The notes: generated by a model from the letters alone, not told the origin. A stretch of DNA of 64,000 nt from Salarchaeum sp. JOR-1 (GCF_007833275.1 NZ_CP042241.1:1488001-1552000), one strand, 5' to 3'; counted from the first letter of the stretch, positions 1 through 64,000 are shown. Numbers and translations: made by a program.

Positions 1-969
1 GTTCGTGTAGTTCGCCGGGGTGTCGTACGGGGACTCGAGTCCGGCCTCCCCGTGCGCGAACCCGATGGGGCCGGTGGCGCTGATGGAGAGGACGTTCGCC
101 GCCTCGTTCGGGAGGCTGATGACGGGGCCGTCGTGCTGGAGGTCGGCGGCGTCGTTGCCGGCGGAGACGACGACGAGCGTGCCCTGGCGGCGCGCGTACG
201 ACATCGTCTTGTTCACGACTTTCCCGTAGAACGACCCGAACCCGCGCCGGGAGACGGGGTACGCGCCGATGCTGAGGTTCGCGGCGTCACAGCCGATATT
301 CGCGCTGTAGACGACGGCCGCGAGGATGTCCGCGAACGACGCGAGCGCGTCGGGCGAGAACACGCGGCAGTCGACGATCTCGGTGCCGGGCGCGGTGCCG
401 ACGACGCCCGCGTCGTTCTGGTCGTTCGCGGCGACGATGCCGGCGACGTGCGTGCCGTGGTAGCCGCCGTACGGGCCGCCCGCCCCGTAGCCGTCTCCCG
501 TGAAGTTCCGGGAGAGGTCCACGTTGACGGCGTGTTTGAGGTCGGGATGGCAGGCGGCGACGCCGGTGTCGACGATGGCGACGCGCGTCCCCTCCCCCCG
601 CGTCACCTCGTGGGCCTCCGGGATGTTCTGCGTCTGCTTGTCCCACTGGAGCGGATACAGCGGTTCGTCGGTGGCTTCCTCGGCGTCCTCGGTCGTGATG
701 GGGTCGGTCGGGAGGTCGAGTTCGTAGACGACGTCGGGCGCGTACTTCCCGAGGCGTTTCACCTCGCTCTCCGCGCCCTCGACGACGGCGAACCCGATCT
801 CGCTGAGGTCGTGGACGACGGTGACGTCGCTCTTCTCCAGTTTCTTCCCCTTCGCCTTGACGATGAACCGTTCCGTCGATTCGGCGGCCGTGACGGTGGA
901 TCCGACCGCGATGCCGCCGAGCGCTGCCCCGCTGAGCGTGAGGAACTCTCGCCTGGTATGTTCTACCAT
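1..969 (-). CDS. Tat-exported subtilisin-like serine protease (halolysin type), 3' end outside window
   Basis: Secreted S8-family endopeptidase. The reading frame is open from an ATG at 969 to the window edge, giving 323 residues. Residues 5-20 form a twin-arginine signal (TRREFLTLSG followed by a small hydrophobic stretch and an AA site near residue 29). An inhibitor-type propeptide follows. The catalytic Asp is in VAIVDTG (D134) and the catalytic His in HGTHVAG (H171). The oxyanion region and SAGNDA are visible, but the GTSMA serine lies beyond position 1. Tat export is the normal route for haloarchaeal proteases. It is transcribed away from the CNNM gene at 1079, with about 110 bp between the two starts. 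Family assignment is secure; the substrate is unknown. Confidence 0.9.
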   Translation of the reverse strand, partial: MVEHTRREFLTLSGAALGGIAVGSTVTAAESTERFIVKAKGKKLEKSDVTVVHDLSEIGFAVVEGAESEVKRLGKYAPDVVYELDLPTDPITTEDAEEATDEPLYPLQWDKQTQNIPEAHEVTRGEGTRVAIVDTGVAACHPDLKHAVNVDLSRNFTGDGYGAGGPYGGYHGTHVAGIVAANDQNDAGVVGTAPGTEIVDCRVFSPDALASFADILAAVVYSANIGCDAANLSIGAYPVSRRGFGSFYGKVVNKTMSYARRQGTLVVVSAGNDAADLQHDGPVISLPNEAANVLSISATGPIGFAHGEAGLESPYDTPANYTN

Positions 970-1078
970 CGTTCGTGATATTCACTCTCCAGGACATATA
1001 GTTTCCGACAACTCACCTCTCGTTTTTGGAGGGGAGCGGCCGGCCGTTTTCTGCCCGGTCGCGAACCACGCCCTGGCG

Positions 1079-2191
1079 ATGGATACACTCGCGCTCGTCC
1101 TCCGCCTCGTCGGGGGCGTTATCCTCCTCGGCATGAACGGCTTCTTCGTGGTGACGGAGTTCGCGCTGACGCGCGTCCGCCAGTTCTCCGAGTCCGAGTT
1201 CGACGAACCCGGACTGCGGCGAGCGTGGGAGATGACGGAGGAACTCGAAATCTACCTCTCCGGCTGCCAGGTCGGCATCACCGTCTCCTCGGTCAGCCTC
1301 GGCGTCGTCGCCGAACCCGCGGTCGCCGCGCTGTTCGCGATCCCCGCGGGCGTCTCGCACGCCGTCTCCGCGGTACTCGCGCTCGCCGTCATCAACTTCT
1401 TTCACGTCGTCGTTGGCGAACAGATCCCCACGTATCTCGGCGTCGAACGCACGAAACAGGTCGCGCGGTACGGCGCGCCCGGCCTCTACTACTGGACGCG
1501 CCTCCTCGCGCCCGTCATCAGGTTCGCTGACTGGGTCGCGAAACGCGTGCTCAGTCTCGCCGGCGTCGAGATGACGCGGTCGTGGACCGAGGAGGAGGAC
1601 GTCCCGACGTCGCGCGCCGAACTCCGCCGCGAGATAGGCGACGTGCTCGCCACCGACGTCCTCACCGAGGAACGCCGCCAGGAAGTCCTCGCCGCCCTTG
1701 AGATCGGGCAGACGCCCGTCCGCGAGATCGCCATCGACCGCGACGAGATCGTCGCGCTCAGCACCGACCAGTCGTTCGACGAGAACCTCGCCGTGATGGA
1801 GACCCATCCCCACGTCCGCTTCCCCCTGGTCGGGGAGAGCCTGGAGGACTTCCACGGCATCGTCTACACGCCGGTCGTCCTCCGGGAGTTCGACCACCTC
1901 CGGAACGACGACATCGCGCTCTCCGAACTCGCCCACGACACGATGACCGTGCAGGCCGACGCCCCCGTCAGCCAGGTCATCGACGCCTTCCAGGCGCGCC
2001 AGCAGGAACTCGCGTTCGTCGTCGACGAAGGCGAGGTCGTCGGGAGGGTGACGCCGACGGACGCGTTCGCCGCCGTGATGGGGGAGTTCCCCGACCCCGT
2101 CGAACAAACCTACCCGAGGAGGGCGTCGAGGTCGGCGTGCTCGGCGAGCAAGCCCTGCATTCGCGCGACAGTGTCGCGGTTACGGACGTGA
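1079..2191 (+). CDS. CNNM/DUF21-type membrane protein with CBS pair (HlyC/CorC family)
   Basis: The first ~190 residues are a DUF21/CNNM transmembrane domain: an N-terminal hydrophobic helix followed by MNGFFVVTEFALTRVR and SGCQVGITVSS, both family signatures. A linker and a CBS pair (about residues 210-345) follow. Members are proposed Mg2+/Co2+ exporters or transport regulators that sense adenine nucleotides through the CBS pair. The ATG at 1079 is preferred because the frame upstream of it overlaps the divergent protease and reads unlike protein. The frame runs about 80 bp past the natural-looking end (FPDPVE) into the 3' end of the convergent gene, so the last ~27 residues look non-native. 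Family is secure; the transported ion is not known. Confidence 0.85.
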   Translation: MDTLALVLRLVGGVILLGMNGFFVVTEFALTRVRQFSESEFDEPGLRRAWEMTEELEIYLSGCQVGITVSSVSLGVVAEPAVAALFAIPAGVSHAVSAVLALAVINFFHVVVGEQIPTYLGVERTKQVARYGAPGLYYWTRLLAPVIRFADWVAKRVLSLAGVEMTRSWTEEEDVPTSRAELRREIGDVLATDVLTEERRQEVLAALEIGQTPVREIAIDRDEIVALSTDQSFDENLAVMETHPHVRFPLVGESLEDFHGIVYTPVVLREFDHLRNDDIALSELAHDTMTVQADAPVSQVIDAFQARQQELAFVVDEGEVVGRVTPTDAFAAVMGEFPDPVEQTYPRRASRSACSASKPCIRATVSRLRT

Positions 2192-3165
2192 CCGCCGCCG
2201 AGCACGGCTTCGAGCCGTTCGATGGTGCGGAGCGTGTCGGTCGCGACGACGAGCACGGGAACGCCCGCGTCCGCGGCCTTCCCGAGCACCGCGCCGGATG
2301 GTTCGTGGCCGCCCGTGAGGACGAGGCACTCGACGCCGGGCGCGTCCAACGCGGCGGTCTGCACGTCCGCGCGGTCGCCGCCCGTGACGACGGCGGCGTT
2401 CGTGGCGCGCCGGAAGTGTCGGAGCGCGGACTCCCCGCTCATCGCGCCGACGAGGAATCGCTCCACGAGCGCGCCGGCGTCGGCGTCCGTGACGGTTCGC
2501 GCGCCGAGTTCGGCTGCGAGGTCCGCGACGGTGACGCCCGCGAGTTCGGGGACGCGTGGCACCGCGCCGAGCACCGGCACGTCCCGGGATTCGAGGAACG
2601 CGGCCGCGTCCGCGTCGAGGTCGTCGAGGACGGCGTCCGGAACGCGGTTGAAGAGCACGCCCGCGAGCCGGTCGCCGTAGCGGTCCGCGGCGTCCAGCAC
2701 GTCGTCGACGTCCCGGGATTCCGCGTAGTCGGAAACGAGGACGACGCGGGCGTCCAGGAGGTCGGCGAGCGCGGGCGACGCGAGGCCGGCGGCGCGGCCC
2801 GTTCTCGGCCTGCCCGCCGCCTCCGCGAACACGTCGTCCGCGTTCGCGCTGATGTCGTCGTACGCCTCCCGGACGCGCTCGCGGAGTTCGTCGGGGTCTT
2901 CCGTCCCGCGGAGCACGCCGTCCACGAACGTCGGCGAGTACACGACCGGCTCCATGTCGTGGACTTCGGTGTCGAGGCCGAGCACGTCCCGCGCGAGCAA
3001 CGGGTCGGGGTCGAGCGTCTTCCCGACGTTGCTCTGGAGGTGAGTGCCAAGCGGCTTCATGTATCCCACGGTTCGCTCGCGGTCTTGTGCGGCGCGTGCG
3101 AGTGCGAGTGCGACCGCGGTCTTTCCGGTGCTGTCCGCCGTCGATGCGAGTAGTGTCGTCGTCAT
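2110..3165 (-). CDS. BioD-like P-loop protein with DRTGG domain (phosphotransacetylase N-terminal-like, COG0857)
   Basis: 351 residues. The N-terminal dethiobiotin-synthetase-like P-loop domain begins TLLASTADSTGKTAVALALA (Walker A variant STADSTGKT). A C-terminal DRTGG domain follows (near VVTGGDRADVQTAAL and VLTGGHEPSG). In bacteria this pair forms the N-terminal regulatory part of long phosphotransacetylases; haloarchaea keep it as a separate protein without the catalytic Pta domain. Its ATG overlaps the stop of the acetyl-CoA synthetase gene by ATGA, implying translational coupling and a shared role in acetate/acyl-CoA metabolism, perhaps regulatory. The 3' end overlaps the convergent CNNM gene. 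Molecular activity is not established. Confidence 0.85.
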   Translation of the reverse strand: MTTTLLASTADSTGKTAVALALARAAQDRERTVGYMKPLGTHLQSNVGKTLDPDPLLARDVLGLDTEVHDMEPVVYSPTFVDGVLRGTEDPDELRERVREAYDDISANADDVFAEAAGRPRTGRAAGLASPALADLLDARVVLVSDYAESRDVDDVLDAADRYGDRLAGVLFNRVPDAVLDDLDADAAAFLESRDVPVLGAVPRVPELAGVTVADLAAELGARTVTDADAGALVERFLVGAMSGESALRHFRRATNAAVVTGGDRADVQTAALDAPGVECLVLTGGHEPSGAVLGKAADAGVPVLVVATDTLRTIERLEAVLGGGHVRNRDTVARMQGLLAEHADLDALLG

Positions 3166-5258
3166 AGGTCGTCTGGGTCGATGGTGAGGCGGACGTCCAC
3201 GGCCTGCACGCCGTCGGCCGTCGCCACGAGTGGGTTGATGTCCAGTTCGAGTATCGCCGGGAAGTCGCTCGCGAGCTGGCTGAGGCGTTCGATGCTCTCG
3301 CGGAGCGCGTCGAGGTCGGCGGGCTCGCGGCCGCGCGCCCCGCGGAGGAGTGGTGCGGCCTGGATGTCGGAGAGCATTCCGTCGGCCTCCCGCTCGCTCA
3401 CGGGCGCGACCCGCACGGTCGTGTCCTCCATCACTTCCACGAAAATCCCCCCGAGGCCGAAGAGGACGAGCGGGCCGAACTGGGGGTCGCGGTTCACGCC
3501 GAGAATCGTCTCCGTCCCTCGATCCGTGTCCACGAGTTCCTGCACTTGCACGCCGAGCAGCGTCGCGTCGGGCTGGTAGTTCCGGGCGCGCGAGACGAGG
3601 TCTTCGTACGCGTCGTACACGCCCTCGTTCGGCACGCCGACCTTCACGCCGCCGATATCGGACTTGTGTAAAATGTCCGGGCTGACGATTTTCATCACCA
3701 CGTCGCCCTCGATGTCGTGCGCGAGCGACACGGCGTCCTCGGGCGTCTCCGCGATACCGCCCGCGGGCGTCGGGATGCCGTACGCGTCCAGTAACTCCAT
3801 CGCCTCCACGCCGAGACGGGTCTCCCCGCGGTCGGCCGCGGCGTCGAGGATGTCGCGCGCCGCCGCCTCGTCCACGTCGAACTCCCGCGGCGGTTCGTAT
3901 TGCCGCTCCGAGATGCGGCGCTGGCGCGCGAGCGCGTCGAGGCTGTCCACCGCCCGCGCCGGGTCGAAGTAGTTCGGGACGCCCGACTCCCGGAGGCGGG
4001 CCGACGCCTCCTCGGCGCGCCGCCCGCCCATCAGCACCGCGGCGACCGGGAGGTCGTGTGCGTCCTGCGCGTCGCCCACCACCGCTGCGAGGTCGGCGTA
4101 GTCGAGGACGGCGGTGGGGGCGGCGACGACGACGGCCGCGCCGACGCTCGGGTCGTCGAGCACCGTGTCGATCGCGGTTCGGAACCGCTCGACGCCCGCG
4201 TCCCCGATGACGTCCACGGGGTTGTAGCGGTTCGCGTTCTCGGGGAGCGACTCGGCGAGCGCGTCCAGCGTCTCGTCGGTGAAGGACGCCATCGAGAGCG
4301 AGGAGTCGCCGACGGCGTCGGTCGCCATCACGCCCGGGCCGCCCGCGTTCGTCACCACGGCCACCGAATCCGCGTCGGGGAGCGGAAGGCCGTCGAGCGC
4401 GCGGGCGTAGTCGAACAGCTGTTGGACGTTCTCCGCGCGCACGACGCCCGCCTGGTCGAGGCCGGCCTCGTACGCGGCGTCGCTTCCCGCGATGGTGCCG
4501 GTGTGGCTGGACGCGGCCTGCGCGCCCGCCTCCGTCCGCCCGGACTTCACGAGCACGACCGGCGTCTCGTCGGTCACGTCGCGCGCGGTGTCGATGAACG
4601 CGCGGCCGTCGCTGATGCCTTCGAGGTAGCCGAGGACGACGCTCGTCTCGTCGTCCCCCCACGCCTCGACGAAGTCGGTCTCGTCGAGCACGGCTTCGTT
4701 TCCGAGGCTGACGACGTGCCGGAACCCGATTTCTTGGTCGCTCGCCCAGTCCAGCGCGGCGGTGATGAACGCGCCGGACTGACTCATGAAGCTCATCGAC
4801 CCCGGGAGCGCGTCCGCGGGGCCGAACGTCGCGTTCATCGACGACGGCGTGCTCATGATTCCGAGGCTGTTGGGGCCGACGAGCGTGAGGTCGTACTCCT
4901 CGGCCGTGGCGGCGAGGTCGCGCTCGCGCGCCGCGCCTTCGCTCCCAGCTTCCCCGAATCCTGCCGTGATGACGACGACGTTCTCGATGCCCGACTCGCC
5001 GGCCTCCCGTACCACGTCGACGGCGACCGACGGCGGCACCACGACCACCGCGAGATCCGCGTTCGCTACCGCGGAGAGCGAGTCGTGACACACATGGCCA
5101 AGCACGGCGTCTCGACTCGGGTTCACCGCGACGACCTCGCCGTCGAACGAGTCGAGGTTCTCCAGTACGGCACGCCCCACCGATCCCTCGCGGTCCGTCG
5201 CGCCGACGACGGCGACGCGCTCGGGGTCGAAGAGGCCGCCGACTCCTACACCTGTCAT
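3162..5258 (-). CDS. acd: ADP-forming acetate-CoA ligase, alpha and beta subunits fused
   Basis: 698 residues. It converts acyl-CoA + ADP + Pi to acid + CoA + ATP, the archaeal route for conserving energy from acetyl-CoA. The N-terminal CoA-binding Rossmann domain starts LFDPERVAVVGATDREGSVG. A succinyl-CoA-synthetase-like ligase domain follows. The C-terminal ATP-grasp domain (about residues 470-698) carries YGIPTPAGGIAETPEDAV and the ATP-grasp end motif LDINPLVA. Fused alpha-beta architecture and length match haloarchaeal Acd. The start at 5258 is the first ATG after the divergent ZIP promoter region. It is first in a two-gene unit with the BioD/DRTGG gene. Substrate range (acetate versus branched or aryl acids) cannot be read from sequence. 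Confidence 0.93.
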   Translation of the reverse strand: MTGVGVGGLFDPERVAVVGATDREGSVGRAVLENLDSFDGEVVAVNPSRDAVLGHVCHDSLSAVANADLAVVVVPPSVAVDVVREAGESGIENVVVITAGFGEAGSEGAARERDLAATAEEYDLTLVGPNSLGIMSTPSSMNATFGPADALPGSMSFMSQSGAFITAALDWASDQEIGFRHVVSLGNEAVLDETDFVEAWGDDETSVVLGYLEGISDGRAFIDTARDVTDETPVVLVKSGRTEAGAQAASSHTGTIAGSDAAYEAGLDQAGVVRAENVQQLFDYARALDGLPLPDADSVAVVTNAGGPGVMATDAVGDSSLSMASFTDETLDALAESLPENANRYNPVDVIGDAGVERFRTAIDTVLDDPSVGAAVVVAAPTAVLDYADLAAVVGDAQDAHDLPVAAVLMGGRRAEEASARLRESGVPNYFDPARAVDSLDALARQRRISERQYEPPREFDVDEAAARDILDAAADRGETRLGVEAMELLDAYGIPTPAGGIAETPEDAVSLAHDIEGDVVMKIVSPDILHKSDIGGVKVGVPNEGVYDAYEDLVSRARNYQPDATLLGVQVQELVDTDRGTETILGVNRDPQFGPLVLFGLGGIFVEVMEDTTVRVAPVSEREADGMLSDIQAAPLLRGARGREPADLDALRESIERLSQLASDFPAILELDINPLVATADGVQAVDVRLTIDPDDL

Positions 5259-5362
5259 CGCCTAGCCGGTGGGGCGGTCGGCCGATAAAACCACCCACCG
5301 AGTTTTAGGAAGGCCAAAAATAATTCCGAAAATGGAAAAAGCGTTTACTACAAACCGTTCGT

Positions 5363-6169
5363 ATGGTCTCGCTCTCCGCGCTCGCGTTCGTCGTCCTCGC
5401 CGGCCTCGTCACGTGTCTCGCGACCGGACTGGGAGCGCTCCCGTTCTTCATCGTAGACGACGTGAGCGACCGGTGGACGGTCGCGCTCTGGGGGCTCGCG
5501 TCCGGCATCATGCTCTCCGCGTCCGGGTTCGGCCTGGTTCTCCAAGGACTCAACCACGGCACCCCCACCGAAGTCGGCGTCGGCGCGCTCGCCGGCGTCG
5601 TCCTCGTCGTCGTCTCCCACCGCGTCATCACGGACGCCGAGGTAGACCCCCGCGAGTTCGCGGAAGCCGACTTCCGGAAACTCGTCCTCATCCTCGGCGT
5701 CCTCACCGTCCACTCCTTCCCCGAGGGCGTCGCCGTCGGCGTCAGCTTCGCCAATCTCGGCCTCGCAACCGCCGAGAACACGCTCATGGTCCTAGGGTTC
5801 TCCGTCCCCCTCCTCGCCGCGTTCATGACCGTCGCTATCTCCGTTCACAACGTTCCCGAGGGCCTCGCCGTCTCGATCCCCCTCAAAAACCTCGGGATGA
5901 GCAAGTGGCGGATGGTCGGCGCCGCCGTCTTCAGCAGTCTCCCGCAGCCCATCGGCGCGGGCCTCGCGTTCATCTTCGTGCGGTGGGCGCGCATCTTCCT
6001 CCCGTACGGCTTCGGGTTCGCCGCCGGCGCGATGACCTACCTCGTCCTCACGGAGTTCATCCCGGAGGCCCGCGAAACCGGCCAGGCCCTCGACAACGAC
6101 GGCGTCCCCGAACTCGCCGCCGGCCTCGTCGTCGGCACCGTCTCGATGCTTCCCCTCGTCCTCTACTGA
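5363..6169 (+). CDS. ZIP-family divalent metal transporter
   Basis: 268-residue membrane protein with about eight hydrophobic helices. The ZIP metal-site motifs are clear: HSFPEGVAVG in the fourth helix and HNVPEGLAVS in the fifth, each with the His and Glu that bind Zn2+ or Fe2+ in the bacterial ZIPB structure. Length and motif order are typical of the GufA-like ZIP subgroup. It diverges from acd (about 105 bp between starts). Its 3' end overlaps the convergent permease by 7 bp. Likely moves zinc, iron or manganese into the cytoplasm; the metal cannot be decided from sequence. Confidence 0.9.
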   Translation: MVSLSALAFVVLAGLVTCLATGLGALPFFIVDDVSDRWTVALWGLASGIMLSASGFGLVLQGLNHGTPTEVGVGALAGVVLVVVSHRVITDAEVDPREFAEADFRKLVLILGVLTVHSFPEGVAVGVSFANLGLATAENTLMVLGFSVPLLAAFMTVAISVHNVPEGLAVSIPLKNLGMSKWRMVGAAVFSSLPQPIGAGLAFIFVRWARIFLPYGFGFAAGAMTYLVLTEFIPEARETGQALDNDGVPELAAGLVVGTVSMLPLVLY

Positions 6170-7728
6170 CGCAGGCGCTCCCACGCCGACTCGAACGCAC
6201 CCTCGTCCTCCGTGAGCGACGACCACTCGTCGAGGCCGCGCTCCTCGCGGCTCCCCGGGATCGTGTTGTCGAGCACGAACGCGGTCAGCCCGCCGACCGC
6301 CATCCCCGTGCCGCCGACCACGTACACCGTCTGCGCGACGACGTCGGTTCCGAGGACGACGCCGAGCACGGGCACGTCAGCGAACCCGGCCTGCAGCACG
6401 CCCGCGTCCGCCACGCCGCCCATGTAGGCCGGGACGGCGAGGCCGACGAACAGCGAGAACCCGAGCACGTAGATGTTCCGCGAGGAGTCGAGGTCGACGT
6501 ACGTGAGGTTCGAGAGGCCGACCGCGACGATCTGGCCGAACATCGCGACGAACAGGCCGCCGACGATGGGGTCGGGGATAGTCGTGACGAGGCCGCCGAC
6601 GTACCCGACGAACCCGACGACGAGCATGAACAGCGCGCCGATCTGGACGACGTACCGGGACGCGACGCCGGTGAGGCCGATGGCGCCGACGTTCTCCGAG
6701 TACGACGTGGAGCCGTTCCCGGTGCCCATGACGCCCGCGAACGCGCTCATCAGGCCCTCCATGCCGATGCCGTGGTCGATGCGTTTCGCGGAGGGCGCGC
6801 CCGTCCCCGAGAGCCGCGCGACCGCGTGGTAGTCGCCGAACGACTCGAACACCGACGCGAGGAAGCCCGCGAACATCCCGACGACGTAGGCGGGCGTGAA
6901 CAGCGGCGTCCCCCACTGGAACGGCGACGGCACGGTGAGCGCGGGCGCGGACGTGACCTGCGAGAGGTCGACGTAGCCGTACGCGTTCGGCCCGATGACG
7001 CCGGCGACGGAGAGCACGGCGGCGACGCCCCAGGCCGCAACGATGCCGATGAGGACGGGGTAGAGCCGGAACGCCGTGCTGACCGTCGAGAGGTACTGGC
7101 TGAACCCGACGATGAGGAGGACGGTGAGGCCGAGCAGGTACCAGTTCTGCTGGGCGCCCGCCATCTGTGCGTTCACGTCGATAATCTGGGGGGCGTTGAA
7201 CAACGCGAGACCGATGAGCGCGATGGTCGGCGCGATGCTCACCGGCGAGATATACCGCTTGAGCCAGCCGACCAGCCCGACGTACCCGATGAGGGTCTCC
7301 GCGAGCGCGGCGACGATGATGGCGCCCTGGAGCTGGCGCAACATGACCTCCCAGCTCGGCGGGTTCGGCTGGCTCGCCATCACGCCGACGATGGCGAGCG
7401 CGGGCGCGAGCAGCGCGAACGACGCCCCCTGCACGATCGGGTAGCGGTTCCCGAGCGTCGTCTGCGCGAGCGTCGCCACCCCGGAGACGACGAAGAACGT
7501 CCCTACCAACTGGGCGGTCGCGCCCGCCGGCATCCCTATCGCGGACGCGAGGATGAGCGGCACGGCGATGTTCGCGCCGACCATCGTCAGGTAGTGCTGG
7601 AGGCCGAGCGCCGCCGCGCGACCCAGCGGCGGTTCGTCTTCGATACCGTACTCCACCAGAGACGACTCCACGCGCTCCGTCCCCGGTTCGCCCGCCATCC
7701 CCTCGGGGGGCGTCTCGTCCGAACTCAT
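6163..7728 (-). CDS. Uracil/xanthine permease (NCS2, nucleobase:cation symporter)
   Basis: 521 residues with roughly 14 hydrophobic segments. The NCS2 hallmarks are present: GLQHYLTMVGANIAVPLIL in TM1, a half-helix VFESFGDYHAVAR carrying the substrate-binding Glu, and GTGNGSTSYSENVGAIGLTG for TM10. The Q/E-rich substrate site suggests a purine/pyrimidine base symporter. The ATG at 7728 (MSSDETPP) is chosen because the upstream in-frame extension is Arg-rich and unlike the family. It is convergent with the ZIP gene and followed upstream by trkH on the same strand with a 148 bp gap. Family is certain; uracil versus xanthine specificity is not resolved. Confidence 0.9.
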   Translation of the reverse strand: MSSDETPPEGMAGEPGTERVESSLVEYGIEDEPPLGRAAALGLQHYLTMVGANIAVPLILASAIGMPAGATAQLVGTFFVVSGVATLAQTTLGNRYPIVQGASFALLAPALAIVGVMASQPNPPSWEVMLRQLQGAIIVAALAETLIGYVGLVGWLKRYISPVSIAPTIALIGLALFNAPQIIDVNAQMAGAQQNWYLLGLTVLLIVGFSQYLSTVSTAFRLYPVLIGIVAAWGVAAVLSVAGVIGPNAYGYVDLSQVTSAPALTVPSPFQWGTPLFTPAYVVGMFAGFLASVFESFGDYHAVARLSGTGAPSAKRIDHGIGMEGLMSAFAGVMGTGNGSTSYSENVGAIGLTGVASRYVVQIGALFMLVVGFVGYVGGLVTTIPDPIVGGLFVAMFGQIVAVGLSNLTYVDLDSSRNIYVLGFSLFVGLAVPAYMGGVADAGVLQAGFADVPVLGVVLGTDVVAQTVYVVGGTGMAVGGLTAFVLDNTIPGSREERGLDEWSSLTEDEGAFESAWERLRQ

Positions 7729-7875
7729 TTCGAGTAGAGCGCACAGACGCCCGCGGGATAAGCGCCGCGCTTTCACCGACGACCGACCGCAACCGCGTTC
7801 TCGCCCGCCGACCCACCTTCTGGGCGTGACGTTCGACCGCTGACTGTACGCGCGGGCGCTCACGGAGGGACGGGC

Positions 7876-9369
7876 TCAGGATCGCCAGAACGTCGGCGTC
7901 AACAGCACGAGCACGGGCATGATTTCGATGCGGCCGATCCACATCAGCGCCGTCATCACGAGCTTCGTCGACGCCGGGAAGGACTCGTAGTTCGCGAGCG
8001 GGCCCGCGAGCCCGAACGCCGGCCCGATGTTCAGGAAGGTGGACGCCGCCGCGCCCATCGCCTCGAACTCGCTCACTGGAAGCGCGACGCGAGCGGCGTC
8101 GACGGCGACGAACGCGGCCGCCGCCGCGAAGATCACGAGGGTCAGGAGAACGTACGCGTAGATGTCTCGGATGGTGTCCTCCGCGACGACGCTTTCACCC
8201 AATCGTACCGGGCGGACGGCGTCCGGGAGCGCTGACGTGTAGAGGTTGCGGCGGAGCGACTTCAGGACGACCAGCCACCGCACGGCCTTGATCGAACACG
8301 TCGTACTGCCCGCCATCCCGCCGACGAACATCCCCGCGAACAGGAGGGCTTTCGCGCTCGACGACCAGACGTTGAAGTCCGTGCTCGCGTACCCGGTCGT
8401 CGTCACGATAGAGACGACCTGGAAGACCGCGTGACGAATCGTCGCCATACCGGAGAGCTCGAGTCCCGCGTCGAGGCTGAGGAGGACGATGGCGGTGAGT
8501 GAGAACGCGGCGAGCGCTCCGATGTAGAACCGGAACTCGCTGCTGTTCCGCGCCCGCTTCGTGTCTCCGGTGGCGGCGTGGTAGATGAGGACGAAGCTGG
8601 TCGCGCCTGCGACCATGAACACCACGAGCGCCCACTGCACCGCCGGGGAGAACGCCGCGATGCTGTTCGCGCGCGGCGAGAACCCGCTCGTCGAGACGGA
8701 CGTGAGGGCGTGCGCGACCGCGTCGAACAGCGTCATCTCGGGCGCGACGCCGGCGACGTTCAGACTGTAGAGGACGACGACGGCGAGCGCCGTGAGCGTG
8801 ATGTAGATACTCCAGAGCAGTCGCGCGGTGTCGGAAATCTGTGGGGTGAGCTTGACGTCCTTCGTCTGCGTCTCGGTCTCCATGAGCTGCGCGCCGCCGA
8901 CGGAGACGCGGGAGAGCACCGCGGTCGCGAGCACGAGCACGCCGAGGCCGCCGAGCCACTGGAGGAGCGACCGCCACAGGAAGATAGCGCGCGAGTGCGC
9001 GTCGAAGTCCACGATAACGGTCGCGCCCGTCGTGGTAACGCCGCTCATCGACTCGAACAGCGCGTTCACGGGATGCGCGAGCACGCCGTTCTGCGCCAAG
9101 GCGAACGGGATCGACCCGACGAGCGCGACGCTCAGCCACGTGAGCGCGACCATGAGGAACGCCTCGCGGACGTGCACGTCCGCGTTCGACGAAATTCGTT
9201 CGAGCGCGAGGCCGACGGTTACGGTGACGACCATCGGCGCGAGGAACGGCACGACTTGTGTCCCGTCGTACAGCGCGAGGAGGAGTGGCGCTGTGAGCGG
9301 CACCCAGAGCCACTTGAGGACGACGCCGATGAGCTTCAGGCTCGCGCGCCAGCGGACGCGCAGACTCAT
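7876..9369 (-). CDS. trkH: TrkH-family potassium uptake channel subunit
   Basis: 497 residues made of four M1-P-M2 repeats typical of Trk/Ktr/HKT channels. The four selectivity-filter loops are visible: SMSGVTTTGAT, TSVSTSGFS, SIVTTTGYAS and STFLNIGPAFG. The protein mediates K+ entry, needed for the salt-in strategy of haloarchaea, normally gated by a TrkA-type RCK subunit; none is adjacent here. The start at 9369 gives the usual short cytoplasmic N-terminus before the first helix. A TATA-like box lies about 80 bp upstream. Confidence 0.92.
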   Translation of the reverse strand: MSLRVRWRASLKLIGVVLKWLWVPLTAPLLLALYDGTQVVPFLAPMVVTVTVGLALERISSNADVHVREAFLMVALTWLSVALVGSIPFALAQNGVLAHPVNALFESMSGVTTTGATVIVDFDAHSRAIFLWRSLLQWLGGLGVLVLATAVLSRVSVGGAQLMETETQTKDVKLTPQISDTARLLWSIYITLTALAVVVLYSLNVAGVAPEMTLFDAVAHALTSVSTSGFSPRANSIAAFSPAVQWALVVFMVAGATSFVLIYHAATGDTKRARNSSEFRFYIGALAAFSLTAIVLLSLDAGLELSGMATIRHAVFQVVSIVTTTGYASTDFNVWSSSAKALLFAGMFVGGMAGSTTCSIKAVRWLVVLKSLRRNLYTSALPDAVRPVRLGESVVAEDTIRDIYAYVLLTLVIFAAAAAFVAVDAARVALPVSEFEAMGAAASTFLNIGPAFGLAGPLANYESFPASTKLVMTALMWIGRIEIMPVLVLLTPTFWRS

Positions 9370-9447
9370 CGGGCGCTACTCGCGGCCGGCAGTCTCTCGG
9401 GGGTGGGCGAACGAGTCACGTCTCGTCGGACTGAACGCCCGCCGCAC

Positions 9448-9456
9448 CCTTAAATC
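9448..9456 (-). promoter_or_regulatory. TATA-like box upstream of trkH
   Basis: On the minus strand the sequence GGATTTAAGGG stands out in a GC-rich gap, about 80 bp before the trkH start. If used, it would leave a 5' leader of roughly 50 nt. No other AT-rich hexamer is closer. Confidence 0.35.
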
Positions 9457-9737
9457 CGGGCTTCGGGGCTGACACGACGACCCCGCGGTTCGCGCGCCGA
9501 CTGGTCGCCGGGTTTCGCGGCCCGACGCGCGACGACTTTCAGTAGATACCGCCCGCTGGTCGCGGCTTCCTACTTGAACGTTCGTCCAATGCGTGAAACC
9601 GCACAAGAGTAGGGATTCGCGGCACAACGCACCGCGATTTCGCGTCAGAGGAGCCGCCTGACTGCGTCACGCTCGGGCCGCACAGTCCGTCGCCGCGCCG
9701 CCGGTCGACTCCGGCGACCCGCATTTTGTGGTGGTGA

Positions 9738-9821
9738 GCAAGACGCTTCGCGTCTTGCGACTTCCGCGAAGATTCGCTTCGCAGAACAGATTTTTGCGGC
9801 GAGTGGTCGGCGTTGCCGACC
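9738..9821. repeat. Three-hairpin repeat, copy 1 (3' of the OYE gene)
   Basis: Three short perfect stems in a row: 9738-9746/9750-9758 (GCAAGACGC, loop TTC), 9766-9771/9777-9782 (GCGAAG) and 9805-9811/9815-9821 (GGTCGGC, loop GTT). Read on the minus strand, a GCAAAAATCTG segment separates the first and second stems. The same order and linker occur in copy 2 at 62861-62950. It lies directly after the stop of the OYE-family gene, so it may act as a terminator or 3' RNA-stabilising element. The rest of the 9370-9737 gap shows no gene. Confidence 0.6.
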
Positions 9822-9841
9822 CGAGCCGGAAAACGGTGCGT

Positions 9842-10936
9842 TCAGAAGCCCCGGAGGTACTGGGAGGGCGGGCGGTTGGCGTCTTCCCGACCGAGCTCCT
9901 GGGCGGCGTGGAGCCCGAAGTAGGGGTCGCGGAGGAACTTCCGGCCGACGATAGTGAGGTCGACGCGGTCGTTGCGGATGAGAGCGTCGGCCTGCTCGGG
10001 GCTGGTGATGCCGCCGACGCTCCCGATTTTGATGTCGGCGGTCTTGTTCTCGCGGATCTGTTCGGCGAAGCGGAGTTGGTAGTTGGGGCCGACCCATTCG
10101 ATGTTCTGCTTTGGAGAGATACCGCCGGTGGAGACGTCGATGAGGTCGGCGCCGGCCTCGCTGAGTTGGTCGGCGAGACGGGTGGATTGTTCGACGTCCC
10201 AGCTCGGTTCGTCGTCTATCCAGTCCGTCGCGCTGATGCGGACGAACACGGGTTTGTCGTCGGGGTACACGTCGCGGACGGCCTCGACGACTTCGCGAAC
10301 GATGCGGGTTCGGTTCTCGAAGCTCCCGCCGTACTCGTCGTCGCGGTCGTTCGTGACGGGGCTGAGGAACTGGTGGAGGAGGTAGCCGTGAGCGGCGTGG
10401 ACTTCGGGCACGTCGAACCCGGCGTCGAGCGCGTGTTCGGCGGCCTCGCGGAAGGACTCCACGACCGCCTCGACTTCTTCGGTGGTGAGCGCGTGCGTGG
10501 GGTGGTCGGTCTCGTGGGGATAGGGTTCGTCCGTCGCGGAGACGACTTCCCAGCCGCCCTCCTCGGTGGGGACGTAGCCCTCCTCGTCCGCCCACGGGCG
10601 GTGCGTGGAGGCTTTCCGGCCGGCGTGCGCGAGCTGGATGCCGGAGACCGCGCCCTGGGACTCGATGAAGTCAGTTGTGCGCTTGAGGGCGTCCGCGTGC
10701 TCCTCGCTCCAGATGCCGAGGTCGTGGGGCGTGATGCGACCACGCGGTTCGACGGCGGTCGCTTCGGCCATCACGAGGCCGGCGCCGCCGACGGCGCGCG
10801 TGCCGAGGTGGACGTTGTGCCACTCCGTCGCGAGGCCGTCGAGGCCGTCGCAGGAGTACTGGCACATCGGCGACAGCATCAGTCGGTTCGGAATCTCCGT
10901 CCCCCTGAGTTCGAGCGGCGTGAACAGATCCGTCAT
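9842..10936 (-). CDS. NADH:flavin oxidoreductase, Old Yellow Enzyme family (YqjM-like)
   Basis: 364-residue FMN-dependent TIM-barrel ene-reductase. Visible features are the N-terminal barrel strand LFTPLELRGTEIPNRLMLSPM with the YqjM-type MCQYS (Cys and Tyr modulating FMN), QLAHAGRKA carrying the FMN-contacting residues, the catalytic pair in EVHAAHGYLLHQFLSP, and GSVGGI plus VGRKFLRDP at the phosphate-binding C-terminus. Length is normal for the class. It reduces activated C=C bonds using NAD(P)H; the physiological substrate is unknown. A TTTAGG element about 28 nt before the start suggests leaderless expression. The three-hairpin repeat follows its stop. Confidence 0.9.
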   Translation of the reverse strand: MTDLFTPLELRGTEIPNRLMLSPMCQYSCDGLDGLATEWHNVHLGTRAVGGAGLVMAEATAVEPRGRITPHDLGIWSEEHADALKRTTDFIESQGAVSGIQLAHAGRKASTHRPWADEEGYVPTEEGGWEVVSATDEPYPHETDHPTHALTTEEVEAVVESFREAAEHALDAGFDVPEVHAAHGYLLHQFLSPVTNDRDDEYGGSFENRTRIVREVVEAVRDVYPDDKPVFVRISATDWIDDEPSWDVEQSTRLADQLSEAGADLIDVSTGGISPKQNIEWVGPNYQLRFAEQIRENKTADIKIGSVGGITSPEQADALIRNDRVDLTIVGRKFLRDPYFGLHAAQELGREDANRPPSQYLRGF

Positions 10937-11108
10937 CGCGCCCCTCTATCCGCGCGCGTCCTAAAGCCGTGCCGTCAGCGGGTCGGCTTGCCGGAAACGG
11001 GTTTGCCGGCTCTATCGGACTCCACACCCCCCAGGACGAACACGGTTATTCGCCGCGCCTATAGTACCACAAAAGCACCCCTGTACGGTTTAGCTAATTT
11101 CAGGCGCT

Positions 11109-11165
11109 AAGCCCCCTGCCTCAAGGAGCCGCCGAAGACGGCGAGTAGGCAGGGGTAGTTCACAT
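11109..11165. mobile_element. Orphan hairpin resembling an IS200/IS605-type element end
   Basis: A long imperfect hairpin, with outer stem CCCCTGCCT (11113-11121) pairing with AGGCAGGGG (11147-11155) and a small inner GC stem, ends in TAGTTCAC. In form (AAGCCCC start, stem-loop, TTCAC tail) it resembles ends of haloarchaeal IS1341/IS200-605 elements, but no transposase or TnpB fragment is next to it. It could be a remnant or a MITE-like copy. The assignment rests on remembered similarity of form, not on a search. Confidence 0.4.
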
Positions 11166-11173
11166 TGCCGACA

Positions 11174-11242
11174 CAGAGGCGGTGTCCTGATGGCTGTCCA
11201 GGCAGTACGTGCGTGGCGGGGGCCGTCCCGCCAAAACAGCCA
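11174..11242. ncRNA. Nested stem-loop in the gene-free stretch 10937-11421, possible structured RNA
   Basis: The stretch between the OYE gene and the antiporter pair holds a nested fold: TGGCTGT (11191-11197) pairs with ACAGCCA (11236-11242) and encloses TGGCGGG (11214-11220) pairing with CCCGCCA (11227-11233). A small GACAC/GTGTC hairpin lies just before. All pairs are perfect and strand cannot be decided. It could be a 3' UTR element of the antiporter unit, part of a mobile-element end, or a small RNA. It does not match tRNA, SRP RNA or RNase P RNA. Confidence 0.35.
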
Positions 11243-11421
11243 GGCTGCGAGGCTGCCCCGGTATACAGGGAGGGCTTACTGACCAGTATTAGACGGGGTT
11301 CCGCCCGCGGTACGTGGCTGGCCAGCCCCGGCCGCGCAGCTGGGAGCGAGCGACACCGGCCGCCGGACTCGACAGCCCCGGTGCGAACGCGCGGCGGTGT
11401 GTCTGTGCTCGCGTGAGACGA

Positions 11422-11907
11422 CTACTCGTCGGGGGTGACTGTGTCGGAGAACGCGGTGTGTTCCTCGCGGGTGCCGACGCCGACGAGGATGTCGCCCTCG
11501 GTGAGTTCGAAGTCGGGGCCGGGGTTTGAGACTGTGTCGTCGCCGCGCTGTATCGCGATAATTGTGACGCCAGTTCCTTCCCGGATGCCCGCGCTCGAGA
11601 GCGTTTCGCCGGTGATCGGGGAGTCCGCGGTGACCTCGACCCACTCGATGATGGCGTCGCCGAGGGGGACGGTGAGTTCGTCCACGTCCACGGACTCGAA
11701 GTACGCGCCTTCGAGGATGGAGCCGAGCGTGTTCGCCTGTTCGCCTGAGAGATCCAGGATTTTCTCGCCGTCGGCGTCCGGGTTGTCTCGCCGGTAGAGT
11801 TCGCAGCGCCCGTCGTGATGGAGGACGACGACGACGCTGGCGTCGCCCGCGAGCGGGAGTTCGAAGCGGCGGCCGACGCCCGGAATGTCCGTCTCGTAAA
11901 CCCTCAT
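11422..11907 (-). CDS. TrkA-C domain regulatory subunit of K+/H+ antiporter (KhtT-like)
   Basis: 161 residues. The N-terminal part (MRVYETDIPGVGRRFEL, then VVVVLHHDGRCELYRR) matches the KhtT/AmhM N-domain. The C-terminal ~75 residues form a TrkA-C (RCK_C) ligand-binding fold (ETLSSAGIREGTGVTIIAIQRGD, then EGDILVGVGTREE). Such subunits gate their antiporter in response to nucleotide or pH. The start at 11907 is preferred over an earlier ATG because the family begins exactly here. It lies 46 bp downstream of no other gene than the antiporter at 11954-13144 (antiporter upstream, same strand), so the two form an operon. Confidence 0.85.
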   Translation of the reverse strand: MRVYETDIPGVGRRFELPLAGDASVVVVLHHDGRCELYRRDNPDADGEKILDLSGEQANTLGSILEGAYFESVDVDELTVPLGDAIIEWVEVTADSPITGETLSSAGIREGTGVTIIAIQRGDDTVSNPGPDFELTEGDILVGVGTREEHTAFSDTVTPDE

Positions 11908-11953
11908 ACGCGGGCGTTCGCCGGGCGACGGCAAAAATACCGGTGGCCTCCCC

Positions 11954-13144
11954 CTACGTGGTCGGGAGGTGGCGTTCGATGCTAGGGGCGAACTGGATGA
12001 GGGTGGTGCCGAGGATGCTCATGACGAGGACGTAGCCGACGGTGAACGCGTAGATAGTTTCGGCGGTCGCCGTGGGCAGAGTCGCGCCGGCGCCGGCGAG
12101 CGCTGTCGCGGCGATGATGAGTGAGAACTCGCCCCGAGTGACCATCGCGAGGCCGACGCGGAGCGAGCGCTGGTCGGTCAGTTCGTACAGGCGGCCGCTG
12201 TAGTAGCCGCTGAGAAGTTTCGATGGCAGCGTGACGAGGACGGCGAGTGCGATGAGGTCGAGGACGCCGAGGAAGGAGAACGGGTCGGTGACGAGGCCGA
12301 TCCAGAAGAAGAACACCGCAGCGAACGTGTCCCGGATCGGCGTGAGGGATTCCTCGATGGCGTGGACGAACGACGTGGAGCTGAACGCCATCCCGACGAA
12401 GAACGCGGCGACGGCTTCGCTCACGCCGAGCGCGAGCGCCGCGCCGGCGATGAGGACGGTCGTGCCGACCGTTCGCAGGACGAAGTACTCGCTCGAGGGC
12501 GTATCGAGCAGGCGTTCGAGCCAGCCCGTGCCCGCGTAGACGAGGACGACGAGTAAGAAGAGAAAGCCCACTGCGATGCCGACGGATTCGGCCGCCGTGG
12601 CGAGCGACCCGCCGCCGAGTACGGCCGCACCGAGTACGGCGAGGTAGACGGCGATGGCGAGGTCTTCGAAGACGAGAGTGCCGAGGATCGGCGCGCTCTC
12701 CGGGTTCGCGATCCATCCTACGTCGAGCATTGTCTTCGTGATGACTGCGCTCGAGGAGATGTAGACGATGCCCGCGACGACCAGCGCGGCGACGACGCTG
12801 TCGAACAACCACACCCCGAAGAGGAGGCCGACGGCGAAGTTCACGACGAAGTCCGCGACGCCCGCCTTCCCGATGCGTTCGCGGTCGCGGAGCAGCGTCT
12901 CCAGGTTGAACTCCAGGCCGAGGAAGAAGAGGAGGAAGACGATGCCGAGTTCCGCGCCGACCTCGATGAACGCCGTCTCCGAGACGTACGGCAGGCCCAC
13001 GCTCCCGACGACGTACTCGTTGAGCGCCATTCCCACGAGGATGTAGAACGGAATCGGTGAGAGTCCGGCACGCGCGGCGACGATGCTCACCGCCGCAATC
13101 GCCGCGAACATCACGCCGGCTTCGAAGAGGAGTTCCCCAGCCAT
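11954..13144 (-). CDS. CPA2-family cation:proton antiporter (KefB/KhtU-like)
   Basis: 396 residues, about 12 membrane helices, with no C-terminal TrkA-N domain. Features are a PIPFYILVGMALNEYVVG helix, GIVFLLFFLGLEF, the ion-binding segment ILGTLVFEDLAIAVYLAVL carrying the essential acidic residue, and RGEFSLIIA near the end. It exchanges K+ or Na+ for protons across the cell membrane. The missing TrkA domain is supplied by the separate KhtT-like protein encoded next in the operon, as in Bacillus KhtTU. The start at 13144 leaves a short extracellular N-terminus. Confidence 0.88.
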   Translation of the reverse strand: MAGELLFEAGVMFAAIAAVSIVAARAGLSPIPFYILVGMALNEYVVGSVGLPYVSETAFIEVGAELGIVFLLFFLGLEFNLETLLRDRERIGKAGVADFVVNFAVGLLFGVWLFDSVVAALVVAGIVYISSSAVITKTMLDVGWIANPESAPILGTLVFEDLAIAVYLAVLGAAVLGGGSLATAAESVGIAVGFLFLLVVLVYAGTGWLERLLDTPSSEYFVLRTVGTTVLIAGAALALGVSEAVAAFFVGMAFSSTSFVHAIEESLTPIRDTFAAVFFFWIGLVTDPFSFLGVLDLIALAVLVTLPSKLLSGYYSGRLYELTDQRSLRVGLAMVTRGEFSLIIAATALAGAGATLPTATAETIYAFTVGYVLVMSILGTTLIQFAPSIERHLPTT

Positions 13145-13323
13145 CGGTCGAGTCCTCCTGCGCCCGCAGTCCACTTAATTGGGCGGTCTTGTTCCACCTC
13201 TGAGGCGGTCGATCCCTCGTAGCGGATCGGTATTGTCGGGCGTATCGAAGCAGAGGCACGCGTATTCCCGAGTTCGTTTGCCGCTTCCCGACCATACACG
13301 TATTCGACACCCCACGCACGGGT

Positions 13324-14148
13324 ATGGGACTCAGTACCGAGGAAATCATGCGGCTCAGCCTCGACCTCGTCGGCTGGGACGACGTGCCCGGCGACAGCAC
13401 CACCTACGTGTCCGGCGACGACATCGAGACGGCGCTCGTCGGCATCGACCTCGAAAGCCCCGAAGTACAGCTCGCGCACCGCGAGGGGTTCGACCTCGCG
13501 CTCGCCCACCATCCCGCGGGCGACGACGCCCGCCTCGACTTCACGGACGTGCTCGATAAGCAGGTCGAGTTCATGACCGCGCACGGCGTCCCCGAGGACG
13601 AGGCGGAGGAGGCCGCGGACAGCATCCGGGAGGGCGCGGAGTACGGCGCGCACGCCGCGAACTACCGCCACAACCCGAGCGTCGCGGAGTACCTCGACCA
13701 GCCGTACATGAACGTCCACCTCGCGCCCGACGAACTGGGCCGCCGCGCGTTCGTCGACGTGGTCGACACGCTCGACGAGTCCGACACCGTCGCCGACCTC
13801 AGGGACGCCTTCAACGCCGAGTTCGCGGAGCTTCGAGACGCCAAGACCGACATCGAGACCCGCGTCGGGAGCGACGACAACGAACTCGGCGAGGTCGCCG
13901 TCCACCACGCCGCCGGCACGAACGGCGGCGCCGACGTGGCGCGCGCGTACTTCGAGAACGGCGTCGACACCGTCATCTACATCCACGTCTCCGCGAGCGA
14001 CGCCGCCGAACTCCGCGAGGAGTACGACGACAAGAACCTCGTCGTCACCGGCCACATCGCCAGCGACGCAATCGGCCTGAACGAGTACATCGACGCCCTC
14101 GAGGACGCCGGCGTCGACTGCACCACCATCTCCGGCTGCGGGCTCTAA
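13324..14148 (+). CDS. Nif3-like dinuclear metal-centre protein
   Basis: 274 residues. The fold of the Nif3/YbgI family is suggested by ALVGIDLESPEVQLA (strand-turn), DLALAHHPAGD with the paired His metal ligands, and the late NLVVTGHIASDAIGLNEYID containing the second His/Glu metal motif. Family members form hexameric toroids with a two-metal site; enzymatic function is debated. Most of the middle differs from bacterial members, as in other haloarchaeal copies. It is transcribed alone, convergent with the acidic small protein; stops are only 6 bp apart. Confidence 0.75.
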   Translation: MGLSTEEIMRLSLDLVGWDDVPGDSTTYVSGDDIETALVGIDLESPEVQLAHREGFDLALAHHPAGDDARLDFTDVLDKQVEFMTAHGVPEDEAEEAADSIREGAEYGAHAANYRHNPSVAEYLDQPYMNVHLAPDELGRRAFVDVVDTLDESDTVADLRDAFNAEFAELRDAKTDIETRVGSDDNELGEVAVHHAAGTNGGADVARAYFENGVDTVIYIHVSASDAAELREEYDDKNLVVTGHIASDAIGLNEYIDALEDAGVDCTTISGCGL

Positions 14149-14154
14149 CCGGCC

Positions 14155-14487
14155 TTAGGCCATGTCCATCTCGTCGCGGTCGCCCTCGCCCTCGCGCTCC
14201 AGGTGGCGCTCCACGGCGTCCTCCGTCACGTCGCTCTCGTCCAACGCTCCCTCTGACTCGTCGGTCTCCGCGTCGTCCGACTCCGCCTCTTCGTCGTCTG
14301 CGTCCGCCTCATCGTCGTCGGCCTCGTCCGTTTCACCGTCCTCGGTTTCGATGTCGGCTTCGACTTCGATTTCGATGCCGTCGGCGTCGAGTTCGGCCTC
14401 GTACGCCGTCGAACTGCCCTCGAATTCGAGTTCTTCGGAGTCGACTTCGACCTCCACCTCGACTTCGACGTCGATGTCGTCTGACAT
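14155..14487 (-). CDS. Extremely acidic small protein, function unknown
   Basis: 110 residues of which the great majority are Asp, Glu, Ser or Ala. The first 20 residues alternate D/E with V and read as a beta-hairpin-like VEVEVEVDSEELEFEGS. A long D/E-rich, probably disordered, segment (about residues 50-85) follows. The C-terminus EGEGDRDEMDMA contains a short predicted helix. The frame is clean on this strand while the opposite strand reads as poly-Ser. It may be a cytosolic acidic tail protein; no domain recognised. Confidence 0.6.
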   Translation of the reverse strand: MSDDIDVEVEVEVEVDSEELEFEGSSTAYEAELDADGIEIEVEADIETEDGETDEADDDEADADDEEAESDDAETDESEGALDESDVTEDAVERHLEREGEGDRDEMDMA

Positions 14488-14529
14488 ACGCGGTGGGTGC
14501 GGGCGCGGCCGGAAAAAACCGTGCGGCCG

Positions 14530-15288
14530 TCAGACGACGGGGATGAACTCGCGGTGCGCGGCGATGTCGTCGGGGTCGATGTCGGCGACGAGGTCTGTTT
14601 CGCGGCGGTTGAGCGCGGCCTGCACGCTTCCGTCGGGGCGGATCACGCGGGACTGGCCGGCGTAGTCGGTGACGGGCGCGTCCGGGAGGTCGCGGCGGCC
14701 CGTCCGCCCGGCGCCGACGACCCAGCGCACGCCGTCGAGCGCCCGCGCTCGCAGGAGGAGGTTCCAGTTCTGCGCGTAGGGCGCGGGCCACGCGCCGACG
14801 ACGAACAACGCGTCCACTCGGTCGCCGGTGAACGCCGCGCTCTCCGCGACGAAGTTCAGGTCGTAGCACGTCACGAGGCCGGTTCGGCCGAGCGGCGAGT
14901 CGACGACGACGCGCTCGTCGCCGGGCGCGAGCGCGTCCGCTTCGTCCGCCCAGAGGTGGCGTTTCCGGTAGTACGTCCGGTCGCCCTCCGGCGTGACGTA
15001 CACCGCGGTGTTGTAGTACGCGTCGCTCGCGTCCTCCACGAACCCCGCGAGAATCGCGGTGTCGTGCTCGCGGGCGAGCGCGTCGAGGCGGGCGAGCCGG
15101 TCGCTCTCCCGGTCGAGGGCGACGGATTCGATTCGGTCGTCGGCGACGAACCCGGTGAGCGCGTACTCCGGGAACACGGCGACTCTGGTGTCGTCGGGGA
15201 GGCCGCGCAGTCGGTCGGTTATGGCGGCGAGGTTCGCGTCCGGGTCGAGGTCTGAGAGGGCGAGCTGGCAGGCGGCGACAGTGACCAT
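14530..15288 (-). CDS. Carbon-nitrogen hydrolase (nitrilase superfamily)
   Basis: 252-residue amidase-type enzyme. The Glu-Lys-Cys triad is visible: E in AVFPEYALTGF, K in TYYRKRHLWADE, and C in LVTCYDLNF. The GDRTYYRK and residues around AWPAPYAQNW match the omega-amidase/YafV-like branches, where a short-chain amide is hydrolysed through a thioester. It is a single-gene unit divergent from the DUF5799 gene, with about 90 bp containing a palindrome. The substrate is unknown. Confidence 0.85.
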   Translation of the reverse strand: MVTVAACQLALSDLDPDANLAAITDRLRGLPDDTRVAVFPEYALTGFVADDRIESVALDRESDRLARLDALAREHDTAILAGFVEDASDAYYNTAVYVTPEGDRTYYRKRHLWADEADALAPGDERVVVDSPLGRTGLVTCYDLNFVAESAAFTGDRVDALFVVGAWPAPYAQNWNLLLRARALDGVRWVVGAGRTGRRDLPDAPVTDYAGQSRVIRPDGSVQAALNRRETDLVADIDPDDIAAHREFIPVV

Positions 15289-15327
15289 ACCGTCGTCTCG
15301 CGGGCCGCGCGGAAAAACGCGGGTGCT

Positions 15328-15341
15328 GGTTCCCGGGAACC
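15328..15341. promoter_or_regulatory. 14-bp perfect palindrome in a divergent promoter
   Basis: GGTTCCCGGGAACC is a perfect 14-bp palindrome in the 89-bp gap between the nitrilase and DUF5799 starts. Its position, 40 bp from one start and 37 bp from the other, suits an operator. A chance palindrome in GC-rich DNA is possible. Confidence 0.3.
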
Positions 15342-15377
15342 CGGGCGTTCAAGCCCCCGGCCGTCCACCTATCGGGT

Positions 15378-15821
15378 ATGAGTGACTGGCAGGATCGAAT
15401 CGTCGGTGAGCGGATGCGGGTGGACGACGAGTTCCAGCACCGCGTGGAGGCGTCGTCCTTCTCGAACCAGCAGTGGGGGCTCGTGATGACCGCGGTGGAG
15501 TTCGACATCGAGCACCCCGAGGACCCGGAGCGCGCGCGGCTGGTCGCGGACACGTCGAACCTCACGCACGTGATGGACGAACTCGACAACGTCGAGGCGG
15601 GCATGGCGGCGATGGCGGGCGGCCAGCAGCGCGACGACGACAGCGGCGGAATTCTCGGCGACGTGAAGCGCATGCTCGGCATCGGCGACAGCGGGGACTC
15701 CGGGAGCGACGAGGAGCGGGCGTCGGAGGCCGCGGCGCTCGCGCAGGAGTACGCGGACGCCCTGCAGGAAAAGCTCGAGGAGAACGGTCGCTGGGACGAG
15801 ATCCGGGAGGCCGCGGTCTAG
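15378..15821 (+). CDS. DUF5799-like conserved haloarchaeal protein
   Basis: 147 residues. The N-terminal half (QDRIVGERMRVDDEFQHRV, then FSNQQWGLVMTAVEF) is conserved in haloarchaea. A flexible Gly/Ser/Asp linker and a C-terminal helix (EYADALQEKLEENGRWDEIREAA) follow. The IEHPEDPERARLVADT segment suggests a helical core. No catalytic motif. Its stop codon overlaps the convergent small gene by CTAG. Family name from memory; function unknown. Confidence 0.75.
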   Translation: MSDWQDRIVGERMRVDDEFQHRVEASSFSNQQWGLVMTAVEFDIEHPEDPERARLVADTSNLTHVMDELDNVEAGMAAMAGGQQRDDDSGGILGDVKRMLGIGDSGDSGSDEERASEAAALAQEYADALQEKLEENGRWDEIREAAV

Positions 15822-15967
15822 ACGCCGTCGCCGCCGTGGTGGAGCGTGAACTCCTCCGTCTCGTAAATGTTGATGAGCTCTTCGACGATCTCGTCGTAGG
15901 ACTCCTCGTCGTCGCGAATCTGGTCGAGTCGCTCGATCGTCTCCTCGCTCAGGTGGACTTTCGGCAT
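15818..15967 (-). CDS. 49-residue RHH-like small protein (antitoxin-like)
   Basis: A short gene, MPKVHLSEETIERLDQIRDD followed by a helix ending IYETEEF. The beta-strand plus two helices (strand residues 2-6, helix 8-17, helix 22-37) match a minimal ribbon-helix-helix protein common in haloarchaea, often acting as an antitoxin-like DNA binder. No toxin lies beside it. Stops of this gene and the DUF5799 gene overlap (CTAG). Length fits the family. Confidence 0.7.
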   Translation of the reverse strand: MPKVHLSEETIERLDQIRDDEESYDEIVEELINIYETEEFTLHHGGDGV

Positions 15968-16039
15968 ACGTACTCTGTGTAGTCGAGCGGTGATAAGTGG
16001 AGGGGGCGACTTTTGCCCCTGCGGTGCGTCGCCCCGTCT

Positions 16040-16336
16040 ATGAGTGACTTCGAACTGGATCTGCGGAGCGCGGAGGAACACCTCTCGCCCGAGCTCGATT
16101 CGGACTTCGAGGGGCGGGTCGTCCTCGGCGTGCTCGACGGCCAGACGGGGAACGAGGAGTGGCTGGGCGAGCTGGACGCGGGGAACGTGCTGGTGCTCGC
16201 GGTGGACGGCGAACTCGACGACCTCGCGGGCGGGTTCGCGGGGCCGGTGAAGGACGCGGGCGGGACGCTGATGCACTTCCGGTCGTTCCTCGTGGTGACG
16301 CCGCCGGGCGTGGACGTGGACACCGACCGACTGTAG
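16040..16336 (+). CDS. DUF5779-like conserved haloarchaeal protein
   Basis: 98 residues, MSDFELDLRSAEEHL at the start. The central VVLGVLDGQTGNEEWLGELD and VLVLAVDGELDDLAGGFAGPVKD strands suggest a compact alpha/beta fold. The start at 16040 gives the typical length. The following gene starts 36 bp downstream, with its own TATA box. Function unknown. Confidence 0.7.
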   Translation: MSDFELDLRSAEEHLSPELDSDFEGRVVLGVLDGQTGNEEWLGELDAGNVLVLAVDGELDDLAGGFAGPVKDAGGTLMHFRSFLVVTPPGVDVDTDRL

Positions 16337-16340
16337 CATA

Positions 16341-16348
16341 GCTTTAAG
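16341..16348 (+). promoter_or_regulatory. TATA box of the R2lox-like gene
   Basis: GCTTTAAG centred about 28 nt before the ATG at 16373 fits a haloarchaeal TATA box for a leaderless transcript. Confidence 0.5.
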
Positions 16349-16372
16349 CGACTTCTCGCCGATACGTGTAGT

Positions 16373-17266
16373 ATGGCTGACGAACCCGGCTTACTCGACC
16401 CGACAGCGCAGACGTACCGCTACTACCGGCACGCCGTCGAGAACCACTGGGATCCACACGACATCGACCTCGAAGCGGACGCGGACGCCGTCGCCGACCT
16501 GGACGACGCGACGTTCACGAACCTCCGCGGGTCGCTCGCGGCGTTCGGCGCGGGCGAGGAGTCCGTCACGGAGGACCTCGCGCCGCTCGCCGTCGTCCTC
16601 GACGACATCAGCGACGAACTGTTCGTGACGACGCAGCTCTACGAGGAGTCGAAGCACGCGGACTTCTTCGACCGCTACTGGCGGACGGTCGTCACGCCCG
16701 AGGAGGAACGACGCGGCATGACGCCGACGAGTCCGACCGACGACCGCTGGTTCTCCGCGGCGTACGTCGAACTGTTCGACCGAATGGCGGACGCGATGAA
16801 CCAGTTGCTCGTCGAGGACACGCCGGAGACCCGCGCCAACGCGTACTGTCACTACCACCTCACCATCGAGGGAATCCTCGCGCAGACGGGCTACTACGGG
16901 CTGACGAACGCGTACGGCGGAACAAACGACCTGGCGGTCGACCTCCCCGAGCTTCCCGGGCTGGTCGCCGGCCTCACCCGTATTCGGGGTGACGAGGGCC
17001 GTCACGTCGGGTTCGGCATGCATCAGCTCAAGGAATCCGTCGAGGCCGGCGAGGTCGATCCCGAATTCATTCGGGACACCGTCGACGACCTCCTCCCGCT
17101 GGTGCAGGAGAGCGTCACGCCGGACGCGGGGAGCGGCGGTGCGGTCGCGGACGACCCGCTCGGTCTCGTCGAGTACGCGGTCGACAAGCACACCCAGCGA
17201 ATGCAGCAGATTACGAACGCGAGCGCGGACATCCCGGACGTCGACACCCTAACTGCGCTTGAGTAG
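16373..17266 (+). CDS. R2-like ligand-binding oxidase / ribonucleotide-reductase R2-like di-iron protein
   Basis: 297 residues, all-helical ferritin-like. Metal ligands can be placed: Glu in AGEESVTEDL (~62), E..H in YEESKHADFF (~92/95), Glu in LTIEGILAQTGYYG (~169), and E..H in RGDEGRHVGFGM. The GEESV valine and the TGYY tyrosine match the pair that forms the Val-Tyr crosslink in R2lox proteins, which favours R2lox over a true RNR R2 subunit. No RNR large subunit is nearby. Such proteins hold an Mn/Fe centre and a fatty-acid ligand; their reaction is unresolved. Possible membrane or lipid metabolism role. Confidence 0.82.
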   Translation: MADEPGLLDPTAQTYRYYRHAVENHWDPHDIDLEADADAVADLDDATFTNLRGSLAAFGAGEESVTEDLAPLAVVLDDISDELFVTTQLYEESKHADFFDRYWRTVVTPEEERRGMTPTSPTDDRWFSAAYVELFDRMADAMNQLLVEDTPETRANAYCHYHLTIEGILAQTGYYGLTNAYGGTNDLAVDLPELPGLVAGLTRIRGDEGRHVGFGMHQLKESVEAGEVDPEFIRDTVDDLLPLVQESVTPDAGSGGAVADDPLGLVEYAVDKHTQRMQQITNASADIPDVDTLTALE

Positions 17267-17455
17267 GCCCGGACACCTACCAGCGCTCGTCGGGTTCTGT
17301 TCGTCCGTATCGCCGTCGGCCTCTCCTACTACGAGGACACGGATCGTGGGGACTCCCTCGCGTTCGTCGCGTCCCCCGTACGCGCTGCACGCGCTCGGCG
17401 TGCTCGGCGGCCACATCCGGAAACCGGGGTCGTTCCAGACGACGGAGACAGCCGA

Positions 17456-17938
17456 TTAGTCGAAGCGCGTGACTTCCGCGCCACACGCCTCGCAGAACAG
17501 CACGTACTCGTCGCCCTCGACTTCGTGCGTTCGCCCCGTGACCTCGCCGCACGCGGGACACTCCTCTTCGATTATCGCATCGTCAGCGTCCTTCGGCGCG
17601 CCGACGGCGACGACGCGCGCCGCGGTCTCACCGACGGCTTCCGCCGAGACGGGCGCGTTCTCGGGGACGAAGAAGGCGTCCTCCGCGTGCAGGTGCTGGG
17701 TGCCGTTCGCGGTGTCGACGCGGAGTTCCCCCGCGAGGACGTAGAACAGCTCCTCGTGGTCTGGGTGGCGGTGGTAGCCCCACGGCAGGCGTTCGCCGGG
17801 GTCGGCGGTGTAGACGTTGAAGCCGAACGCGGACGCGCCGACGGCCTCGTCGACTTCCTTCTTCTCCCGGGTCGGGTTCGGCGCGCTCTCGATGTCGGGG
17901 ACGTGGACGCGCGCGTACTCGTGGTCGCTCAGATCCAT
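17456..17938 (-). CDS. Cupin-domain protein with C-terminal zinc ribbon
   Basis: 160 residues. The cupin (about residues 33-115) has the two cupin motifs: PWGYHRHPDHEELFYVLAGEL carrying His, His and Glu metal ligands, and the second HAEDAFFVPENAP. A short zinc ribbon follows: CPACGEV (C125, C128) and CEACGAEV. The fusion suggests a metal-dependent sugar/oxidoreductase-like protein with a Zn-stabilised tail, perhaps for partner or nucleic-acid contact. It is convergent with no close gene; the 190 bp to the R2lox gene shows nothing. Function unproven. Confidence 0.8.
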   Translation of the reverse strand: MDLSDHEYARVHVPDIESAPNPTREKKEVDEAVGASAFGFNVYTADPGERLPWGYHRHPDHEELFYVLAGELRVDTANGTQHLHAEDAFFVPENAPVSAEAVGETAARVVAVGAPKDADDAIIEEECPACGEVTGRTHEVEGDEYVLFCEACGAEVTRFD

Positions 17939-18016
17939 ATCGATGGCGTCGCGCGCGACGACCTAAACCCCCGTGGCGGGACGAAGACGTATCCGGGATG
18001 CGCGCGAACCCCCTGT

Positions 18017-18679
18017 ATGGTTATCCGTGCTGACGGGCCGGCGGACGAGTACCGCGAGATAGACCGGTTCGACGGCGGTGTCGGCTGGATCGCGCATCCG
18101 GACGAGGCGATGCAGCGTGCGAGCCACGTCCTCGAGATCGACGGCGACGCGTGGGTTATCGACCCCGTGGACGCGCCCGACGTGGACGATCTCGTCGCGG
18201 AGTTCGGGGAGGAGGTCGCAGGCGTCGTCGTGTTGAGCGACCGGCACGCCCGGGACGCGGACGCGTTCGGCGAGCGGCACGACGCGCCCGTCTACGTTCC
18301 GAGCTTCGTCACGCCCGAACTCTCCGGGCCGAGCACGCCGTTCTCCGACGAACTCGAAGACACGGGGTTCGAGGTGTTGCGGGCGGTGGACGTGCCGGGC
18401 TGGCGGGAGGCCGCGTTATACGACGGGGAGACGCTCGTCGTCGCGGACGCCGTCGGAGACACCGCGTACTTCACGGCCGGCGACGAGCGCATCGGCGTCC
18501 ATCCCATGCTGCGCGCGTTCCCGCCGAACTCCTTGCGGGGACTCGAACCCGCGCGCATCCTCTCGGGGCACGGCCCCGGCGTCCTCACCGGCGCGGCGAG
18601 CGCGCTCGACGACGCCTACCGCACAGCCCGGCGGAACATTCCGCGAGTGATGGCAAACAGCCTGAAATCACTCCTCTGA
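18017..18679 (+). CDS. Degenerate metallo-beta-lactamase-fold protein
   Basis: 220 residues with the strand order of the MBL fold: HVLEIDGDAWVIDPVD, then VVVLSDRHARDADAF where HxHxDH should lie, GFEVLRAVDVPGWREAALYD, VVADAVGDTAYF and LSGHGPGV near the end. Two of the usual zinc-ligand His are replaced (SDRHARD), so zinc hydrolase activity is doubtful. Start at 18017 chosen since the frame upstream is antisense to the cupin gene. It overlaps aglJ's 3' end by 12 bp. Likely a non-catalytic or modified member. Confidence 0.7.
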   Translation: MVIRADGPADEYREIDRFDGGVGWIAHPDEAMQRASHVLEIDGDAWVIDPVDAPDVDDLVAEFGEEVAGVVVLSDRHARDADAFGERHDAPVYVPSFVTPELSGPSTPFSDELEDTGFEVLRAVDVPGWREAALYDGETLVVADAVGDTAYFTAGDERIGVHPMLRAFPPNSLRGLEPARILSGHGPGVLTGAASALDDAYRTARRNIPRVMANSLKSLL

Positions 18680-19588
18680 GCGCTCGCGGACCTGTTCGAT
18701 GCGATGGAGTTGTTCGCGGTGGAGCGTGACGAAGAGGTCGGAGAGCACGCCGAACATGAGGAGTTGCACGCCGAACAGTAATGCGACGCCGGCGGCGACG
18801 GCGATGACGTTGTGGGAGACGCCCTTCGCGAACCACTCGTAGGCGACGTAGGCGCCGAGCGCGACGCTGAGGAGGAGCGCGCCGCCGCCGACGCTCCCGA
18901 AGTAGAAGAGGGGGTTGTTCGTCTTCGCGAGCCGGTAGAGCGTGTAGATGATGCGCGCGCCGTCCGTCACGGGGTTGAGGTTCGTCTCCGAATCCTCGGG
19001 CCGCGGCTTGTACGTGATGTCTACGACGCGAACCGTCTGGTTGTGGCGCGCGCACTCGACCGCCATCTCCGTCTCGATACCGAACCCGTCCGCGGTGAGA
19101 CTCATCTTCTCGAACGACGTCCGGGTGAACGCGCGGTAGCCGGAGAGGATGTCCGCGTAGTCGTGGCCGTGGATGCGGGCGAACGCCCGATTGATGAGGG
19201 AGTTCCCGACCCTGTTGAGCCGCGTCATCGCGCCCGACTCCATGTTCGCGAACCGGTCGCCGACCACGTGGTCTGCGTCCCCCGACACCACCGGCTCCAG
19301 CACTTTCGGGGCGTCCTCGGTACGGTACGTGCCGTCACCGTCCAACATGAGGACGTAGGCGGCGTCGACGTGCCGCACGGCCTCCCGGACTGCCTGGCCC
19401 TTCCCGGAGCCGGACTGCTCGAAGACGTCCGCGCCGTGCTCTCGCGCTATCTCGCGCGTTTCGTCCGTCGAGTGACCGTCCACGACGAGGACGTTCTCCA
19501 GGCCTTCCTCGCGCAGGCCGTCGATGACGCTCCCGATGGTCTCGGCCTCGTTCAAGGTCGGGATGAGCACGCACACGTCCCCGTACAT
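18668..19588 (-). CDS. aglJ: AglJ-type dolichyl-phosphate hexosyltransferase (first sugar of S-layer N-glycan)
   Basis: 306 residues. GT2 domain first (CVLIPTLNEAETIGSVIDGL, DGHSTDETREIAREHGADV, then MLDGDGTYR as the DxD-type motif and SGYRAFTR as acceptor motif). Two membrane helices at the C-terminus (about 228-250 and 260-285) follow. In Haloferax volcanii AglJ adds the first glucose to dolichyl phosphate on the cytoplasmic face; sequence opening and topology match. It is encoded away from the main glycan island at 27.7-50.7 kb, as in other haloarchaea where aglJ can be separate. Donor sugar assumed, not read from sequence. Confidence 0.85.
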   Translation of the reverse strand: MYGDVCVLIPTLNEAETIGSVIDGLREEGLENVLVVDGHSTDETREIAREHGADVFEQSGSGKGQAVREAVRHVDAAYVLMLDGDGTYRTEDAPKVLEPVVSGDADHVVGDRFANMESGAMTRLNRVGNSLINRAFARIHGHDYADILSGYRAFTRTSFEKMSLTADGFGIETEMAVECARHNQTVRVVDITYKPRPEDSETNLNPVTDGARIIYTLYRLAKTNNPLFYFGSVGGGALLLSVALGAYVAYEWFAKGVSHNVIAVAAGVALLFGVQLLMFGVLSDLFVTLHREQLHRIEQVRERSEE

Positions 19589-19629
19589 CTATCCGTACTC
19601 TCGGTGGCGCGTGGAAAAGGATTGCCGTT

Positions 19630-20019
19630 CTACTCGTAGTCGGCGAGGGCGTCCCGCCAGTCGTCCGGAATCGCCGTCGGCCGACCGTCCTCGTTCAAGT
19701 AGACCGAGACCGTCTGCCCGGTCGCCACCACGTCGCCCTCGACGCGGAGTTCGTAGTCGATGGTGAGACTGCTCTTCCCCACCGAAATCGGGGAGAGCTC
19801 GGCGGTCACCGTACTGTCCGGCGGAATCGAGTCCCGGTACTCGACGTTCAGCGACCGAACCACCGTCGGGGAGTCCGCAAGCGACACACCGAGCACTTCC
19901 TCGTAGAGGCGTTCCTTCGCGTGCTCGAAGTAGGACGCGTACACCACGTGATTCACGTGACTCCGGGTGTCGAGGTCGCGGAACTGCACGTCGATCTCGT
20001 GCGTGAACGGCTCCGGCAT
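19630..20019 (-). CDS. 4-hydroxybenzoyl-CoA-type thioesterase (hot-dog fold)
   Basis: 129 residues. Hot-dog fold hallmarks are FRDLDTRSHVNHVVYASYFEHAKERL at the start, with the Asp that activates water and the acyl-CoA-binding helix, then VEYRDSIPPDSTVTAELSPISVGKSSLTIDYEL as the central sheet. It hydrolyses acyl-CoA thioesters; substrate unknown. Start at 20019 gives the canonical short N-terminus; an upstream ATG would add 25 Arg-rich residues. Promoter lies in the 92 bp gap before the RHH-toxin locus. Confidence 0.85.
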   Translation of the reverse strand: MPEPFTHEIDVQFRDLDTRSHVNHVVYASYFEHAKERLYEEVLGVSLADSPTVVRSLNVEYRDSIPPDSTVTAELSPISVGKSSLTIDYELRVEGDVVATGQTVSVYLNEDGRPTAIPDDWRDALADYE

Positions 20020-20085
20020 ACGTAGGAACTTAGCGGCCGCCCGCTTCAACGCATCGCCGTCCGGTTCGACGCGACAAAACCACCA

Positions 20086-20107
20086 TAGTAACACATATGT
20101 ATTACTA
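20086..20107. promoter_or_regulatory. 22-bp inverted repeat operator at the RHH gene start
   Basis: TAGTAACACATATGTATTAC followed by TA is an inverted repeat with ten of eleven pairs matching (only C20092/A20101 mismatched), centred on CATATG. It overlaps the possible upstream ATG at 20097 and ends 5 bp before the ATG at 20112. This is the expected place for an autoregulatory operator of a ribbon-helix-helix antitoxin. Confidence 0.6.
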
Positions 20108-20111
20108 CAGT

Positions 20112-20530
20112 ATGTCTGACGCAGCTACGAACGGGGACGAGGACACGGATATCGTCACGGTGAACTTCAAGACGACACAGACGTTTCTCGACGAAATCGA
20201 CGAGACGTGGCAGGGACGCGGGTTCAACAGCCGGAGCGAGTTCATTCGGTACACGCTCCGCGACGCCGTCGAGTTCCCGACGTTCGACCGCGACGAACTC
20301 GACGCTCTCTCGCCGGCCGAACCGGATCGAATTCTGGAGAAACTGGACGCGATCGTCGACGAGCACGGCGTGACACGCCGGACTACGGCGAACCGCTACA
20401 GAACAGTCCGTATCGGAAGGTTCGGATCGGTGAGTTTCGACGTTCCGTCGCGTTCCGCCGCGACGAGCAGGTACTCCTTGTCGCCCGAACCAAGCGCCGT
20501 AGCGGCGCGTACACCGCTGACGACGACTGA
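20112..20530 (+). pseudogene. Fused, frameshifted toxin-antitoxin remnant: RHH antitoxin N-terminus joined to RelE/ParE toxin C-terminus
   Basis: The first ~60 residues form a ribbon-helix-helix DNA-binding domain (IVTVNFKTTQTFLDEIDETW, then FNSRSEFIRYTLRDAVEFPTF). From residue ~64 the frame becomes toxin-like (ALSPAEPDRILEKLDAIVDE). At codon 20370-20372 the frame shifts: reading two bases later gives DTPDYGEPLQNSPYRKVRIG, then FRRDEQVLLVARTK, the core strands of a RelE/ParE toxin, to a stop at 20528-20530. The antitoxin C-terminus and toxin N-terminus are missing, so an internal deletion fused the pair and a later indel broke it. Unshifted, the open frame would run to 20576 as a 154-residue protein whose tail resembles nothing. 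The RHH part may still bind the operator. Confidence 0.6.
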
Positions 20531-20959
20531 CTACTCGACGTGGACGCGCCAGGTAAACAGGCTTTCCGCGACGTAGTTCACGACGAACCCGACGCCGATG
20601 CCGATGACGTTCGCGAGCGCGTACCAGACGCCGAACTGGCCGTTGAGCACGTAGAGCACGGACAGCGCGACCGCGACGCCGCCGGCGCGCACGACGTTCG
20701 AGCGCGCGAACCGCTTCCCCGTCGGAACCAGCCCGCCGCCCGCCTCCCCGGAGAACGTCCAGCGGTCGTTCACGACGAACATCAACACGATGGCGGCTTC
20801 CGCGCTCACGAACTTCGCCCAGAACGGCGCAATCCCGGTGCCTTCGACGACGAGCGTCAGGACGAGCGTGTCGAAGAGCGCGCCCACGATGCCGACGGAG
20901 AGGAACTGGCCCGCGCGCACGCCACGAACCAGCGCTTGGATGTCTTCGGTGAGCGTCAT
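20531..20959 (-). CDS. GtrA-family membrane protein
   Basis: 142 residues with four membrane helices (LSVGIVGALFDTLVLTLVVE, FVSAEAAIVLMFVVNDRWTF, VVRAGGVAVALSVLYVL, and YALANVIGIGVGFVVNYVAE). FVVNDRWTF and NYVAESLFTWR are GtrA signatures. GtrA proteins are thought to flip polyprenyl-phosphate-linked sugars or assist the adjacent glycosyltransferase. Its ATG overlaps the stop of the GT2 gene by ATGA, as in the usual GtrA-GtrB pairing. Role in extra glycan decoration inferred. Confidence 0.85.
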   Translation of the reverse strand: MTLTEDIQALVRGVRAGQFLSVGIVGALFDTLVLTLVVEGTGIAPFWAKFVSAEAAIVLMFVVNDRWTFSGEAGGGLVPTGKRFARSNVVRAGGVAVALSVLYVLNGQFGVWYALANVIGIGVGFVVNYVAESLFTWRVHVE

Positions 20960-21684
20960 CGCTCCACCAACCGCGTTCGAGAGCGGTGTTCGGTTCCGTC
21001 CGCGATACTCGGATAGCGCCGGCGGAGCGAGAACACTGTCCGCGCCAGCTCTTGCACCGTCTCCCGGGTGTTCACGGTCGAACGCGGGTCGTCCTCCCAC
21101 GCCACCGGCACCTCCGTGAGTTGGAGGCCGCGGGCGTCCGCGACCGTCACGAGCTCCACGTCCCACGCGAACCCGGGTTCGTAGAGGTAGTCGCGGACTG
21201 CCTGCCAGGCTTCCTGTGTGAGTGCTTTCGCCCCGCACTGGTAGTCCGAGAGCGAGACGGGGAGGAGGGCGCGGCTGCCCCACGCGAACGCGTCACCGAG
21301 CTTCCGCCGGAGCACGCTCTGATGGGTCTGAATCCGGGATTCGGGATGGCGGCGAGACCCGGCCGCCAGATCCGCGTCGTCGAGCGCCCCGACTACGTCC
21401 GTGATGGAGTCGGCGGGCGTGCTGCCGTCCGCGTCCGCGAACGCGAGCACGTCCGTGTCCACGGACTCGAACCCCTGCGTGATCGCGAGGCCCTTTCCCC
21501 GGCGCTCCCCGACGACGTTCACCTCGACGGCGTCGCGGCCGGGAAACGACAGGCTGGAGCCGCCGGGCGCGTCCAGTTCGATGCGGACCACAGCGGGCTG
21601 GAGGACATCGAGGAGGGCGTCCACGTACGACCGGAGTTTTCCGGTGTCCGGCTCGTACGCAGGGAGGACCAAACCAACCGTCAC
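20956..21684 (-). CDS. Family 2 glycosyltransferase, polyprenyl-phosphate type (GtrB/DPM1-like)
   Basis: 242 residues. GT-A fold begins VGLVLPAYEPDTGKLRSYVD; the nucleotide-sugar motif is FADADGSTPADSI; DYQCGAKALTQEAW is the acceptor-domain motif of dolichyl-phosphate hexosyltransferases; EVPVAWEDDPRSTVN is the last conserved block. No C-terminal membrane segment, unlike AglJ, so it should act with the following GtrA protein at the membrane. First in the two-gene unit, with an ATGA overlap. Donor unknown. Confidence 0.85.
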   Translation of the reverse strand: MTVGLVLPAYEPDTGKLRSYVDALLDVLQPAVVRIELDAPGGSSLSFPGRDAVEVNVVGERRGKGLAITQGFESVDTDVLAFADADGSTPADSITDVVGALDDADLAAGSRRHPESRIQTHQSVLRRKLGDAFAWGSRALLPVSLSDYQCGAKALTQEAWQAVRDYLYEPGFAWDVELVTVADARGLQLTEVPVAWEDDPRSTVNTRETVQELARTVFSLRRRYPSIADGTEHRSRTRLVER

Positions 21685-21768
21685 GCTACCCGGTATTCGG
21701 ACTCCGCGAATAAGAATTGTGTTCTCCAGGGCACGTCGGACGGTTGACCGGACGGGCGAGATGGGAGA

Positions 21769-21789
21769 GAGAGTACGTTTCGTGTGTCC
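21769..21789 (+). repeat. Origin-type repeat, copy 1 (forward)
   Basis: GAGAGTACGTTTCGTGTGTC plus C, an exact 21-mer shared with 21881-21901. Inverted, diverged copies occur upstream of orc1 (24683-24707 and 24850-24870). It fits an origin recognition box-like element of the Orc1 encoded between them. Confidence 0.5.
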
Positions 21790-21880
21790 CGCAGTACGCG
21801 AGCTCGGGGTGAGGCGAGCGTTCTGTTGGAAATGATTCTACGTGGAGGTGAGAGTTTTGTTGGGGTGGTGTCCGGGGAGG

Positions 21881-21901
21881 GAGAGTACGTTTCGTGTGTC
21901 C
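21881..21901 (+). repeat. Origin-type repeat, copy 2 (forward)
   Basis: Second exact copy of the 21-mer, 112 bp downstream of copy 1 and followed by a GGGGGG run, the G-string that haloarchaeal origin boxes often carry. Between the copies and around them (21685-22051) no gene is seen. Confidence 0.5.
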
Positions 21902-21931
21902 GGGGGGCTACGGAAGTGCGAGGAGAAAGCC

Positions 21932-21961
21932 CCGTGCTTTAGCGCGGGGATGAATCCGACA
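21932..21961. mobile_element. Hairpin at the left flank of the TnpB gene
   Basis: AAGCCCCGTGCTTTAGCGCG and the following GGGATGAATCC form a stem-loop (CCCCGTGC... GCGCGGGG) with a tail similar in form to the right end of this TnpB element (GGGGAGGATGTCA). It may be the element's left end or the orphan right end of another element of the same family. Confidence 0.4.
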
Positions 21962-22051
21962 ACCCCGACACCAGCCACCGTTCGATGGCACGGCAGGATA
22001 TTCCACGCTCCAATCCACGCCTTCAAGTAACTATACCTACATAGGTTACGT

Positions 22052-23326
22052 ATGGCGGAACAGGTCGTCACTCGCACCTACACTGCTTCCATCCGGAACC
22101 AGCCACAGGTGCAAGACGACCTCGATTCGCTCGGGTTCGCCGCTTCAAAACTCTGGAACGTCGGACGGTGGACTTGTGACCGAGTGTGGGGCGAAGTCGG
22201 CCATATTCCCGGTCACAACGAACTCACCGCGTACCTCAAGAATCACGAACGCTACGATGACCTGCATTCGCAGTCAAGTCAGCGAGTCCTGCAAGAACTC
22301 GCTGAGGCGTTCAAAGGCTGGTACGGCAAACAACGCAACGGAGACACACGAGCGAACCCGCCCGGCTACCGCAAACACGGCGACGACCACCCACGAAGTA
22401 CGGTCACGTTCAAAGCCGATGGCTTCAAACTCGACACCCAGTACAACCGCGTCCGACTCTCCAAAGGCTCGAACCTCAAGGACTACTGGTCGGACTTCAT
22501 CCTCTGCGAGTACCAGACCCGCCCTGACGTTGACCTCTCCACCGTGGAGAGCGTCCAGCAGGCGCGGGCAGTTTGGACGGGAAGCGAGTGGGAACTACAC
22601 TTCGTGTGCAAAGTCGAAATCGAAGTGTCAGAGGCACCCGGTCAGAAGACGGTTGGTGTTGACCTCGGCATCAACAACTTCGCCGCCCTCGCCTACGAAG
22701 ACGGCTACGGCGAGCTGTACCCGCTGAACTGTCTGAAGCAAGACGACTACTTCTTCAGCAAGCGGATTGCTCGCTGTGACAACTCCGATTCCGAGCAAGC
22801 CACGCGGTTAAATCAGAAGAAGTCTCGACGGCGCACCCACTACTTCCACACGCTCTCCAAGCACATCGTCCAGCGATGTGTTGAGGAGGGTGTTGGAACG
22901 ATTTTGGTTGGCGACCTCTCTGGCATCCGTGATAAGGAGGAGAACGGCGAGTCGAAGAACTGGGGCAAGCATGGCAATCTTGACCTGCACTCGTGGGCGT
23001 TCGACCGCTTCACCGACCTGCTCGAATACAAGGCCGAGATGGCAGGAATCGCGGTCAATGAAGTGTCTGAGTGCGATACATCGAAGTCGTGTTCGTGTTG
23101 TGGTCGGAAGCGAAAGGCGAACCGTGTTGAGCGCGGGTTGTACGTCTGTGACGAGTGTGGTACGGTGGCGAACGCTGATGTGAACGGTGCTGAGAACATT
23201 CGACAGAAAGTATCTCCGAGTCCTCGTCCAGAGGATAGGAGTAACGGCTGGTTGGCACAGCCATCGACGTTCCTGTTTGACAAGGACACTGGCGCATTCG
23301 CGCCTCAAGAACAGGTCACGTCGTAA
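22052..23326 (+). CDS. tnpB: IS1341-type TnpB (RNA-guided nuclease family)
   Basis: 424 residues. N-terminal WED/REC-like region to ~195, then RuvC-I VGVDLGINNFA (D204), a long RuvC-II segment, the four-Cys zinc finger (CSCC at 347-350, CDEC at 366-369) and RuvC-III ANADVNGAEN (D376). The RuvC-II position normally holding Glu in a VEDL motif reads VGDL here (G287), so catalysis needs a substitute acid or is lost. No IS200 TnpA is present in the window, so the element cannot move alone. Start at 22052 follows a TATA-like ACTATACC with a small inverted repeat. If active it would cut DNA under guidance of an RNA from its 3' end. Confidence 0.85.
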   Translation: MAEQVVTRTYTASIRNQPQVQDDLDSLGFAASKLWNVGRWTCDRVWGEVGHIPGHNELTAYLKNHERYDDLHSQSSQRVLQELAEAFKGWYGKQRNGDTRANPPGYRKHGDDHPRSTVTFKADGFKLDTQYNRVRLSKGSNLKDYWSDFILCEYQTRPDVDLSTVESVQQARAVWTGSEWELHFVCKVEIEVSEAPGQKTVGVDLGINNFAALAYEDGYGELYPLNCLKQDDYFFSKRIARCDNSDSEQATRLNQKKSRRRTHYFHTLSKHIVQRCVEEGVGTILVGDLSGIRDKEENGESKNWGKHGNLDLHSWAFDRFTDLLEYKAEMAGIAVNEVSECDTSKSCSCCGRKRKANRVERGLYVCDECGTVANADVNGAENIRQKVSPSPRPEDRSNGWLAQPSTFLFDKDTGAFAPQEQVTS

Positions 23327-23334
23327 ACCACAAT

Positions 23335-23379
23335 ATCCCAACGCGGGAATCTTCGCCCTTCAGGGCGGGGAGGATGTCA
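23335..23379 (+). ncRNA. Right end / candidate omega-RNA scaffold of the TnpB element
   Basis: Just after tnpB, ACGCGGGAATCTTCGCCCTT and CAGGGCGGGGAGGATGTCA form a GC-rich hairpin (CGCCC TTCA GGGCG) with the GGGGAGGATGTCA tail of haloarchaeal IS1341 elements. For TnpB systems the overlapping 3' transcript is the guide RNA scaffold, and the adjacent ~16-20 nt act as guide; here those are AGGTGCGTGTTCGGTTTCG, the 3' end of orc1. Confidence 0.5.
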
Positions 23380-24576
23380 AGGTGCGTGTTCGGTTTCGAT
23401 GTCGTCGCGGACATCGAGGATGATGTCTGCGTCGAGGTCGAGGTCGTACTCGTAGTAGCGGCCGCCGCGTTCGCCGTGGTTCTGGCCGTTCCGCCGGAAG
23501 AACCCGAGCATGTGGAGGTCTGCGAGGTGGTTCTGAATACTCTTCAACGTCGTCAACGGGTCAGACGCGTGGGACTGAGCGACCTGCTCGTAACGGGTCT
23601 TGATCGTCTTCGAACGCGCGGGCGTCTCGCCCTCCCGGTCGAGGTACGCGAGCGTTTCGAGGATGTACTGTGCGTGCTGGGTCTGATCGCGGATGCGGTT
23701 GCTCAGCCGGCCGCGCTGCACGAGCTCCTGAGCGTCCGTGATGTGGGCGTCGGTCACCTGGGTGTCACCGTTTTTCTCCGCGACCTCCGCGCCCACGCGG
23801 AGGAGGTCGATGGCCTGCCGGGCGTTCCCTCGGTCTTTCGCCGCGATGGCTGCGGCCTTCGCGATCGCCGAATCCGCACAGCCGTCCTCGACGAACGCGC
23901 GGTCTGCACGGTCTCGGAGGATGGTGCGGAGCTCGGACGCGTCGTAGGGACTGAACGATATCTCCGCCTCCATCAGGGTGTCCTTGACTTTCGGGGAGAG
24001 CGACTGCCGGAACGTGTAGTTGTTGCTGATGCCGATGACGCCGATCTTCGAGTCGGTGATGTGGCCGTTCGACTTCGCGCGCGGGAACTCGTAGAGGAGC
24101 GTGTCGACATCGTCGAGGTGGTCGATTTCGTCGAACACGACCAGGTGGGTGCCGCCGAGCCGGTCGAGCTGGGCGTACAGCTCTTCGAACGCGTCTCCCA
24201 CGCCGAGTCCGCGCTTCGGGAAGTCACTCGCGCTGTCGGGGAGGAGATCGTTCACGAGGCCGCGAACGACCGTGTACACCGTCTTCCCGTTGCAGTTGCA
24301 CTCGTGGACGTGAAGTTCGTCGGCTTCCGGCCGCGTCGCGACCTCCGCTCGGAGCGCGTCCATCATGTAGGTCGTGACGGCTGTCTTCCCCAGTCCGGCT
24401 TTCCCGTACAGCATGATGTTCTGGGGGTTCCGCCCGAACAGGACGTCCTGGAGGGCGAACCGGTACTCGTCGATCTCCTCGTCCCGTTCGAGGATTTCAC
24501 TCGGCTGGTAGCTCTCCGCGAGTACTTTCTTCTCCTCGAAGATCGTCTGTTCGATGTCGCTGAACGGCCCACCCAT
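23377..24576 (-). CDS. orc1: Orc1/Cdc6-family replication initiator
   Basis: 399 residues. AAA+ ATPase: Walker A GKAGLGKT (58-65), Walker B VVFDEID (~146-152), sensor I region GVIGISNNYTF, arginine-finger and sensor II around GNARQAIDLLR. C-terminal winged helix (about 310-399: LTTLKSIQNHLADLHMLGF) binds origin boxes. Start at 24576 with a TATA box 30-36 nt upstream. The stop TGA comes from the end sequence of the adjacent TnpB element (TCA at 23377-23379), so the native C-terminus may have been a little different. Flanked on both sides by oppositely oriented repeats, so it likely binds its own origin here. Confidence 0.92.
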   Translation of the reverse strand: MGGPFSDIEQTIFEEKKVLAESYQPSEILERDEEIDEYRFALQDVLFGRNPQNIMLYGKAGLGKTAVTTYMMDALRAEVATRPEADELHVHECNCNGKTVYTVVRGLVNDLLPDSASDFPKRGLGVGDAFEELYAQLDRLGGTHLVVFDEIDHLDDVDTLLYEFPRAKSNGHITDSKIGVIGISNNYTFRQSLSPKVKDTLMEAEISFSPYDASELRTILRDRADRAFVEDGCADSAIAKAAAIAAKDRGNARQAIDLLRVGAEVAEKNGDTQVTDAHITDAQELVQRGRLSNRIRDQTQHAQYILETLAYLDREGETPARSKTIKTRYEQVAQSHASDPLTTLKSIQNHLADLHMLGFFRRNGQNHGERGGRYYEYDLDLDADIILDVRDDIETEHAP

Positions 24577-24604
24577 CGTCTATCCACTCCAACACGAACG
24601 ATAT

Positions 24605-24612
24605 ACTTAAAA
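24605..24612 (-). promoter_or_regulatory. TATA box of orc1
   Basis: On the minus strand TTTTAAGTATATC lies 30-36 nt before the ATG at 24576, as for a leaderless or near-leaderless transcript. Confidence 0.5.
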
Positions 24613-24682
24613 CCTTCTTTCGTCTGATTCGAGTGTCTTCACGCGTCGACACACCCACCGACCCAGACCCACTCCAGTCCCA

Positions 24683-24707
24683 AGACAAACGAAACGCCCT
24701 CTCTCCC
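24683..24707 (-). repeat. Origin-type repeat, copy 3 (reverse)
   Basis: AGACAAACGAAACGCCCTCT and the following CTCCC match the reverse complement of copies 1 and 2 at 21 of 25 positions. It lies about 110 bp upstream of the orc1 start in opposite orientation to the copies beyond the TnpB element. Confidence 0.45.
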
Positions 24708-24849
24708 TCGACCCCCCTATCTGTTCTGTTCCCGACTCCTCTCGCGCTCGCCCTCCGGTCAGCCCGCACAGCCCCTCGCCGTAGACGACGGGATTCGCGC
24801 CGTACCGGCGCCTAGCAACCCCACGCACCGCCCCGACACAGCCACCCGA

Positions 24850-24870
24850 GGACAGACGAAATCCACTCTC
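24850..24870 (-). repeat. Origin-type repeat, copy 4 (reverse)
   Basis: GGACAGACGAAATCCACTCT plus C matches the reverse complement of the 21-mer at 17 of 21 positions. Read on the minus strand it is followed by TCGGGTGG, a weaker G-run. Confidence 0.35.
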
Positions 24871-25045
24871 CGACCCTCCGCCGCAGATCGCGCACCGCAC
24901 ATACGCGTCGCCCCCCACACTGCCAGCGCAGTGACGTCCAGCACGGATTCCTCGACGGCGGGATCAGGGGTCGACAGCCGTCCGAGTCCTATCAGGTGGC
25001 CGAGGGCGATCCAGCACGTCACGAGATGCGTCTCGAGATCGGGAA

Positions 25046-25075
25046 GCCTCGGGGCTTGACCCCGAGGCGGTTCAC
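25046..25075. mobile_element. Orphan hairpin ending GGTTCAC, IS200/IS605-like end
   Basis: GCCTCGGGG (25046-25054) and CCCCGAGGC (25060-25068) form a perfect 9-bp stem with loop CTTGA, followed by GGTTCAC. This matches in form the ends of haloarchaeal IS1341/IS605 elements with a TTCAC-type target. No transposase remains next to it. Confidence 0.45.
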
Positions 25076-25130
25076 GCAGCCCTCGAAGTCGAGTACGGTT
25101 CACGCGAACGGACGTCACCGAAGTGCGATG

Positions 25131-25907
25131 TCACCGGAGTGCGATATATGGCCCGACGACGAGTAAGAGCATCGCGAGTACGCGGGTGAGTGTTTCGGCA
25201 TCGATGGATTGAGCGATCTTCCAGCCGGCGACGACGCCGACGAGTTCGGGGATCCCAATCGCGATGGCGAGCGGCCACGAGACTGCATCCTGGGCGAGGT
25301 AGCCGGCCGTCGCGAATGCGGCGACAAACACTGACTGGACTTGTGCGACGCCGACTGCGATCAGCAGTGGGACGCCGATAGCCACCAACAGCGGAACGGC
25401 GAGGACTGGACCCCCGACGCCGAGGAGCCCGCCCGAAATGCCGACGAACGCCCCGATACCGGCGACGCCGAGCGTGCCGCGGGGCGTCATCACGTCGAAG
25501 TTGCTCTCGGACGTTCCGTAGCGGGTTCGGTAGAAGACGAGGACGCCGGTCAGGGAGACGAACACACCGAGCAGGACGCTGAACGTCGATTCGTCGATGA
25601 GCGCGTTCAGCCGGACACCGACGAGTGCACCTGCGAGCCCAGTGAGGCTCAACGCGAGCGCCATCCGCTTGCCGTCCCGCGAACCGAGCTCGCCGGAGCG
25701 CCGATAGCTCTCGGCGCCGACGAGGCCCGTCGCGACAAACGTGGCGCTGGCCGTGCCGACAACGACCGCCGGTGGGAGGTCGGTCAGCGCGACGAGCGCG
25801 ATGGTGATGAAGATTCCACCCGGACCGACGGCGGTGATGCCGACGCCGGCGAGCAGCGAGAGCACGACGAGGACGGCGAGCGTCGCCGTGGGGATGCCAG
25901 CGATCAC
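25131..25907 (-). CDS. TauE/SafE-family anion exporter
   Basis: 258 residues from a GTG start at 25907, eight predicted helices. The repeated family motif is visible in each half: AVGPGGIFITIALVALTDLPP and GISGGLLGVGGPVLAVPLLV. The GTG is chosen because it follows the stop of the upstream transporter gene by 5 bp and starts exactly at the first helix; the earlier in-frame ATG lies inside that gene. Family members move sulfite, sulfoacetate or other organosulfur anions. Operonic with the Nramp-like gene, which hints at coupled ion export. Confidence 0.82.
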   Translation of the reverse strand: MIAGIPTATLAVLVVLSLLAGVGITAVGPGGIFITIALVALTDLPPAVVVGTASATFVATGLVGAESYRRSGELGSRDGKRMALALSLTGLAGALVGVRLNALIDESTFSVLLGVFVSLTGVLVFYRTRYGTSESNFDVMTPRGTLGVAGIGAFVGISGGLLGVGGPVLAVPLLVAIGVPLLIAVGVAQVQSVFVAAFATAGYLAQDAVSWPLAIAIGIPELVGVVAGWKIAQSIDAETLTRVLAMLLLVVGPYIALR

Positions 25908-25912
25908 TCGAC

Positions 25913-27187
25913 TCAGAGCCCGCCCGTGAAGATGGCGTTGATGACGAACTGGCCGGCACTCCACGCCGAGTAGATGGCGAGGAGGATGAGCGCGCTGTTG
26001 ATGACGTTCAGCTTCCAGCCGTTCGTGTACGCGCCCATCATGTCGCTGTCGTTGACCGCCCAGAACAGGAGGACGGCGGTGATGGGCAGGCCGACGACGC
26101 CGTTGTACGCCGGGAAGAGGATGATCATGTCGATGACGCTGAGCCCGAGGTACTGATGGACGAGCGGCGAGAGGCTGCCGAGCGCGACGCCGCCGACGTA
26201 GATCGCCTTGAACACGCGGGTGCTGTCAGCGACCTCACCGCCGACGGCCTCGGGGATCATGTAGGCGGGCGCCCACATGATCGGGATGATGCTGTTGAAC
26301 GCGGCTGCGAGCGTCCCGGCGAGGAAGACGACCATCGCCCACTCACCGAGGACGGACGCGAGCGCTTTCCCGGGCGTGAGGAACGTCTCGAGTTGTTCGT
26401 AGCCCGCCGGGCGGAGGACCGCTGCGGCGGCAATGACGATCGCGATGGTCGTGATACCACCGATGGTGTAGCCGATCGCGAGGTCGCGGCGCATCGTCGG
26501 GATGTCCGAGCGGTCGGTCCAGCCCTTCTCCTCGACGAGTCGCGACTCGAGGAAGAAGTTCGGCCAGAGTGCGGTCGTCCCGAGGATGCTCACGGTGAGC
26601 GCCATCGAGCTCGGCGATAGCCCTGTCGGGGCGAACCCGGCGACGACGGCGGTGAGATCCGGACTACTCGCCCCGGCGACGACGACGTACGTGAGCAGGA
26701 GCGCGAACATCATCGCGACCATGATCTTCTCGACGGCGTCGTAACTGAGGACGCCGATCACAATGGCGAGGAGTCCAGTCAGATAGGCGAATGGCATCCA
26801 CCCGATCGCCTGTAGGTCGAGGAGGACGACGATGCCCTTCCCGACAGCGGCAGTGAGTTCGAGCGTCCAGGCGACACAGCCGATTGAGAGCAAGACCATC
26901 ACGACGGTCGCGAGCGTCGACCCGAGTTTCTCCCGGGCGAACGCGCCCAATGAGTCACCGTGAATACCGAGTCGGGCGCTCATGTCCTGTGCCACGAAGC
27001 CGAGGAGCACCGCACCGACGACAGCCCACAGTAGTGCGTAGCCGAACCTGACTCCGGCGGAACTTGCGATGAATACTGACCCCGACCCGAAATAGCTCGC
27101 GACCATTACGAGCGCGAGTCCATACCGTTCGAAGAACTCCGAGACCGAGGGAATTGACGCACCGTCTATCGCTTGTCTAACACTCAT
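25913..27187 (-). CDS. Nramp-related transporter lacking canonical metal motifs
   Basis: 424 residues with 11 predicted helices of the LeuT fold. Segments correspond to Nramp (VMVASYFGSGSVFIASSAG as TM1, SILGTTALWPNFFLESRLV as TM6, then NSIIPIMWAPAYMIPEA). In true Nramps TM1 has DPGN and TM6 has MPH; here the positions read GSGS and LWPN, so the Mn/Fe-binding Asp and Met are missing. This places it among Nramp-related Mg2+, Al3+ or other transporters. Start at 27187 (MSVRQAID). First gene of the unit with the TauE gene. Confidence 0.78.
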   Translation of the reverse strand: MSVRQAIDGASIPSVSEFFERYGLALVMVASYFGSGSVFIASSAGVRFGYALLWAVVGAVLLGFVAQDMSARLGIHGDSLGAFAREKLGSTLATVVMVLLSIGCVAWTLELTAAVGKGIVVLLDLQAIGWMPFAYLTGLLAIVIGVLSYDAVEKIMVAMMFALLLTYVVVAGASSPDLTAVVAGFAPTGLSPSSMALTVSILGTTALWPNFFLESRLVEEKGWTDRSDIPTMRRDLAIGYTIGGITTIAIVIAAAAVLRPAGYEQLETFLTPGKALASVLGEWAMVVFLAGTLAAAFNSIIPIMWAPAYMIPEAVGGEVADSTRVFKAIYVGGVALGSLSPLVHQYLGLSVIDMIILFPAYNGVVGLPITAVLLFWAVNDSDMMGAYTNGWKLNVINSALILLAIYSAWSAGQFVINAIFTGGL

Positions 27188-27404
27188 AGTTGGTCGAAAA
27201 CGACAATCGAACACTCACTACACGACGACTCTCCCTTGCAGTAACCGACGCGTCAGTTGGATATGTGCCCAGGAAGGGAAATGCGTGATGGCCCACCGCT
27301 CGACGAACGTCAGTCGTGGTTCTCAGTACCGCGCTCGAATATCTGCTGTACGAGTCGCCCCCCGACTCACCGACACGCCACCGCCCCCGGAGCGCACATC
27401 GTGA

Positions 27405-27663
27405 ATGACGCCCATGGACAGCGATATTCTCGAACGACTCCAGAACCCGGGTAACGACGACCTTGTCCGCTCTCCGCGAATGATCGCCGAACACTGACTA
27501 GACGCGGACACGTATTCGAGAACACTTAATTACGCATCGTGAGCGTGGGCTAGTCGAGTACTACGACGAGGAACGCGGTATCTACCAGCTCTCTGAAACG
27601 GGGCGCAAATGGCTACAGGACGAATATGTACTGCCGATACCAAGGAGTGATGCAGAGCGGTAG
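27405..27663 (+). pseudogene. Decayed winged-helix transcriptional regulator
   Basis: Reads MTPMDSDILERLQNPGNDDL, then VRSPRMIAEH up to 27494; then the frame shifts by one and continues TD, an in-frame amber TAG (27499-27501), TRTRIREHLITHRERGLVEY, then YDEERGIYQLSETGRKWLQD and DAER to a stop at 27661-27663. Together this is the N-terminal wing and recognition helix of the PhiH1-repressor/ArsR-like haloarchaeal wHTH class, about 85 residues. Two independent lesions mean it is not expressed as one protein. The 27188-27404 stretch before it contains the Nramp promoter region and no other gene. Confidence 0.6.
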
Positions 27664-27702
27664 TCAAGGGGGCTTGGACAGAGCGGTAGTCAAGAGGGCT
27701 TG
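27653..27702 (+). repeat. Tandem 26-bp repeat, two units
   Basis: CAGAGCGGTAGTCAAGGGGG plus CTTG (27653-27676) recurs at 27679-27702 with one change (GGGGG to GAGGG). The first unit contains the stop codon of the wHTH pseudogene. Two units only, so not a CRISPR array. Confidence 0.6.
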
Positions 27703-27726
27703 CAACTAGACCGCTGGCGGGGCCGA

Positions 27727-29025
27727 CTACCAGGTTAATCCGTCATATGTCATTCCGTCTCGGGGTGCGATACAGCGGCGGCCATCCACGACGATTTGCT
27801 GGGTCATCGTGTCGAACTCTTCGTCGAGAGCTTCGAATTCGTCCCAGTCGGTACAGACGAGGCAGGCAGAGGCGTCGGTGAGAGCGGCTTCGGCGGAGTC
27901 TTCGTACTCGATATCTGGGAGGTGTTCACGCATGTTCTCGGTCGCAACCGGGTCGTAGGCGGCTACAGTCGCCCCGCGTTCTTGGAGTCCCTCGATGACG
28001 GGAATTGCACGCGAGTTCCGAACGTCGTCTGTGCCGGGTTTGAACGCCAGTCCCAACACTGCGACGCGATTTCCGGAGACATCGATGTGGTCGTCAAGCA
28101 GGGAAAGGAGGCGCTCGGGCTGTCGGTCGTTCACTTCAACGGCGGCTTCGAGCACTGCGGGGTCGTAGTCCTGGTTACGGGCCGCAGCGATGATGGCGTT
28201 CGTGTCTTTCGGGAAGCAGCTCCCGCCCCAGCCCAGGCCGCTCCGGAGGAACTGCTCGCCGATCCGGTCGTCCAACCCCATGGCGTCCGCGACCTCGTAC
28301 GCGTCGATATCGAACTCCTTGCAGATGTTTCCGATGTCGTTGATGAGCGAAACTTTCGCGGCGAGGAAGCCGTTGTTCGCGTACTTAATCATCTCCGCCG
28401 TCTTCGTGTCTGTCTCGACCACTGGTGCACCAGTTCGCTCGACGAGTGGGTCAAAGACATCGTGCATGTCGGCGAGTGCACGCTCGTCGTCCGCTCCGAG
28501 CACGACCTTGTCCGGATCGAGGAAGTCGTGAACCGCAGTCCCCTCCCGGAGGAACTCGGGGTTCATGCCGACACCGAAGTCTTCGCCTGCGGTTTTTCCT
28601 GAAGCGCCTTCTAGTACTGCGGTGATGATGTCCTCCGTCGAACGCGGCACGACTGTACTCTTCACGACGACCGTATGCCAATCGTTCTTCTCCGCGAGCG
28701 TGTCGCCGAGTTGCTCGGCCCCAGATTTCATGATCGAGAGATCGATACTTCCGTCGTCGTGCTGTGGAGTCGGGAGACAGAGGAACGTAACGTCCGTGTC
28801 GAGCACGGCCTCGTACTCGGTGGTCGCGCGAAGACGACCGGTCTCCTGCGTGTGCTCGCGCACCAGCTCGGGGAGGCCGTCCTCGTGAATCGGCGCCTCC
28901 CCGGAGTTAATCGTCTCGACAATGGACTCATCGATGTCGACGTTCACGACCTCATGACCGATATCAGCGAAACACGCAGCGATAGTAGTGCCGACGTATC
29001 CACTGCCGATGACGGAGATGTCCAT
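27727..29025 (-). CDS. aglM: UDP-glucose/UDP-sugar 6-dehydrogenase (AglM-like)
   Basis: 432 residues. N-terminal NAD-binding Rossmann motif VIGSGYVGTTIAACFADIGH; central dehydrogenase helix KYANNGFLAAKVSLINDI; catalytic Cys in SGLGWGGSCFPKDTNAI; C-terminal UDP-binding domain with VAVLGLAFKPGTDDVRNS. It oxidises UDP-glucose to UDP-glucuronate (two NAD+ used), as Haloferax AglM does in N-glycan synthesis. Own TATA box 25 nt upstream, so it need not depend on the upstream UXS gene, from which it is separated by an orphan epimerase tail. Substrate could also be a UDP-HexNAc but AglM-like features favour UDP-glucose. Confidence 0.88.
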   Translation of the reverse strand: MDISVIGSGYVGTTIAACFADIGHEVVNVDIDESIVETINSGEAPIHEDGLPELVREHTQETGRLRATTEYEAVLDTDVTFLCLPTPQHDDGSIDLSIMKSGAEQLGDTLAEKNDWHTVVVKSTVVPRSTEDIITAVLEGASGKTAGEDFGVGMNPEFLREGTAVHDFLDPDKVVLGADDERALADMHDVFDPLVERTGAPVVETDTKTAEMIKYANNGFLAAKVSLINDIGNICKEFDIDAYEVADAMGLDDRIGEQFLRSGLGWGGSCFPKDTNAIIAAARNQDYDPAVLEAAVEVNDRQPERLLSLLDDHIDVSGNRVAVLGLAFKPGTDDVRNSRAIPVIEGLQERGATVAAYDPVATENMREHLPDIEYEDSAEAALTDASACLVCTDWDEFEALDEEFDTMTQQIVVDGRRCIAPRDGMTYDGLTW

Positions 29026-29046
29026 ACCCCTTCGTAAACGGGAGGT

Positions 29047-29053
29047 GTATAAG
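29047..29053 (-). promoter_or_regulatory. TATA box of aglM
   Basis: On the minus strand CTTATAC (from TTTCTTATACACC) lies about 25 nt before the ATG at 29025, fitting a leaderless transcript. Confidence 0.45.
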
Positions 29054-29064
29054 AAACGTCCGGG

Positions 29065-29181
29065 CTACCGATTTTCGTACCAGTCGACGAACCGTTCGAT
29101 ACCGTCGTCGAAGTCTACCTCCGGTTCCCAGTCGAGTTGGTCTCCCGCTCGCGAGACACCGTTCGCTTGCTCGTTTTCTCG
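29065..29181 (-). pseudogene. Orphan C-terminal tail of a nucleotide-sugar epimerase
   Basis: Directly after the UXS stop codon a different frame reads NGVSRAGDQLDWEPEVDFDD then GIERFVDWYENR and a stop at 29065. This is the C-terminal signature of a haloarchaeal NAD-dependent epimerase (LGWEP and F..WY motifs) but belongs to none of the intact genes here. About 38 residues remain. It marks a recombination join where the present UXS gene replaced an older epimerase. Confidence 0.6.
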
Positions 29182-29182
29182 G

Positions 29183-30157
29183 CTACTGGCTGCTGTCGAC
29201 GGTCGTGTCGAGTTCGTCCGCGAAGTGGGGAATCGTTCGTTCGAGGCCAGCTTCGAGAGAGACTGTCGGTTCCCATCCGAGTAGTTGCTTTGCGCGAGTG
29301 ATGTCCGGTTGGCGGACCTGTGGGTCGTCCTCCGGGAGGTTCTGATGAACGATATCGGAATCGGCGTCCAGAACATCGAGGATAGTTTTTGCGAGTGTTC
29401 GAATCTTGATTTCGTCCGTGCTTCCGAGGTTGATAACGTCTCCTGCAGCGACTTCGGGTGGCGCGTCGGCGAACGCTCGGATACCTCGGATCAGGTCGCT
29501 CACGTAACAGAAACTCCGCGTCTGCGTTCCGTCACCGTACACTGTGAGACCTTCTCCCCGTAACGCCTGTGAGAGGAAGTTCGGGATGACGCGGCCGTCG
29601 TCGGGACGCATCCGCGGCCCGTACGTATTGAAGATGCGGACGGTTCGGATATCGACGTCGTACTGCTGCTGGAAAGCAACTGCGAGCGCTTCCGAGAACC
29701 GCTTACTCTCGTCGTAGGGTGCTCGCGGGCCGCGTACGTTCACGTTTCCGTTGTACTCCTCGTGCTGAGGATGAACCTCCGGGTCGCCATAGATCTCGCT
29801 CGTTGACGCTAGGATCGCGCGAGCGTCGTTGTCGCGAGCGTACCGGAGTGCGTTGTGCGTTCCTTCACTGTTCGTCAACGCGATTTCGACGGCGTGCGAT
29901 TCGAAGTCCTTCGGGCTCGCACGGGACGCAAAGTGAAAGACGTAATCCACGTCTCCGAGGTCGGGAAACGGTTCGCGGACATCGTGTTCAATGGAGGCGA
30001 ACCGTTCTGACTCGATATGGGCGAGGTTGGTTGGACGGCCGCTTCCGAAGTTGTCGAGGGACGTGACCTGGAATCCGTCGTCGAGAAGAGAGTCGACGAG
30101 GTGACTACCGACGAATCCCGCGCCACCTGTGACGACTGCGTGGGGTTTCGATTTCAC
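29183..30157 (-). CDS. UDP-xylose synthase-like (UDP-glucuronate decarboxylase)
   Basis: 324-residue extended SDR. NAD-binding GGAGFVGSHLVDSLL; the catalytic Ser/Thr in LASTSEIYGDPEVHPQ; the Tyr-Lys pair in RAPYDESKRFSEAL; and RIFNTYGPRMRPDDGRVIPN and GDGTQTRSFCYVSDL, which match animal and plant UXS almost motif for motif (STSE, GDPEVHPQ, GPRM). It should decarboxylate UDP-glucuronate to UDP-xylose. It sits between the nucleotidyltransferase (ATGA overlap) and aglM, its substrate supplier. Related dehydratases cannot be fully excluded but the GDPEVHPQ and RMRPDDGRV motifs favour UXS. Confidence 0.82.
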   Translation of the reverse strand: MKSKPHAVVTGGAGFVGSHLVDSLLDDGFQVTSLDNFGSGRPTNLAHIESERFASIEHDVREPFPDLGDVDYVFHFASRASPKDFESHAVEIALTNSEGTHNALRYARDNDARAILASTSEIYGDPEVHPQHEEYNGNVNVRGPRAPYDESKRFSEALAVAFQQQYDVDIRTVRIFNTYGPRMRPDDGRVIPNFLSQALRGEGLTVYGDGTQTRSFCYVSDLIRGIRAFADAPPEVAAGDVINLGSTDEIKIRTLAKTILDVLDADSDIVHQNLPEDDPQVRQPDITRAKQLLGWEPTVSLEAGLERTIPHFADELDTTVDSSQ

Positions 30158-31164
30158 AGTTCGATGGTGCTGTTGTCCCCGACGTTCAGGTGGTTCGCCT
30201 CGCTTCGGACGGTCGCGCCGTCGCCGACGATGCTGCCTTCGAGGTTCACGCTCTCCAGGGTGGCGTTCTCGCCGACGATGCTGTTGCGTACGATGCTGTC
30301 CGTAATACGAGCGTTATCGTCGACACTCACGTTCGGTCCGACGATTCCTTCTTCGACGACGACGTTATCTCCGAAGTCGACTGGCGGAACGACGACTGCG
30401 TTATCGACCGAGTCCGCGCCGTTCGTCTCGCCCTTCGACAGGAGGACGCGGTTCGCTTCGAGAAGCGTCTCGGGCCGCCCGCAGTCGTACCAGTCCTCGA
30501 CCTCGAAGACGTCGATGCGGGCGTCGGACTCAATCATTCGCTGGAGCGCGTCTGTGAGCTGGTACTCATTGCCAGCCCCGCGAATGTTGTTCTCGACCAG
30601 GTGATTGAGCGTGTCGAACAGGAGGTTCGTGTTCTCCACGATGTACACGCCACTAATCGCGTAGTTCGACTGAGGATTGTTCGGCTTCTCGACGAGGCGC
30701 TCGACTCGACTTTCTTCCGCGAGTTCAGCGACGCCGTAGTGCTGAGGTTCGTCGACGGTCTTCACGCCGACGCTCGCGTCCGGATCATTGAGCGAATCGT
30801 GCGCGTCGAGGAACGTCCCGTACCCGTTCTCGAACAGCATATCACCGAGCGCGATGAGTGCGGGTTCGCCACGGACGGCTTCCTCAGTCTGGTAGATGCT
30901 ATGACCGAGTCCCTCCGCACTCTCCTGTTCGACGAACTGAAACGTGAACTCGTCGCCGAACGACTCCTCAGCGTACTCGACAATCTGATCCTGCATCGGA
31001 CCGCCGACGACGATGACAACTTTGTCGACTCGAGTTTCCGTGAGGCTGGAGAGAATGTGGCCGAGAATCGGCTTCCCAGCGATCCGAACCATCGCCTTCG
31101 GCTTCGTGTGAGTCTGGGGATAGAGGCGGGTTCCCTGTCCAGCGGCCGGAATGACAGCCTTCAT
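30154..31164 (-). CDS. Sugar-1-phosphate nucleotidyltransferase with C-terminal left-handed beta-helix (AglF-like)
   Basis: 336 residues. Nucleotidyltransferase core with PAAGQGTRLYPQTHTKPKAM (pyrophosphorylase signature), LGDMLFENGYG, VEKPNNPQSNYAISGVY and WYDCGRP. From ~245 a hexapeptide repeat region (GPNVSVDDNARITDSIVRNS and following) forms a beta-helix, as in haloarchaeal AglF. It makes UDP-glucose (or dTDP-glucose) from glucose-1-phosphate, the entry to the sugar-nucleotide branch. Its stop overlaps the UXS start by ATGA. ATG at 31164 is used; an upstream extension reads poorly. Confidence 0.85.
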   Translation of the reverse strand: MKAVIPAAGQGTRLYPQTHTKPKAMVRIAGKPILGHILSSLTETRVDKVVIVVGGPMQDQIVEYAEESFGDEFTFQFVEQESAEGLGHSIYQTEEAVRGEPALIALGDMLFENGYGTFLDAHDSLNDPDASVGVKTVDEPQHYGVAELAEESRVERLVEKPNNPQSNYAISGVYIVENTNLLFDTLNHLVENNIRGAGNEYQLTDALQRMIESDARIDVFEVEDWYDCGRPETLLEANRVLLSKGETNGADSVDNAVVVPPVDFGDNVVVEEGIVGPNVSVDDNARITDSIVRNSIVGENATLESVNLEGSIVGDGATVRSEANHLNVGDNSTIEL

Positions 31165-31312
31165 CTCAATTAAATGAGTGAGAGAGGGGGTAAAGGCTTT
31201 CTGTATCTCGCATATTCTTTCGATTAGGGTTTTCACTTTCCCGTCCGCGATTACTTTCTGGATATAGCGGATGGATAGTTTCAATACCCGCCGCGTAATT
31301 ATATCTCATAAT

Positions 31313-32518
31313 ATGGAAATTGCATTCCTCACGAATTATTTTCCGAAAATTTCGGAGACATTTATAATAAATCAAGTTATTGGACTTTTAGAACGAGGGC
31401 ATTCCGTTCAGATTTTTGCACTCGAATCACCAGATGAAGACGTTACACACGAAGTAATCGACGAGTACGACCTCCTTGAACGAACAACCTATTTCCCGTC
31501 TCCTGAAAATTATTTCCACGGACTTAGTAGAGTCGGACAACTTATAGTCAACTATCCGGCCTCAATTTCTCAGGTTCTCCCTTCTTTCCGTCGAGGAGTT
31601 GAAGGAGGAGTTCGACTCTCAACTCTCTATCAATTCAAGAAATTTGACTGTGGGGGATTCGATGTGTATCATGCGCACTTCGGACAGGTTGGGAAACGAT
31701 GGGACTTTCTCCCTGATGAAACCGATGCTCCATACGTTGTTTCATTCTATGGCAAAGACGCAAGTGTCGATCTCTCAGAACGGCCAGAAACTTATGAACA
31801 TACCTTCAATGTCACAGACTGTGTAACGGTTTTGAGTGAAGACATGCGTGAGGACGTTGTCGGATCAGGATGTCCGGCCGAGAAAACAACTATCCAACCG
31901 CTTCCAGTTGACCTCAACCAATTTTCTTATTCCCCGACCAACCCTGCTAAAACAGAGCCTACTCGAATACTCACGGTCGCTAGGTTTACTGAAAAAAAGG
32001 GATTGGACGACGCGCTCGAAGCGATCGATTCTGTTGCCGGAACTCACGATATAACGTGGACAATCGCCGGGGGGGGCCCTCTCCGCGATACGTTCGAGAC
32101 AGAGATCCAAGAACGTGGCCTCGAAACGACAGTTGAGATGCTCGGCTGGGTAACGCAAGAACGAATCAACGAATTACTGCACGACGCACACCTGTTCATA
32201 CTCCCAAGCAAGACGAGCTCAGAAGGTGATAAAGAAGGAACACCGACAGTTTTACTTGAGGCTCAAGCTGCTGGGGTTCCTGTTCTCTCAACGTATCACG
32301 CAGGAATCCCAGAAATCGTCCGCGATGGGGAAACCGGGATTCTGGTTCCCGAAAGCGACCCAGAGAAGCTCACAAACGCACTCGACCGATTCCTCTCCAC
32401 TCCAGAGACGTGGACCGAAATGGCGCGGAACGGTCGTGAATTCGTCGAAGAGAACCATTCAAAACAGGTAGTCGCCGAACAACTAGAAGAACTCTACCTA
32501 AAACAGTTGAACAGCTGA
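31313..32518 (+). CDS. Family 4 glycosyltransferase
   Basis: 401 residues, GT-B fold. The N-lobe opens MEIAFLTNYFPKISETFI; the C-lobe has ILTVARFTEKKGLDDALEAI, IAGGGPLRD, and the donor motif GTPTVLLEAQAAGVPVLSTY with PEIV following. No membrane helix. Start at 31313 matches the family opening. It is in the AT-rich part of the island, diverging from the AglF-like gene. It probably adds one sugar to a dolichol-linked glycan; donor and linkage unknown. Confidence 0.85.
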   Translation: MEIAFLTNYFPKISETFIINQVIGLLERGHSVQIFALESPDEDVTHEVIDEYDLLERTTYFPSPENYFHGLSRVGQLIVNYPASISQVLPSFRRGVEGGVRLSTLYQFKKFDCGGFDVYHAHFGQVGKRWDFLPDETDAPYVVSFYGKDASVDLSERPETYEHTFNVTDCVTVLSEDMREDVVGSGCPAEKTTIQPLPVDLNQFSYSPTNPAKTEPTRILTVARFTEKKGLDDALEAIDSVAGTHDITWTIAGGGPLRDTFETEIQERGLETTVEMLGWVTQERINELLHDAHLFILPSKTSSEGDKEGTPTVLLEAQAAGVPVLSTYHAGIPEIVRDGETGILVPESDPEKLTNALDRFLSTPETWTEMARNGREFVEENHSKQVVAEQLEELYLKQLNS

Positions 32519-32591
32519 TAACGGGTGGCAATTTACTGGCGGCCTTGGACTCTTTCATAGTTGATTTACAGTACCTATACTATCACGTGAT

Positions 32592-33506
32592 ATGGGACGA
32601 GTGCTCGTTACTGGAAGCAGCGGATTCATCGGGAGTAATCTTTGTCAGGAGCTGGTTCGGCGTGGCCACGAGGTTCACGGTGTTGATATCGACCCACCAG
32701 AATTTGATCTTCCAGAATCAGTCAATACCTTCCAGGCAGACCTCACTAACGAACCAGAACTACCCGACCTAGATGTAATCGTTCACCTCGCTGCTCACTC
32801 GCAGGTTCAACCGGTAGTAGCTGACCCGTCATTGGCCTTGGAGAACGTCAAAATGACTCAGCACGTCCTCAATGAGGCGGAGCGTATGGATGCAGCCGTA
32901 ATTAATGCATCAAGTCGCGATGTCTACGGTGCCGAGATTCAACCGACCGAAGACGAAGTAACTCCTGACAGTCCTAATGGGTATGCCGCAAGTAAGCTCA
33001 GTTCTGAGGCCTTTGTGAACGCATATAGACATACGCGCGATGTTTCAGTAACCTCGCTCCGACTCGCTAACGTCTATGGGCCTCGTGATTTGAACCCGCG
33101 AGTGATTCCGATATTTATCGCACTCGCAGACGCAGGTGAAGATTTAACCGTGTATGGAGAAGGGAAATTATTAGACTTCGTTCACGTAGGCGATGTTTGT
33201 GAGGCGTTTTGTGCCGCTATCAACCGCATCGAGGCCGTAAACGGGGAGATATTCAATATCGGATCCGGAAGAGGGGTTCAATTATCCGATATCGCAGAAA
33301 CCATCACCACAGCTGTGGACAGCGACAGCACCTGGATGATCTCCAACGATCGGAAAGGCGACGTAGAACGATACGTAGCCGATACGTCGAAGACAGAAGC
33401 CGCCCTAGACATCAGAATGGATACAGAATTAGATAAGGGACTAGCCAATACCATAGAATGGTATCGCTCTCAACCGGAGGTTCTCAGTACACTTCGGTCA
33501 GAATAG
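32592..33506 (+). CDS. NAD-dependent nucleotide-sugar epimerase (candidate UDP-pentose/hexose 4-epimerase)
   Basis: 304-residue SDR. NAD motif VTGSSGFIGSNLCQEL; catalytic Ser in NASSRDVYGAEIQP and the Tyr-Lys in PNGYAASKLSSEAF; NVYGPRDLNPRVIPIFI and GKLLDFVHVGDVCEAF as substrate-side motifs. It resembles GalE-type epimerases; in this neighbourhood the simplest role is to interconvert UDP-xylose and UDP-arabinopyranose, but UDP-glucose/UDP-galactose is equally possible. Follows the GT4 gene by 73 bp on the same strand. Confidence 0.8.
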   Translation: MGRVLVTGSSGFIGSNLCQELVRRGHEVHGVDIDPPEFDLPESVNTFQADLTNEPELPDLDVIVHLAAHSQVQPVVADPSLALENVKMTQHVLNEAERMDAAVINASSRDVYGAEIQPTEDEVTPDSPNGYAASKLSSEAFVNAYRHTRDVSVTSLRLANVYGPRDLNPRVIPIFIALADAGEDLTVYGEGKLLDFVHVGDVCEAFCAAINRIEAVNGEIFNIGSGRGVQLSDIAETITTAVDSDSTWMISNDRKGDVERYVADTSKTEAALDIRMDTELDKGLANTIEWYRSQPEVLSTLRSE

Positions 33507-33714
33507 TGGATAGAATTATGTTTTGTGGGGCCAGAAGCAACAGCGCTGCTGTCGATGAAGGTCGGTATTCGACTCTATCATGTATAACTATCACATCGCT
33601 GCTGTCAACCTCGAGTGAAACGATTCACTCCATACCAGATTTGAATAGGTTGGGAATGACGCTTTTGCTCATGCGTTCTTCGCCTAACTACTCAAGAAAC
33701 ACGATCTTAATGAC

Positions 33715-33923
33715 TGTTCTTTCCGACAAAATGCTATTTTCCAAGGCGCATGCTCTCAACACGGCCTCGGTTTCAGATACGAACGCCAAGGAGTCGGATT
33801 AGTGTTGAACCTGTCTTTAGAGAAATAAAACAGAGAACACGAATCTCTGCTTCTCAAACTGTTTCAGCAAGGCCGAAGCAGAAACCGCCGATGAGCGCCC
33901 AAAATTGTTCACTTTTGTATGGG
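33715..33923 (+). pseudogene. Remnant of an older IS6-family transposase (3' part)
   Basis: Broken frames read the DDE transposase C-terminus: SVEPVFREIKQRTR (compare SVERVFREVKRRTN in the intact-length copy), then in the next frame FSNCFSKAEAETADERPKLF, then TFVW. The last codons are interrupted at 33923 by the newer element; beyond it, after the target duplication, the frame resumes as VWGQLIL (34624-34644). Upstream part (33507-33714) is too decayed to assign. It is an old IS6-type copy on the + strand. Confidence 0.6.
33916..33923 (+). repeat. 8-bp target-site duplication (left) of the IS6-family element
   Basis: TGTATGGG lies immediately left of the element and again at 34622-34629 immediately right of it. 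Eight bases is the usual IS6-family duplication length. Confidence 0.7.
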
Positions 33924-34621
33924 TGTAGTGTTCAGATTAGCTGATTCCATACGAAGGCGAACGCTCGAAGCCAATTTTCGACGGTGTCTGCTTCGGCGTG
34001 GCTGAAACAGTTTGAGAATTGGTTGGTTCGTCGTTTTACTTCGCGGAAGACACGTTCGACGCTATTCCGATTCCCATGGGTTTCATGCTGGAATCGGAGG
34101 CCGTGGCGGTGGCAAGCCGCCTGCAGCCACGGCGCTCCGTCGACGAGAAAGATCGCGTCGTCGACGAGATATTATTCGCGGAGTTCTTCGAGGAACATCT
34201 CAGTGAGTGCCTGTGTTCTCGTCGGGTAGAGCCGGACGTGCAGCAGGCGGTTGGTCGCGGGATCGACGGCGGCGTACAGCCAGTAGCGCTGGTCGTTGAG
34301 TTGGATTACGGTCTCGTCGACGGCGACGTAATCCGGGTCTGCTCCGGATGTCGGCTGTAGATCGGCTTTCTGCACCCAGTTGTGAACAGTTGAGCGACAG
34401 TGGTCGACACCCAACCTATCGAGAATAGAGACGGTATCCGAAAGTGATGATCCGGCCAGATGGAGGTGGATACCGAGTTTCATCGCGGGCTCGGGTGTCG
34501 CTTCTCGCTCCAGAAACTCTAACTCGAAGCAGTCGCTATCACCGATGAGGCGGGTGATTTCGTCCATGAACCAGCCGAAACTCGTCCCGCCTCACCTTTC
34601 AATCCTTATCTGAACACCGCC
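33924..34621 (-). mobile_element. IS6-family insertion sequence, 698 bp, with imperfect terminal inverted repeats
   Basis: Left end TGTAGTGTTCAGATTAG and right end (reverse strand) GGCGGTGTTCAGATAAG match at 13 of 17 positions, core GTGTTCAGAT. Flanking 8-bp direct repeats TGTATGGG confirm the borders. Length and a single DDE transposase are typical. It is inserted inside the 3' end of an older related copy. Confidence 0.75.
33932..34567 (-). pseudogene. IS6-family transposase with internal ochre stop
   Basis: Frame from ATG at 34567 reads MDEITRLIGDSDCFELEFLE, an HTH-like region with STVHNWVQKADLQP, the first catalytic Asp in YVAVDETVIQLND, the second in FLVDGAPWLQAACHRHG, and the Glu in NSVERVFREVKRRTN, ending FAFVWNQLI at 33932. 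A TAA at 34172-34174 (between ELRE and YLVDDA) interrupts an otherwise perfect frame of 212 codons, so the protein would stop after 131 residues without the second and third catalytic residues. One point change (for example AAA to TAA) explains it. Confidence 0.75.
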
Positions 34622-34682
34622 TGTATGGGGCCAACTAATCTTAACACTACGTGACGAAATTATTATATAGGCATGTGGTGTT

Positions 34683-35558
34683 TCATTCGAAAATTTGCTT
34701 TAAAATGCTATACGGTGATTTAGGATATTCGAGTTCCGAGTCAGAAACATGCTCGTCAACGAAATATGTCTTGAAGAATATGGCTGAGTAGAACACACCT
34801 TTCAGATAGCTTGAAAACGTGTCTTGACCGATAGACCATTTCGCCGTCCGAACAAAGTGTCGGATCGTGTGGAGTAGTGCACTTTGGCGATCGTAATGCT
34901 TCCAGTAATACCAAGCGTAATTCTTCGTGAAGTGAAAGGTCTTGATTGGGGAGAGGGATCCGCCACTCCAGCTATCGGATTTGTGTCGGACTTCGACATC
35001 GGGATGGCAGTAAATCCGATAGCCATGGTTGATGAGGTTTGCTGCTAGCTCCATATCGTTCACCCACGCAAAATATCGCTCGTCAAAGCCGCCCACCTCG
35101 CGAACTGCATCGGCCTTCGCTAAAACTCCACAGGTCTGAACTACCTGGGTATACCCGGCCTTATCTTTCGATACTGTGTCCTTCTCAATTACCTTTGGTT
35201 GTATGAGGGCCACCTCGTCGGGCAACTCGGCTATCTTTTCGACGAGATCGTGCGTCCAAGTTGGATCAATCTCGATATCGTCGTCCATCAGACCGAGTAC
35301 GTCACCCTCGGCGTTGGCGATTGCAAGGTTTGATGCCAACGAGTGCCCTTCGTTTTCGAGCAGGGAGAGAACAGTAACTCCCTCGTCCGTATAGGAATTG
35401 AGGATCTCCTCAGTGTCGTCCGTGGACCCGTCATCAACTGCGATTATCTCGGTATGAGGATACTCTTGGGCCAGGAGGCTGTCAAGAGTTTCCTCAATTG
35501 TATCTGCTCCGTTGTAGGTCGGGACAATGAATGAGACTGTGGGCTTGTCTCGATCCAT
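34683..35558 (-). CDS. Family 2 glycosyltransferase
   Basis: 291 residues. GT-A fold: VSFIVPTYNGADTIEETLDS, AVDDGSTDDTEEI, the donor-binding LMDDDIEIDP, then GGFDERYFAWVNDMELAANL, the ED-type catalytic-base region, and a C-terminal amphipathic/hydrophobic helix (FYSAIFFKTYFVDE). Close in layout to the frameshifted GT2 next to it, so the two are probable duplicates. Soluble, membrane-associated transferase of the glycan island; sugar unknown. Confidence 0.85.
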   Translation of the reverse strand: MDRDKPTVSFIVPTYNGADTIEETLDSLLAQEYPHTEIIAVDDGSTDDTEEILNSYTDEGVTVLSLLENEGHSLASNLAIANAEGDVLGLMDDDIEIDPTWTHDLVEKIAELPDEVALIQPKVIEKDTVSKDKAGYTQVVQTCGVLAKADAVREVGGFDERYFAWVNDMELAANLINHGYRIYCHPDVEVRHKSDSWSGGSLSPIKTFHFTKNYAWYYWKHYDRQSALLHTIRHFVRTAKWSIGQDTFSSYLKGVFYSAIFFKTYFVDEHVSDSELEYPKSPYSILKQIFE

Positions 35559-35779
35559 TAGTTTTGCACAAATCGGTTAACGGCCCAGTAAAGGAACGTA
35601 ATAGTGCGTACGGAAACCAAAATATCGTGATCCGATTTCTTTCCGAAAAGGTCGTCGATAGCTTTCTGCTTGAGGGTTACGAACATATAATCCAAATCTG
35701 CTTGGATTGGTATAGTATCTTTGTTTAGCGGTATAGCGGGCCAATGTTACACCAAGCGGGGGATGACTGTTGTTGGAGA

Positions 35780-36669
35780 CTACTTTCCAAGGAGATGCAT
35801 GACGATATTCATCGGTGTCGCCGAACGATAGTGGTCTATCCGGACATCGGAGGTGTGGTTTGAAAGTAGATAGTCTATCCCGGATAGTGAGGCAATTACA
35901 CCTTTAATATACGCTCTCAAATTGCCCGTCTTTACTGCATCTTTGAGACGGTGGCCGAAGAGAATCAAGTTCAGTGAGTGAATAATGGCATTGTATCGGT
36001 CATAATGCTTCCAGATTGTCCAGATATGGTTCCGGATCTCGTAGAAAGTCCTGAAGGCCGAGTCGGTTCGTTCGGGAGAATACGCCTTATGGTGCGTTGT
36101 CGCCGCTGGTTCTGCAATTATTCGATAGCCATGATTTATCAAATTGAGTGCTAATTCCCCATCATCGTAGTAGACAAAGTAGCGTTCGTCATAATATCCG
36201 ACCTCTTTTATTTTTTGCGGTCATATAATACACCGCAGCTTATCATCCCATGGATTTCTCCGCCTTCCGTGAATTTCTCCACAGTGCCACCATTCGATTT
36301 ATATTCGACAACTTTCGGCTGTATCGCTGCAATATCGTCTGATGATGTCTGAATACGATCGACAACTGTCCGAAGCCAACCCACTCCGATTATACCATCG
36401 TCGTCGAGCTTCGCGATGTACTTGCCTTCGGCAGATTCGAATCCAATATTGGCTGCCTCCGAGTGCCCTTTATTTTCTTCTAGTTCAATCAGTTTGGCAG
36501 AGGGGCACTTTTCTCGCACGATATCTGTGGTCTCATCCTCAGATCCATTGTCTACGATGATCACTTCCTTATTCGAGTAAGATTGATTCGAAATCGCTTC
36601 TAAACATTCACCAATACAGTCAGAGCTATTATGTACGGGAATTACGAATGAGATAAGTGGTTCCTCCAT
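35780..36669 (-). pseudogene. Family 2 glycosyltransferase broken by a one-base deletion in an A run
   Basis: N-terminal 153 codons (SFVIPVHNSSDCIGECLEAI, VDNGSEDETTDIV, KLDDDGIIGVGW) end in DRKK and a stop at 36208. Reading one base further on, the frame continues IKEVGYYDERYFVYYDDGEL, then LINHGYRIIAEPAATTHHK, to a stop at 35780. The join lies in a run of six A on the coding strand (36211-36216); seven A would give a continuous frame of 297 codons. Either a pseudogene, a phase-variable allele, or an assembly error in a homopolymer. Confidence 0.7.
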
Positions 36670-36764
36670 TGGCCTCCAGAAAATTTGTATCGCTGCTATT
36701 TCACCCTTTCCGAATATGTTACAAACTCTCTGAAAGATAGAAAACAGCCCTAAAGGGGTAAAAT

Positions 36765-36838
36765 ATGGCGCTAAGAGCCACGGCGACCGAAATCATGATA
36801 AAGAGAATCATGGAGAGGGTTGGTGGCCGCAGCGCCAT
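36765..36838. repeat. 74-bp interrupted inverted repeat
   Basis: ATGGCGCT (36765-36772) pairs with AGCGCCAT (36831-36838), and inside it GCCAC (36777-36781) pairs with GTGGC (36823-36827). Could be a MITE relic or small structured RNA. Confidence 0.35.
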
Positions 36839-37203
36839 GAAGGAGCACTGTGAGCAAACCCCCTCGTCCTAGCTGGGAGCACCGCCCGACACGATAACGA
36901 CGATCCGGCCGGCATGCAGACCGGATGTCAGAATCCCATAGGCAGTTAGTTGAGATGTCTGATTACTACGGATGCATCTATCAAACAGCAGCAAGTAGAC
37001 AGTGAAATCCACGAGAAACAACTCGATTCCATCAATCTTCGGTTAAGCGAACAAACCACTGGACAGCGCGCTACTCACTTCTCTCCGAACATTGTCTGGC
37101 TTGAGGGCGGTTGATTAAATGTTCCCTGAGTGAAATCGCCCCAAGATCGGGCGGTGGATAGCTGTAGACTTCAGCTAGTCCATGAAAGTATCGTCTCAGG
37201 ATT

Positions 37204-37240
37204 GTCGTCCGTCTGGGACGTCAGCTCCCAGACGGACGAC
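37204..37240. repeat. Perfect 15-bp hairpin
   Basis: GTCGTCCGTCTGGGA and TCCCAGACGGACGAC form a perfect 15-bp stem around a 7-nt loop CGTCAGC. It stands alone in gene-free DNA, not followed by a T run, so a terminator is not the obvious reading; a mobile-element end or regulatory RNA fits as well. Confidence 0.55.
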
Positions 37241-37546
37241 TGATTGACGTTAGCCAGTGTGGCGACTGGCCAGATGGTATCGGAATTGAGAGGCACGCCT
37301 TCTCCATCCATAGAGGCTGTCCAATTATGTCGGCCTCTACTCTTTCACGTCTGCTCTCGAATGAATCCCGTCTGGTTTGGGGGTCTAACACACTTCCAGA
37401 CTGGATATATTTCTTAATCAGAGCGACGCTTCAGTTCTGCCGTTCACGCCGGTTGGAAAGTACCGATTTCGACATTAAGAACAGGATTATTCGAGTGGCT
37501 CACCCTTCTCTTAGTATAGAAGCAGGGTCTGAATGGAAGCGATCCC

Positions 37547-38527
37547 CTATTGTCGTGCCTCCCATTTGTCAGCCCAAATCCGCATTGCTTCGGCCATCTC
37601 TCCAAAGTAATCGTCTAGTTCCGTGAGTTCCTTTTCGACGGCGTCTGCGAGCTCTCGATAACACGCGACTGTGGTGTCCGCGTCCTCGGAGAACTCAACG
37701 CTCTCGAAGAACGGGATGATTTCCTCTTGCCAGACGATTCCTTCCTTCTCTTTCTCGAAGTTGCTCTTCCAGTGGGATGCCTTTTCGTGTCGGATGTATG
37801 GCTTTCCAGTTTTGACGCCGTACCCGAGGTGATCACAAATCGTCTTCGCACACCAGCCTGCCCACATGTCATCGTATCGGCCCCATGGATAACCTTCTCC
37901 CATGAGCCCGAAGTACATCGCGGGGCCGATCAGTTCCCGGTTGAATGCGAGATTCATCCCGCACATCGGGAACAGCGTTCCTTCTGGGATCGTCTGGACG
38001 ATGTCGACGTATTTTTCGTTTCGCCAATTCGGCTTCACCATCTGGGTGGGCGCGTCGAAGTCAGGGATGTTGAGCCACAAACCGTGCGATATCGCGGTTG
38101 GAACTCCTTCTCGACGGCTGAACGGATACCCACGTACGAACTCTTGATCGTAGAGGGTGTTGAAGAACTCTGGATGAGCGGGTTCTTCGAGGTTCTCGAG
38201 GTGTTGTGCAAGCGCATCGACACGTTCACCGCTAGGATTCTTCGCCGGGAAGCAATCGTCGTCAATCGTGAATACGTACTCGCTTTCTGCCATCAAGAAA
38301 CCGAAACACCGGCACGCACTGTCCCGCTTGGAGATGATCCAGCGGTCGTCCCCGAGTTCTTCCTCGATGTCGTTCCAGTTGTAGAGGTCGTATTCGTATC
38401 CCGCTGGAACTTCGATGTCCCGAGATGGGTCACCGTCTTGTACAATGATGAGATGGTGGTTCTCAAGTGCGAATCGCCATTCGTCGAGAAAGTCAAGATC
38501 CCGTATTGTCGGGATAACGATATCCAT
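37547..38527 (-). CDS. Reversibly glycosylated polypeptide / UDP-arabinopyranose mutase (GT75), plant-like
   Basis: 326 residues. The whole chain follows plant RGP/UAM proteins block by block: [56 protein letters not shown] (DDD 89-91), [20 protein letters not shown] (R132 and R139 at the positions of the two essential Arg, one of them the reversibly glycosylated residue of rice UAM), [20 protein letters not shown], and [20 protein letters not shown]. In plants it interconverts UDP-arabinopyranose and UDP-arabinofuranose. Here it lies within the glycan island, on the minus strand, with no domain fusion. Activity inferred from conservation. Confidence 0.9.
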
Positions 38528-38755
38528 GAGACGAAAATTACCGCGGAAGATTTTGAAATTACCGGTATACGTTCCAACGTCTGAATCGCAGTTGTCACTG
38601 TTCTGTGGCTATCCTCGGAAAACCAGGAGTGACAAACTCAGGTAGATTTACTGCACGACGATCTCGGCGCCGGGGTTCTGACACTCGTGCGGGAACTTCC
38701 TCCCGTCTCAATTCCTCCAGAACGGATAAACCCCTACATTCGTAAAGTCAAATAG

Positions 38756-39973
38756 ATGGACGTTCTCGCTCTCACCGATCATCTCGGTAATATCGGCGGT
38801 GCAGAGATAAGCACACGAGAGATTCTTGTAGGGCTAGCTGACCGGAAGGATGTGGACGCTGTTACCGTCATCGGGGCGGATGTCCCCGGTGTCGAGCTAC
38901 TCGACTTTCCGGGTGTTGAAGTAATACCAGTTGAGGTTTCAGGACTTATCGACGGACTTCCCGATTATGCTTCTGATATCGTCGTATCTCGTCGACTCGC
39001 CAAACAGGCACGAAAACATCTCGAAACGGCGGATATTCTCCACGCTCATCACCGCCGAGCTACGTTTGCGTTGAACCACTTGGATACGGACGTACCGACT
39101 GCGGCTACGATTCGTGATTTCTGGCCAATTTGCCCGATTAGCATCTATACGGTCGACGGCCGTCAGTGTCGAGGATGTGAGAAAGATCTTGACGCTTGTA
39201 TTCAGCATCAAGACTGGGACGGACTGGCCTCTCCAGCAATCGAGAAGTACCTGCTGGCAAAACGCAAACACAACCGGGGACTTATCGAACAACTCGACTG
39301 TAACGTATTCATCTCCAATCATATTCGCCGTACAATCGACGAGTCTACCGGGGTCGCCCCGACTACCGAAGTCATCTACAATCCGATTGATGTCGGATTT
39401 GACGGGCCACCGGATGAAAGCGATACTCCACGATTTGTTACGGCGAGCACTCTTACATCACAGAAGGGAGTAGATGTGGCGATTCAAGCCCTCGGTCGAC
39501 TCGAGGAGTACCCAGATGCAGAGCTTATCGTGTTCGGGGATGGACCTGAGCGCGAGACATTAAGGGCCCTTGCAGGCGAGGTTGCACAGGGGCGGGTCGA
39601 GTTCCGTGGACGTGTCCCACCCGAAGAAGTGTATCGCGTAATGGCGGGGGCAACTGCGACCATATTCCCGTCCATCTGGGAGGAGCCGTTCGGTCGAGTG
39701 ACTGTCGAATCGATGGCTCTTGGAACACCAGTCGTCGGCAGTGATGTCGGTGGAATAGCTGAAGTTATCGACGACGGTGAGAGTGGATTGCTTTTCCCCC
39801 CTGGTGACGCGGATGCACTGGCCGATCGTCTTCGTCAGCTTTGTTCGTGTTCTTCGTTCGTTGATGCACTTGGAACCCGTGCTCAAGAGACTGCCGGGCA
39901 GTTCTCGAGGCGTGAAATAGCAGCTGACTATCGGAGCCTCTACGCACAACTCCTCGAAGAACCTCAGAGTTAA
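38756..39973 (+). CDS. Family 4 glycosyltransferase
   Basis: 405 residues, GT-B. N-lobe opening DVLALTDHLGNIGGAEISTR; a Cys-rich insert ICPISIYTVDGRQCRGCEKD (three Cys) around residue 128-145 typical of some sugar transferases; C-lobe TASTLTSQKGVDVAIQALGR, IVFGDGPERETL, the donor motif EEPFGRVTVESMALGTPVVG and GIAEVIDDG. Acts in the cytoplasm on the lipid-linked glycan; sugar unknown. Convergent with the flippase gene, 20 bp apart. Confidence 0.87.
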   Translation: MDVLALTDHLGNIGGAEISTREILVGLADRKDVDAVTVIGADVPGVELLDFPGVEVIPVEVSGLIDGLPDYASDIVVSRRLAKQARKHLETADILHAHHRRATFALNHLDTDVPTAATIRDFWPICPISIYTVDGRQCRGCEKDLDACIQHQDWDGLASPAIEKYLLAKRKHNRGLIEQLDCNVFISNHIRRTIDESTGVAPTTEVIYNPIDVGFDGPPDESDTPRFVTASTLTSQKGVDVAIQALGRLEEYPDAELIVFGDGPERETLRALAGEVAQGRVEFRGRVPPEEVYRVMAGATATIFPSIWEEPFGRVTVESMALGTPVVGSDVGGIAEVIDDGESGLLFPPGDADALADRLRQLCSCSSFVDALGTRAQETAGQFSRREIAADYRSLYAQLLEEPQS

Positions 39974-39993
39974 CATAGATTAAACGGGTGATT

Positions 39994-41445
39994 TCACGAT
40001 GGGCGTATAGGGACTATGTCACCGGCAATCCCGATTAATCGCCGACGCATCGGAGTACTGATAGTGAGGAGGATGACGAAATACCACAAAGCTCCCGCCG
40101 CTATAAGGACGAATAGCGAAAGAGTACTATCGATATCGATTGAGGTGTAGAGAATCCATACGGACGCTCCCATCCCACTTGCCGCCAGACACTGATCGAG
40201 AATAGAACGTAGCGGAATCTTTTCCACGGATAACTCAAGGATATCCGATAGGACGGTGGCGATGTAGAGTACGCTGGCACACATTGCGACCAGGCTAGCG
40301 ATTGCTGCTCCTATAATTCCGAAGGTCGGAACTAGAATAAGGTCTAGAATTCCGTTCGTGAATACGAGGATAATTCCTGTATAGGTGGATAAGTCAGGGC
40401 GATCTAGTCCATCTGCCGTCGCAGTCAGAATCCACCGATATCCTTCGGGAATTTTTATGATTACAGCAATAAGTGCGACAGAGGCTCCAGCAGCTAGTTC
40501 TGGGGTATATAAAGTGACAATAATTGGGTATGCAAGAAATGACATAGCAACTGCTGCAGGTATTGAGAACACGGTTGAGAGGGCGATACTCTCGGAGAGA
40601 ATGGTCCGAACACGATCCGTATTCTCTTTAACCATGTTTCGACTGATTTGCGGGAACGAAGCGGCGGTCATGCCGTTTATAAATACGATGAATGGTAGAG
40701 CGAATCTGAATGCCACCGTGTATATTCCCACTGCACTGCTCCCGAGCACAAACCAGATGACGAGTCGATCGATATTGTCGTAGAACTTCCCCGCGAAGGA
40801 ATTTATCACAGCGTACTTCGCGAACGATACGAGATGTTCAAGATGGCGAATGGAGGGGCTCCCAAGGCTTGTGTGACTAATCCAGAACGCGACAATTGCT
40901 GCTCCACTTGCTCCGACAACTGCCCCAATAATTAGTCCAAACAAAGTGTGTCCAGTGGCGATAAGAGTAACTTGAACGGAGGTACGCACGCCAATATCGA
41001 TGAACTCCATCACGCCAGCCCACCCGACTCGTCCTTCTCCTTGTAAGACACCGTCTGCAACGTATCGGCCTTGGCGAGCCCACAGATATATAACTATGAA
41101 TACGAGCACCTGCTCACTGAAACCAATTAGTTCGGCCAGGTCAGACCGGAACAACAGAACCACAGCTGAAGCCCCACTCAAAAGCATAATAGACCCTAAA
41201 ACTGCTGAACTGAAGTATGCGCTACGTTCCTCCCCCTCACTCATTCGTTTCGTAAGTGCCCCGCTAAGACCAGCCCCTCCGATGAGTGTGAGAAATGAAA
41301 CCACTGTCTCGAACATATAGTACTTCCCGAGTACGACTGTCGCCTGATCCAGTGTTCGAGTAAAGTAGATTACTGCGAGAAACGAGGCCAGGAGACTGAA
41401 CGTTTTCGCTCCCGTATATGCGATTCCAGACCGGGCGATACCCAT
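39994..41445 (-). CDS. Oligosaccharide flippase of the MATE/Wzx (PST) superfamily
   Basis: 483 residues with about 13-14 membrane helices. Opening GIARSGIAYTGAKTFSLLAS and the recurrent NSFAGKFYDNIDRLVIWFVL and FRFALPFIVFINGMTAASFP segments are typical of Wzx/AglR-like flippases. It would flip the dolichol-linked glycan to the outer face for AglB. Another flippase lies at 51970-53427, so this island may serve a second glycan. Convergent with the GT4 gene. Confidence 0.85.
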   Translation of the reverse strand: MGIARSGIAYTGAKTFSLLASFLAVIYFTRTLDQATVVLGKYYMFETVVSFLTLIGGAGLSGALTKRMSEGEERSAYFSSAVLGSIMLLSGASAVVLLFRSDLAELIGFSEQVLVFIVIYLWARQGRYVADGVLQGEGRVGWAGVMEFIDIGVRTSVQVTLIATGHTLFGLIIGAVVGASGAAIVAFWISHTSLGSPSIRHLEHLVSFAKYAVINSFAGKFYDNIDRLVIWFVLGSSAVGIYTVAFRFALPFIVFINGMTAASFPQISRNMVKENTDRVRTILSESIALSTVFSIPAAVAMSFLAYPIIVTLYTPELAAGASVALIAVIIKIPEGYRWILTATADGLDRPDLSTYTGIILVFTNGILDLILVPTFGIIGAAIASLVAMCASVLYIATVLSDILELSVEKIPLRSILDQCLAASGMGASVWILYTSIDIDSTLSLFVLIAAGALWYFVILLTISTPMRRRLIGIAGDIVPIRPS

Positions 41446-41460
41446 TGAAGATACTGCAAA

Positions 41461-41815
41461 TTAAGGATAGAGTCCCTTATCTGTTTGCTTTACCGACTGA
41501 TATACTGCTTCGTACTTGTAGGTGACGCTCTCCCAAGTCAGTACTGATTTAGAGGGAGACCCCTTCTCGGTACAGAATGAATTGCTGACGCGACCGAATT
41601 AGCGCCAACATCCGTAACACACTCAACATTATCTTGACCGCACCAGTCCTGCAGTGCTGTCGCAGATTTCAGGACGCAGGGGGAGGGGGGGTGTTCCTGT
41701 GGATAAAGATTCTGCGACGGTGAGGCCGAACGATTCGAACAGCAAAGATTTGACGTCATAGTCAGTGACAAACCCGGTGAATGCGCCCAGTAATCTTTCT
41801 TCCCGTCAATGTTCA
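41461..41815 (-). pseudogene. Remnant of a family 4 glycosyltransferase (C-terminal half, frameshifted and deleted)
   Basis: Minus-strand pieces in shifting frames spell a GT4 donor domain: GAFTGFVTDYDVKSLLFESF, then GLTVAESLSTGTP, then LKSATALQDWCGQDNVECVT, and finally SVLTWESVTYKYEAVYQSVK to a stop at 41461-41463. A stretch between VKSLL and LFESF and at least one frame are lost. Decayed transferase between the flippase and the 42145 gene. Confidence 0.6.
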
Positions 41816-42144
41816 GTTCGAACTGTACGTTAAGTTCAGTGTGCGTAGGTTACCTCGTGGCCAGGAAACCAGAGAACCCCCTATGGGTGTCAGTTGCCAC
41901 TGAACTCTATCCATTTTGCGATACGGCCAAGAAACCGCCCTGATATGTACCGTCTACAATCGAGTGTGCTGTGAAATAGGCGATTCCACCGCCTTATAGT
42001 GATTCAGTACCACTCTTGAAGTATGTCGTACGATACGGCAAACATCTTTATGGCGTGGCTTAGTGGTACTGTTATAATGACCGATCACAGCCGTAATTGG
42101 ATCGAAGTGCGTTTCTCAATTGCTGATTTACTGTAGATCCCGAG
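41816..42144. other. Gene-free stretch with a promoter-like site and mini-frame
   Basis: Contains the palindrome CAGTTCGAACTG near 41820 and, at 42078-42136, a 19-codon frame MTDHSRNWIEVRFSIADLL preceded by a TTTATGG box about 27 nt upstream. That arrangement looks like a start of a gene truncated by the stop before 42145. No further function visible; the GT gene at 42145 starts 8 bp after it. Confidence 0.3.
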
Positions 42145-43275
42145 ATGTCTACTGAAAACGTTGCCATTCTACACGACCGTTTTCCGACAATCGGTGGGAG
42201 CGAGACGTTCGCGATTGAGGCAGCAAAAGTACTTGACTCCCCAGTTTACACGATGTACATTGACGACAGCGTTCAAATCCCTGATACTGTCGAGGTCCGG
42301 ACTATTCGCCAGTCGAAGTACATGGGCGGTGTAAGTGGTCGGTTGCTGAAATGGCGAAACGGAGGTATGAATCCATTTGAGTCAGCGAGTGTCGCGTTCG
42401 ACATGACTGAAGGGGTTGACGAACTCAGCGAATACGACGTTTTATTAGAAAGTGGCCCGCTCTCAAAATACTACGTCCCAGACACCAATCAGCGGATAGT
42501 TCACTATCCACACAGTCCTCCGCGGTGGCTTTACGATCTATTCCGTAACCGAATGAAGCGACTGGACTATCCGGGGATCGCGTTCGGTGCTCGTGTGTAC
42601 GCGAAGATCTGGCGAGCGCTCGATAAGGAGGCCGTTGACTACGTCGATACGTTCGTGGGAAACAGCGAACTAATCCGTGACCGGATCCGTCGCTACTACG
42701 CACGTGATGCCGAGGTCGTGTATCCTCCGATAACTGGTGACTGGCGAAACGAAGGTGACGATGGATACTTCCTCACGTGGTCAAGGCTCGATCCGGAGAA
42801 ACGAATCGATCTTATCGTTGAGGGATTCCAGGATCTGGATGAGCGGCTGATAGTCGCGGGAGATGGGGAGCAACGCCAGAAGCTCGAACGAATGGCGAAC
42901 GGACACGATAACATCGAAATTCGTGGGTTCGTTGAGGACATTGAGTCGCTCGCCGCACGGGCAACCGCCGTCGTCTACGCCCCCCGTCAAGAGGACTTCG
43001 GGCTGGTCGGTGCAGAAGCCCTGAGCGCGGGTAAGCCACTCATCGGTGTGAACGAAGGATTCACACGATACCAAATCGAGAAAGGAATTACGGGACTCAC
43101 ATTCGAGGCGAACGTAGAATCACTTCGCGACACAGTTCGGTCGTTCGATCCGACCCAGTTCGATAGCGACGAAATCCAGGAATTCGCTGAGCGCTACAGT
43201 TACGAGGAATTCGAGGACGGTTTACGTGAGGTCGTACTTGATGGGAGCCAGCGATTCGAGGAATCTGACACATAG
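42145..43275 (+). CDS. Family 4 glycosyltransferase
   Basis: 376 residues, GT-B. N-lobe VAILHDRFPTIGGSETFAIE; VHYPHSPPRWLYDLFRNR; C-lobe LTWSRLDPEKRIDLIVEGFQ, IVAGDGEQRQKLER, and APRQEDFGLVGAEALSAGKP with the donor-phosphate Glu (E of QEDFGL). The QEDFG variant of the usual EGFG motif is common in rhamnosyl/mannosyl-type GT4 enzymes. Followed by the next GT4 gene after 60 bp. Acts on the cytoplasmic lipid-linked glycan; sugar unknown. Confidence 0.87.
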   Translation: MSTENVAILHDRFPTIGGSETFAIEAAKVLDSPVYTMYIDDSVQIPDTVEVRTIRQSKYMGGVSGRLLKWRNGGMNPFESASVAFDMTEGVDELSEYDVLLESGPLSKYYVPDTNQRIVHYPHSPPRWLYDLFRNRMKRLDYPGIAFGARVYAKIWRALDKEAVDYVDTFVGNSELIRDRIRRYYARDAEVVYPPITGDWRNEGDDGYFLTWSRLDPEKRIDLIVEGFQDLDERLIVAGDGEQRQKLERMANGHDNIEIRGFVEDIESLAARATAVVYAPRQEDFGLVGAEALSAGKPLIGVNEGFTRYQIEKGITGLTFEANVESLRDTVRSFDPTQFDSDEIQEFAERYSYEEFEDGLREVVLDGSQRFEESDT

Positions 43276-43335
43276 CTATAGGGGATTTGGTTCTGAATCG
43301 GCAGCCCTAAAAACAGACTACTCGCCTTCTAGACC

Positions 43336-44547
43336 ATGCACCTCACGCAGGTCGCTCCGTACGTCACCTATCCGCCTCGCTTAGGTGGGGATCATCGGAC
43401 GCACGGCCTGGTGAAGGAGTTCCCGGAATTCGACGACGTAGTGGAGCGGTTCTGTCAGGGTGGGTCGCCGGCGATGTACAAGTCACTCGACCTCCGCAGA
43501 GAAGTCGAGATAGCGGAAAACTATACGGAGTACCGGCATCTCCATCCGCTTCACGAACTCCTCAAGGCGCCGATGCTCTTGGGGTATCCGAACGTTTTCC
43601 AGAGCGAAGCGCTCGGGATAGCGAGTGCCGGTCTTGGTCGAATGCTTGAGGACGCGGATGTCGTGCTGGCGCGTGAGCCGTGGCAGACGCCGTACGTCCT
43701 CGACCATGTGAACGATGACACTCCTGTTGTGTTTTCGAGTCACAACGTAGAGACGGAGCGGTTTGGGGACATCTCTCAACCGGTGTTTAGTGACTGGGTG
43801 GAACATCGGGTCGATGCTCTTGAGCGGGAGTCCGTGGAGGGTGCGGATGCCATCGTGTGCACGAGTGAGCGAGACGCGGACGTGTATCGAGAAAAGTACG
43901 ACCCAGGTGGCCCGATTCTCGTGGCGCCGAACGGCACGTACGAAGAGAGTCTTCGCGAACACCGCCCCAAATCCGAGTCTGCCGAGCGCGTCCGTGAGCG
44001 ATACGGGATTGCCGAAGACGCGACGGTCTGTCTCTTCATGGGGAGTGACTACAAGCCGAACGTCGAGGCCGCGAACGCGACTCTCGACGTGGCTCACGAA
44101 CTCCTTGGAGAATCGCCGCCGGTTCACTTTCTGATTATGGGAAGCGTCGGGAACGCACTGAGTGAGGGAAATCTTCCGGAAAACGTGACGACGACGGGCT
44201 ACGTGGAGGAGGATTTCGAGGCGCACTTCGATGCCGCGGACATCGCGCTCAATCCGATGCTCTCCGGTGGCGGGACGAACATCAAACTCATCGATTACTT
44301 CGCACGGAGCCTTCCAGTCGTGTCGACGCCGTTCGGCGCGCGCGGACTTGACGCGACCGATGGCCGCGAGTTAGTCATCTCCGAAATCGATGACTTTCCG
44401 GCAGCCATCGAGGCGTTCGCCACCAACCTCGAACAACGTCGAGAGATTGGACAGGCCGGACGCGAACTCGCAGCGGAGAAGTACACGTGGGAAGCGTCCT
44501 CAAGTAAACTCCGTAAATTCGTATACAGCGAGTTCGGGCCGTTCTGA
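43336..44547 (+). CDS. Family 4/GT1-like glycosyltransferase (HNxE type)
   Basis: 403 residues. N-lobe RLGGDHRTHGLVKEF; FSSHNVETERFGDI, a motif of the polysaccharide GT4 subgroup; C-lobe VCLFMGSDYKPNVEAANATL, MGSVGNAL, LNPMLSGGGTNIKLIDYFAR (donor motif with Gly-Gly-Gly-Thr-Asn). GC content is higher than in the neighbouring AT-rich genes, so it may have a separate origin. Its last codons RKFVYSEFGPF are echoed as an orphan tail at 46499-46531. Sugar unknown. Confidence 0.85.
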   Translation: MHLTQVAPYVTYPPRLGGDHRTHGLVKEFPEFDDVVERFCQGGSPAMYKSLDLRREVEIAENYTEYRHLHPLHELLKAPMLLGYPNVFQSEALGIASAGLGRMLEDADVVLAREPWQTPYVLDHVNDDTPVVFSSHNVETERFGDISQPVFSDWVEHRVDALERESVEGADAIVCTSERDADVYREKYDPGGPILVAPNGTYEESLREHRPKSESAERVRERYGIAEDATVCLFMGSDYKPNVEAANATLDVAHELLGESPPVHFLIMGSVGNALSEGNLPENVTTTGYVEEDFEAHFDAADIALNPMLSGGGTNIKLIDYFARSLPVVSTPFGARGLDATDGRELVISEIDDFPAAIEAFATNLEQRREIGQAGRELAAEKYTWEASSSKLRKFVYSEFGPF

Positions 44548-44628
44548 GGTGCACAGTAGGGAGGGAGGGGGAGGAGATATTAGCTTGAATTCCGAATTTT
44601 CATACGAGTGTGAAAAATCTCGTAGGAT

Positions 44629-46398
44629 ATGGCGGATGACTCATCGTTCACGGCGTTTCGTGAGACGAGCGTTTCCATAGGTGTCCTCTGTCTCACGTGG
44701 GGGTTCGTGTATCTCATCGGTCTCGGGGAATTTCCCCTACTCTCGTGGGATGAGGGAGTGTATGCATACATTGCAGAATACGGTGTTCGACACGGTCAGT
44801 GGATTGTCCCGACCGGTCTCTGGAGTGGAACACTCGGCCCATTTCTAGAGAAACCACCGTTGGCCTTCTGGATTCAAGAAATCTTTCTCTGGGGCCTCGG
44901 GCACTCGGTCGTAGCTGTTCGTCTCCCGTCTGCACTCGCGACTCTGGTTATCGCACTCGCGACATATCTGTTTGTTCAACGGAACTATGGGGAAACAACG
45001 GGATTACTCGCTGGATTCTTTTTCCTCATTATTCCCCACTTGTTCGCGGGTCAGAACGCGAGCCGGACTGCCGCGGTCGATCTGTTATTCGTCTGTTTCG
45101 GAACCCTATTTGTTTACTGGGTACTCAGTTTCATTGACGGTCACAGTCGAACTCTGATACCAGCAGGTCTCGCGCTCGCATTTGCCGTCCTCGTGAAGGG
45201 ATTCGCGGCTGGCATTTATGCAATTATCTTGGCACCACTAGTCATTGCACGGTTCCGCACGTTCCTAACGAAAGAAACCCTGCGAGCTGCGGTAGTCGCG
45301 ACGGCTATCGTTCTTCCCTGGCCGGTATATATGTACAGTCGGTTTGGCTGGGAATTCGTTCAAGAGATCTTTTTCGAACAAGTATTGGGTCGGGCTGCTG
45401 GCCAAGGGTACTCCGCAGGAAACGCACTCTTTAGCTTCATGGACTATCCGTTCGTCAAACTACTTCCCGTCGCTCTTGACCCGTTAATTTACTTTCTCCC
45501 CCAAGCCGTCGTCGTCGAACTCTACAGAGTATATAAAGCAGGAGAGGACGTTGGACGCGCAGTCTTTCTTGTGTGGTGGGCCACGTGTGTCCCCGTATTC
45601 TTCGCGTTCGCTGGAAACCACCATCACTATCTCTTCCCGATGTATCCCGCGGTCGCAATTTTAGTCGCCCGTTTCGCACAAAGACTCATCAACGGGGATG
45701 GTCTAGCCCGCTTATCCGCCGTTCTCGGCAGCGTCGGCATACTTCTGTTTTCCTATCGAGTTCCGGGACTGATTCTATCGCGTATCGATGTTGGGTATCC
45801 GATAGACACTCTCGAAACGTTCGTCATTGGCGGGACAGTTCCATCTGGCATTGGTTACGTTTTAACTGTCCTGTGTGGTACTGTCATTGTGTTGGGGGCA
45901 GGTGATCCAAAGACTCGAGGATTTGTACGCAAATTATCCTCCAGTAAAGACCACTTGCTTCGTGCGGGGGTTTTGCTCATTCTTCTTCCCGGGTTGGCGG
46001 CACCGACCGCAATAGTATGGCCTGGTGGAGGGGCTGGAGCAAGCTGGGACGCTCAGCAGGAACAACTAGCTATCACAATCAACTATCATGATGACGTGAT
46101 AAACGAGGAGATCACTCTCCAGAACGCCCTTGCCGAATCAGAACCCCTCTTCCCGTTCGCGTTCTACGCGGCCCCTGAAATCGAAATCTCCTCGATAGAG
46201 AATATATCGACGGAATATGCACTAGTCAGAACGCATGTATTGCCGAAACTTACGAGGGAATACACCGTACTGAGCTACGTCACAAACCCGGAACACGGAA
46301 ATGTGGCTTTAGTCGCATTTGAATCGAACAGAAAAGAAGAGTCAACAGCCGAGTACGATGTGCGAACAGTTCAAACCGATCCGAATAATACATTCTGA
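44629..46398 (+). CDS. ArnT/PMT-type membrane glycosyltransferase (AglS-like candidate)
   Basis: 589 residues with about 12 membrane helices. ArnT/PMT family: LLSWDEGVYAYIAEYGVRHG with the Asp-Glu pair (D41-E42) in the first extracytoplasmic loop, LEKPPLAFWIQ, and a long C-terminal soluble domain (about 450-589). Such enzymes transfer a sugar from dolichyl- or polyprenyl-phosphate on the outer face. In Haloferax, AglS of this superfamily adds the last mannose to the protein-bound glycan, a plausible role here. Lies between the GT4 and aglB and ends just before the GT tail scar. Donor unknown. Confidence 0.8.
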   Translation: MADDSSFTAFRETSVSIGVLCLTWGFVYLIGLGEFPLLSWDEGVYAYIAEYGVRHGQWIVPTGLWSGTLGPFLEKPPLAFWIQEIFLWGLGHSVVAVRLPSALATLVIALATYLFVQRNYGETTGLLAGFFFLIIPHLFAGQNASRTAAVDLLFVCFGTLFVYWVLSFIDGHSRTLIPAGLALAFAVLVKGFAAGIYAIILAPLVIARFRTFLTKETLRAAVVATAIVLPWPVYMYSRFGWEFVQEIFFEQVLGRAAGQGYSAGNALFSFMDYPFVKLLPVALDPLIYFLPQAVVVELYRVYKAGEDVGRAVFLVWWATCVPVFFAFAGNHHHYLFPMYPAVAILVARFAQRLINGDGLARLSAVLGSVGILLFSYRVPGLILSRIDVGYPIDTLETFVIGGTVPSGIGYVLTVLCGTVIVLGAGDPKTRGFVRKLSSSKDHLLRAGVLLILLPGLAAPTAIVWPGGGAGASWDAQQEQLAITINYHDDVINEEITLQNALAESEPLFPFAFYAAPEIEISSIENISTEYALVRTHVLPKLTREYTVLSYVTNPEHGNVALVAFESNRKEESTAEYDVRTVQTDPNNTF

Positions 46399-46498
46399 TA
46401 AATCGTTTTCCGGTTATCCCCCCAATTCACAAAGTTAAGGAGTCCGCAAACTCTCCGTGGCGAAATACATGCGCAAAACATCTTTAATACCGCACTGA

Positions 46499-46531
46499 GA
46501 ATACGTATACGGCGAGTTCGGGCCGTTCTAG
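46499..46531 (+). pseudogene. Orphan 11-codon C-terminal tail of a GT4 gene
   Basis: GAATACGTATACGGCGAGTT and following CGGGCCGTTCTAG encode EYVYGEFGPF and stop, nearly identical to the end KFVYSEFGPF of the GT gene at 43336-44547. No upstream part remains. The intact ArnT-like gene lies between the two copies, which looks like a recombination scar from cassette exchange next to aglB. Confidence 0.55.
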
Positions 46532-46586
46532 AACGCACCTGCTACTTCGCTCCGCAGGTTCGTTGAACGTCTCTGGCTTTCACAAA

Positions 46587-46593
46587 CCTTATC
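46587..46593 (+). promoter_or_regulatory. TATA-like box of aglB
   Basis: CCTTATC lies 26-32 nt before the aglB ATG in an otherwise gene-free gap and suits leaderless transcription. Gap 46399-46618 otherwise holds only the GT tail scar. Confidence 0.4.
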
Positions 46594-46618
46594 GGCGTCT
46601 TCCTCAACCCTCAATGCA

Positions 46619-49600
46619 ATGAGCGATGACGGCGACCAGTCCGGCGAGGCCCTCCAGCGCGCTGGGGACTGGCTCAAACAGTATTATCAGTATCCCACGC
46701 TCGCACTGGTGCTTGCGTTCATGTTCTGGGTGCGGGCGAAGTCCTGGGAGGCGTTCACCCGGGGTGGTGAGGTGTTCTTCTCGGGGAACGACGCGTGGTA
46801 TCACTATCGAATGGTGCAGTACACGGTCGGGCATTGGCCGGCGACGATGCCGTTCGATCCGTGGACGGGCTTCCCGTTCGGGACGTCCGTGGGGCAGTTC
46901 GGCACGCTGTTCGACCAGCTCATCGCAACGGCCGCCCTGATCGTCGGGTTGGGGAGCCCGAGTGAGAAGACGGTCGCCCTCAGTGTGTTGTTCGCGCCGC
47001 CGGTGTTCGGGACGCTCATCACCATCCCCACCTACTTCATCGGGAAGCGCCTCAGCGGCCGGCTCGGCGGCGTCATCGCCGCCGTCGTACTCGGCCTTCT
47101 GCCCGGCCTCTTCCTCTCACGCTCTCTCGTCGGGTCGGCGGATCACAACATCGCGGAGCCGCTGTTCATGTCGCTGGCGGTGCTCGCGATGATGGTTGCG
47201 CTGTCCGTCGCGGAACGTGAACGACCCGTCTGGGAGCAGGTCGCGGAACGGGAGTTCGCCGCGCTCCGGAAGCCGCTCGGATGGAGCGTGCTCGCAGGGA
47301 TTGCGACTGCACTCTATCTCTACGTCTGGCCGCCGGGCGTCCTTCTCGTCGGTATCTTCGGCGTGTTCTTCGTCGTCCAGCTCTCCTCCGATTACTACAA
47401 CGATACGAGCCCGGATCACGTCGCGTTCGTCGGCGCGGTGAGCATGACGACGACCGGACTCCTCGCGCTGCTCCCCTTTGGTGTCACGTCCTTCTCGGCG
47501 TCACAGCCTGGCCCGCTACAGCCCTTGTTCGCGTTCGCAGTCGCGTTCGGCGCGGCGTTCATGGCGTGGCTCGCCCGCCAGTGGGACACCAAGAACCTCG
47601 ACACCGCGCTCTACCCCGTGACGGTCGGCGGCGTCATCCTCGCGGGCGCGGGCGTCGTCGCCGTTGCGATTCCGAGCCTGTTCTCGATGGTGCAGTCGAA
47701 CCTCCTGCGGTTCGTCGGATTCAGCGCGGGAGCAGCCCAGCGCACCATCAGCGAGGCGCAGCCGTTCCTCGCTCAAGCCAGCCGGTACGGCATCAGTGAT
47801 TTCGCGGTCATCTTCCTCGATTACGGGCTGACGTTCTTCATTGCGGTGTTTGCGGGCGCGTGGCTGCTGTGGCGGCCGACGCTCCGCAGCCGGAACCTCC
47901 GTCGCGTCGGGTTCGTCGCCGCGTCTGCGCTCGTCGTGCTCGTGATGCTCGCGTTCCCGGGGCTGATGCAGGGCGTGGGCGAGTTCGTGGGCGTGCAGTC
48001 CCAGCTCATCGGCGTCGCTATCGTCGGTCTCATTATCGCCGTCTCCGCGATTATGGACGACCGGCCGGCCGAACACCTCCTCATCGTCGTCTGGGGTGTG
48101 TTCCTCACGTCCGCGGCGTTCACGCAGGTGCGGTTCAACTACTACCTCGCCGTCCCGGTCGCGGTGTTGAGCGGGTTCGCGGCGGTCGAACTCCTCCGGA
48201 TGGTCGGCACGGGCGCGAGTGCCGCCCAGCGGCTCGAAGACGTGGACGCGAGTCAGGTGTTCGCGGTGGCGCTCGTCGTGCTCGTCCTGATTGTGCCGCT
48301 CGCGGTGCCGTTCACGTTCCAGAGCACGCAGTACGGAAACATCTCCAGCAGCACCGCGGTCGACACCGGAAACACGGGGCCGAGTTCGTCCGTCTTGGCG
48401 TGGGATTCGATGCTGGACTGGATGAACGAGAACACGCCCGCGGAGGGGAACTTCAATAACGCCGGGAACGCCGACCAGCTTGATTACTACGGAACCTACG
48501 GGAAGACGGATGACTTCCAGTATCCGAACGGGAGCTACGGCGTGATGAGCTGGTGGGACTACGGCCACTGGATTACGGTCGAGGGCGAGCGGATTCCGAA
48601 CGCGAACCCCTTCCAGCAGGGCGCGACCACCGCCGCGAACTACCTCCTCAGTCAGAACGAGACGGTCGCGAACAACATCCTCCAAGAGCTCGGGAGTCCG
48701 GGTGAGGAGACGCGGTATGTCGCGGTGGACTGGCAGATGGCGTCGTTGAACGCGAAGTTCAGCGCGCCGACGGTGTTCGCGAACAACGTCAGCGCGTACG
48801 ACTTCTACAGTCCGCTCTACGTCCTGAACTCCCAGAACCAAGTTCAACAGCAAGTGCAGTTGCGGAGTCAGGCGTACTACGAGAGCATGATGGTGCGGCT
48901 CTACCGCTACCACGGCAGCCGCGTCGAAGCGACGGGCACGACGGTCCTCGACTGGGATCGGAACATCGCGCTGTCGGATGGGGGCTATCTCCGCGTCTAT
49001 CAGCCGAGCGGCGAGAACGATTCGGTGACGAAGTCATTTGAGACGCGCGCCGCCGCGAAGGCGTTCGTCGCGAACGACACGACGAGCCAGGGTCAGCCCA
49101 CGAGTCAGATCGGCGGGCTCGGCGGGACGCCCGTCGAGGACGTGAACGCCCTCCAGCACTACCGGCTCGTCGGCACGAGCGAGGCGTCGGTGAGCTTCCA
49201 GCAGATTCTGCGGGGGTCGCAGTTCCGGAACCTTCCGAGCGCGGTGAAGCTGTTCGAGCGCGTGCCGGGCGCGACCGTCCACGGCACCGGGCCCGCGAAC
49301 ACGACGGTGACGGCGTCCGTGACGCTGGAGGCGACGACCTATCAGGGCAACCAGCTCATCGGGAATCAGACGACGTACACCCAGCAGGTGCGGACGGGGC
49401 CGGACGGCGAGTTCACGATGACGCTCCCGTACTCCACCACGGGCTACGACAACTGGGGGCCCCAAAACGGCCACACGAACGTCAGCGTGCGCGCGAGCGG
49501 CCCGTACACGTTCAGCACGCCGGCGGTGGTGAACGACTCCGCGTTCACCGTGACCTATAACGCGACCGCACACGTCTCCGAGGCCGCCGTCATCGGTGAG

Positions 49601-49816
49601 ACCGAATCCGCGGTCGCGGTCGAACTCACGAAGGAAGTCCTCGACGTGCCCGGTGGCGCGCAGAACGACAGCGAGACGAACACGACGAACGACACGAACA
49701 CGTCCAGCCTCGTCTCGCCGTCCACGCTCGACGCGGTCGAGACCGACGGCGACGCATCGACCACGACCGCGGTCGCGTCCGTCGATACAACCGCGTTCGT
49801 CGCACGCCCCGTCTAG
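46619..49816 (+). CDS. aglB: AglB oligosaccharyltransferase
   Basis: 1065 residues, STT3/AglB superfamily. About 13 membrane helices fill the first ~590 residues, with the catalytic acidic residue in FFSGNDAWYHYR (D58) and SADHNIAEPLF in the next loop. The soluble domain begins at ~600 and carries the WWDYG motif (residues 645-649, in VMSWWDYGHWITV). Additional extracellular beta-rich domain with multiple N-x-S/T sites runs to the C-terminus. It transfers the dolichol-linked glycan to Asn of S-layer proteins. aglB marks the right edge of the glycan island, as in other haloarchaea. Length is typical. Confidence 0.95.
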   Translation: MSDDGDQSGEALQRAGDWLKQYYQYPTLALVLAFMFWVRAKSWEAFTRGGEVFFSGNDAWYHYRMVQYTVGHWPATMPFDPWTGFPFGTSVGQFGTLFDQLIATAALIVGLGSPSEKTVALSVLFAPPVFGTLITIPTYFIGKRLSGRLGGVIAAVVLGLLPGLFLSRSLVGSADHNIAEPLFMSLAVLAMMVALSVAERERPVWEQVAEREFAALRKPLGWSVLAGIATALYLYVWPPGVLLVGIFGVFFVVQLSSDYYNDTSPDHVAFVGAVSMTTTGLLALLPFGVTSFSASQPGPLQPLFAFAVAFGAAFMAWLARQWDTKNLDTALYPVTVGGVILAGAGVVAVAIPSLFSMVQSNLLRFVGFSAGAAQRTISEAQPFLAQASRYGISDFAVIFLDYGLTFFIAVFAGAWLLWRPTLRSRNLRRVGFVAASALVVLVMLAFPGLMQGVGEFVGVQSQLIGVAIVGLIIAVSAIMDDRPAEHLLIVVWGVFLTSAAFTQVRFNYYLAVPVAVLSGFAAVELLRMVGTGASAAQRLEDVDASQVFAVALVVLVLIVPLAVPFTFQSTQYGNISSSTAVDTGNTGPSSSVLAWDSMLDWMNENTPAEGNFNNAGNADQLDYYGTYGKTDDFQYPNGSYGVMSWWDYGHWITVEGERIPNANPFQQGATTAANYLLSQNETVANNILQELGSPGEETRYVAVDWQMASLNAKFSAPTVFANNVSAYDFYSPLYVLNSQNQVQQQVQLRSQAYYESMMVRLYRYHGSRVEATGTTVLDWDRNIALSDGGYLRVYQPSGENDSVTKSFETRAAAKAFVANDTTSQGQPTSQIGGLGGTPVEDVNALQHYRLVGTSEASVSFQQILRGSQFRNLPSAVKLFERVPGATVHGTGPANTTVTASVTLEATTYQGNQLIGNQTTYTQQVRTGPDGEFTMTLPYSTTGYDNWGPQNGHTNVSVRASGPYTFSTPAVVNDSAFTVTYNATAHVSEAAVIGETESAVAVELTKEVLDVPGGAQNDSETNTTNDTNTSSLVSPSTLDAVETDGDASTTTAVASVDTTAFVARPV

Positions 49817-50738
<922 letters not shown>

Positions 50739-50749
<11 letters not shown>

Positions 50750-51944
50750 GCACGTCCGCGTCCGCCGGCCCGCCCGCGTCGAACTCCCGGACGAACGAAT
50801 CCAGTTTCTCTGCGTCGTCCGCGCCCGGTAACCGCTCTTCGGCGGTCCGACACGCCGCGTCGACACCCAAGAGGTTCGTGACGTGGTCGGCGGTCGCTTC
50901 CGCCATCAACCGATACGTGGTGAGCTTCCCGCCGACGACGCTCGTCAGTCCGGGGACGCCGTCGCGTTCCGCGTGGTCGAGCACGAAGAACCCGCGGCTG
51001 ATTCCGCGTCCCTTGGCGACGCCGCTCGGCTCGTAGAGCGGCCGCACCCCCCAGTACGCGTGATCCAGCGGAGCGTCCGCGACCGCGGGCAGGAGGTCCG
51101 CACACTCCGCGCGCATCCGCTCCACTTCCTCAGAGCCCTCCGGGAAGTCGTCGGGGTCGTCCACCTCGACGCTCGTCGTCCCCAACACCACCGCCTCCTC
51201 GTGCGGGACGACGATGTCGCCGTCCGCGGGCGGTCGACACCGATTCAGAACGGTATCGAGGCCGTCGTACTCGACGGTCACCATCGCGCCCTTTGTCGGC
51301 GTCATCTCCAGGTCGATGCCCGCCGTTCGCGCGAGGCGGCCCGCCCACGCGCCCGTCGCGTTCACCACGTGCTCAGCGCGAATCTCTCCCTCCGCGGTGG
51401 ACGCGCCGACGACGCCGTCCTCCGTCGTGAGCAAGCCTTCGATTGGCGTGTGCGTCAGAACCGTCGCGCCGTGCTCGCGCGCGCTCGCGGCGGTCGCGGC
51501 CACGAGACGCGACGGATAGATGACCGCGTCTGGCACGTCCATCGTACGTTCGACGCTCTCGGGAAGACCCGGCACGAGGTCGCGGGCGGCGTCGCCGTCG
51601 TAGACGGTCGCGGGAATCGAGAGGTCGCGACACGCCGCGAGCTTCTCGTCGAAAAACCCGGGGTCGTCCCCGTCGAGCTGGACGAACAACCCCCGCGTGT
51701 CCCGCACCGCGTCGCCCGCGATATCTTTCAGCACGCGGTTCTCCCGGATGCACTCCTGCGCGCCGTCCGGGTCGTGCTCGGCGTACCGCGCGCCCGAGTG
51801 CAGGAGGCCGTGCGACCGCCCGCTCGTCCCCGCGTTCAGTCCGCCGCGCTCCGCGAGCACCACGTCCACGCCGCGCATCGCGAGGTCGCGCGCCACCCCC
51901 ACGCCGGTCGCACCGCCGCCCACGACCAGTACTTCGGTGTCCAT
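50739..51944 (-). CDS. FAD-dependent glycerol-3-phosphate dehydrogenase (GlpA-like, short)
   Basis: 401 residues. FAD-binding VGGGATGVGVARDLAMRGVD; GTSGRSHGLLHSGARYAEHD as the conserved flavoprotein loop; VVNATGAWAGRLA, and GGKLTTYRLMAE near the end, both GlpA/GlpD motifs. Shorter than E. coli GlpA (~540 residues): the C-terminal BFD-type iron-sulfur domain is missing. It oxidises sn-glycerol-3-phosphate to DHAP; glycerol kinase lies 2 kb away, but glpB and glpC are absent here. Start at 51944. Its end overlaps the convergent DUF368 gene by 11 bp. Confidence 0.82.
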
Positions 51945-51969
51945 ACCGACTGCTGGAACTGCCAGCACC

Positions 51970-53427
51970 TTAGAGGCCGCCGTCACGCGACCCGGCGAGG
52001 TCGGCGTAGATGCCGCGCACGGTCTCGCGGTGGTAGGCTGAGACCGCGAACAGCACGAGGAAGTAGACGGCCGCGCCGAGCGCGACGACGCCGACGACCG
52101 CGGGCCAGCCGCCGAGGCCGACACTGGATTTCGCCGCGAACACGACACCACCCATCACCGCGCCGGCGCCGAGCTGCGCGAGGAACGGCCGCGTCACGAC
52201 GACCTGCACGTCGGTGAGCCGGCGGACGAGCAGGGTGTTCGCGGCGTACGCGAACGCCTGCGTCACCACCGTCGCGGCGACGATGCCGAGCGGGCCGTAC
52301 GCGTACCAGAGCGCGAGACCGAGCGCGACGTTGATCGCGAGTTCGGCGGCCGACACCCAGAACCCGAGGTCGGGGCGGTCGAGACCGCCGAGCACGGCCC
52401 CGCGGGGCGCGGTCTGCGTTTCGAGCAATCGGTACGCCGCGAGACCGACGAGGAACGCGCCGGCGCCCGCGTACGCGCCGCCGAACGCCGTCACGACAAC
52501 AGACTCTGCGAGCACGAGGCTTCCGACGAAGACCGGGACGGCGAGCACGCTCCCCGTCGAGAGCGCGTTCCGGAAGTCCGGCGTCCAGTCGCCGCCCGAC
52601 CGGCCCGCGAGCGCCGACACCCGCCCCATCAACCCCGCCGTGATCGCGCTGGAGACGAACGTCGCCGGCATCGACGCCTTGAGCGCGACCTGGTAGTTCC
52701 CCGCCGCGCTCGCCGCCGCCAACCACCCCAAGAGCAGGACGTCCATCTGGGAGAGACCGGTGCCGACGAACCCGCGCGGAATCGACCACTTCGAGAACGC
52801 CGCGACCGACCGCAGCGACTCCCGAGAGGGAAGACGCGCGCGGACGCCGAGCCAGCGGTACACCACGGGAAGAACGACCAGCGCGCCCGTGACGGCACCC
52901 CCAATCATTCCCCAGAGGCCGAACCCGAGCAGGACGAACATGACTTGCGCTATCGTCGTTACGGCGGTCTCGACGACGAGCGCCCAGTCCGCGAGCGCGA
53001 AGTTCGCACGCCCCGAGAGCAGGGTTGTCGACGCCCGGTACGCCGCGAGCGGCACGAACAGCACGGGCACCGCGAGCGGCAGCACCGGGTTCGCCGTCAC
53101 CGCGTCCACCACGACGTACCCCACCGGCACGCCGACGACGGCGAGCGCGGCGACCGCGACCGCGAGCGACCCCACCGCCTCGCCCACCGCGAAGCCGGGT
53201 TCCGTCAACCGCTTCTTGCACGCCGTCGCCCACCCCGTCACGGGGTTCACGAAGAACGCGGCGGCGGAGAGCGCGACGTAGAACAGGCCGTAGTCGGTCG
53301 GCCCCAGGGCGCGCGCCAGCACCACCGACCCGACGAACCCCACGACCGCCGTCGCGGCCTTCCCCGCGAACCCGAACCCGGCCTGCACGCCGAACGCGGC
53401 GTCCGCGATATCGCCCTCGTCGCTCAT
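51970..53427 (-). CDS. Polysaccharide flippase (Wzx/AglR-like, PST family)
   Basis: 485 residues, about 14 membrane helices. Opening AAFGVQAGFGFAGKAATAVV and FSKWSIPRGFVGTGLSQMDV with GNYQVALKASMPATFVSSAI are typical of O-antigen/polysaccharide flippases. In Haloferax AglR of this family flips dolichol-phosphate-mannose. GC-rich, unlike the AT-rich flippase at 39994, so it is probably the ancestral one. It is near aglB but on the opposite strand. Confidence 0.85.
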   Translation of the reverse strand: MSDEGDIADAAFGVQAGFGFAGKAATAVVGFVGSVVLARALGPTDYGLFYVALSAAAFFVNPVTGWATACKKRLTEPGFAVGEAVGSLAVAVAALAVVGVPVGYVVVDAVTANPVLPLAVPVLFVPLAAYRASTTLLSGRANFALADWALVVETAVTTIAQVMFVLLGFGLWGMIGGAVTGALVVLPVVYRWLGVRARLPSRESLRSVAAFSKWSIPRGFVGTGLSQMDVLLLGWLAAASAAGNYQVALKASMPATFVSSAITAGLMGRVSALAGRSGGDWTPDFRNALSTGSVLAVPVFVGSLVLAESVVVTAFGGAYAGAGAFLVGLAAYRLLETQTAPRGAVLGGLDRPDLGFWVSAAELAINVALGLALWYAYGPLGIVAATVVTQAFAYAANTLLVRRLTDVQVVVTRPFLAQLGAGAVMGGVVFAAKSSVGLGGWPAVVGVVALGAAVYFLVLFAVSAYHRETVRGIYADLAGSRDGGL

Positions 53428-53514
53428 TCGAACACGGATTCGAACGCGAACCTGATAGGCGTACTCGTCCGGAACGCACGCTCCCGTCCTGCGGACTGCC
53501 CGTCTTCGCCGCCT

Positions 53515-53808
53515 CTATGCTTCTCGAATCTCGGTCGCGTCGAATACGCCCGCCATTTCGGTTTTCGTGGCGGTGACGTGGAGTTCGTCGCCCTCCTCGT
53601 AGGCGTCGTCCGCGACGACGGTGACGGCTTCGATGGAGTCGCGGCGGAGGAACGCGACGACGCGGTCGAGCCAGGACGGAGACCCGCCCTTGCGAACGAC
53701 GAGGACGTAGCGGCCCTCGCTGATTCGTTCGAGGTAGGGGGTGAGGTCGTGGTCGTCGCGCTCGTCGGGGCCGACGACGTGCATGACTTCCGCGCTGAAC
53801 GTCTCCAT
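53515..53808 (-). CDS. Small conserved haloarchaeal protein
   Basis: 97 residues. METFSAEVMHVVGPDERDDH, then ISEGRYVLVVRKGGSPSWLD and DSIEAVTVVADDAYEEGDEL, suggest a beta-rich fold with an OB- or TRAM-like barrel. No known active-site motif. ATG at 53808 gives the usual length; longer upstream frame is Arg-rich antisense of glpK. Function unknown. Confidence 0.6.
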   Translation of the reverse strand: METFSAEVMHVVGPDERDDHDLTPYLERISEGRYVLVVRKGGSPSWLDRVVAFLRRDSIEAVTVVADDAYEEGDELHVTATKTEMAGVFDATEIREA

Positions 53809-53886
53809 ACGCGACCCTGGCGGGGGCGATACAAGTCTGCTTCCTCTTCCTTCGCGCTTATGGGGGTTCGGCGTGCGTTTCGGAGT

Positions 53887-55404
53887 ATGTACGTCGGGGC
53901 GATAGACCAGGGGACGACGGGCACGCGCTTTCTGGTGTTCGACCGGGACGCGTCCGTGGTCGCGAGCGCGTACGAGGCCCACGAGCAGTATTATCCGGAG
54001 CCGGGCTGGGTGGAGCACGACCCCGCCGAACTCTGGGCGAACACGAAGTCCGTGGTGGAGGCGGCGCTCGCGGACGCCGGTATCGCGCCCGGCGACCTCG
54101 CGGCCATCGGCGTGACGAACCAGCGCGAGACCACCGTGCTCTGGGACGCGGAGACGGGCGAGCCCGTTCACGACGCCATCGTCTGGCAGGACCGCCGCAC
54201 CACCGAACGCATCGAGGGACTGCGCGACGACCTCGACGCCTACGCGCGGGAGACGACGGGCCTGGAGCCGGACGCGTACTTCTCCGCGTCGAAACTGGAG
54301 TGGCTCCTGGAGAACGCAGACCCAATCGAACCGACGCGTTCGGCCACGCGGAGCGTCCGGGAGCGCGCCGAATCCGGCGACGTGTTGTTCGGTACAATCG
54401 ATTCCTGGCTCGTCTACAACCTCACCGGCGAGCACGTCACCGACGTGACGAACGCGAGTCGGACGATGCTGTACGACATCCACGACTGCGCGTGGGACGA
54501 CCGATTGCTCGCGGAGTTCGACGTGCCGCGCGCCTGCCTCCCCGAGGTTCGGCCGTCCTCCGACGACGAGTACTACGGCCACACCGACTCCGACGGCTTC
54601 CTCGGCGCGCGCGTCCCCGTCGCGGGCGCGCTCGGCGACCAGCAGGCCGCCCTCTTCGGGCAGGCGTGCTTCGACGCCGGCGACGCGAAGAACACCTACG
54701 GCACGGGCTCCTTCTTCCTCCTCAACACCGGCGAGACGCCCGTCGAGTCCACGCACGGCCTCCTCACCACCATCGGCTTCCAGCGCCGCGGCGAACCCGT
54801 CCAGTACGCGCTCGAAGGCTCCATCTTCGCGACCGGCGCGGCAATCGAGTGGCTGAACGACGTCTCCCTCGTCGAGGACGCGGGCGAGACGGAGTCGCTC
54901 GCACGCGCCGTCGACGGCACGGACGGCGTCTACGTCGTCCCCGCGTTCACGGGGCTGGGCGCGCCGCACTGGGACCCGCGCGCCCGCGGCACCATCGTCG
55001 GTCTCACCCGCGGCACCCGTCGCGAACACGTCGTGCGCGCCACCCTCGAAGCCATCGCCTACCAGACGCGGGACGTGGCCGAGGCGATGCTCGCCGACAG
55101 CGACGTCTCCCTCTCCACCCTCCGCGTGGACGGCGGCGCGGTGAAGAACGACTTCCTCTGCCAGCTCATCGCGGACGTGATGAACGCCGACATCGACCGC
55201 CCCGTCGTGGACGAGACGACCGCGCTCGGCGCCGCATACGCCGCCGGATTGGCCGTCGACTACTGGAGCGGCCTCGACGACCTCCGCGAGAACCGCCGCA
55301 CCGACCGCGCGTTCAGCCCGCGGGACGGCGACTGGCGTACAAAATACGACCGCTGGGGCGACGCCGTCGAACGGTCGCGCGACTGGGCGACCGATAGCCC
55401 TTAA
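53887..55404 (+). CDS. glpK: Glycerol kinase
   Basis: 505 residues, FGGY family. Phosphate 1 motif VGAIDQGTTGTRFLVFDRD; NQRETTVLWD and HDAIVWQDRRT, the glycerol-binding RExT and WxDxR region; FGTIDSWLVYNLTGEHVTD; phosphate 2 and adenosine motifs YGTGSFFLLNTG and RVDGGAVKNDFLCQLIADV. It phosphorylates glycerol, a major haloarchaeal carbon source from Dunaliella. ATG at 53887 follows a GC-rich antisense of the small gene. Two hairpins follow its stop. GlpA-like dehydrogenase nearby. Confidence 0.95.
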   Translation: MYVGAIDQGTTGTRFLVFDRDASVVASAYEAHEQYYPEPGWVEHDPAELWANTKSVVEAALADAGIAPGDLAAIGVTNQRETTVLWDAETGEPVHDAIVWQDRRTTERIEGLRDDLDAYARETTGLEPDAYFSASKLEWLLENADPIEPTRSATRSVRERAESGDVLFGTIDSWLVYNLTGEHVTDVTNASRTMLYDIHDCAWDDRLLAEFDVPRACLPEVRPSSDDEYYGHTDSDGFLGARVPVAGALGDQQAALFGQACFDAGDAKNTYGTGSFFLLNTGETPVESTHGLLTTIGFQRRGEPVQYALEGSIFATGAAIEWLNDVSLVEDAGETESLARAVDGTDGVYVVPAFTGLGAPHWDPRARGTIVGLTRGTRREHVVRATLEAIAYQTRDVAEAMLADSDVSLSTLRVDGGAVKNDFLCQLIADVMNADIDRPVVDETTALGAAYAAGLAVDYWSGLDDLRENRRTDRAFSPRDGDWRTKYDRWGDAVERSRDWATDSP

Positions 55405-55485
55405 GGAACTCAAAGGTAGCTGGATTTGATGCGCCCATATATGGATAAGACGCTTACTGTTGACGGGCGTGTTTTCCGATACGGC

Positions 55486-55558
55486 GTGCGAGACCGCCTC
55501 CCCCGGGGCGTCTCGCACCCGTTAACCATTGGTACATTCGCGCCCTCTTCCGGGCGCG
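55486..55558 (+). terminator. Two hairpins after glpK
   Basis: Stem 1 GTGCGAGAC (55486-55494) with GTCTCGCAC (55510-55518); stem 2 CGCGCCC (55539-55545) with GGGCGCG (55552-55558), followed by TTTG. Placed between convergent glpK and the 55582 gene, so they may terminate both. No other feature in 55405-55581. Confidence 0.4.
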
Positions 55559-55581
55559 TTTGAACAGATTGCGTAGCCCCG

Positions 55582-56049
55582 TCAGTCGAAGTCCGGGAGG
55601 TCGTCCGGCGCCTCGTACTCCGCGTCCCAGTCCACGTAGTCCGCCTTCAGCCGGTCGGAGACCGTCCGGCCGAGTTCGGTGAGTGAGGCGTTGATCGCGG
55701 AGACGGTACTCCAGGAGTCGAGGTCGGGGTGGAGGTCGCGCTGCTTCCAGTCCTCGGGGAGGCCGGGCGCGTGGTAGCCGACGCGGTCTGCGAAGTCGTC
55801 CCAGAAGAAGTCGAAGTTCGAGAGGAGGTCGAGGTCGAACACGATCTGGTAGTCCTCCTCGGTGAGGTCGGTGTGCTCGGCCCACTCGGCGAACGCCTCC
55901 TCCCACGCGCCCTCCCGGAGGAAGGCTTCGAGGTCCTCGCGGTGGTAGTCGTTCCCGCCCACGTCGAGGTCATCGTAGTCGTCCACGTCCGCCTCCGTGT
56001 CGAGTTCGGGCGGATCCGGCACCTCGCCCGTCGGGATGTCGAGACTCAT
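55582..56049 (-). CDS. Conserved acidic haloarchaeal protein, function unknown
   Basis: 155 residues. N-terminal 30 residues are acidic and disordered (MSLDIPTGEVPDPPELDTEA). Then EDLEAFLREGAWEEAFAEWA, DYQIVFDLDLLSNFDFFWDD and EDWKQRDLHPDLDSWSTVSA form a helical domain rich in Trp and Asp. Its ATG overlaps the stop of the thioesterase by ATGA, so they are translationally coupled. No motif recognised. Confidence 0.7.
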   Translation of the reverse strand: MSLDIPTGEVPDPPELDTEADVDDYDDLDVGGNDYHREDLEAFLREGAWEEAFAEWAEHTDLTEEDYQIVFDLDLLSNFDFFWDDFADRVGYHAPGLPEDWKQRDLHPDLDSWSTVSAINASLTELGRTVSDRLKADYVDWDAEYEAPDDLPDFD

Positions 56050-56486
56050 TCGTCCTCGCCCTCCAGGGCGATGCGTCGGTACTCCTCGCCCTGGTCGCTC
56101 TCGACGGTGACCTCGGGAACCGTCGTCGGCTTGCCGTCGTCGTCCACCGCGACGTACACGAAGAAGGACTCGGTCGTCTGCTCGCGCTCGCCCGTCCGCG
56201 GGTTCTCCCGGAACGCCCGCAGCCGGACGCGCATGCTCGTCTCGCCGGCCGCGTACACGTACGCCTCGATGAGCGCCGTGTCTCCGACGGGGATGGGGAG
56301 ACCGAAGTTCACCTGGTTCATCCGCGCGGTCACGACCTCCTCGCCCGCGAAGCGCATCGCGCTCATCGCGCCGATCTCGTCCATCCACTTCATGACGTTC
56401 CCGCCGTGCGCGGTGCCGTGCGTGTTCGCGTGGTTCGGCTGCACCATCTCCCGGTTCTCCACGTACGTTTCCATCACCGAAGGCAT
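56046..56486 (-). CDS. Acyl-CoA thioesterase (BFIT/YciA-like hot-dog)
   Basis: 146 residues. Hot-dog domain: REMVQPNHANTHGTAHGGNV with the Asn-His-Gly-Gly catalytic segment, MKWMDEIGAMSAMRFAGE and RMNQVNFGLPIPVGDTALIE. Matches YciA/BFIT acyl-CoA thioesterases of short-medium chains. An in-frame ATG shortly after (METYVENRE) could be the true start. Upstream gene of a two-gene unit; its own promoter lies in the 85 bp to the TraB gene. Confidence 0.87.
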   Translation of the reverse strand: MPSVMETYVENREMVQPNHANTHGTAHGGNVMKWMDEIGAMSAMRFAGEEVVTARMNQVNFGLPIPVGDTALIEAYVYAAGETSMRVRLRAFRENPRTGEREQTTESFFVYVAVDDDGKPTTVPEVTVESDQGEEYRRIALEGEDE

Positions 56487-56571
56487 ACTCCGACGTACTG
56501 GCGTCGGCGGGAAGAACGTGCCGACCCCCGACCGACACCTGTAAGGCCCGCCGACCGACTACTCCACGCTA

Positions 56572-58044
56572 ATGAGCGACGAGTCCCGCGAGGGGTCGGT
56601 TCACCTCGTCGGCACGGCGCACGTCTCCTCCGAATCCGTCGAAACCGTCGAGCGCGAGATCGAGGAGCGCGACCCGGACGTGGTCGCCGTCGAGCTGGAC
56701 GAGGGGCGGTACCGGCAGATGAAGGGCGACGCGCCCGACGACATCGACCCGAAAGACCTCCTCCGCGGGAGCATGGCGTTCCAGTTCCTCGCGTACTGGC
56801 TGCTCTCCTACGTCCAGCAGCGCCTCGGCGAGAAGTTCGACGTGAGCCCGGGCGCGGACATGCTCGCCGCCGTGGACACCGCGGAAGCGCTCGGCATCGA
56901 CGTGGCGCTCGTCGATCGAAACATCCAGGTGACGATTCAGCGGTTCTGGACGCGCATGGGAATCGTGGAGAAACTCCGGATGGTCGGCGGCCTCGCGTTC
57001 GGCCTCGCGGATCCGTGGACGCTCGGCCTCGCACTGGGGTTCACGGGCGGCGGGTTCCTCGGCCTCGTCCTCGAACTGCTCGCGGGGCCGTTCGTGCTCG
57101 CGGGCGGCGGCCTGCTCGGCGTGCTCGCGATGCTCGCCGAGGTCGTCGCCATCGCCGCCGCCGTCGCGCTCGGCGTCGGCACCGTCCTCGGACTGCTGTT
57201 CGCGCGCACCGGCGGCGAGGAGGACTACGAGGAACTCGACATGGAAGACCTCACCGACACGGACGTGGTGAGCGCGATGATGGAGGAGTTCCGGCGGTTC
57301 AGCCCGCGGGGCGCGGAAGCCCTCATCGACGAACGCGACGCCTACCTCGCGCACAACATCCTCGCGCTCCGCCAGCAGGGCAAGGACGTACTCGCCGTCA
57401 TCGGCGCCGGCCACGTCCAGGGCGTCCAGGGCTACCTCGAGAACCCCGAGACCCTGCCGCCGATGGAGAGCCTGCAGGGCCGGGAGGAAAAACGATTCTC
57501 CGTCGCGAAACTGTTCGGGTTCCTGCTCACCGTCGGCTTCCTCCTCTTCTTCGTCCTCCTGCTGATGAGCGGCATCAGCAACCAAGACCTCCTCCGGGTG
57601 TTCCTCGCGTGGGTCGCCTTCAACGGCGTGTTCGCGTTCACGCTCGCGCTCGCCGGCGGCGCACGCCTCCAGAGCGCCACCGTCGGCGGTCTCGTCGCGT
57701 GGCTCACCAGCCTCAACCCCCTGCTCGCGCCCGGCTGGTTCGCGGGCTACGTCGAGCTCCGGTACACGCCCGTCTCCATCAGCGACATCAGCACCCTCAA
57801 CGAAATCATGGCCGACGAGGACGCCCCCATCGGCGACCTCGTCCGGCGAATGCGTGAGGTGCCGCTGTTCAAGCTCATCGCTGTCGTCGCGCTCACGAAC
57901 CTCGGAAGCATGATAGCGAGCTTCGCGTTCCCGTTCGTCGTCCTCCCCTACCTCGGCGGGCCCTTCGACTCCCTCGGCGAACTCACCGCCGCGATGAAAG
58001 CGGGCATCGCGAACAGCATCGACCTCATCATCTCCCTCCTATGA
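56572..58044 (+). CDS. TraB/GumN-family membrane protein (Tiki-like protease fold)
   Basis: 490 residues. Soluble domain residues ~8-135: VHLVGTAHVSSESVETVERE (GxxH motif), DPDVVAVELDEGRYRQMKGD (GxxE-type acidic motif), then FDVSPGADMLAAV; VLAVIGAGHVQGVQGYLEN gives the last conserved His/GH. Four membrane helices in the middle (about 138-205) and five or six at the end (310-490). Family members may be metalloproteases or signal-processing factors. The stop overlaps an M50 protease gene by ATGA, which supports a shared processing role. Confidence 0.82.
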   Translation: MSDESREGSVHLVGTAHVSSESVETVEREIEERDPDVVAVELDEGRYRQMKGDAPDDIDPKDLLRGSMAFQFLAYWLLSYVQQRLGEKFDVSPGADMLAAVDTAEALGIDVALVDRNIQVTIQRFWTRMGIVEKLRMVGGLAFGLADPWTLGLALGFTGGGFLGLVLELLAGPFVLAGGGLLGVLAMLAEVVAIAAAVALGVGTVLGLLFARTGGEEDYEELDMEDLTDTDVVSAMMEEFRRFSPRGAEALIDERDAYLAHNILALRQQGKDVLAVIGAGHVQGVQGYLENPETLPPMESLQGREEKRFSVAKLFGFLLTVGFLLFFVLLLMSGISNQDLLRVFLAWVAFNGVFAFTLALAGGARLQSATVGGLVAWLTSLNPLLAPGWFAGYVELRYTPVSISDISTLNEIMADEDAPIGDLVRRMREVPLFKLIAVVALTNLGSMIASFAFPFVVLPYLGGPFDSLGELTAAMKAGIANSIDLIISLL

Positions 58045-58625
58045 ACTACAGCCGACGCGAACTCAAGGACCTCGCCGTCGCCTGGCTGGCGCTCGGCCTC
58101 GCGTTCGGCCTCCTGCTCTCCCCCATCAGCGCCACCCGCCTCGACGTGGTCGTCTCCCCCGAATTCGCCGTGCTGTTCGCCGTGAGTCTCGTGACGGCGG
58201 GCGTCGGGTTCCTCGGGCACGAGCTCGCGCACAAGGCCGTCGCCGTTCACTTCGGCCAGCACGCCGAGTTCCGCGCGGACTACGGCATGCTGTTGCTCGC
58301 CATCGCGGGCGGGCTCGCCGGCTTCCTGTTCGCCGCGCCCGGCGCGGTCCACCACGCCGGCCGCATCACGAACCGCCAGCGCGGCCTCGTCGCGCTCGCC
58401 GGCCCCGTCGCGAACCTCGCGATGGCGGGCGTGTTCTGGGCGCTCACTCCGATTTCGGCGATCGCGTCCTACGGCGTCCTGATCAACGTCCTGCTCGCGG
58501 GCTTCAACATGCTCCCGTTCGGCCCGCTCGACGGCAACACCGTCAGAAAGTGGAGTCTCGGCGTGTACGTCGCCGTCGCCGTTCCGTCGATACTGCTCGC
58601 GCTCCGCCTGCTCGGATTCGTCTAG
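58041..58625 (+). CDS. Site-2 type M50 membrane metalloprotease
   Basis: 194 residues with six helices. The zinc motif HELAH is in VGFLGHELAHKAVAVHFG (~residues 58-62); the C-terminal third-ligand motif is LLAGFNMLPFGPLDGNTVRK (NMLPxGPLDG). It cleaves substrates within the membrane. Length of rhomboid-like small S2P/Rip1-like haloarchaeal members. Coupled by ATGA to the TraB gene. Substrate unknown. Confidence 0.88.
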   Translation: MNYSRRELKDLAVAWLALGLAFGLLLSPISATRLDVVVSPEFAVLFAVSLVTAGVGFLGHELAHKAVAVHFGQHAEFRADYGMLLLAIAGGLAGFLFAAPGAVHHAGRITNRQRGLVALAGPVANLAMAGVFWALTPISAIASYGVLINVLLAGFNMLPFGPLDGNTVRKWSLGVYVAVAVPSILLALRLLGFV

Positions 58626-58912
58626 TTGTGCTCCTCGCCGAACTCGCTCAGTCGCTCCCAGCCGAGTTCGTCACCGATGTCCCGAATCACGTCGGCGAGA
58701 CTCGACTCCTCTGTGCTTCGGACTGACTCCGGCACGACCCGCATGTGGTCTTCGTCCTCGACGACCTCCGTCCGGAACACCTCGTCCGTCCGCGGGTCGA
58801 GGTAGACCGGGACCGCCGCGCCGTCTCCCGGACTCGTCGTGCCGAGCCACTCCAGGCGTTCCTTCTCGCGTCCCTCGATCCCCAGGTCGCGGTAGCGGTC
58901 GTCGTTCGGCAT
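58622..58912 (-). CDS. Conserved haloarchaeal protein, function unknown
   Basis: 96 residues. RYRDLGIEGREKERLEWLGT, then PVYLDPRTDEVFRTEVVEDE and the acidic helix EESSLADVIRDIGDELGWER. No motif recognised. ATG at 58912 is preferred over an upstream one that enters the purM promoter region. Its stop overlaps the convergent protease gene (CTAG). Confidence 0.65.
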   Translation of the reverse strand: MPNDDRYRDLGIEGREKERLEWLGTTSPGDGAAVPVYLDPRTDEVFRTEVVEDEDHMRVVPESVRSTEESSLADVIRDIGDELGWERLSEFGEEHN

Positions 58913-59012
58913 ACTCGGTCGTTCGGCCGTGCGCCGGTAAACCGTTGTGGCGACCACGCGCGCTCGTGCATACACCGGTGGGTTTTTCGCCACGTCCTAC
59001 CCATCGCCGTGT

Positions 59013-59987
59013 ATGACTGACGAGGAGGAACTCACGTACGCCGACGCCGGAGTCGACATCGACGCAAGCGAGGCCGCGACCGCTGCGCTCGTCTCCGCCG
59101 TCGGCGGGAACGACACCACCGAGTACGCCGGCCTCATCGACATCGGCGATACGTACCTCGCGCTCGCCACCGACGGCGTCGGCACCAAGCTCCTCGTCGC
59201 CGAGGCGCTCGGCGACTACAGCACGGTCGGAATCGACTGCATCGCGATGAACGTCAACGACCTCGTCGCCGCCGGCGTCACCCCCGTCGCGTTCGTCGAC
59301 TACCTCGCCGTCGACGAACCCAGCGAGACCTTCTCCGAACAGATAGGTGCGGGGCTCTCCCGGGGCGCGGAGGACGCCGGTGTCGCGCTCGTCGGCGGCG
59401 AAACGGCCGTGATGCCCGAAGTCGTCTCCGGGCTGGACCTCGCTGGCACCGCCGCCGGCCTCGCCACCGAGGACGAAGTGTTCCCCGGCGAGGCCGAGGC
59501 CGGGGACGTGCTCGTCGGCTTCGCGTCCTCGGGCATCCACTCGAACGGCCTCACGCTCGCCCGGGAGGCCGCGACCCGCGACGGCGACTACACCGACCCC
59601 TACCCCTACGACGGCTACGAGACGGTGGGGGAGGCGCTCCTCGAACCCACGCGGCTCTACACGTACCTCCTCGACGACCTCCACGAACACGACGTGCACG
59701 CCGCCGCGCACGTCACCGGCGGCGGCTGGACGAACCTCTCCCGCATGGGCGACTACCGGTACTCGATTCTCGACCCGTTCGACGCGCAGGACGTCTTCGC
59801 GTTCGTGCAGGAACGCGGGAACGTCTCCGATGCGGAGATGCATCGTACGTTCAACATGGGCACGGGCTTCGTCGTCGCGCTCCCGCCCGAAGAGGCGGAG
59901 TCGCTCGCGGACGCGACGGACGGCCGCGTCATCGGCTCCGTCGAGGAGGGCGAGGGCGTGGCGGTGCGCGGCCTCACACTCGACTGA
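59013..59987 (+). CDS. purM: Phosphoribosylformylglycinamidine cyclo-ligase
   Basis: 324 residues. AIRS family: YADAGVDIDASEAATAALVS, LATDGVGTKLLVAEALGDYS, IDCIAMNVNDLVAAGVTPVA, GGETAVMPEVV, GFASSGIHSNGLTLAREA and HVTGGGWTNLSRMGD, all AIR synthetase blocks with the two metal-binding Asp/Glu positions. It closes the imidazole ring in purine synthesis (FGAM + ATP to AIR). Overlaps by 14 bp the convergent membrane gene. Confidence 0.95.
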   Translation: MTDEEELTYADAGVDIDASEAATAALVSAVGGNDTTEYAGLIDIGDTYLALATDGVGTKLLVAEALGDYSTVGIDCIAMNVNDLVAAGVTPVAFVDYLAVDEPSETFSEQIGAGLSRGAEDAGVALVGGETAVMPEVVSGLDLAGTAAGLATEDEVFPGEAEAGDVLVGFASSGIHSNGLTLAREAATRDGDYTDPYPYDGYETVGEALLEPTRLYTYLLDDLHEHDVHAAAHVTGGGWTNLSRMGDYRYSILDPFDAQDVFAFVQERGNVSDAEMHRTFNMGTGFVVALPPEEAESLADATDGRVIGSVEEGEGVAVRGLTLD

Positions 59988-60663
59988 GCGCCGCTCGAAC
60001 CCGCTCGCGGTACACCCAGCAGACGAGGCCGACGAGGCCGAGCGCGGTGGCGATGACGACGGCGCTCGCGTAGTCGCCCGCAGCGGCGTTCGACCCGGCG
60101 AGCGCCGCGAGGAAGAACCCCGGAAGTCGGCCGAGCGCGGCGACCACCGTCATCTCCGTCAGGTCGAGGTCGGTGAGTCCGGCGACGAAACACACCACGT
60201 CGTCCGGGAGGCCGGGAATCAGGAAGACGAGAAAGAGCGCCAGCAAGCCGTTGTCGTCCGTGACGGTTTCGAACCACGCGAAGGCGTCTTCCGCGACGAC
60301 GCGCTCGGCGTACGGCCGGCCGTACGTTCGGGAGAGCCAGAACGCCGCGTAACTCCCGATGCTCGCGCCGAGCACGCTGTACGCGGTTCCCCAGACCGGC
60401 CCGAAGAGGTAGCCGGAGACGAACGACAGCACTTGACCCGGGACGGGCGCGGCCACGACCTGCATCGCCTGCAGGAGGACGAACGCGACCGGGGTCGCGC
60501 GGCCGAACGAGCCGAGGAACGCGCGGAGCTCCGCGGGCGTCGAGAACACGCCGAGCCGAGAGAACACTGCCGTAAGCACGACGAGCGCGGCGAGCAGTGT
60601 GGCGAGTGCGACGACCGCGCTCCGCCGGGTCTCGTGCGAGCGGAACAGGCGGAGCGACCGCAT
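59974..60663 (-). CDS. VTT-domain membrane protein (TVP38/TMEM64, DedA-like)
   Basis: 229 residues, six helices. VTT domain: VPGQVLSFVSGYLFGPVWGT (E/x-F-F-P-G-like re-entrant), IGSYAAFWLSRTYGRPYAER, PGLPDDVVCFVAGLTDLDLT and ALGRLPGFFLAALAGSNAA. DedA/VTT proteins are lipid scramblases or polyprenyl-phosphate translocases (UptA class). Distinct from DUF368 at 49817 but could share substrate class. Stop overlaps purM. Confidence 0.85.
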   Translation of the reverse strand: MRSLRLFRSHETRRSAVVALATLLAALVVLTAVFSRLGVFSTPAELRAFLGSFGRATPVAFVLLQAMQVVAAPVPGQVLSFVSGYLFGPVWGTAYSVLGASIGSYAAFWLSRTYGRPYAERVVAEDAFAWFETVTDDNGLLALFLVFLIPGLPDDVVCFVAGLTDLDLTEMTVVAALGRLPGFFLAALAGSNAAAGDYASAVVIATALGLVGLVCWVYRERVRAALSRV

Positions 60664-60665
60664 TC

Positions 60666-61205
60666 CTACGAGACGCGCGCCGCCACGTCGGCCTGCGTGA
60701 TGATCCCCACCGTGGAACCTCCCTCAGTGACGATGACGGCCGTGTAGTGGTCGAGGAGGCTCGACACCTCTTCGAGGGTCGCGTCCGGGGAGACGGTCGG
60801 GAAGCTCTCGCTCATCACGTCCCGGACGGGCCGGTCGCCCACGTCCTCGCCCGCGTGCACAATGTCGCTCTCGCTGATGCTGCCAACGGGGACGCCGTTC
60901 GTGATGACGGGAAGCTGGCTGTACCCGGCGTCCTGCATCTTCTCGACGGCGCGCTTCACCGGGTCGTCGGAGTCGACGTGCACGACCTCGTCGTGCATGA
61001 GGGTGCGCGCGCGCACCACGTCGCCTTCCGCCTCGTTCAGGGCGTCGACGATACGCCGTAAGGTCGAGAGGCGTGGATCCACGTCACCGCCTTCGATCCG
61101 GGCGATGAGCGGCTGGGAGACGCCGGCGCGGTCCGCGAGTTCGCTCTGCGTGAGTTCCAGGGCGTTCCGACGCTCCCGGAGATCCTGGGGGGTCGGCAGG
61201 TGCAT
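60666..61205 (-). CDS. HTH (XRE) regulator fused to CBS pair
   Basis: 179 residues. N-terminal HTH (RERRNALELTQSELADRAGV, then SQPLIARIEGGDVDPRLSTL); C-terminal CBS pair (MHDEVVHVDSDDPVKRAVEK and MSESFPTVSPDATLEEVSSL with MITQADV-like ends). Typical euryarchaeal CBS-XRE regulators sense adenosyl ligands. Start at 61205 with a TATA (CTTTATT) 24-30 nt upstream. Adjacent to the VTT gene (2 bp apart), so co-transcribed; the CBS ligand is unknown. Confidence 0.88.
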   Translation of the reverse strand: MHLPTPQDLRERRNALELTQSELADRAGVSQPLIARIEGGDVDPRLSTLRRIVDALNEAEGDVVRARTLMHDEVVHVDSDDPVKRAVEKMQDAGYSQLPVITNGVPVGSISESDIVHAGEDVGDRPVRDVMSESFPTVSPDATLEEVSSLLDHYTAVIVTEGGSTVGIITQADVAARVS

Positions 61206-61228
61206 ACCCGTAATTACTTGAGGTTATC

Positions 61229-61235
61229 AATAAAG
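61229..61235 (-). promoter_or_regulatory. TATA box of the HTH-CBS gene
   Basis: CTTTATT on the minus strand 24-30 nt before the ATG at 61205; fits a leaderless transcript. Confidence 0.45.
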
Positions 61236-61274
61236 GTTTGGCTGTCCGCTCGATACCGGAGTCGGCCGGCGGCC

Positions 61275-61640
61275 TTACGCCTCCTCTTCGGTCTCCTCGC
61301 TCTCCTCGACGACCTCGATGACTTCGAGCGGCACGTCGCGGAGCGCGCCGCCGACCTCGGACTTCGCGATGCGCGAGGCGTGCTCCTCCGAGTCCGCGTT
61401 GAACACGGTGAGCTCCAGCACGAGACCGACGAGCGCGGTGCTCGCCGCGAGGAACGAGGCGTCCAGCGGCTCGCCGCAGGCGGGACAGCTGGTCAACCCG
61501 GCTTCCACCTCGACGTAATCGAGGTCTTGTTGGTTCAGTCGCTTCCCGGCTTCGCTCACGGCGACACCGATGGCGTCGTCCGAGTTGTCGACGTCACGAA
61601 CCAGCCACGCGGCCTCCATCGCCACGACGTAGTTGCTCAT
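61275..61640 (-). CDS. DUF555 (UPF0212) zinc-ribbon-containing conserved archaeal protein
   Basis: 121 residues. Beginning YVVAMEAAWLVRDVDNSDDA and the signature GLTSCPACGEPLDASFLAAS with two Cys of a rubredoxin-like knuckle, then LVLELTVFNADSEEHASRIA. Widely conserved in euryarchaea with no known function. A C-terminal acidic tail (ESEETEEEA). Upstream of the HTH-CBS gene on the same strand. Confidence 0.9.
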   Translation of the reverse strand: MSNYVVAMEAAWLVRDVDNSDDAIGVAVSEAGKRLNQQDLDYVEVEAGLTSCPACGEPLDASFLAASTALVGLVLELTVFNADSEEHASRIAKSEVGGALRDVPLEVIEVVEESEETEEEA

Positions 61641-61854
61641 ACGTGACCCTATCGCGCCGGGTAGTCGTGTCTTGTGGTTCGCCCGCCGCCGCGGACGTTA
61701 CCCCGAGTATCCGCATAACTTAGCGCTCACCACCGCCGAAGCCAGCTCCCGCCTATCACGTCCTGTCACGCGAACGCAACCACAGTTGTCCCCCACACTA
61801 CCCCAGTTTAATCGCAGTACGGCAGCGACTTCCCCCGCGCCGCCCGTGAGTAAC

Positions 61855-61864
61855 ACATATATAT
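61855..61864 (+). promoter_or_regulatory. TATA-like box of the small membrane gene
   Basis: ACATATATATGG lies about 28-37 nt before the ATG at 61892 in an otherwise gene-free gap 61641-61891. Confidence 0.4.
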
Positions 61865-61891
61865 GGGGCGGCGTTCGGAACGGGTATCGAG

Positions 61892-62056
61892 ATGACAGCG
61901 CTCACGCGCATCACGACCGCCGCCGCGTACCAGACGACGCTCGCCCTCGGCATCGCGCTCCTCCCGCTCGCGGTGCTCACCAGCAGACTCGGCTTCACCC
62001 TCCCGATCCACCGGCTCGTCGCCCGCACCGAACACGCCTACGAGAACGCGCGCTAA
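61892..62056 (+). CDS. 54-residue single-pass membrane protein
   Basis: MTALTRITTAAAYQTTLALG, then IALLPLAVLTSRLGFTLPIH as the membrane helix, ending HAYENAR. A clear TATA box precedes it and psmB follows after 52 bp with its own TATA. Known in other haloarchaea as a small hypothetical membrane protein, from memory. No function assigned. Confidence 0.6.
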   Translation: MTALTRITTAAAYQTTLALGIALLPLAVLTSRLGFTLPIHRLVARTEHAYENAR

Positions 62057-62076
62057 CAGACCACCGCAAAGACTGG

Positions 62077-62085
62077 TTTTATAAG
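62077..62085 (+). promoter_or_regulatory. TATA box of psmB
   Basis: TTTTATAAG 24-32 nt before the ATG at 62109; strong leaderless-type promoter. Confidence 0.55.
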
Positions 62086-62108
62086 TCGCCCGCGTCTACA
62101 AACTGGTA

Positions 62109-62840
62109 ATGTATAACCCGAGCAGAGGCTCCGACTTCGCGCAGAACAACGCGAAATTCGAGGACGCCATCCAGAACCCCTACGAACCCCAGGTCGGGGA
62201 ACTCCCCCAGAACGACATGACCGAAAAAGAGGTCAACCAGATCGAATCCGAGACCACCATCGTCGGCATCGCCGCCGACGACGGCGTCATCATGGCGTCC
62301 GACCAGCGCGCGAGCCTGGGCGGCCGCGTCATCTACAACAAGGACGTCCAGAAGGTCGAGGAGATCCAGGAGAACGCCGCGCTCGCCATCTCCGGGAGCG
62401 TCGGCGGCGCGCAGTCCTTCATCCGCAGCCTCCGCGCGGAAGCGAACCTCTACGAGGCCCGCCGCGGCGAGAAGATGAGCATCAGCGCGCTCGCCACCAT
62501 CTCCGCGAACATGCTCCGCGGCGGCCCCTTCTTCGTCGTCGTCCCCATCCTCGGCGGCGTCGACGAAGAGGGCTCCCACGTCTACAGCCTCGACCCCGGC
62601 GGAAGCAGCATGCAGGACGACTACACCGCACAGGGCAGCGGCATGCCGTACGCCCTCGGCAGCCTCGAGAACAACTACGAGGACGGCCTCACCATGGACG
62701 AAGCCGAAACCGTCGCCGCCAAGGCCGTCAAGGCCGCCAGCGAACGCGACGCCGCCTCCGGAAACGGCATCCACATCACCCGCATCACCGAGAACAACGT
62801 CGACATCGTCGGCCACGAAGACTTCGACGCGCTACTCTAA
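62109..62840 (+). CDS. psmB: Proteasome beta subunit
   Basis: 243 residues. A ~48-residue propeptide ends NQIESE; the mature chain would start at T49 (TTIVGIAADDGVIMASDQRA), with D17-type Asp at D65, and DVQKVEEI holding the catalytic Lys (one residue later than the usual K33). GSVGGAQSFIRSLRAEANLY and DEGSHVYSLDPGGSS-like strands are typical. The residue before the catalytic Thr is Glu rather than Gly, and there is one extra residue in the Lys loop, so it may be a divergent second beta subunit. It forms the 20S core with alpha subunits encoded elsewhere. Followed by the three-hairpin repeat. Confidence 0.92.
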   Translation: MYNPSRGSDFAQNNAKFEDAIQNPYEPQVGELPQNDMTEKEVNQIESETTIVGIAADDGVIMASDQRASLGGRVIYNKDVQKVEEIQENAALAISGSVGGAQSFIRSLRAEANLYEARRGEKMSISALATISANMLRGGPFFVVVPILGGVDEEGSHVYSLDPGGSSMQDDYTAQGSGMPYALGSLENNYEDGLTMDEAETVAAKAVKAASERDAASGNGIHITRITENNVDIVGHEDFDALL

Positions 62841-62860
62841 GCCCACCTTTTTCCTCTGCG

Positions 62861-62950
62861 GGTCGCCTCCGGCGACCGCTTGAGCAAAAACCTGGAGGGA
62901 AAAACGCCGGTCGGCGAAGCCGACCGGGGAACCTCGCGCTTCGCGCGAGG
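62861..62950. repeat. Three-hairpin repeat, copy 2 (3' of psmB)
   Basis: Stems 62861-62867/62871-62877 (GGTCGCC, loop TCC), 62907-62915/62919-62927 (CCGGTCGGC, loop GAA) and 62932-62939/62943-62950 (CCTCGCGC, loop TTC), with TTGAGCAAAAACCTGG between the first two. Same order as copy 1 at 9738-9821. Lies between convergent psmB and the GshA-like gene, so it may be a bidirectional terminator. Confidence 0.6.
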
Positions 62951-62993
62951 ATGCATTCTGCAACACCCTATACTGACAGCACCGCGTGACTGT

Positions 62994-64000
62994 TCAGTTG
63001 AGGCCGTCGCCGCGGCCGACCCAGTCCGCGAAACTGCCTTCAAGGATGGTTTCGCGCTGGTTCTCGATGTACTCGCACTGCATCGCGTAGACGGCGTTCT
63101 GGAAGGTGTCGCCGTCGCCGAGCTGGTCGCGGACGCGGTCTCGCTTCCACGCGGCGGGGGTGACGCCGTGGCGCGCGCGCTGGCGGAGCGGCCAGAGGTA
63201 CTTCGCGGCGGCTTCCTCGTCGAGGCCGCAGTCCAGCAGGCCGCGCTCGGCGTGCGTGAACAGATCCTCGTAGATGGCGCGGGAGTCCGTGGTTTCGTCG
63301 CCGTCGGCGGTGACGTACGTGAAGTCGGCGTCCAGTCCGTCCTCGACGGCGGCGTAGAAGTTGTCCTGAGCGTCCTGCCAGTCGAGCGTGTAGAGGTCGT
63401 GGTCGCGGCGCACCATCGACTGCAGGAGCCCCGCGAACATCGCCTGGAACGCGACGGTGTCCCGGACGGTCGGCTGCCCGGGGAGCGGCCGGAACTCGAT
63501 GCGGGCGTTCGCGGATTCTTTACTGCTCCCGCCGAGCACGGGGCGCACCCACCGCCAGTACGTCCCGTGTTTCATCCGGAAGTGCGCGAACTCGTCGTCG
63601 AACCGCCCGCTCTTCTCGACGGGCATCGGGACGATAGTGTTGTCCTCGACGATGCGATCCACCGCCGCCTCGATGCTCTCGACGTCCCGCGGGAACCGCA
63701 CCTTCTCCTGTTCGCCGGGAACGTTCAGGACGGACTCGAACACGCCGACGCGGTGCTCGTCGTGGCCGTCCGCGAGTATCTCCTCGGGCGTCGCGTCGTC
63801 GTCGTAGAGGTCAGGCGGATAGAAGGGTGAGTTCACGCCGAGCGCGACCAGCGGGCCGGCGAACCGGAGCGCGTACCGGAAGTAGGTCGGGAGGTCGACG
63901 GCCTGCGGCACCTGGTAGTGCGGCTGGATCGACGTGATGAGCGCCTCCGGCATCACCGTGTCCGCTTCGAGCGAGACGTGGGGCGCGTCGAGCGTCATCC
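62994..64000 (-). CDS. Glutamate-cysteine ligase-like (GCS2) family, 5' part outside window
   Basis: At least 334 residues, frame open at the window edge. TSIQPHYQVPQAVDLPTYFR, RFAGPLVALGVNSPFYPPDL, MKHGTYWRWVRPVLGG and ARIEFRPLPGQPTVRDTVAF match the ATP-binding half of haloarchaeal gamma-glutamylcysteine ligase-like proteins (carboxylate-amine ligases), which make gamma-glutamylcysteine, the main low-molecular-weight thiol of haloarchaea. The N-terminal part with the start lies beyond 64000. Other GCS2-type amide ligases cannot be excluded. Confidence 0.75.
   Translation of the reverse strand, partial: MTLDAPHVSLEADTVMPEALITSIQPHYQVPQAVDLPTYFRYALRFAGPLVALGVNSPFYPPDLYDDDATPEEILADGHDEHRVGVFESVLNVPGEQEKVRFPRDVESIEAAVDRIVEDNTIVPMPVEKSGRFDDEFAHFRMKHGTYWRWVRPVLGGSSKESANARIEFRPLPGQPTVRDTVAFQAMFAGLLQSMVRRDHDLYTLDWQDAQDNFYAAVEDGLDADFTYVTADGDETTDSRAIYEDLFTHAERGLLDCGLDEEAAAKYLWPLRQRARHGVTPAAWKRDRVRDQLGDGDTFQNAVYAMQCEYIENQRETILEGSFADWVGRGDGLN

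Follow-up and report, generated by a model that had tools for sequence, protein, structure and literature searches.

A predicted pathway to a UDP-furanose, most likely UDP-L-arabinofuranose, in a glycan island of the haloarchaeon Salarchaeum sp. JOR-1

Can an archaeon make an activated arabinofuranose for its surface glycans by the series of reactions that plants use? The question is raised by a locus in the two-contig, 2.52-Mb haloarchaeal genome of Salarchaeum sp. JOR-1, where the gene for a GT75 mutase of plant type lies on a glycan island. We found no archaeal arabinofuranose pathway in the open-licence literature. The window analysed here comprises 64,000 nucleotides (NZ_CP042241.1:1488001-1552000), and all positions are counted from its first letter. 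A preliminary description of this DNA had claimed five genes for the conversion of UDP-glucose to UDP-arabinofuranose within positions 27727-38527. All five are indeed present there, with intact frames and with matches far beyond chance, and we conclude that the locus probably supplies a surface glycan with a UDP-furanose donor, which is most likely UDP-L-arabinofuranose.

Organization of the glycan island

The GC content is 0.47-0.55 across about 30-46.5 kb of the window versus about 0.68 in the flanks. GC3 is 0.49 for the gene of the extended short-chain dehydrogenase/reductase (SDR) that we call EPI, 0.65 for the mutase gene (UAM), 0.68-0.75 for the genes of AglM, the UDP-glucuronate decarboxylase (UXS) and the NTP transferase, and 0.89 for aglB. 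Between EPI and two GT2 glycosyltransferase genes sits a broken IS240-type transposase remnant in two frames (33932-34591, complementary strand; weak PF13610 match). The first GT2 gene (34683-35558, complementary strand, PF00535) has a paralogue of 36% identity (35780-36792, same strand) that is frameshifted near 36215 and was recovered as two tblastn pieces in different frames; it is either a pseudogene or the result of a sequencing error. Since one of its GT2 genes is frameshifted, the island may be partly decayed.

Further along are a flippase of the polysaccharide transporter family (39994-41445, complementary strand, PF01943), two GT4 genes (42145-43275 and 43336-44547, forward strand), a gene for an ArnT/PMT-like polyprenyl-phosphate-sugar glycosyltransferase (44629-46398, forward strand; PF13231, and 62 bits against NF009784, under the cut-off) and the gene of the oligosaccharyltransferase AglB (46619-49816, forward strand; TIGR04154, 900 bits). 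The five genes had been placed next to aglB; they are on the same island, with the aglB start about 8 kb away from the UAM gene. Elsewhere in the window we observed an IS605-type TnpB gene (22052-23371), whose 3' end is overlapped by a sot0042 RNA (RF02656, 170.7 bits).

Genes for the predicted formation of UDP-xylose

AglM, encoded at 27727-29025 on the complementary strand, scores 782 bits against the curated equivalog model NF041297 (cut-off 670 bits), in agreement with the earlier description of an AglM-like dehydrogenase. This UDP-glucose 6-dehydrogenase would oxidise UDP-glucose to UDP-glucuronate, the second step of the proposed pathway, and its gene adjoins UXS in other haloarchaea too. 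The UXS gene (29183-30157, complementary strand) encodes a protein whose best PDB match is human UXS1 (50% identity, E=2e-91). The two proteins have the motifs STSE, YDExK, RIFN, QTR and DDPQxR in common, every checked catalytic motif is kept, and the protein, with its TxSE, YxxxK, RIFN and DDPQxR motifs, falls into the UXS clade on the tree. The UXS-like decarboxylase of the preliminary description was thus correctly recognized, and its likely product, in a third step from UDP-glucuronate, is UDP-D-xylose; an archaeal UXS from Methanospirillum has been reported to be active (PMC3220709).

The NTP transferase gene (30154-31164, complementary strand, PF00483) lies in an open frame that extends to 31284, with the likely start MKAVIPAAG at 31164, and its last 4 bp are shared with the start of UXS. 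It had been labelled AglF-like, which we could not confirm: the protein reaches 157 bits against the AglF model (cut-off 400) and is nearer to the RmlA-long model TIGR01208 (231 bits, cut-off 320), remaining under the curated cut-offs of AglF, RmlA-long, GalU and GlmU. Its tail gives a weak left-handed-beta-helix match. We regard it as an RmlA-long type enzyme, probably acting as UTP:glucose-1-phosphate transferase. Of 29 haloarchaeal UXS loci, 15 have a homologue no more than 1.5 kb from UXS, and in Halolamina sp. CBA1230 the place of the NTP transferase is occupied by GalU (cluster aglM-galU-UXS-SDR). On account of the 4-bp overlap, these 15 loci and the GalU swap, the NTP transferase presumably makes UDP-glucose and would thereby provide the first step. 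Many haloarchaeal families keep the NTP transferase and UXS genes as a pair, in many cases close to AglM or AglB, so that pentoses may be a more frequent component of haloarchaeal surface glycans than has been assumed.

A GT75 mutase of plant type

The UAM protein (37547-38527, complementary strand) matches the RGP family profile PF03214 over its full length (positions 6-339 of 342; 451.9 bits, E=2e-135). The residues required for mutase activity and base choice in GT75 enzymes are listed in PMC9937993. In the alignment, UAM has the catalytic residues Asp89, Asp90, Asp91, Arg132, Asp158, Arg217, Asp220 and His247, Arg132 being at the position of the autoglycosylated arginine, and the plant-type residues Pro6, Asp33, Asp69 and Ser70 that select UDP rather than GDP; Gly190 is as in AtRGP2. 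Of the 20-plus prokaryotic GT75 relatives in our collection, the full residue set of UAM recurs only in the nanohaloarchaeal and Methylomirabilis proteins, and rice UAM2 is without equivalents of Arg217 and His247.

In a GT75 tree, built after the removal of spurious ORFs antisense to GT75 genes, UAM formed one clade (support 100/100) with the nanohaloarchaeal and Methylomirabilis proteins and rice UAM2, the latter being the one plant sequence in the tree and a long branch. Nearly all other prokaryotic GT75 proteins found fall apart from this clade. The AF2 model of UAM (pLDDT 89.5) had rice UAM2 as its best fold match (TM 0.91), followed by MtdL. At the family level, these results uphold the earlier claim of a plant-type UDP-arabinopyranose mutase, and we propose from the sequence that UAM converts UDP-L-arabinopyranose to UDP-L-arabinofuranose.

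An extended SDR linked to UXS and to the mutase

The epimerase gene (32592-33506, forward strand, PF01370) had been called GalE-like, a label that we dropped. EPI scores 108.9 bits against a GalE cut-off of 262.3 (TIGR01179), and in a tree of 59 SDRs it belongs to a separate clade of 15 members (support 98/91) that includes neither E. coli GalE nor the UXE homologue of Sinorhizobium. This homologue is the SDR adjoining UXS in Sinorhizobium, which we assigned by synteny to the proven UDP-xylose 4-epimerase SmUXE (PMC3220709). The motif SSR[DE]V[YF]G is present in all 15 clade members and in none of the other SDRs compared. A fold search with EPI gave no separation between epimerases and decarboxylases.

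The clade occurs in 13 and UXS in 57 of 391 haloarchaeal genomes. Their co-occurrence across genomes alone is a modest signal (p about 0.02), and adjacency is the stronger one: each of the six haloarchaea that have both genes carries the SDR no farther than about 2.5 kb from UXS, and for the five besides the window's own genome the distance is within 1.2 kb. In the Halolamina cluster the SDR directly adjoins UXS. Moreover, a gene of the EPI clade overlaps the gene of a UAM homologue in a nanohaloarchaeon and in a Paceibacterota contig. Mainly because of this linkage to both UXS and UAM, we propose that EPI is a UDP-xylose 4-epimerase, which in a fourth step would convert UDP-D-xylose to UDP-L-arabinopyranose. 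The proposal is weakened by seven of the 13 haloarchaeal genomes, which carry the SDR without UXS. Since, in addition, no UXS was found near the UAM homologues of the nanohaloarchaeon and the Paceibacterota contig, the substrate of EPI need not be UDP-xylose.

The product of the pathway

A single pathway from these genes to a UDP-furanose is well supported at the sequence level, on the basis of the mutase residues of UAM, its position in the plant UAM clade, the linkage of the SDR to UXS and to UAM, and the lack of a UGM-type mutase, as no PF03275 protein is encoded anywhere in the genome. We infer that the enzymes have the activities assigned here and act in series, and that a glycosyltransferase uses their product. 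In the fifth step, the GT75 mutase would contract the ring via an Arg132-sugar adduct and with Mn2+, leading to UDP-L-arabinofuranose. The idea that the five genes work as one pathway therefore stands for the route to a UDP-furanose, of which UDP-arabinofuranose is the likelier and UDP-galactofuranose the less likely form.

Galactofuranose occurs in Halobacterium glycans. The main rival reading is that UAM makes UDP-galactofuranose from UDP-galactose supplied by EPI or another epimerase, with UXS feeding a separate xylose-containing glycan, because plant UAMs make UDP-galactofuranose too: rice UAM1 and AtRGP2 both convert UDP-galactopyranose to UDP-galactofuranose (PMC9937993). The genomes that have the EPI clade and lack UXS are in line with it, as are the further epimerase-like SDRs in a genome without a UGM. 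Nevertheless, EPI is distant from GalE proper on the SDR tree, and the genes of EPI and its two nearest relatives all lie near UXS, so that we consider this reading unlikely.

Epimerisation could also come first. EPI would then be a UDP-glucuronate 4-epimerase forming UDP-galacturonate, which is used directly or decarboxylated to UDP-L-arabinopyranose, and UAM would act on this or another UDP-pyranose. MoeE5, a UDP-glucuronate 4-epimerase, is among the best PDB sequence matches of EPI but is not close to it on the tree. The genes of a nucleotide-sugar dehydrogenase, the SDR and the UAM homologue overlap on the Paceibacterota contig with no UXS beside them, yet decarboxylation precedes epimerisation in the proven C. 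jejuni pathway (PMC10615251). This order of reactions appears quite improbable to us. That UAM is only an autoglycosylating or lost-function relative, like the rice UAM2-like proteins, on an island that is a decaying transfer would fit the frameshifted GT2, the nearby IS remnant and a UAM restricted to one haloarchaeal species of 391, and is very improbable given an intact UAM frame with all mutase residues, including the two missing from rice UAM2.

Candidate glycosyltransferases

In a sixth step, UDP-L-arabinofuranose would serve a nearby glycosyltransferase that adds the pentose to a lipid-linked glycan, which AglB possibly delivers to protein. The GT4 enzyme GT4a (31271-32518, forward strand, PF00534), whose gene adjoins EPI, is a candidate for this transferase; in another genome (G239), too, a GT4a relative adjoins an EPI-clade SDR. 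A second GT4 gene, GT4b (38756-39973, forward strand, PF00534), is divergent to UAM and has close relatives in only two of 381 other haloarchaea. A role of GT4b as a dedicated pentosyltransferase found no support: its relative in G062, a genome in which no UXS was found, sits with the PMT gene. GT4b and the PMT-like gene have close relatives that neighbour each other there, which suggests a separate glycosyltransferase module.

Comparison with known systems

The reaction series proposed here is already known from plants and C. jejuni; what is new is the combination of a metal-dependent plant-type mutase with an epimerase of another clade. The plant route (OsUAM1 and AtRGP2 with UXS and UXE/MUR4) runs through the same series of reactions with a UXS of the family found here, and its mutase shares with UAM the family, the clade and the catalytic and UDP-selecting residues. 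In contrast to plants, the genes here are archaeal and clustered near aglB, and the epimerase is of an SDR clade other than GalE/UXE. Hence the description of the locus as the plant cell-wall route is right for the reactions and the mutase family but not for the epimerase family.

In C. jejuni HS:15, the cluster HS15.16-19 has been proven to make UDP-L-arabinofuranose (PMC10615251). It likewise has a dehydrogenase, a decarboxylase, a C4-epimerase and a mutase in a surface-glycan locus, whereas its mutase is of the FAD-dependent UGM type and the one studied here is a metal-dependent GT75 protein in a genome with no UGM-type gene. The bacterial GT75 mutases MtdL and Hyg20 have the GT75 fold and catalytic residues as in UAM; they use GDP-sugars, in contrast to the plant-type UDP-selecting residues of UAM, and identity is only about 31% over the compared part. 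In Sinorhizobium meliloti, UXS adjoins a 4-epimerase as it does here, but the UXE homologue there is GalE-type. We know of no mutase associated with that UXS-UXE pair. Compared with haloarchaeal agl islands (AglB, AglM, AglF), AglB and AglM are standard and the nearby NTP transferase-UXS pair is widespread, whereas EPI and UAM are additions and the NTP transferase fails the AglF cut-off.

Distribution of the mutase and assembly of the locus

Full-length plant-type RGP was present in one of the 391 haloarchaeal genomes, the window's own, and no second one turned up when 393 genomes of the phylum were searched in addition. At least a weak RGP match was obtained in 305 of the 391 genomes, nearly all due to a divergent GT75-like protein. 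A degenerate pattern scan of 84,980 non-eukaryotic species found eight stretches; since exact motifs were required, relatives may have been missed. UAM is 73% identical to the protein of Ca. Nanohalarchaeota archaeon QJJ-9 and 54% to that of Ca. Methylomirabilis, the remaining matches being at 29-42%. We rejected contamination as the source of the nanohaloarchaeal contig, since in GC content and tetranucleotides it resembles five other contigs of its bin (r 0.92-0.95) rather than haloarchaeal loci.

A genome of the same genus (G220) has the order AglB-AglM-SDR-UXS-NTP transferase, with a UXS that is 89% identical. The SDR beside UXS is of the STNKVYG kind and not of the EPI clade, and neither an EPI-clade SDR nor a plant-type UAM was found in this genome. 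Therefore, the genus probably inherited the UDP-xylose part from its ancestor, and the fourth and fifth steps are likely gains on the low-GC island. AglM, UXS and the NTP transferase thus likely represent an older haloarchaeal block, and EPI and UAM look as if they were acquired later, by transfer.

We tentatively suggest, as a fuller and more doubtful reading, that a complete archaeal de novo UDP-L-arabinofuranose pathway was assembled from an older UDP-xylose module, a C4-epimerase of an SDR clade hitherto without an assigned function and a plant-type GT75 for an arabinofuranose-bearing surface glycan, the GT75 having passed between hypersaline archaea including nanohaloarchaea. If true, archaea would have a route to an arabinofuranose donor via the plant type of mutase, the SSR[DE]V[YF]G clade of SDRs would have a function, and the addition of two genes would have extended an existing pathway to a further surface-glycan sugar. 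Nanohaloarchaea are a symbiont lineage living on haloarchaea. Because the nearest relative of UAM is in such a symbiont, shared or mimicked surface sugars are a testable idea. The sampled genomes contain very few prokaryotic members of the plant clade, and for this reason the locus also bears on the origin of the plant UAM family.

The divergent GT75-like protein (~390 aa), with CSMN and DDIW motifs, is found in most haloarchaea, Haloferax volcanii included, and is often annotated as alpha-1,4-glucan-protein synthase. It keeps the catalytic Arg, Asp and His and may, judging by these residues, be a widespread NDP-furanose mutase. GT75 mutase homologues were also detected in 12 IMG/VR viral contigs and in the genome of an uncultured phage (LR756511, 595 kb).
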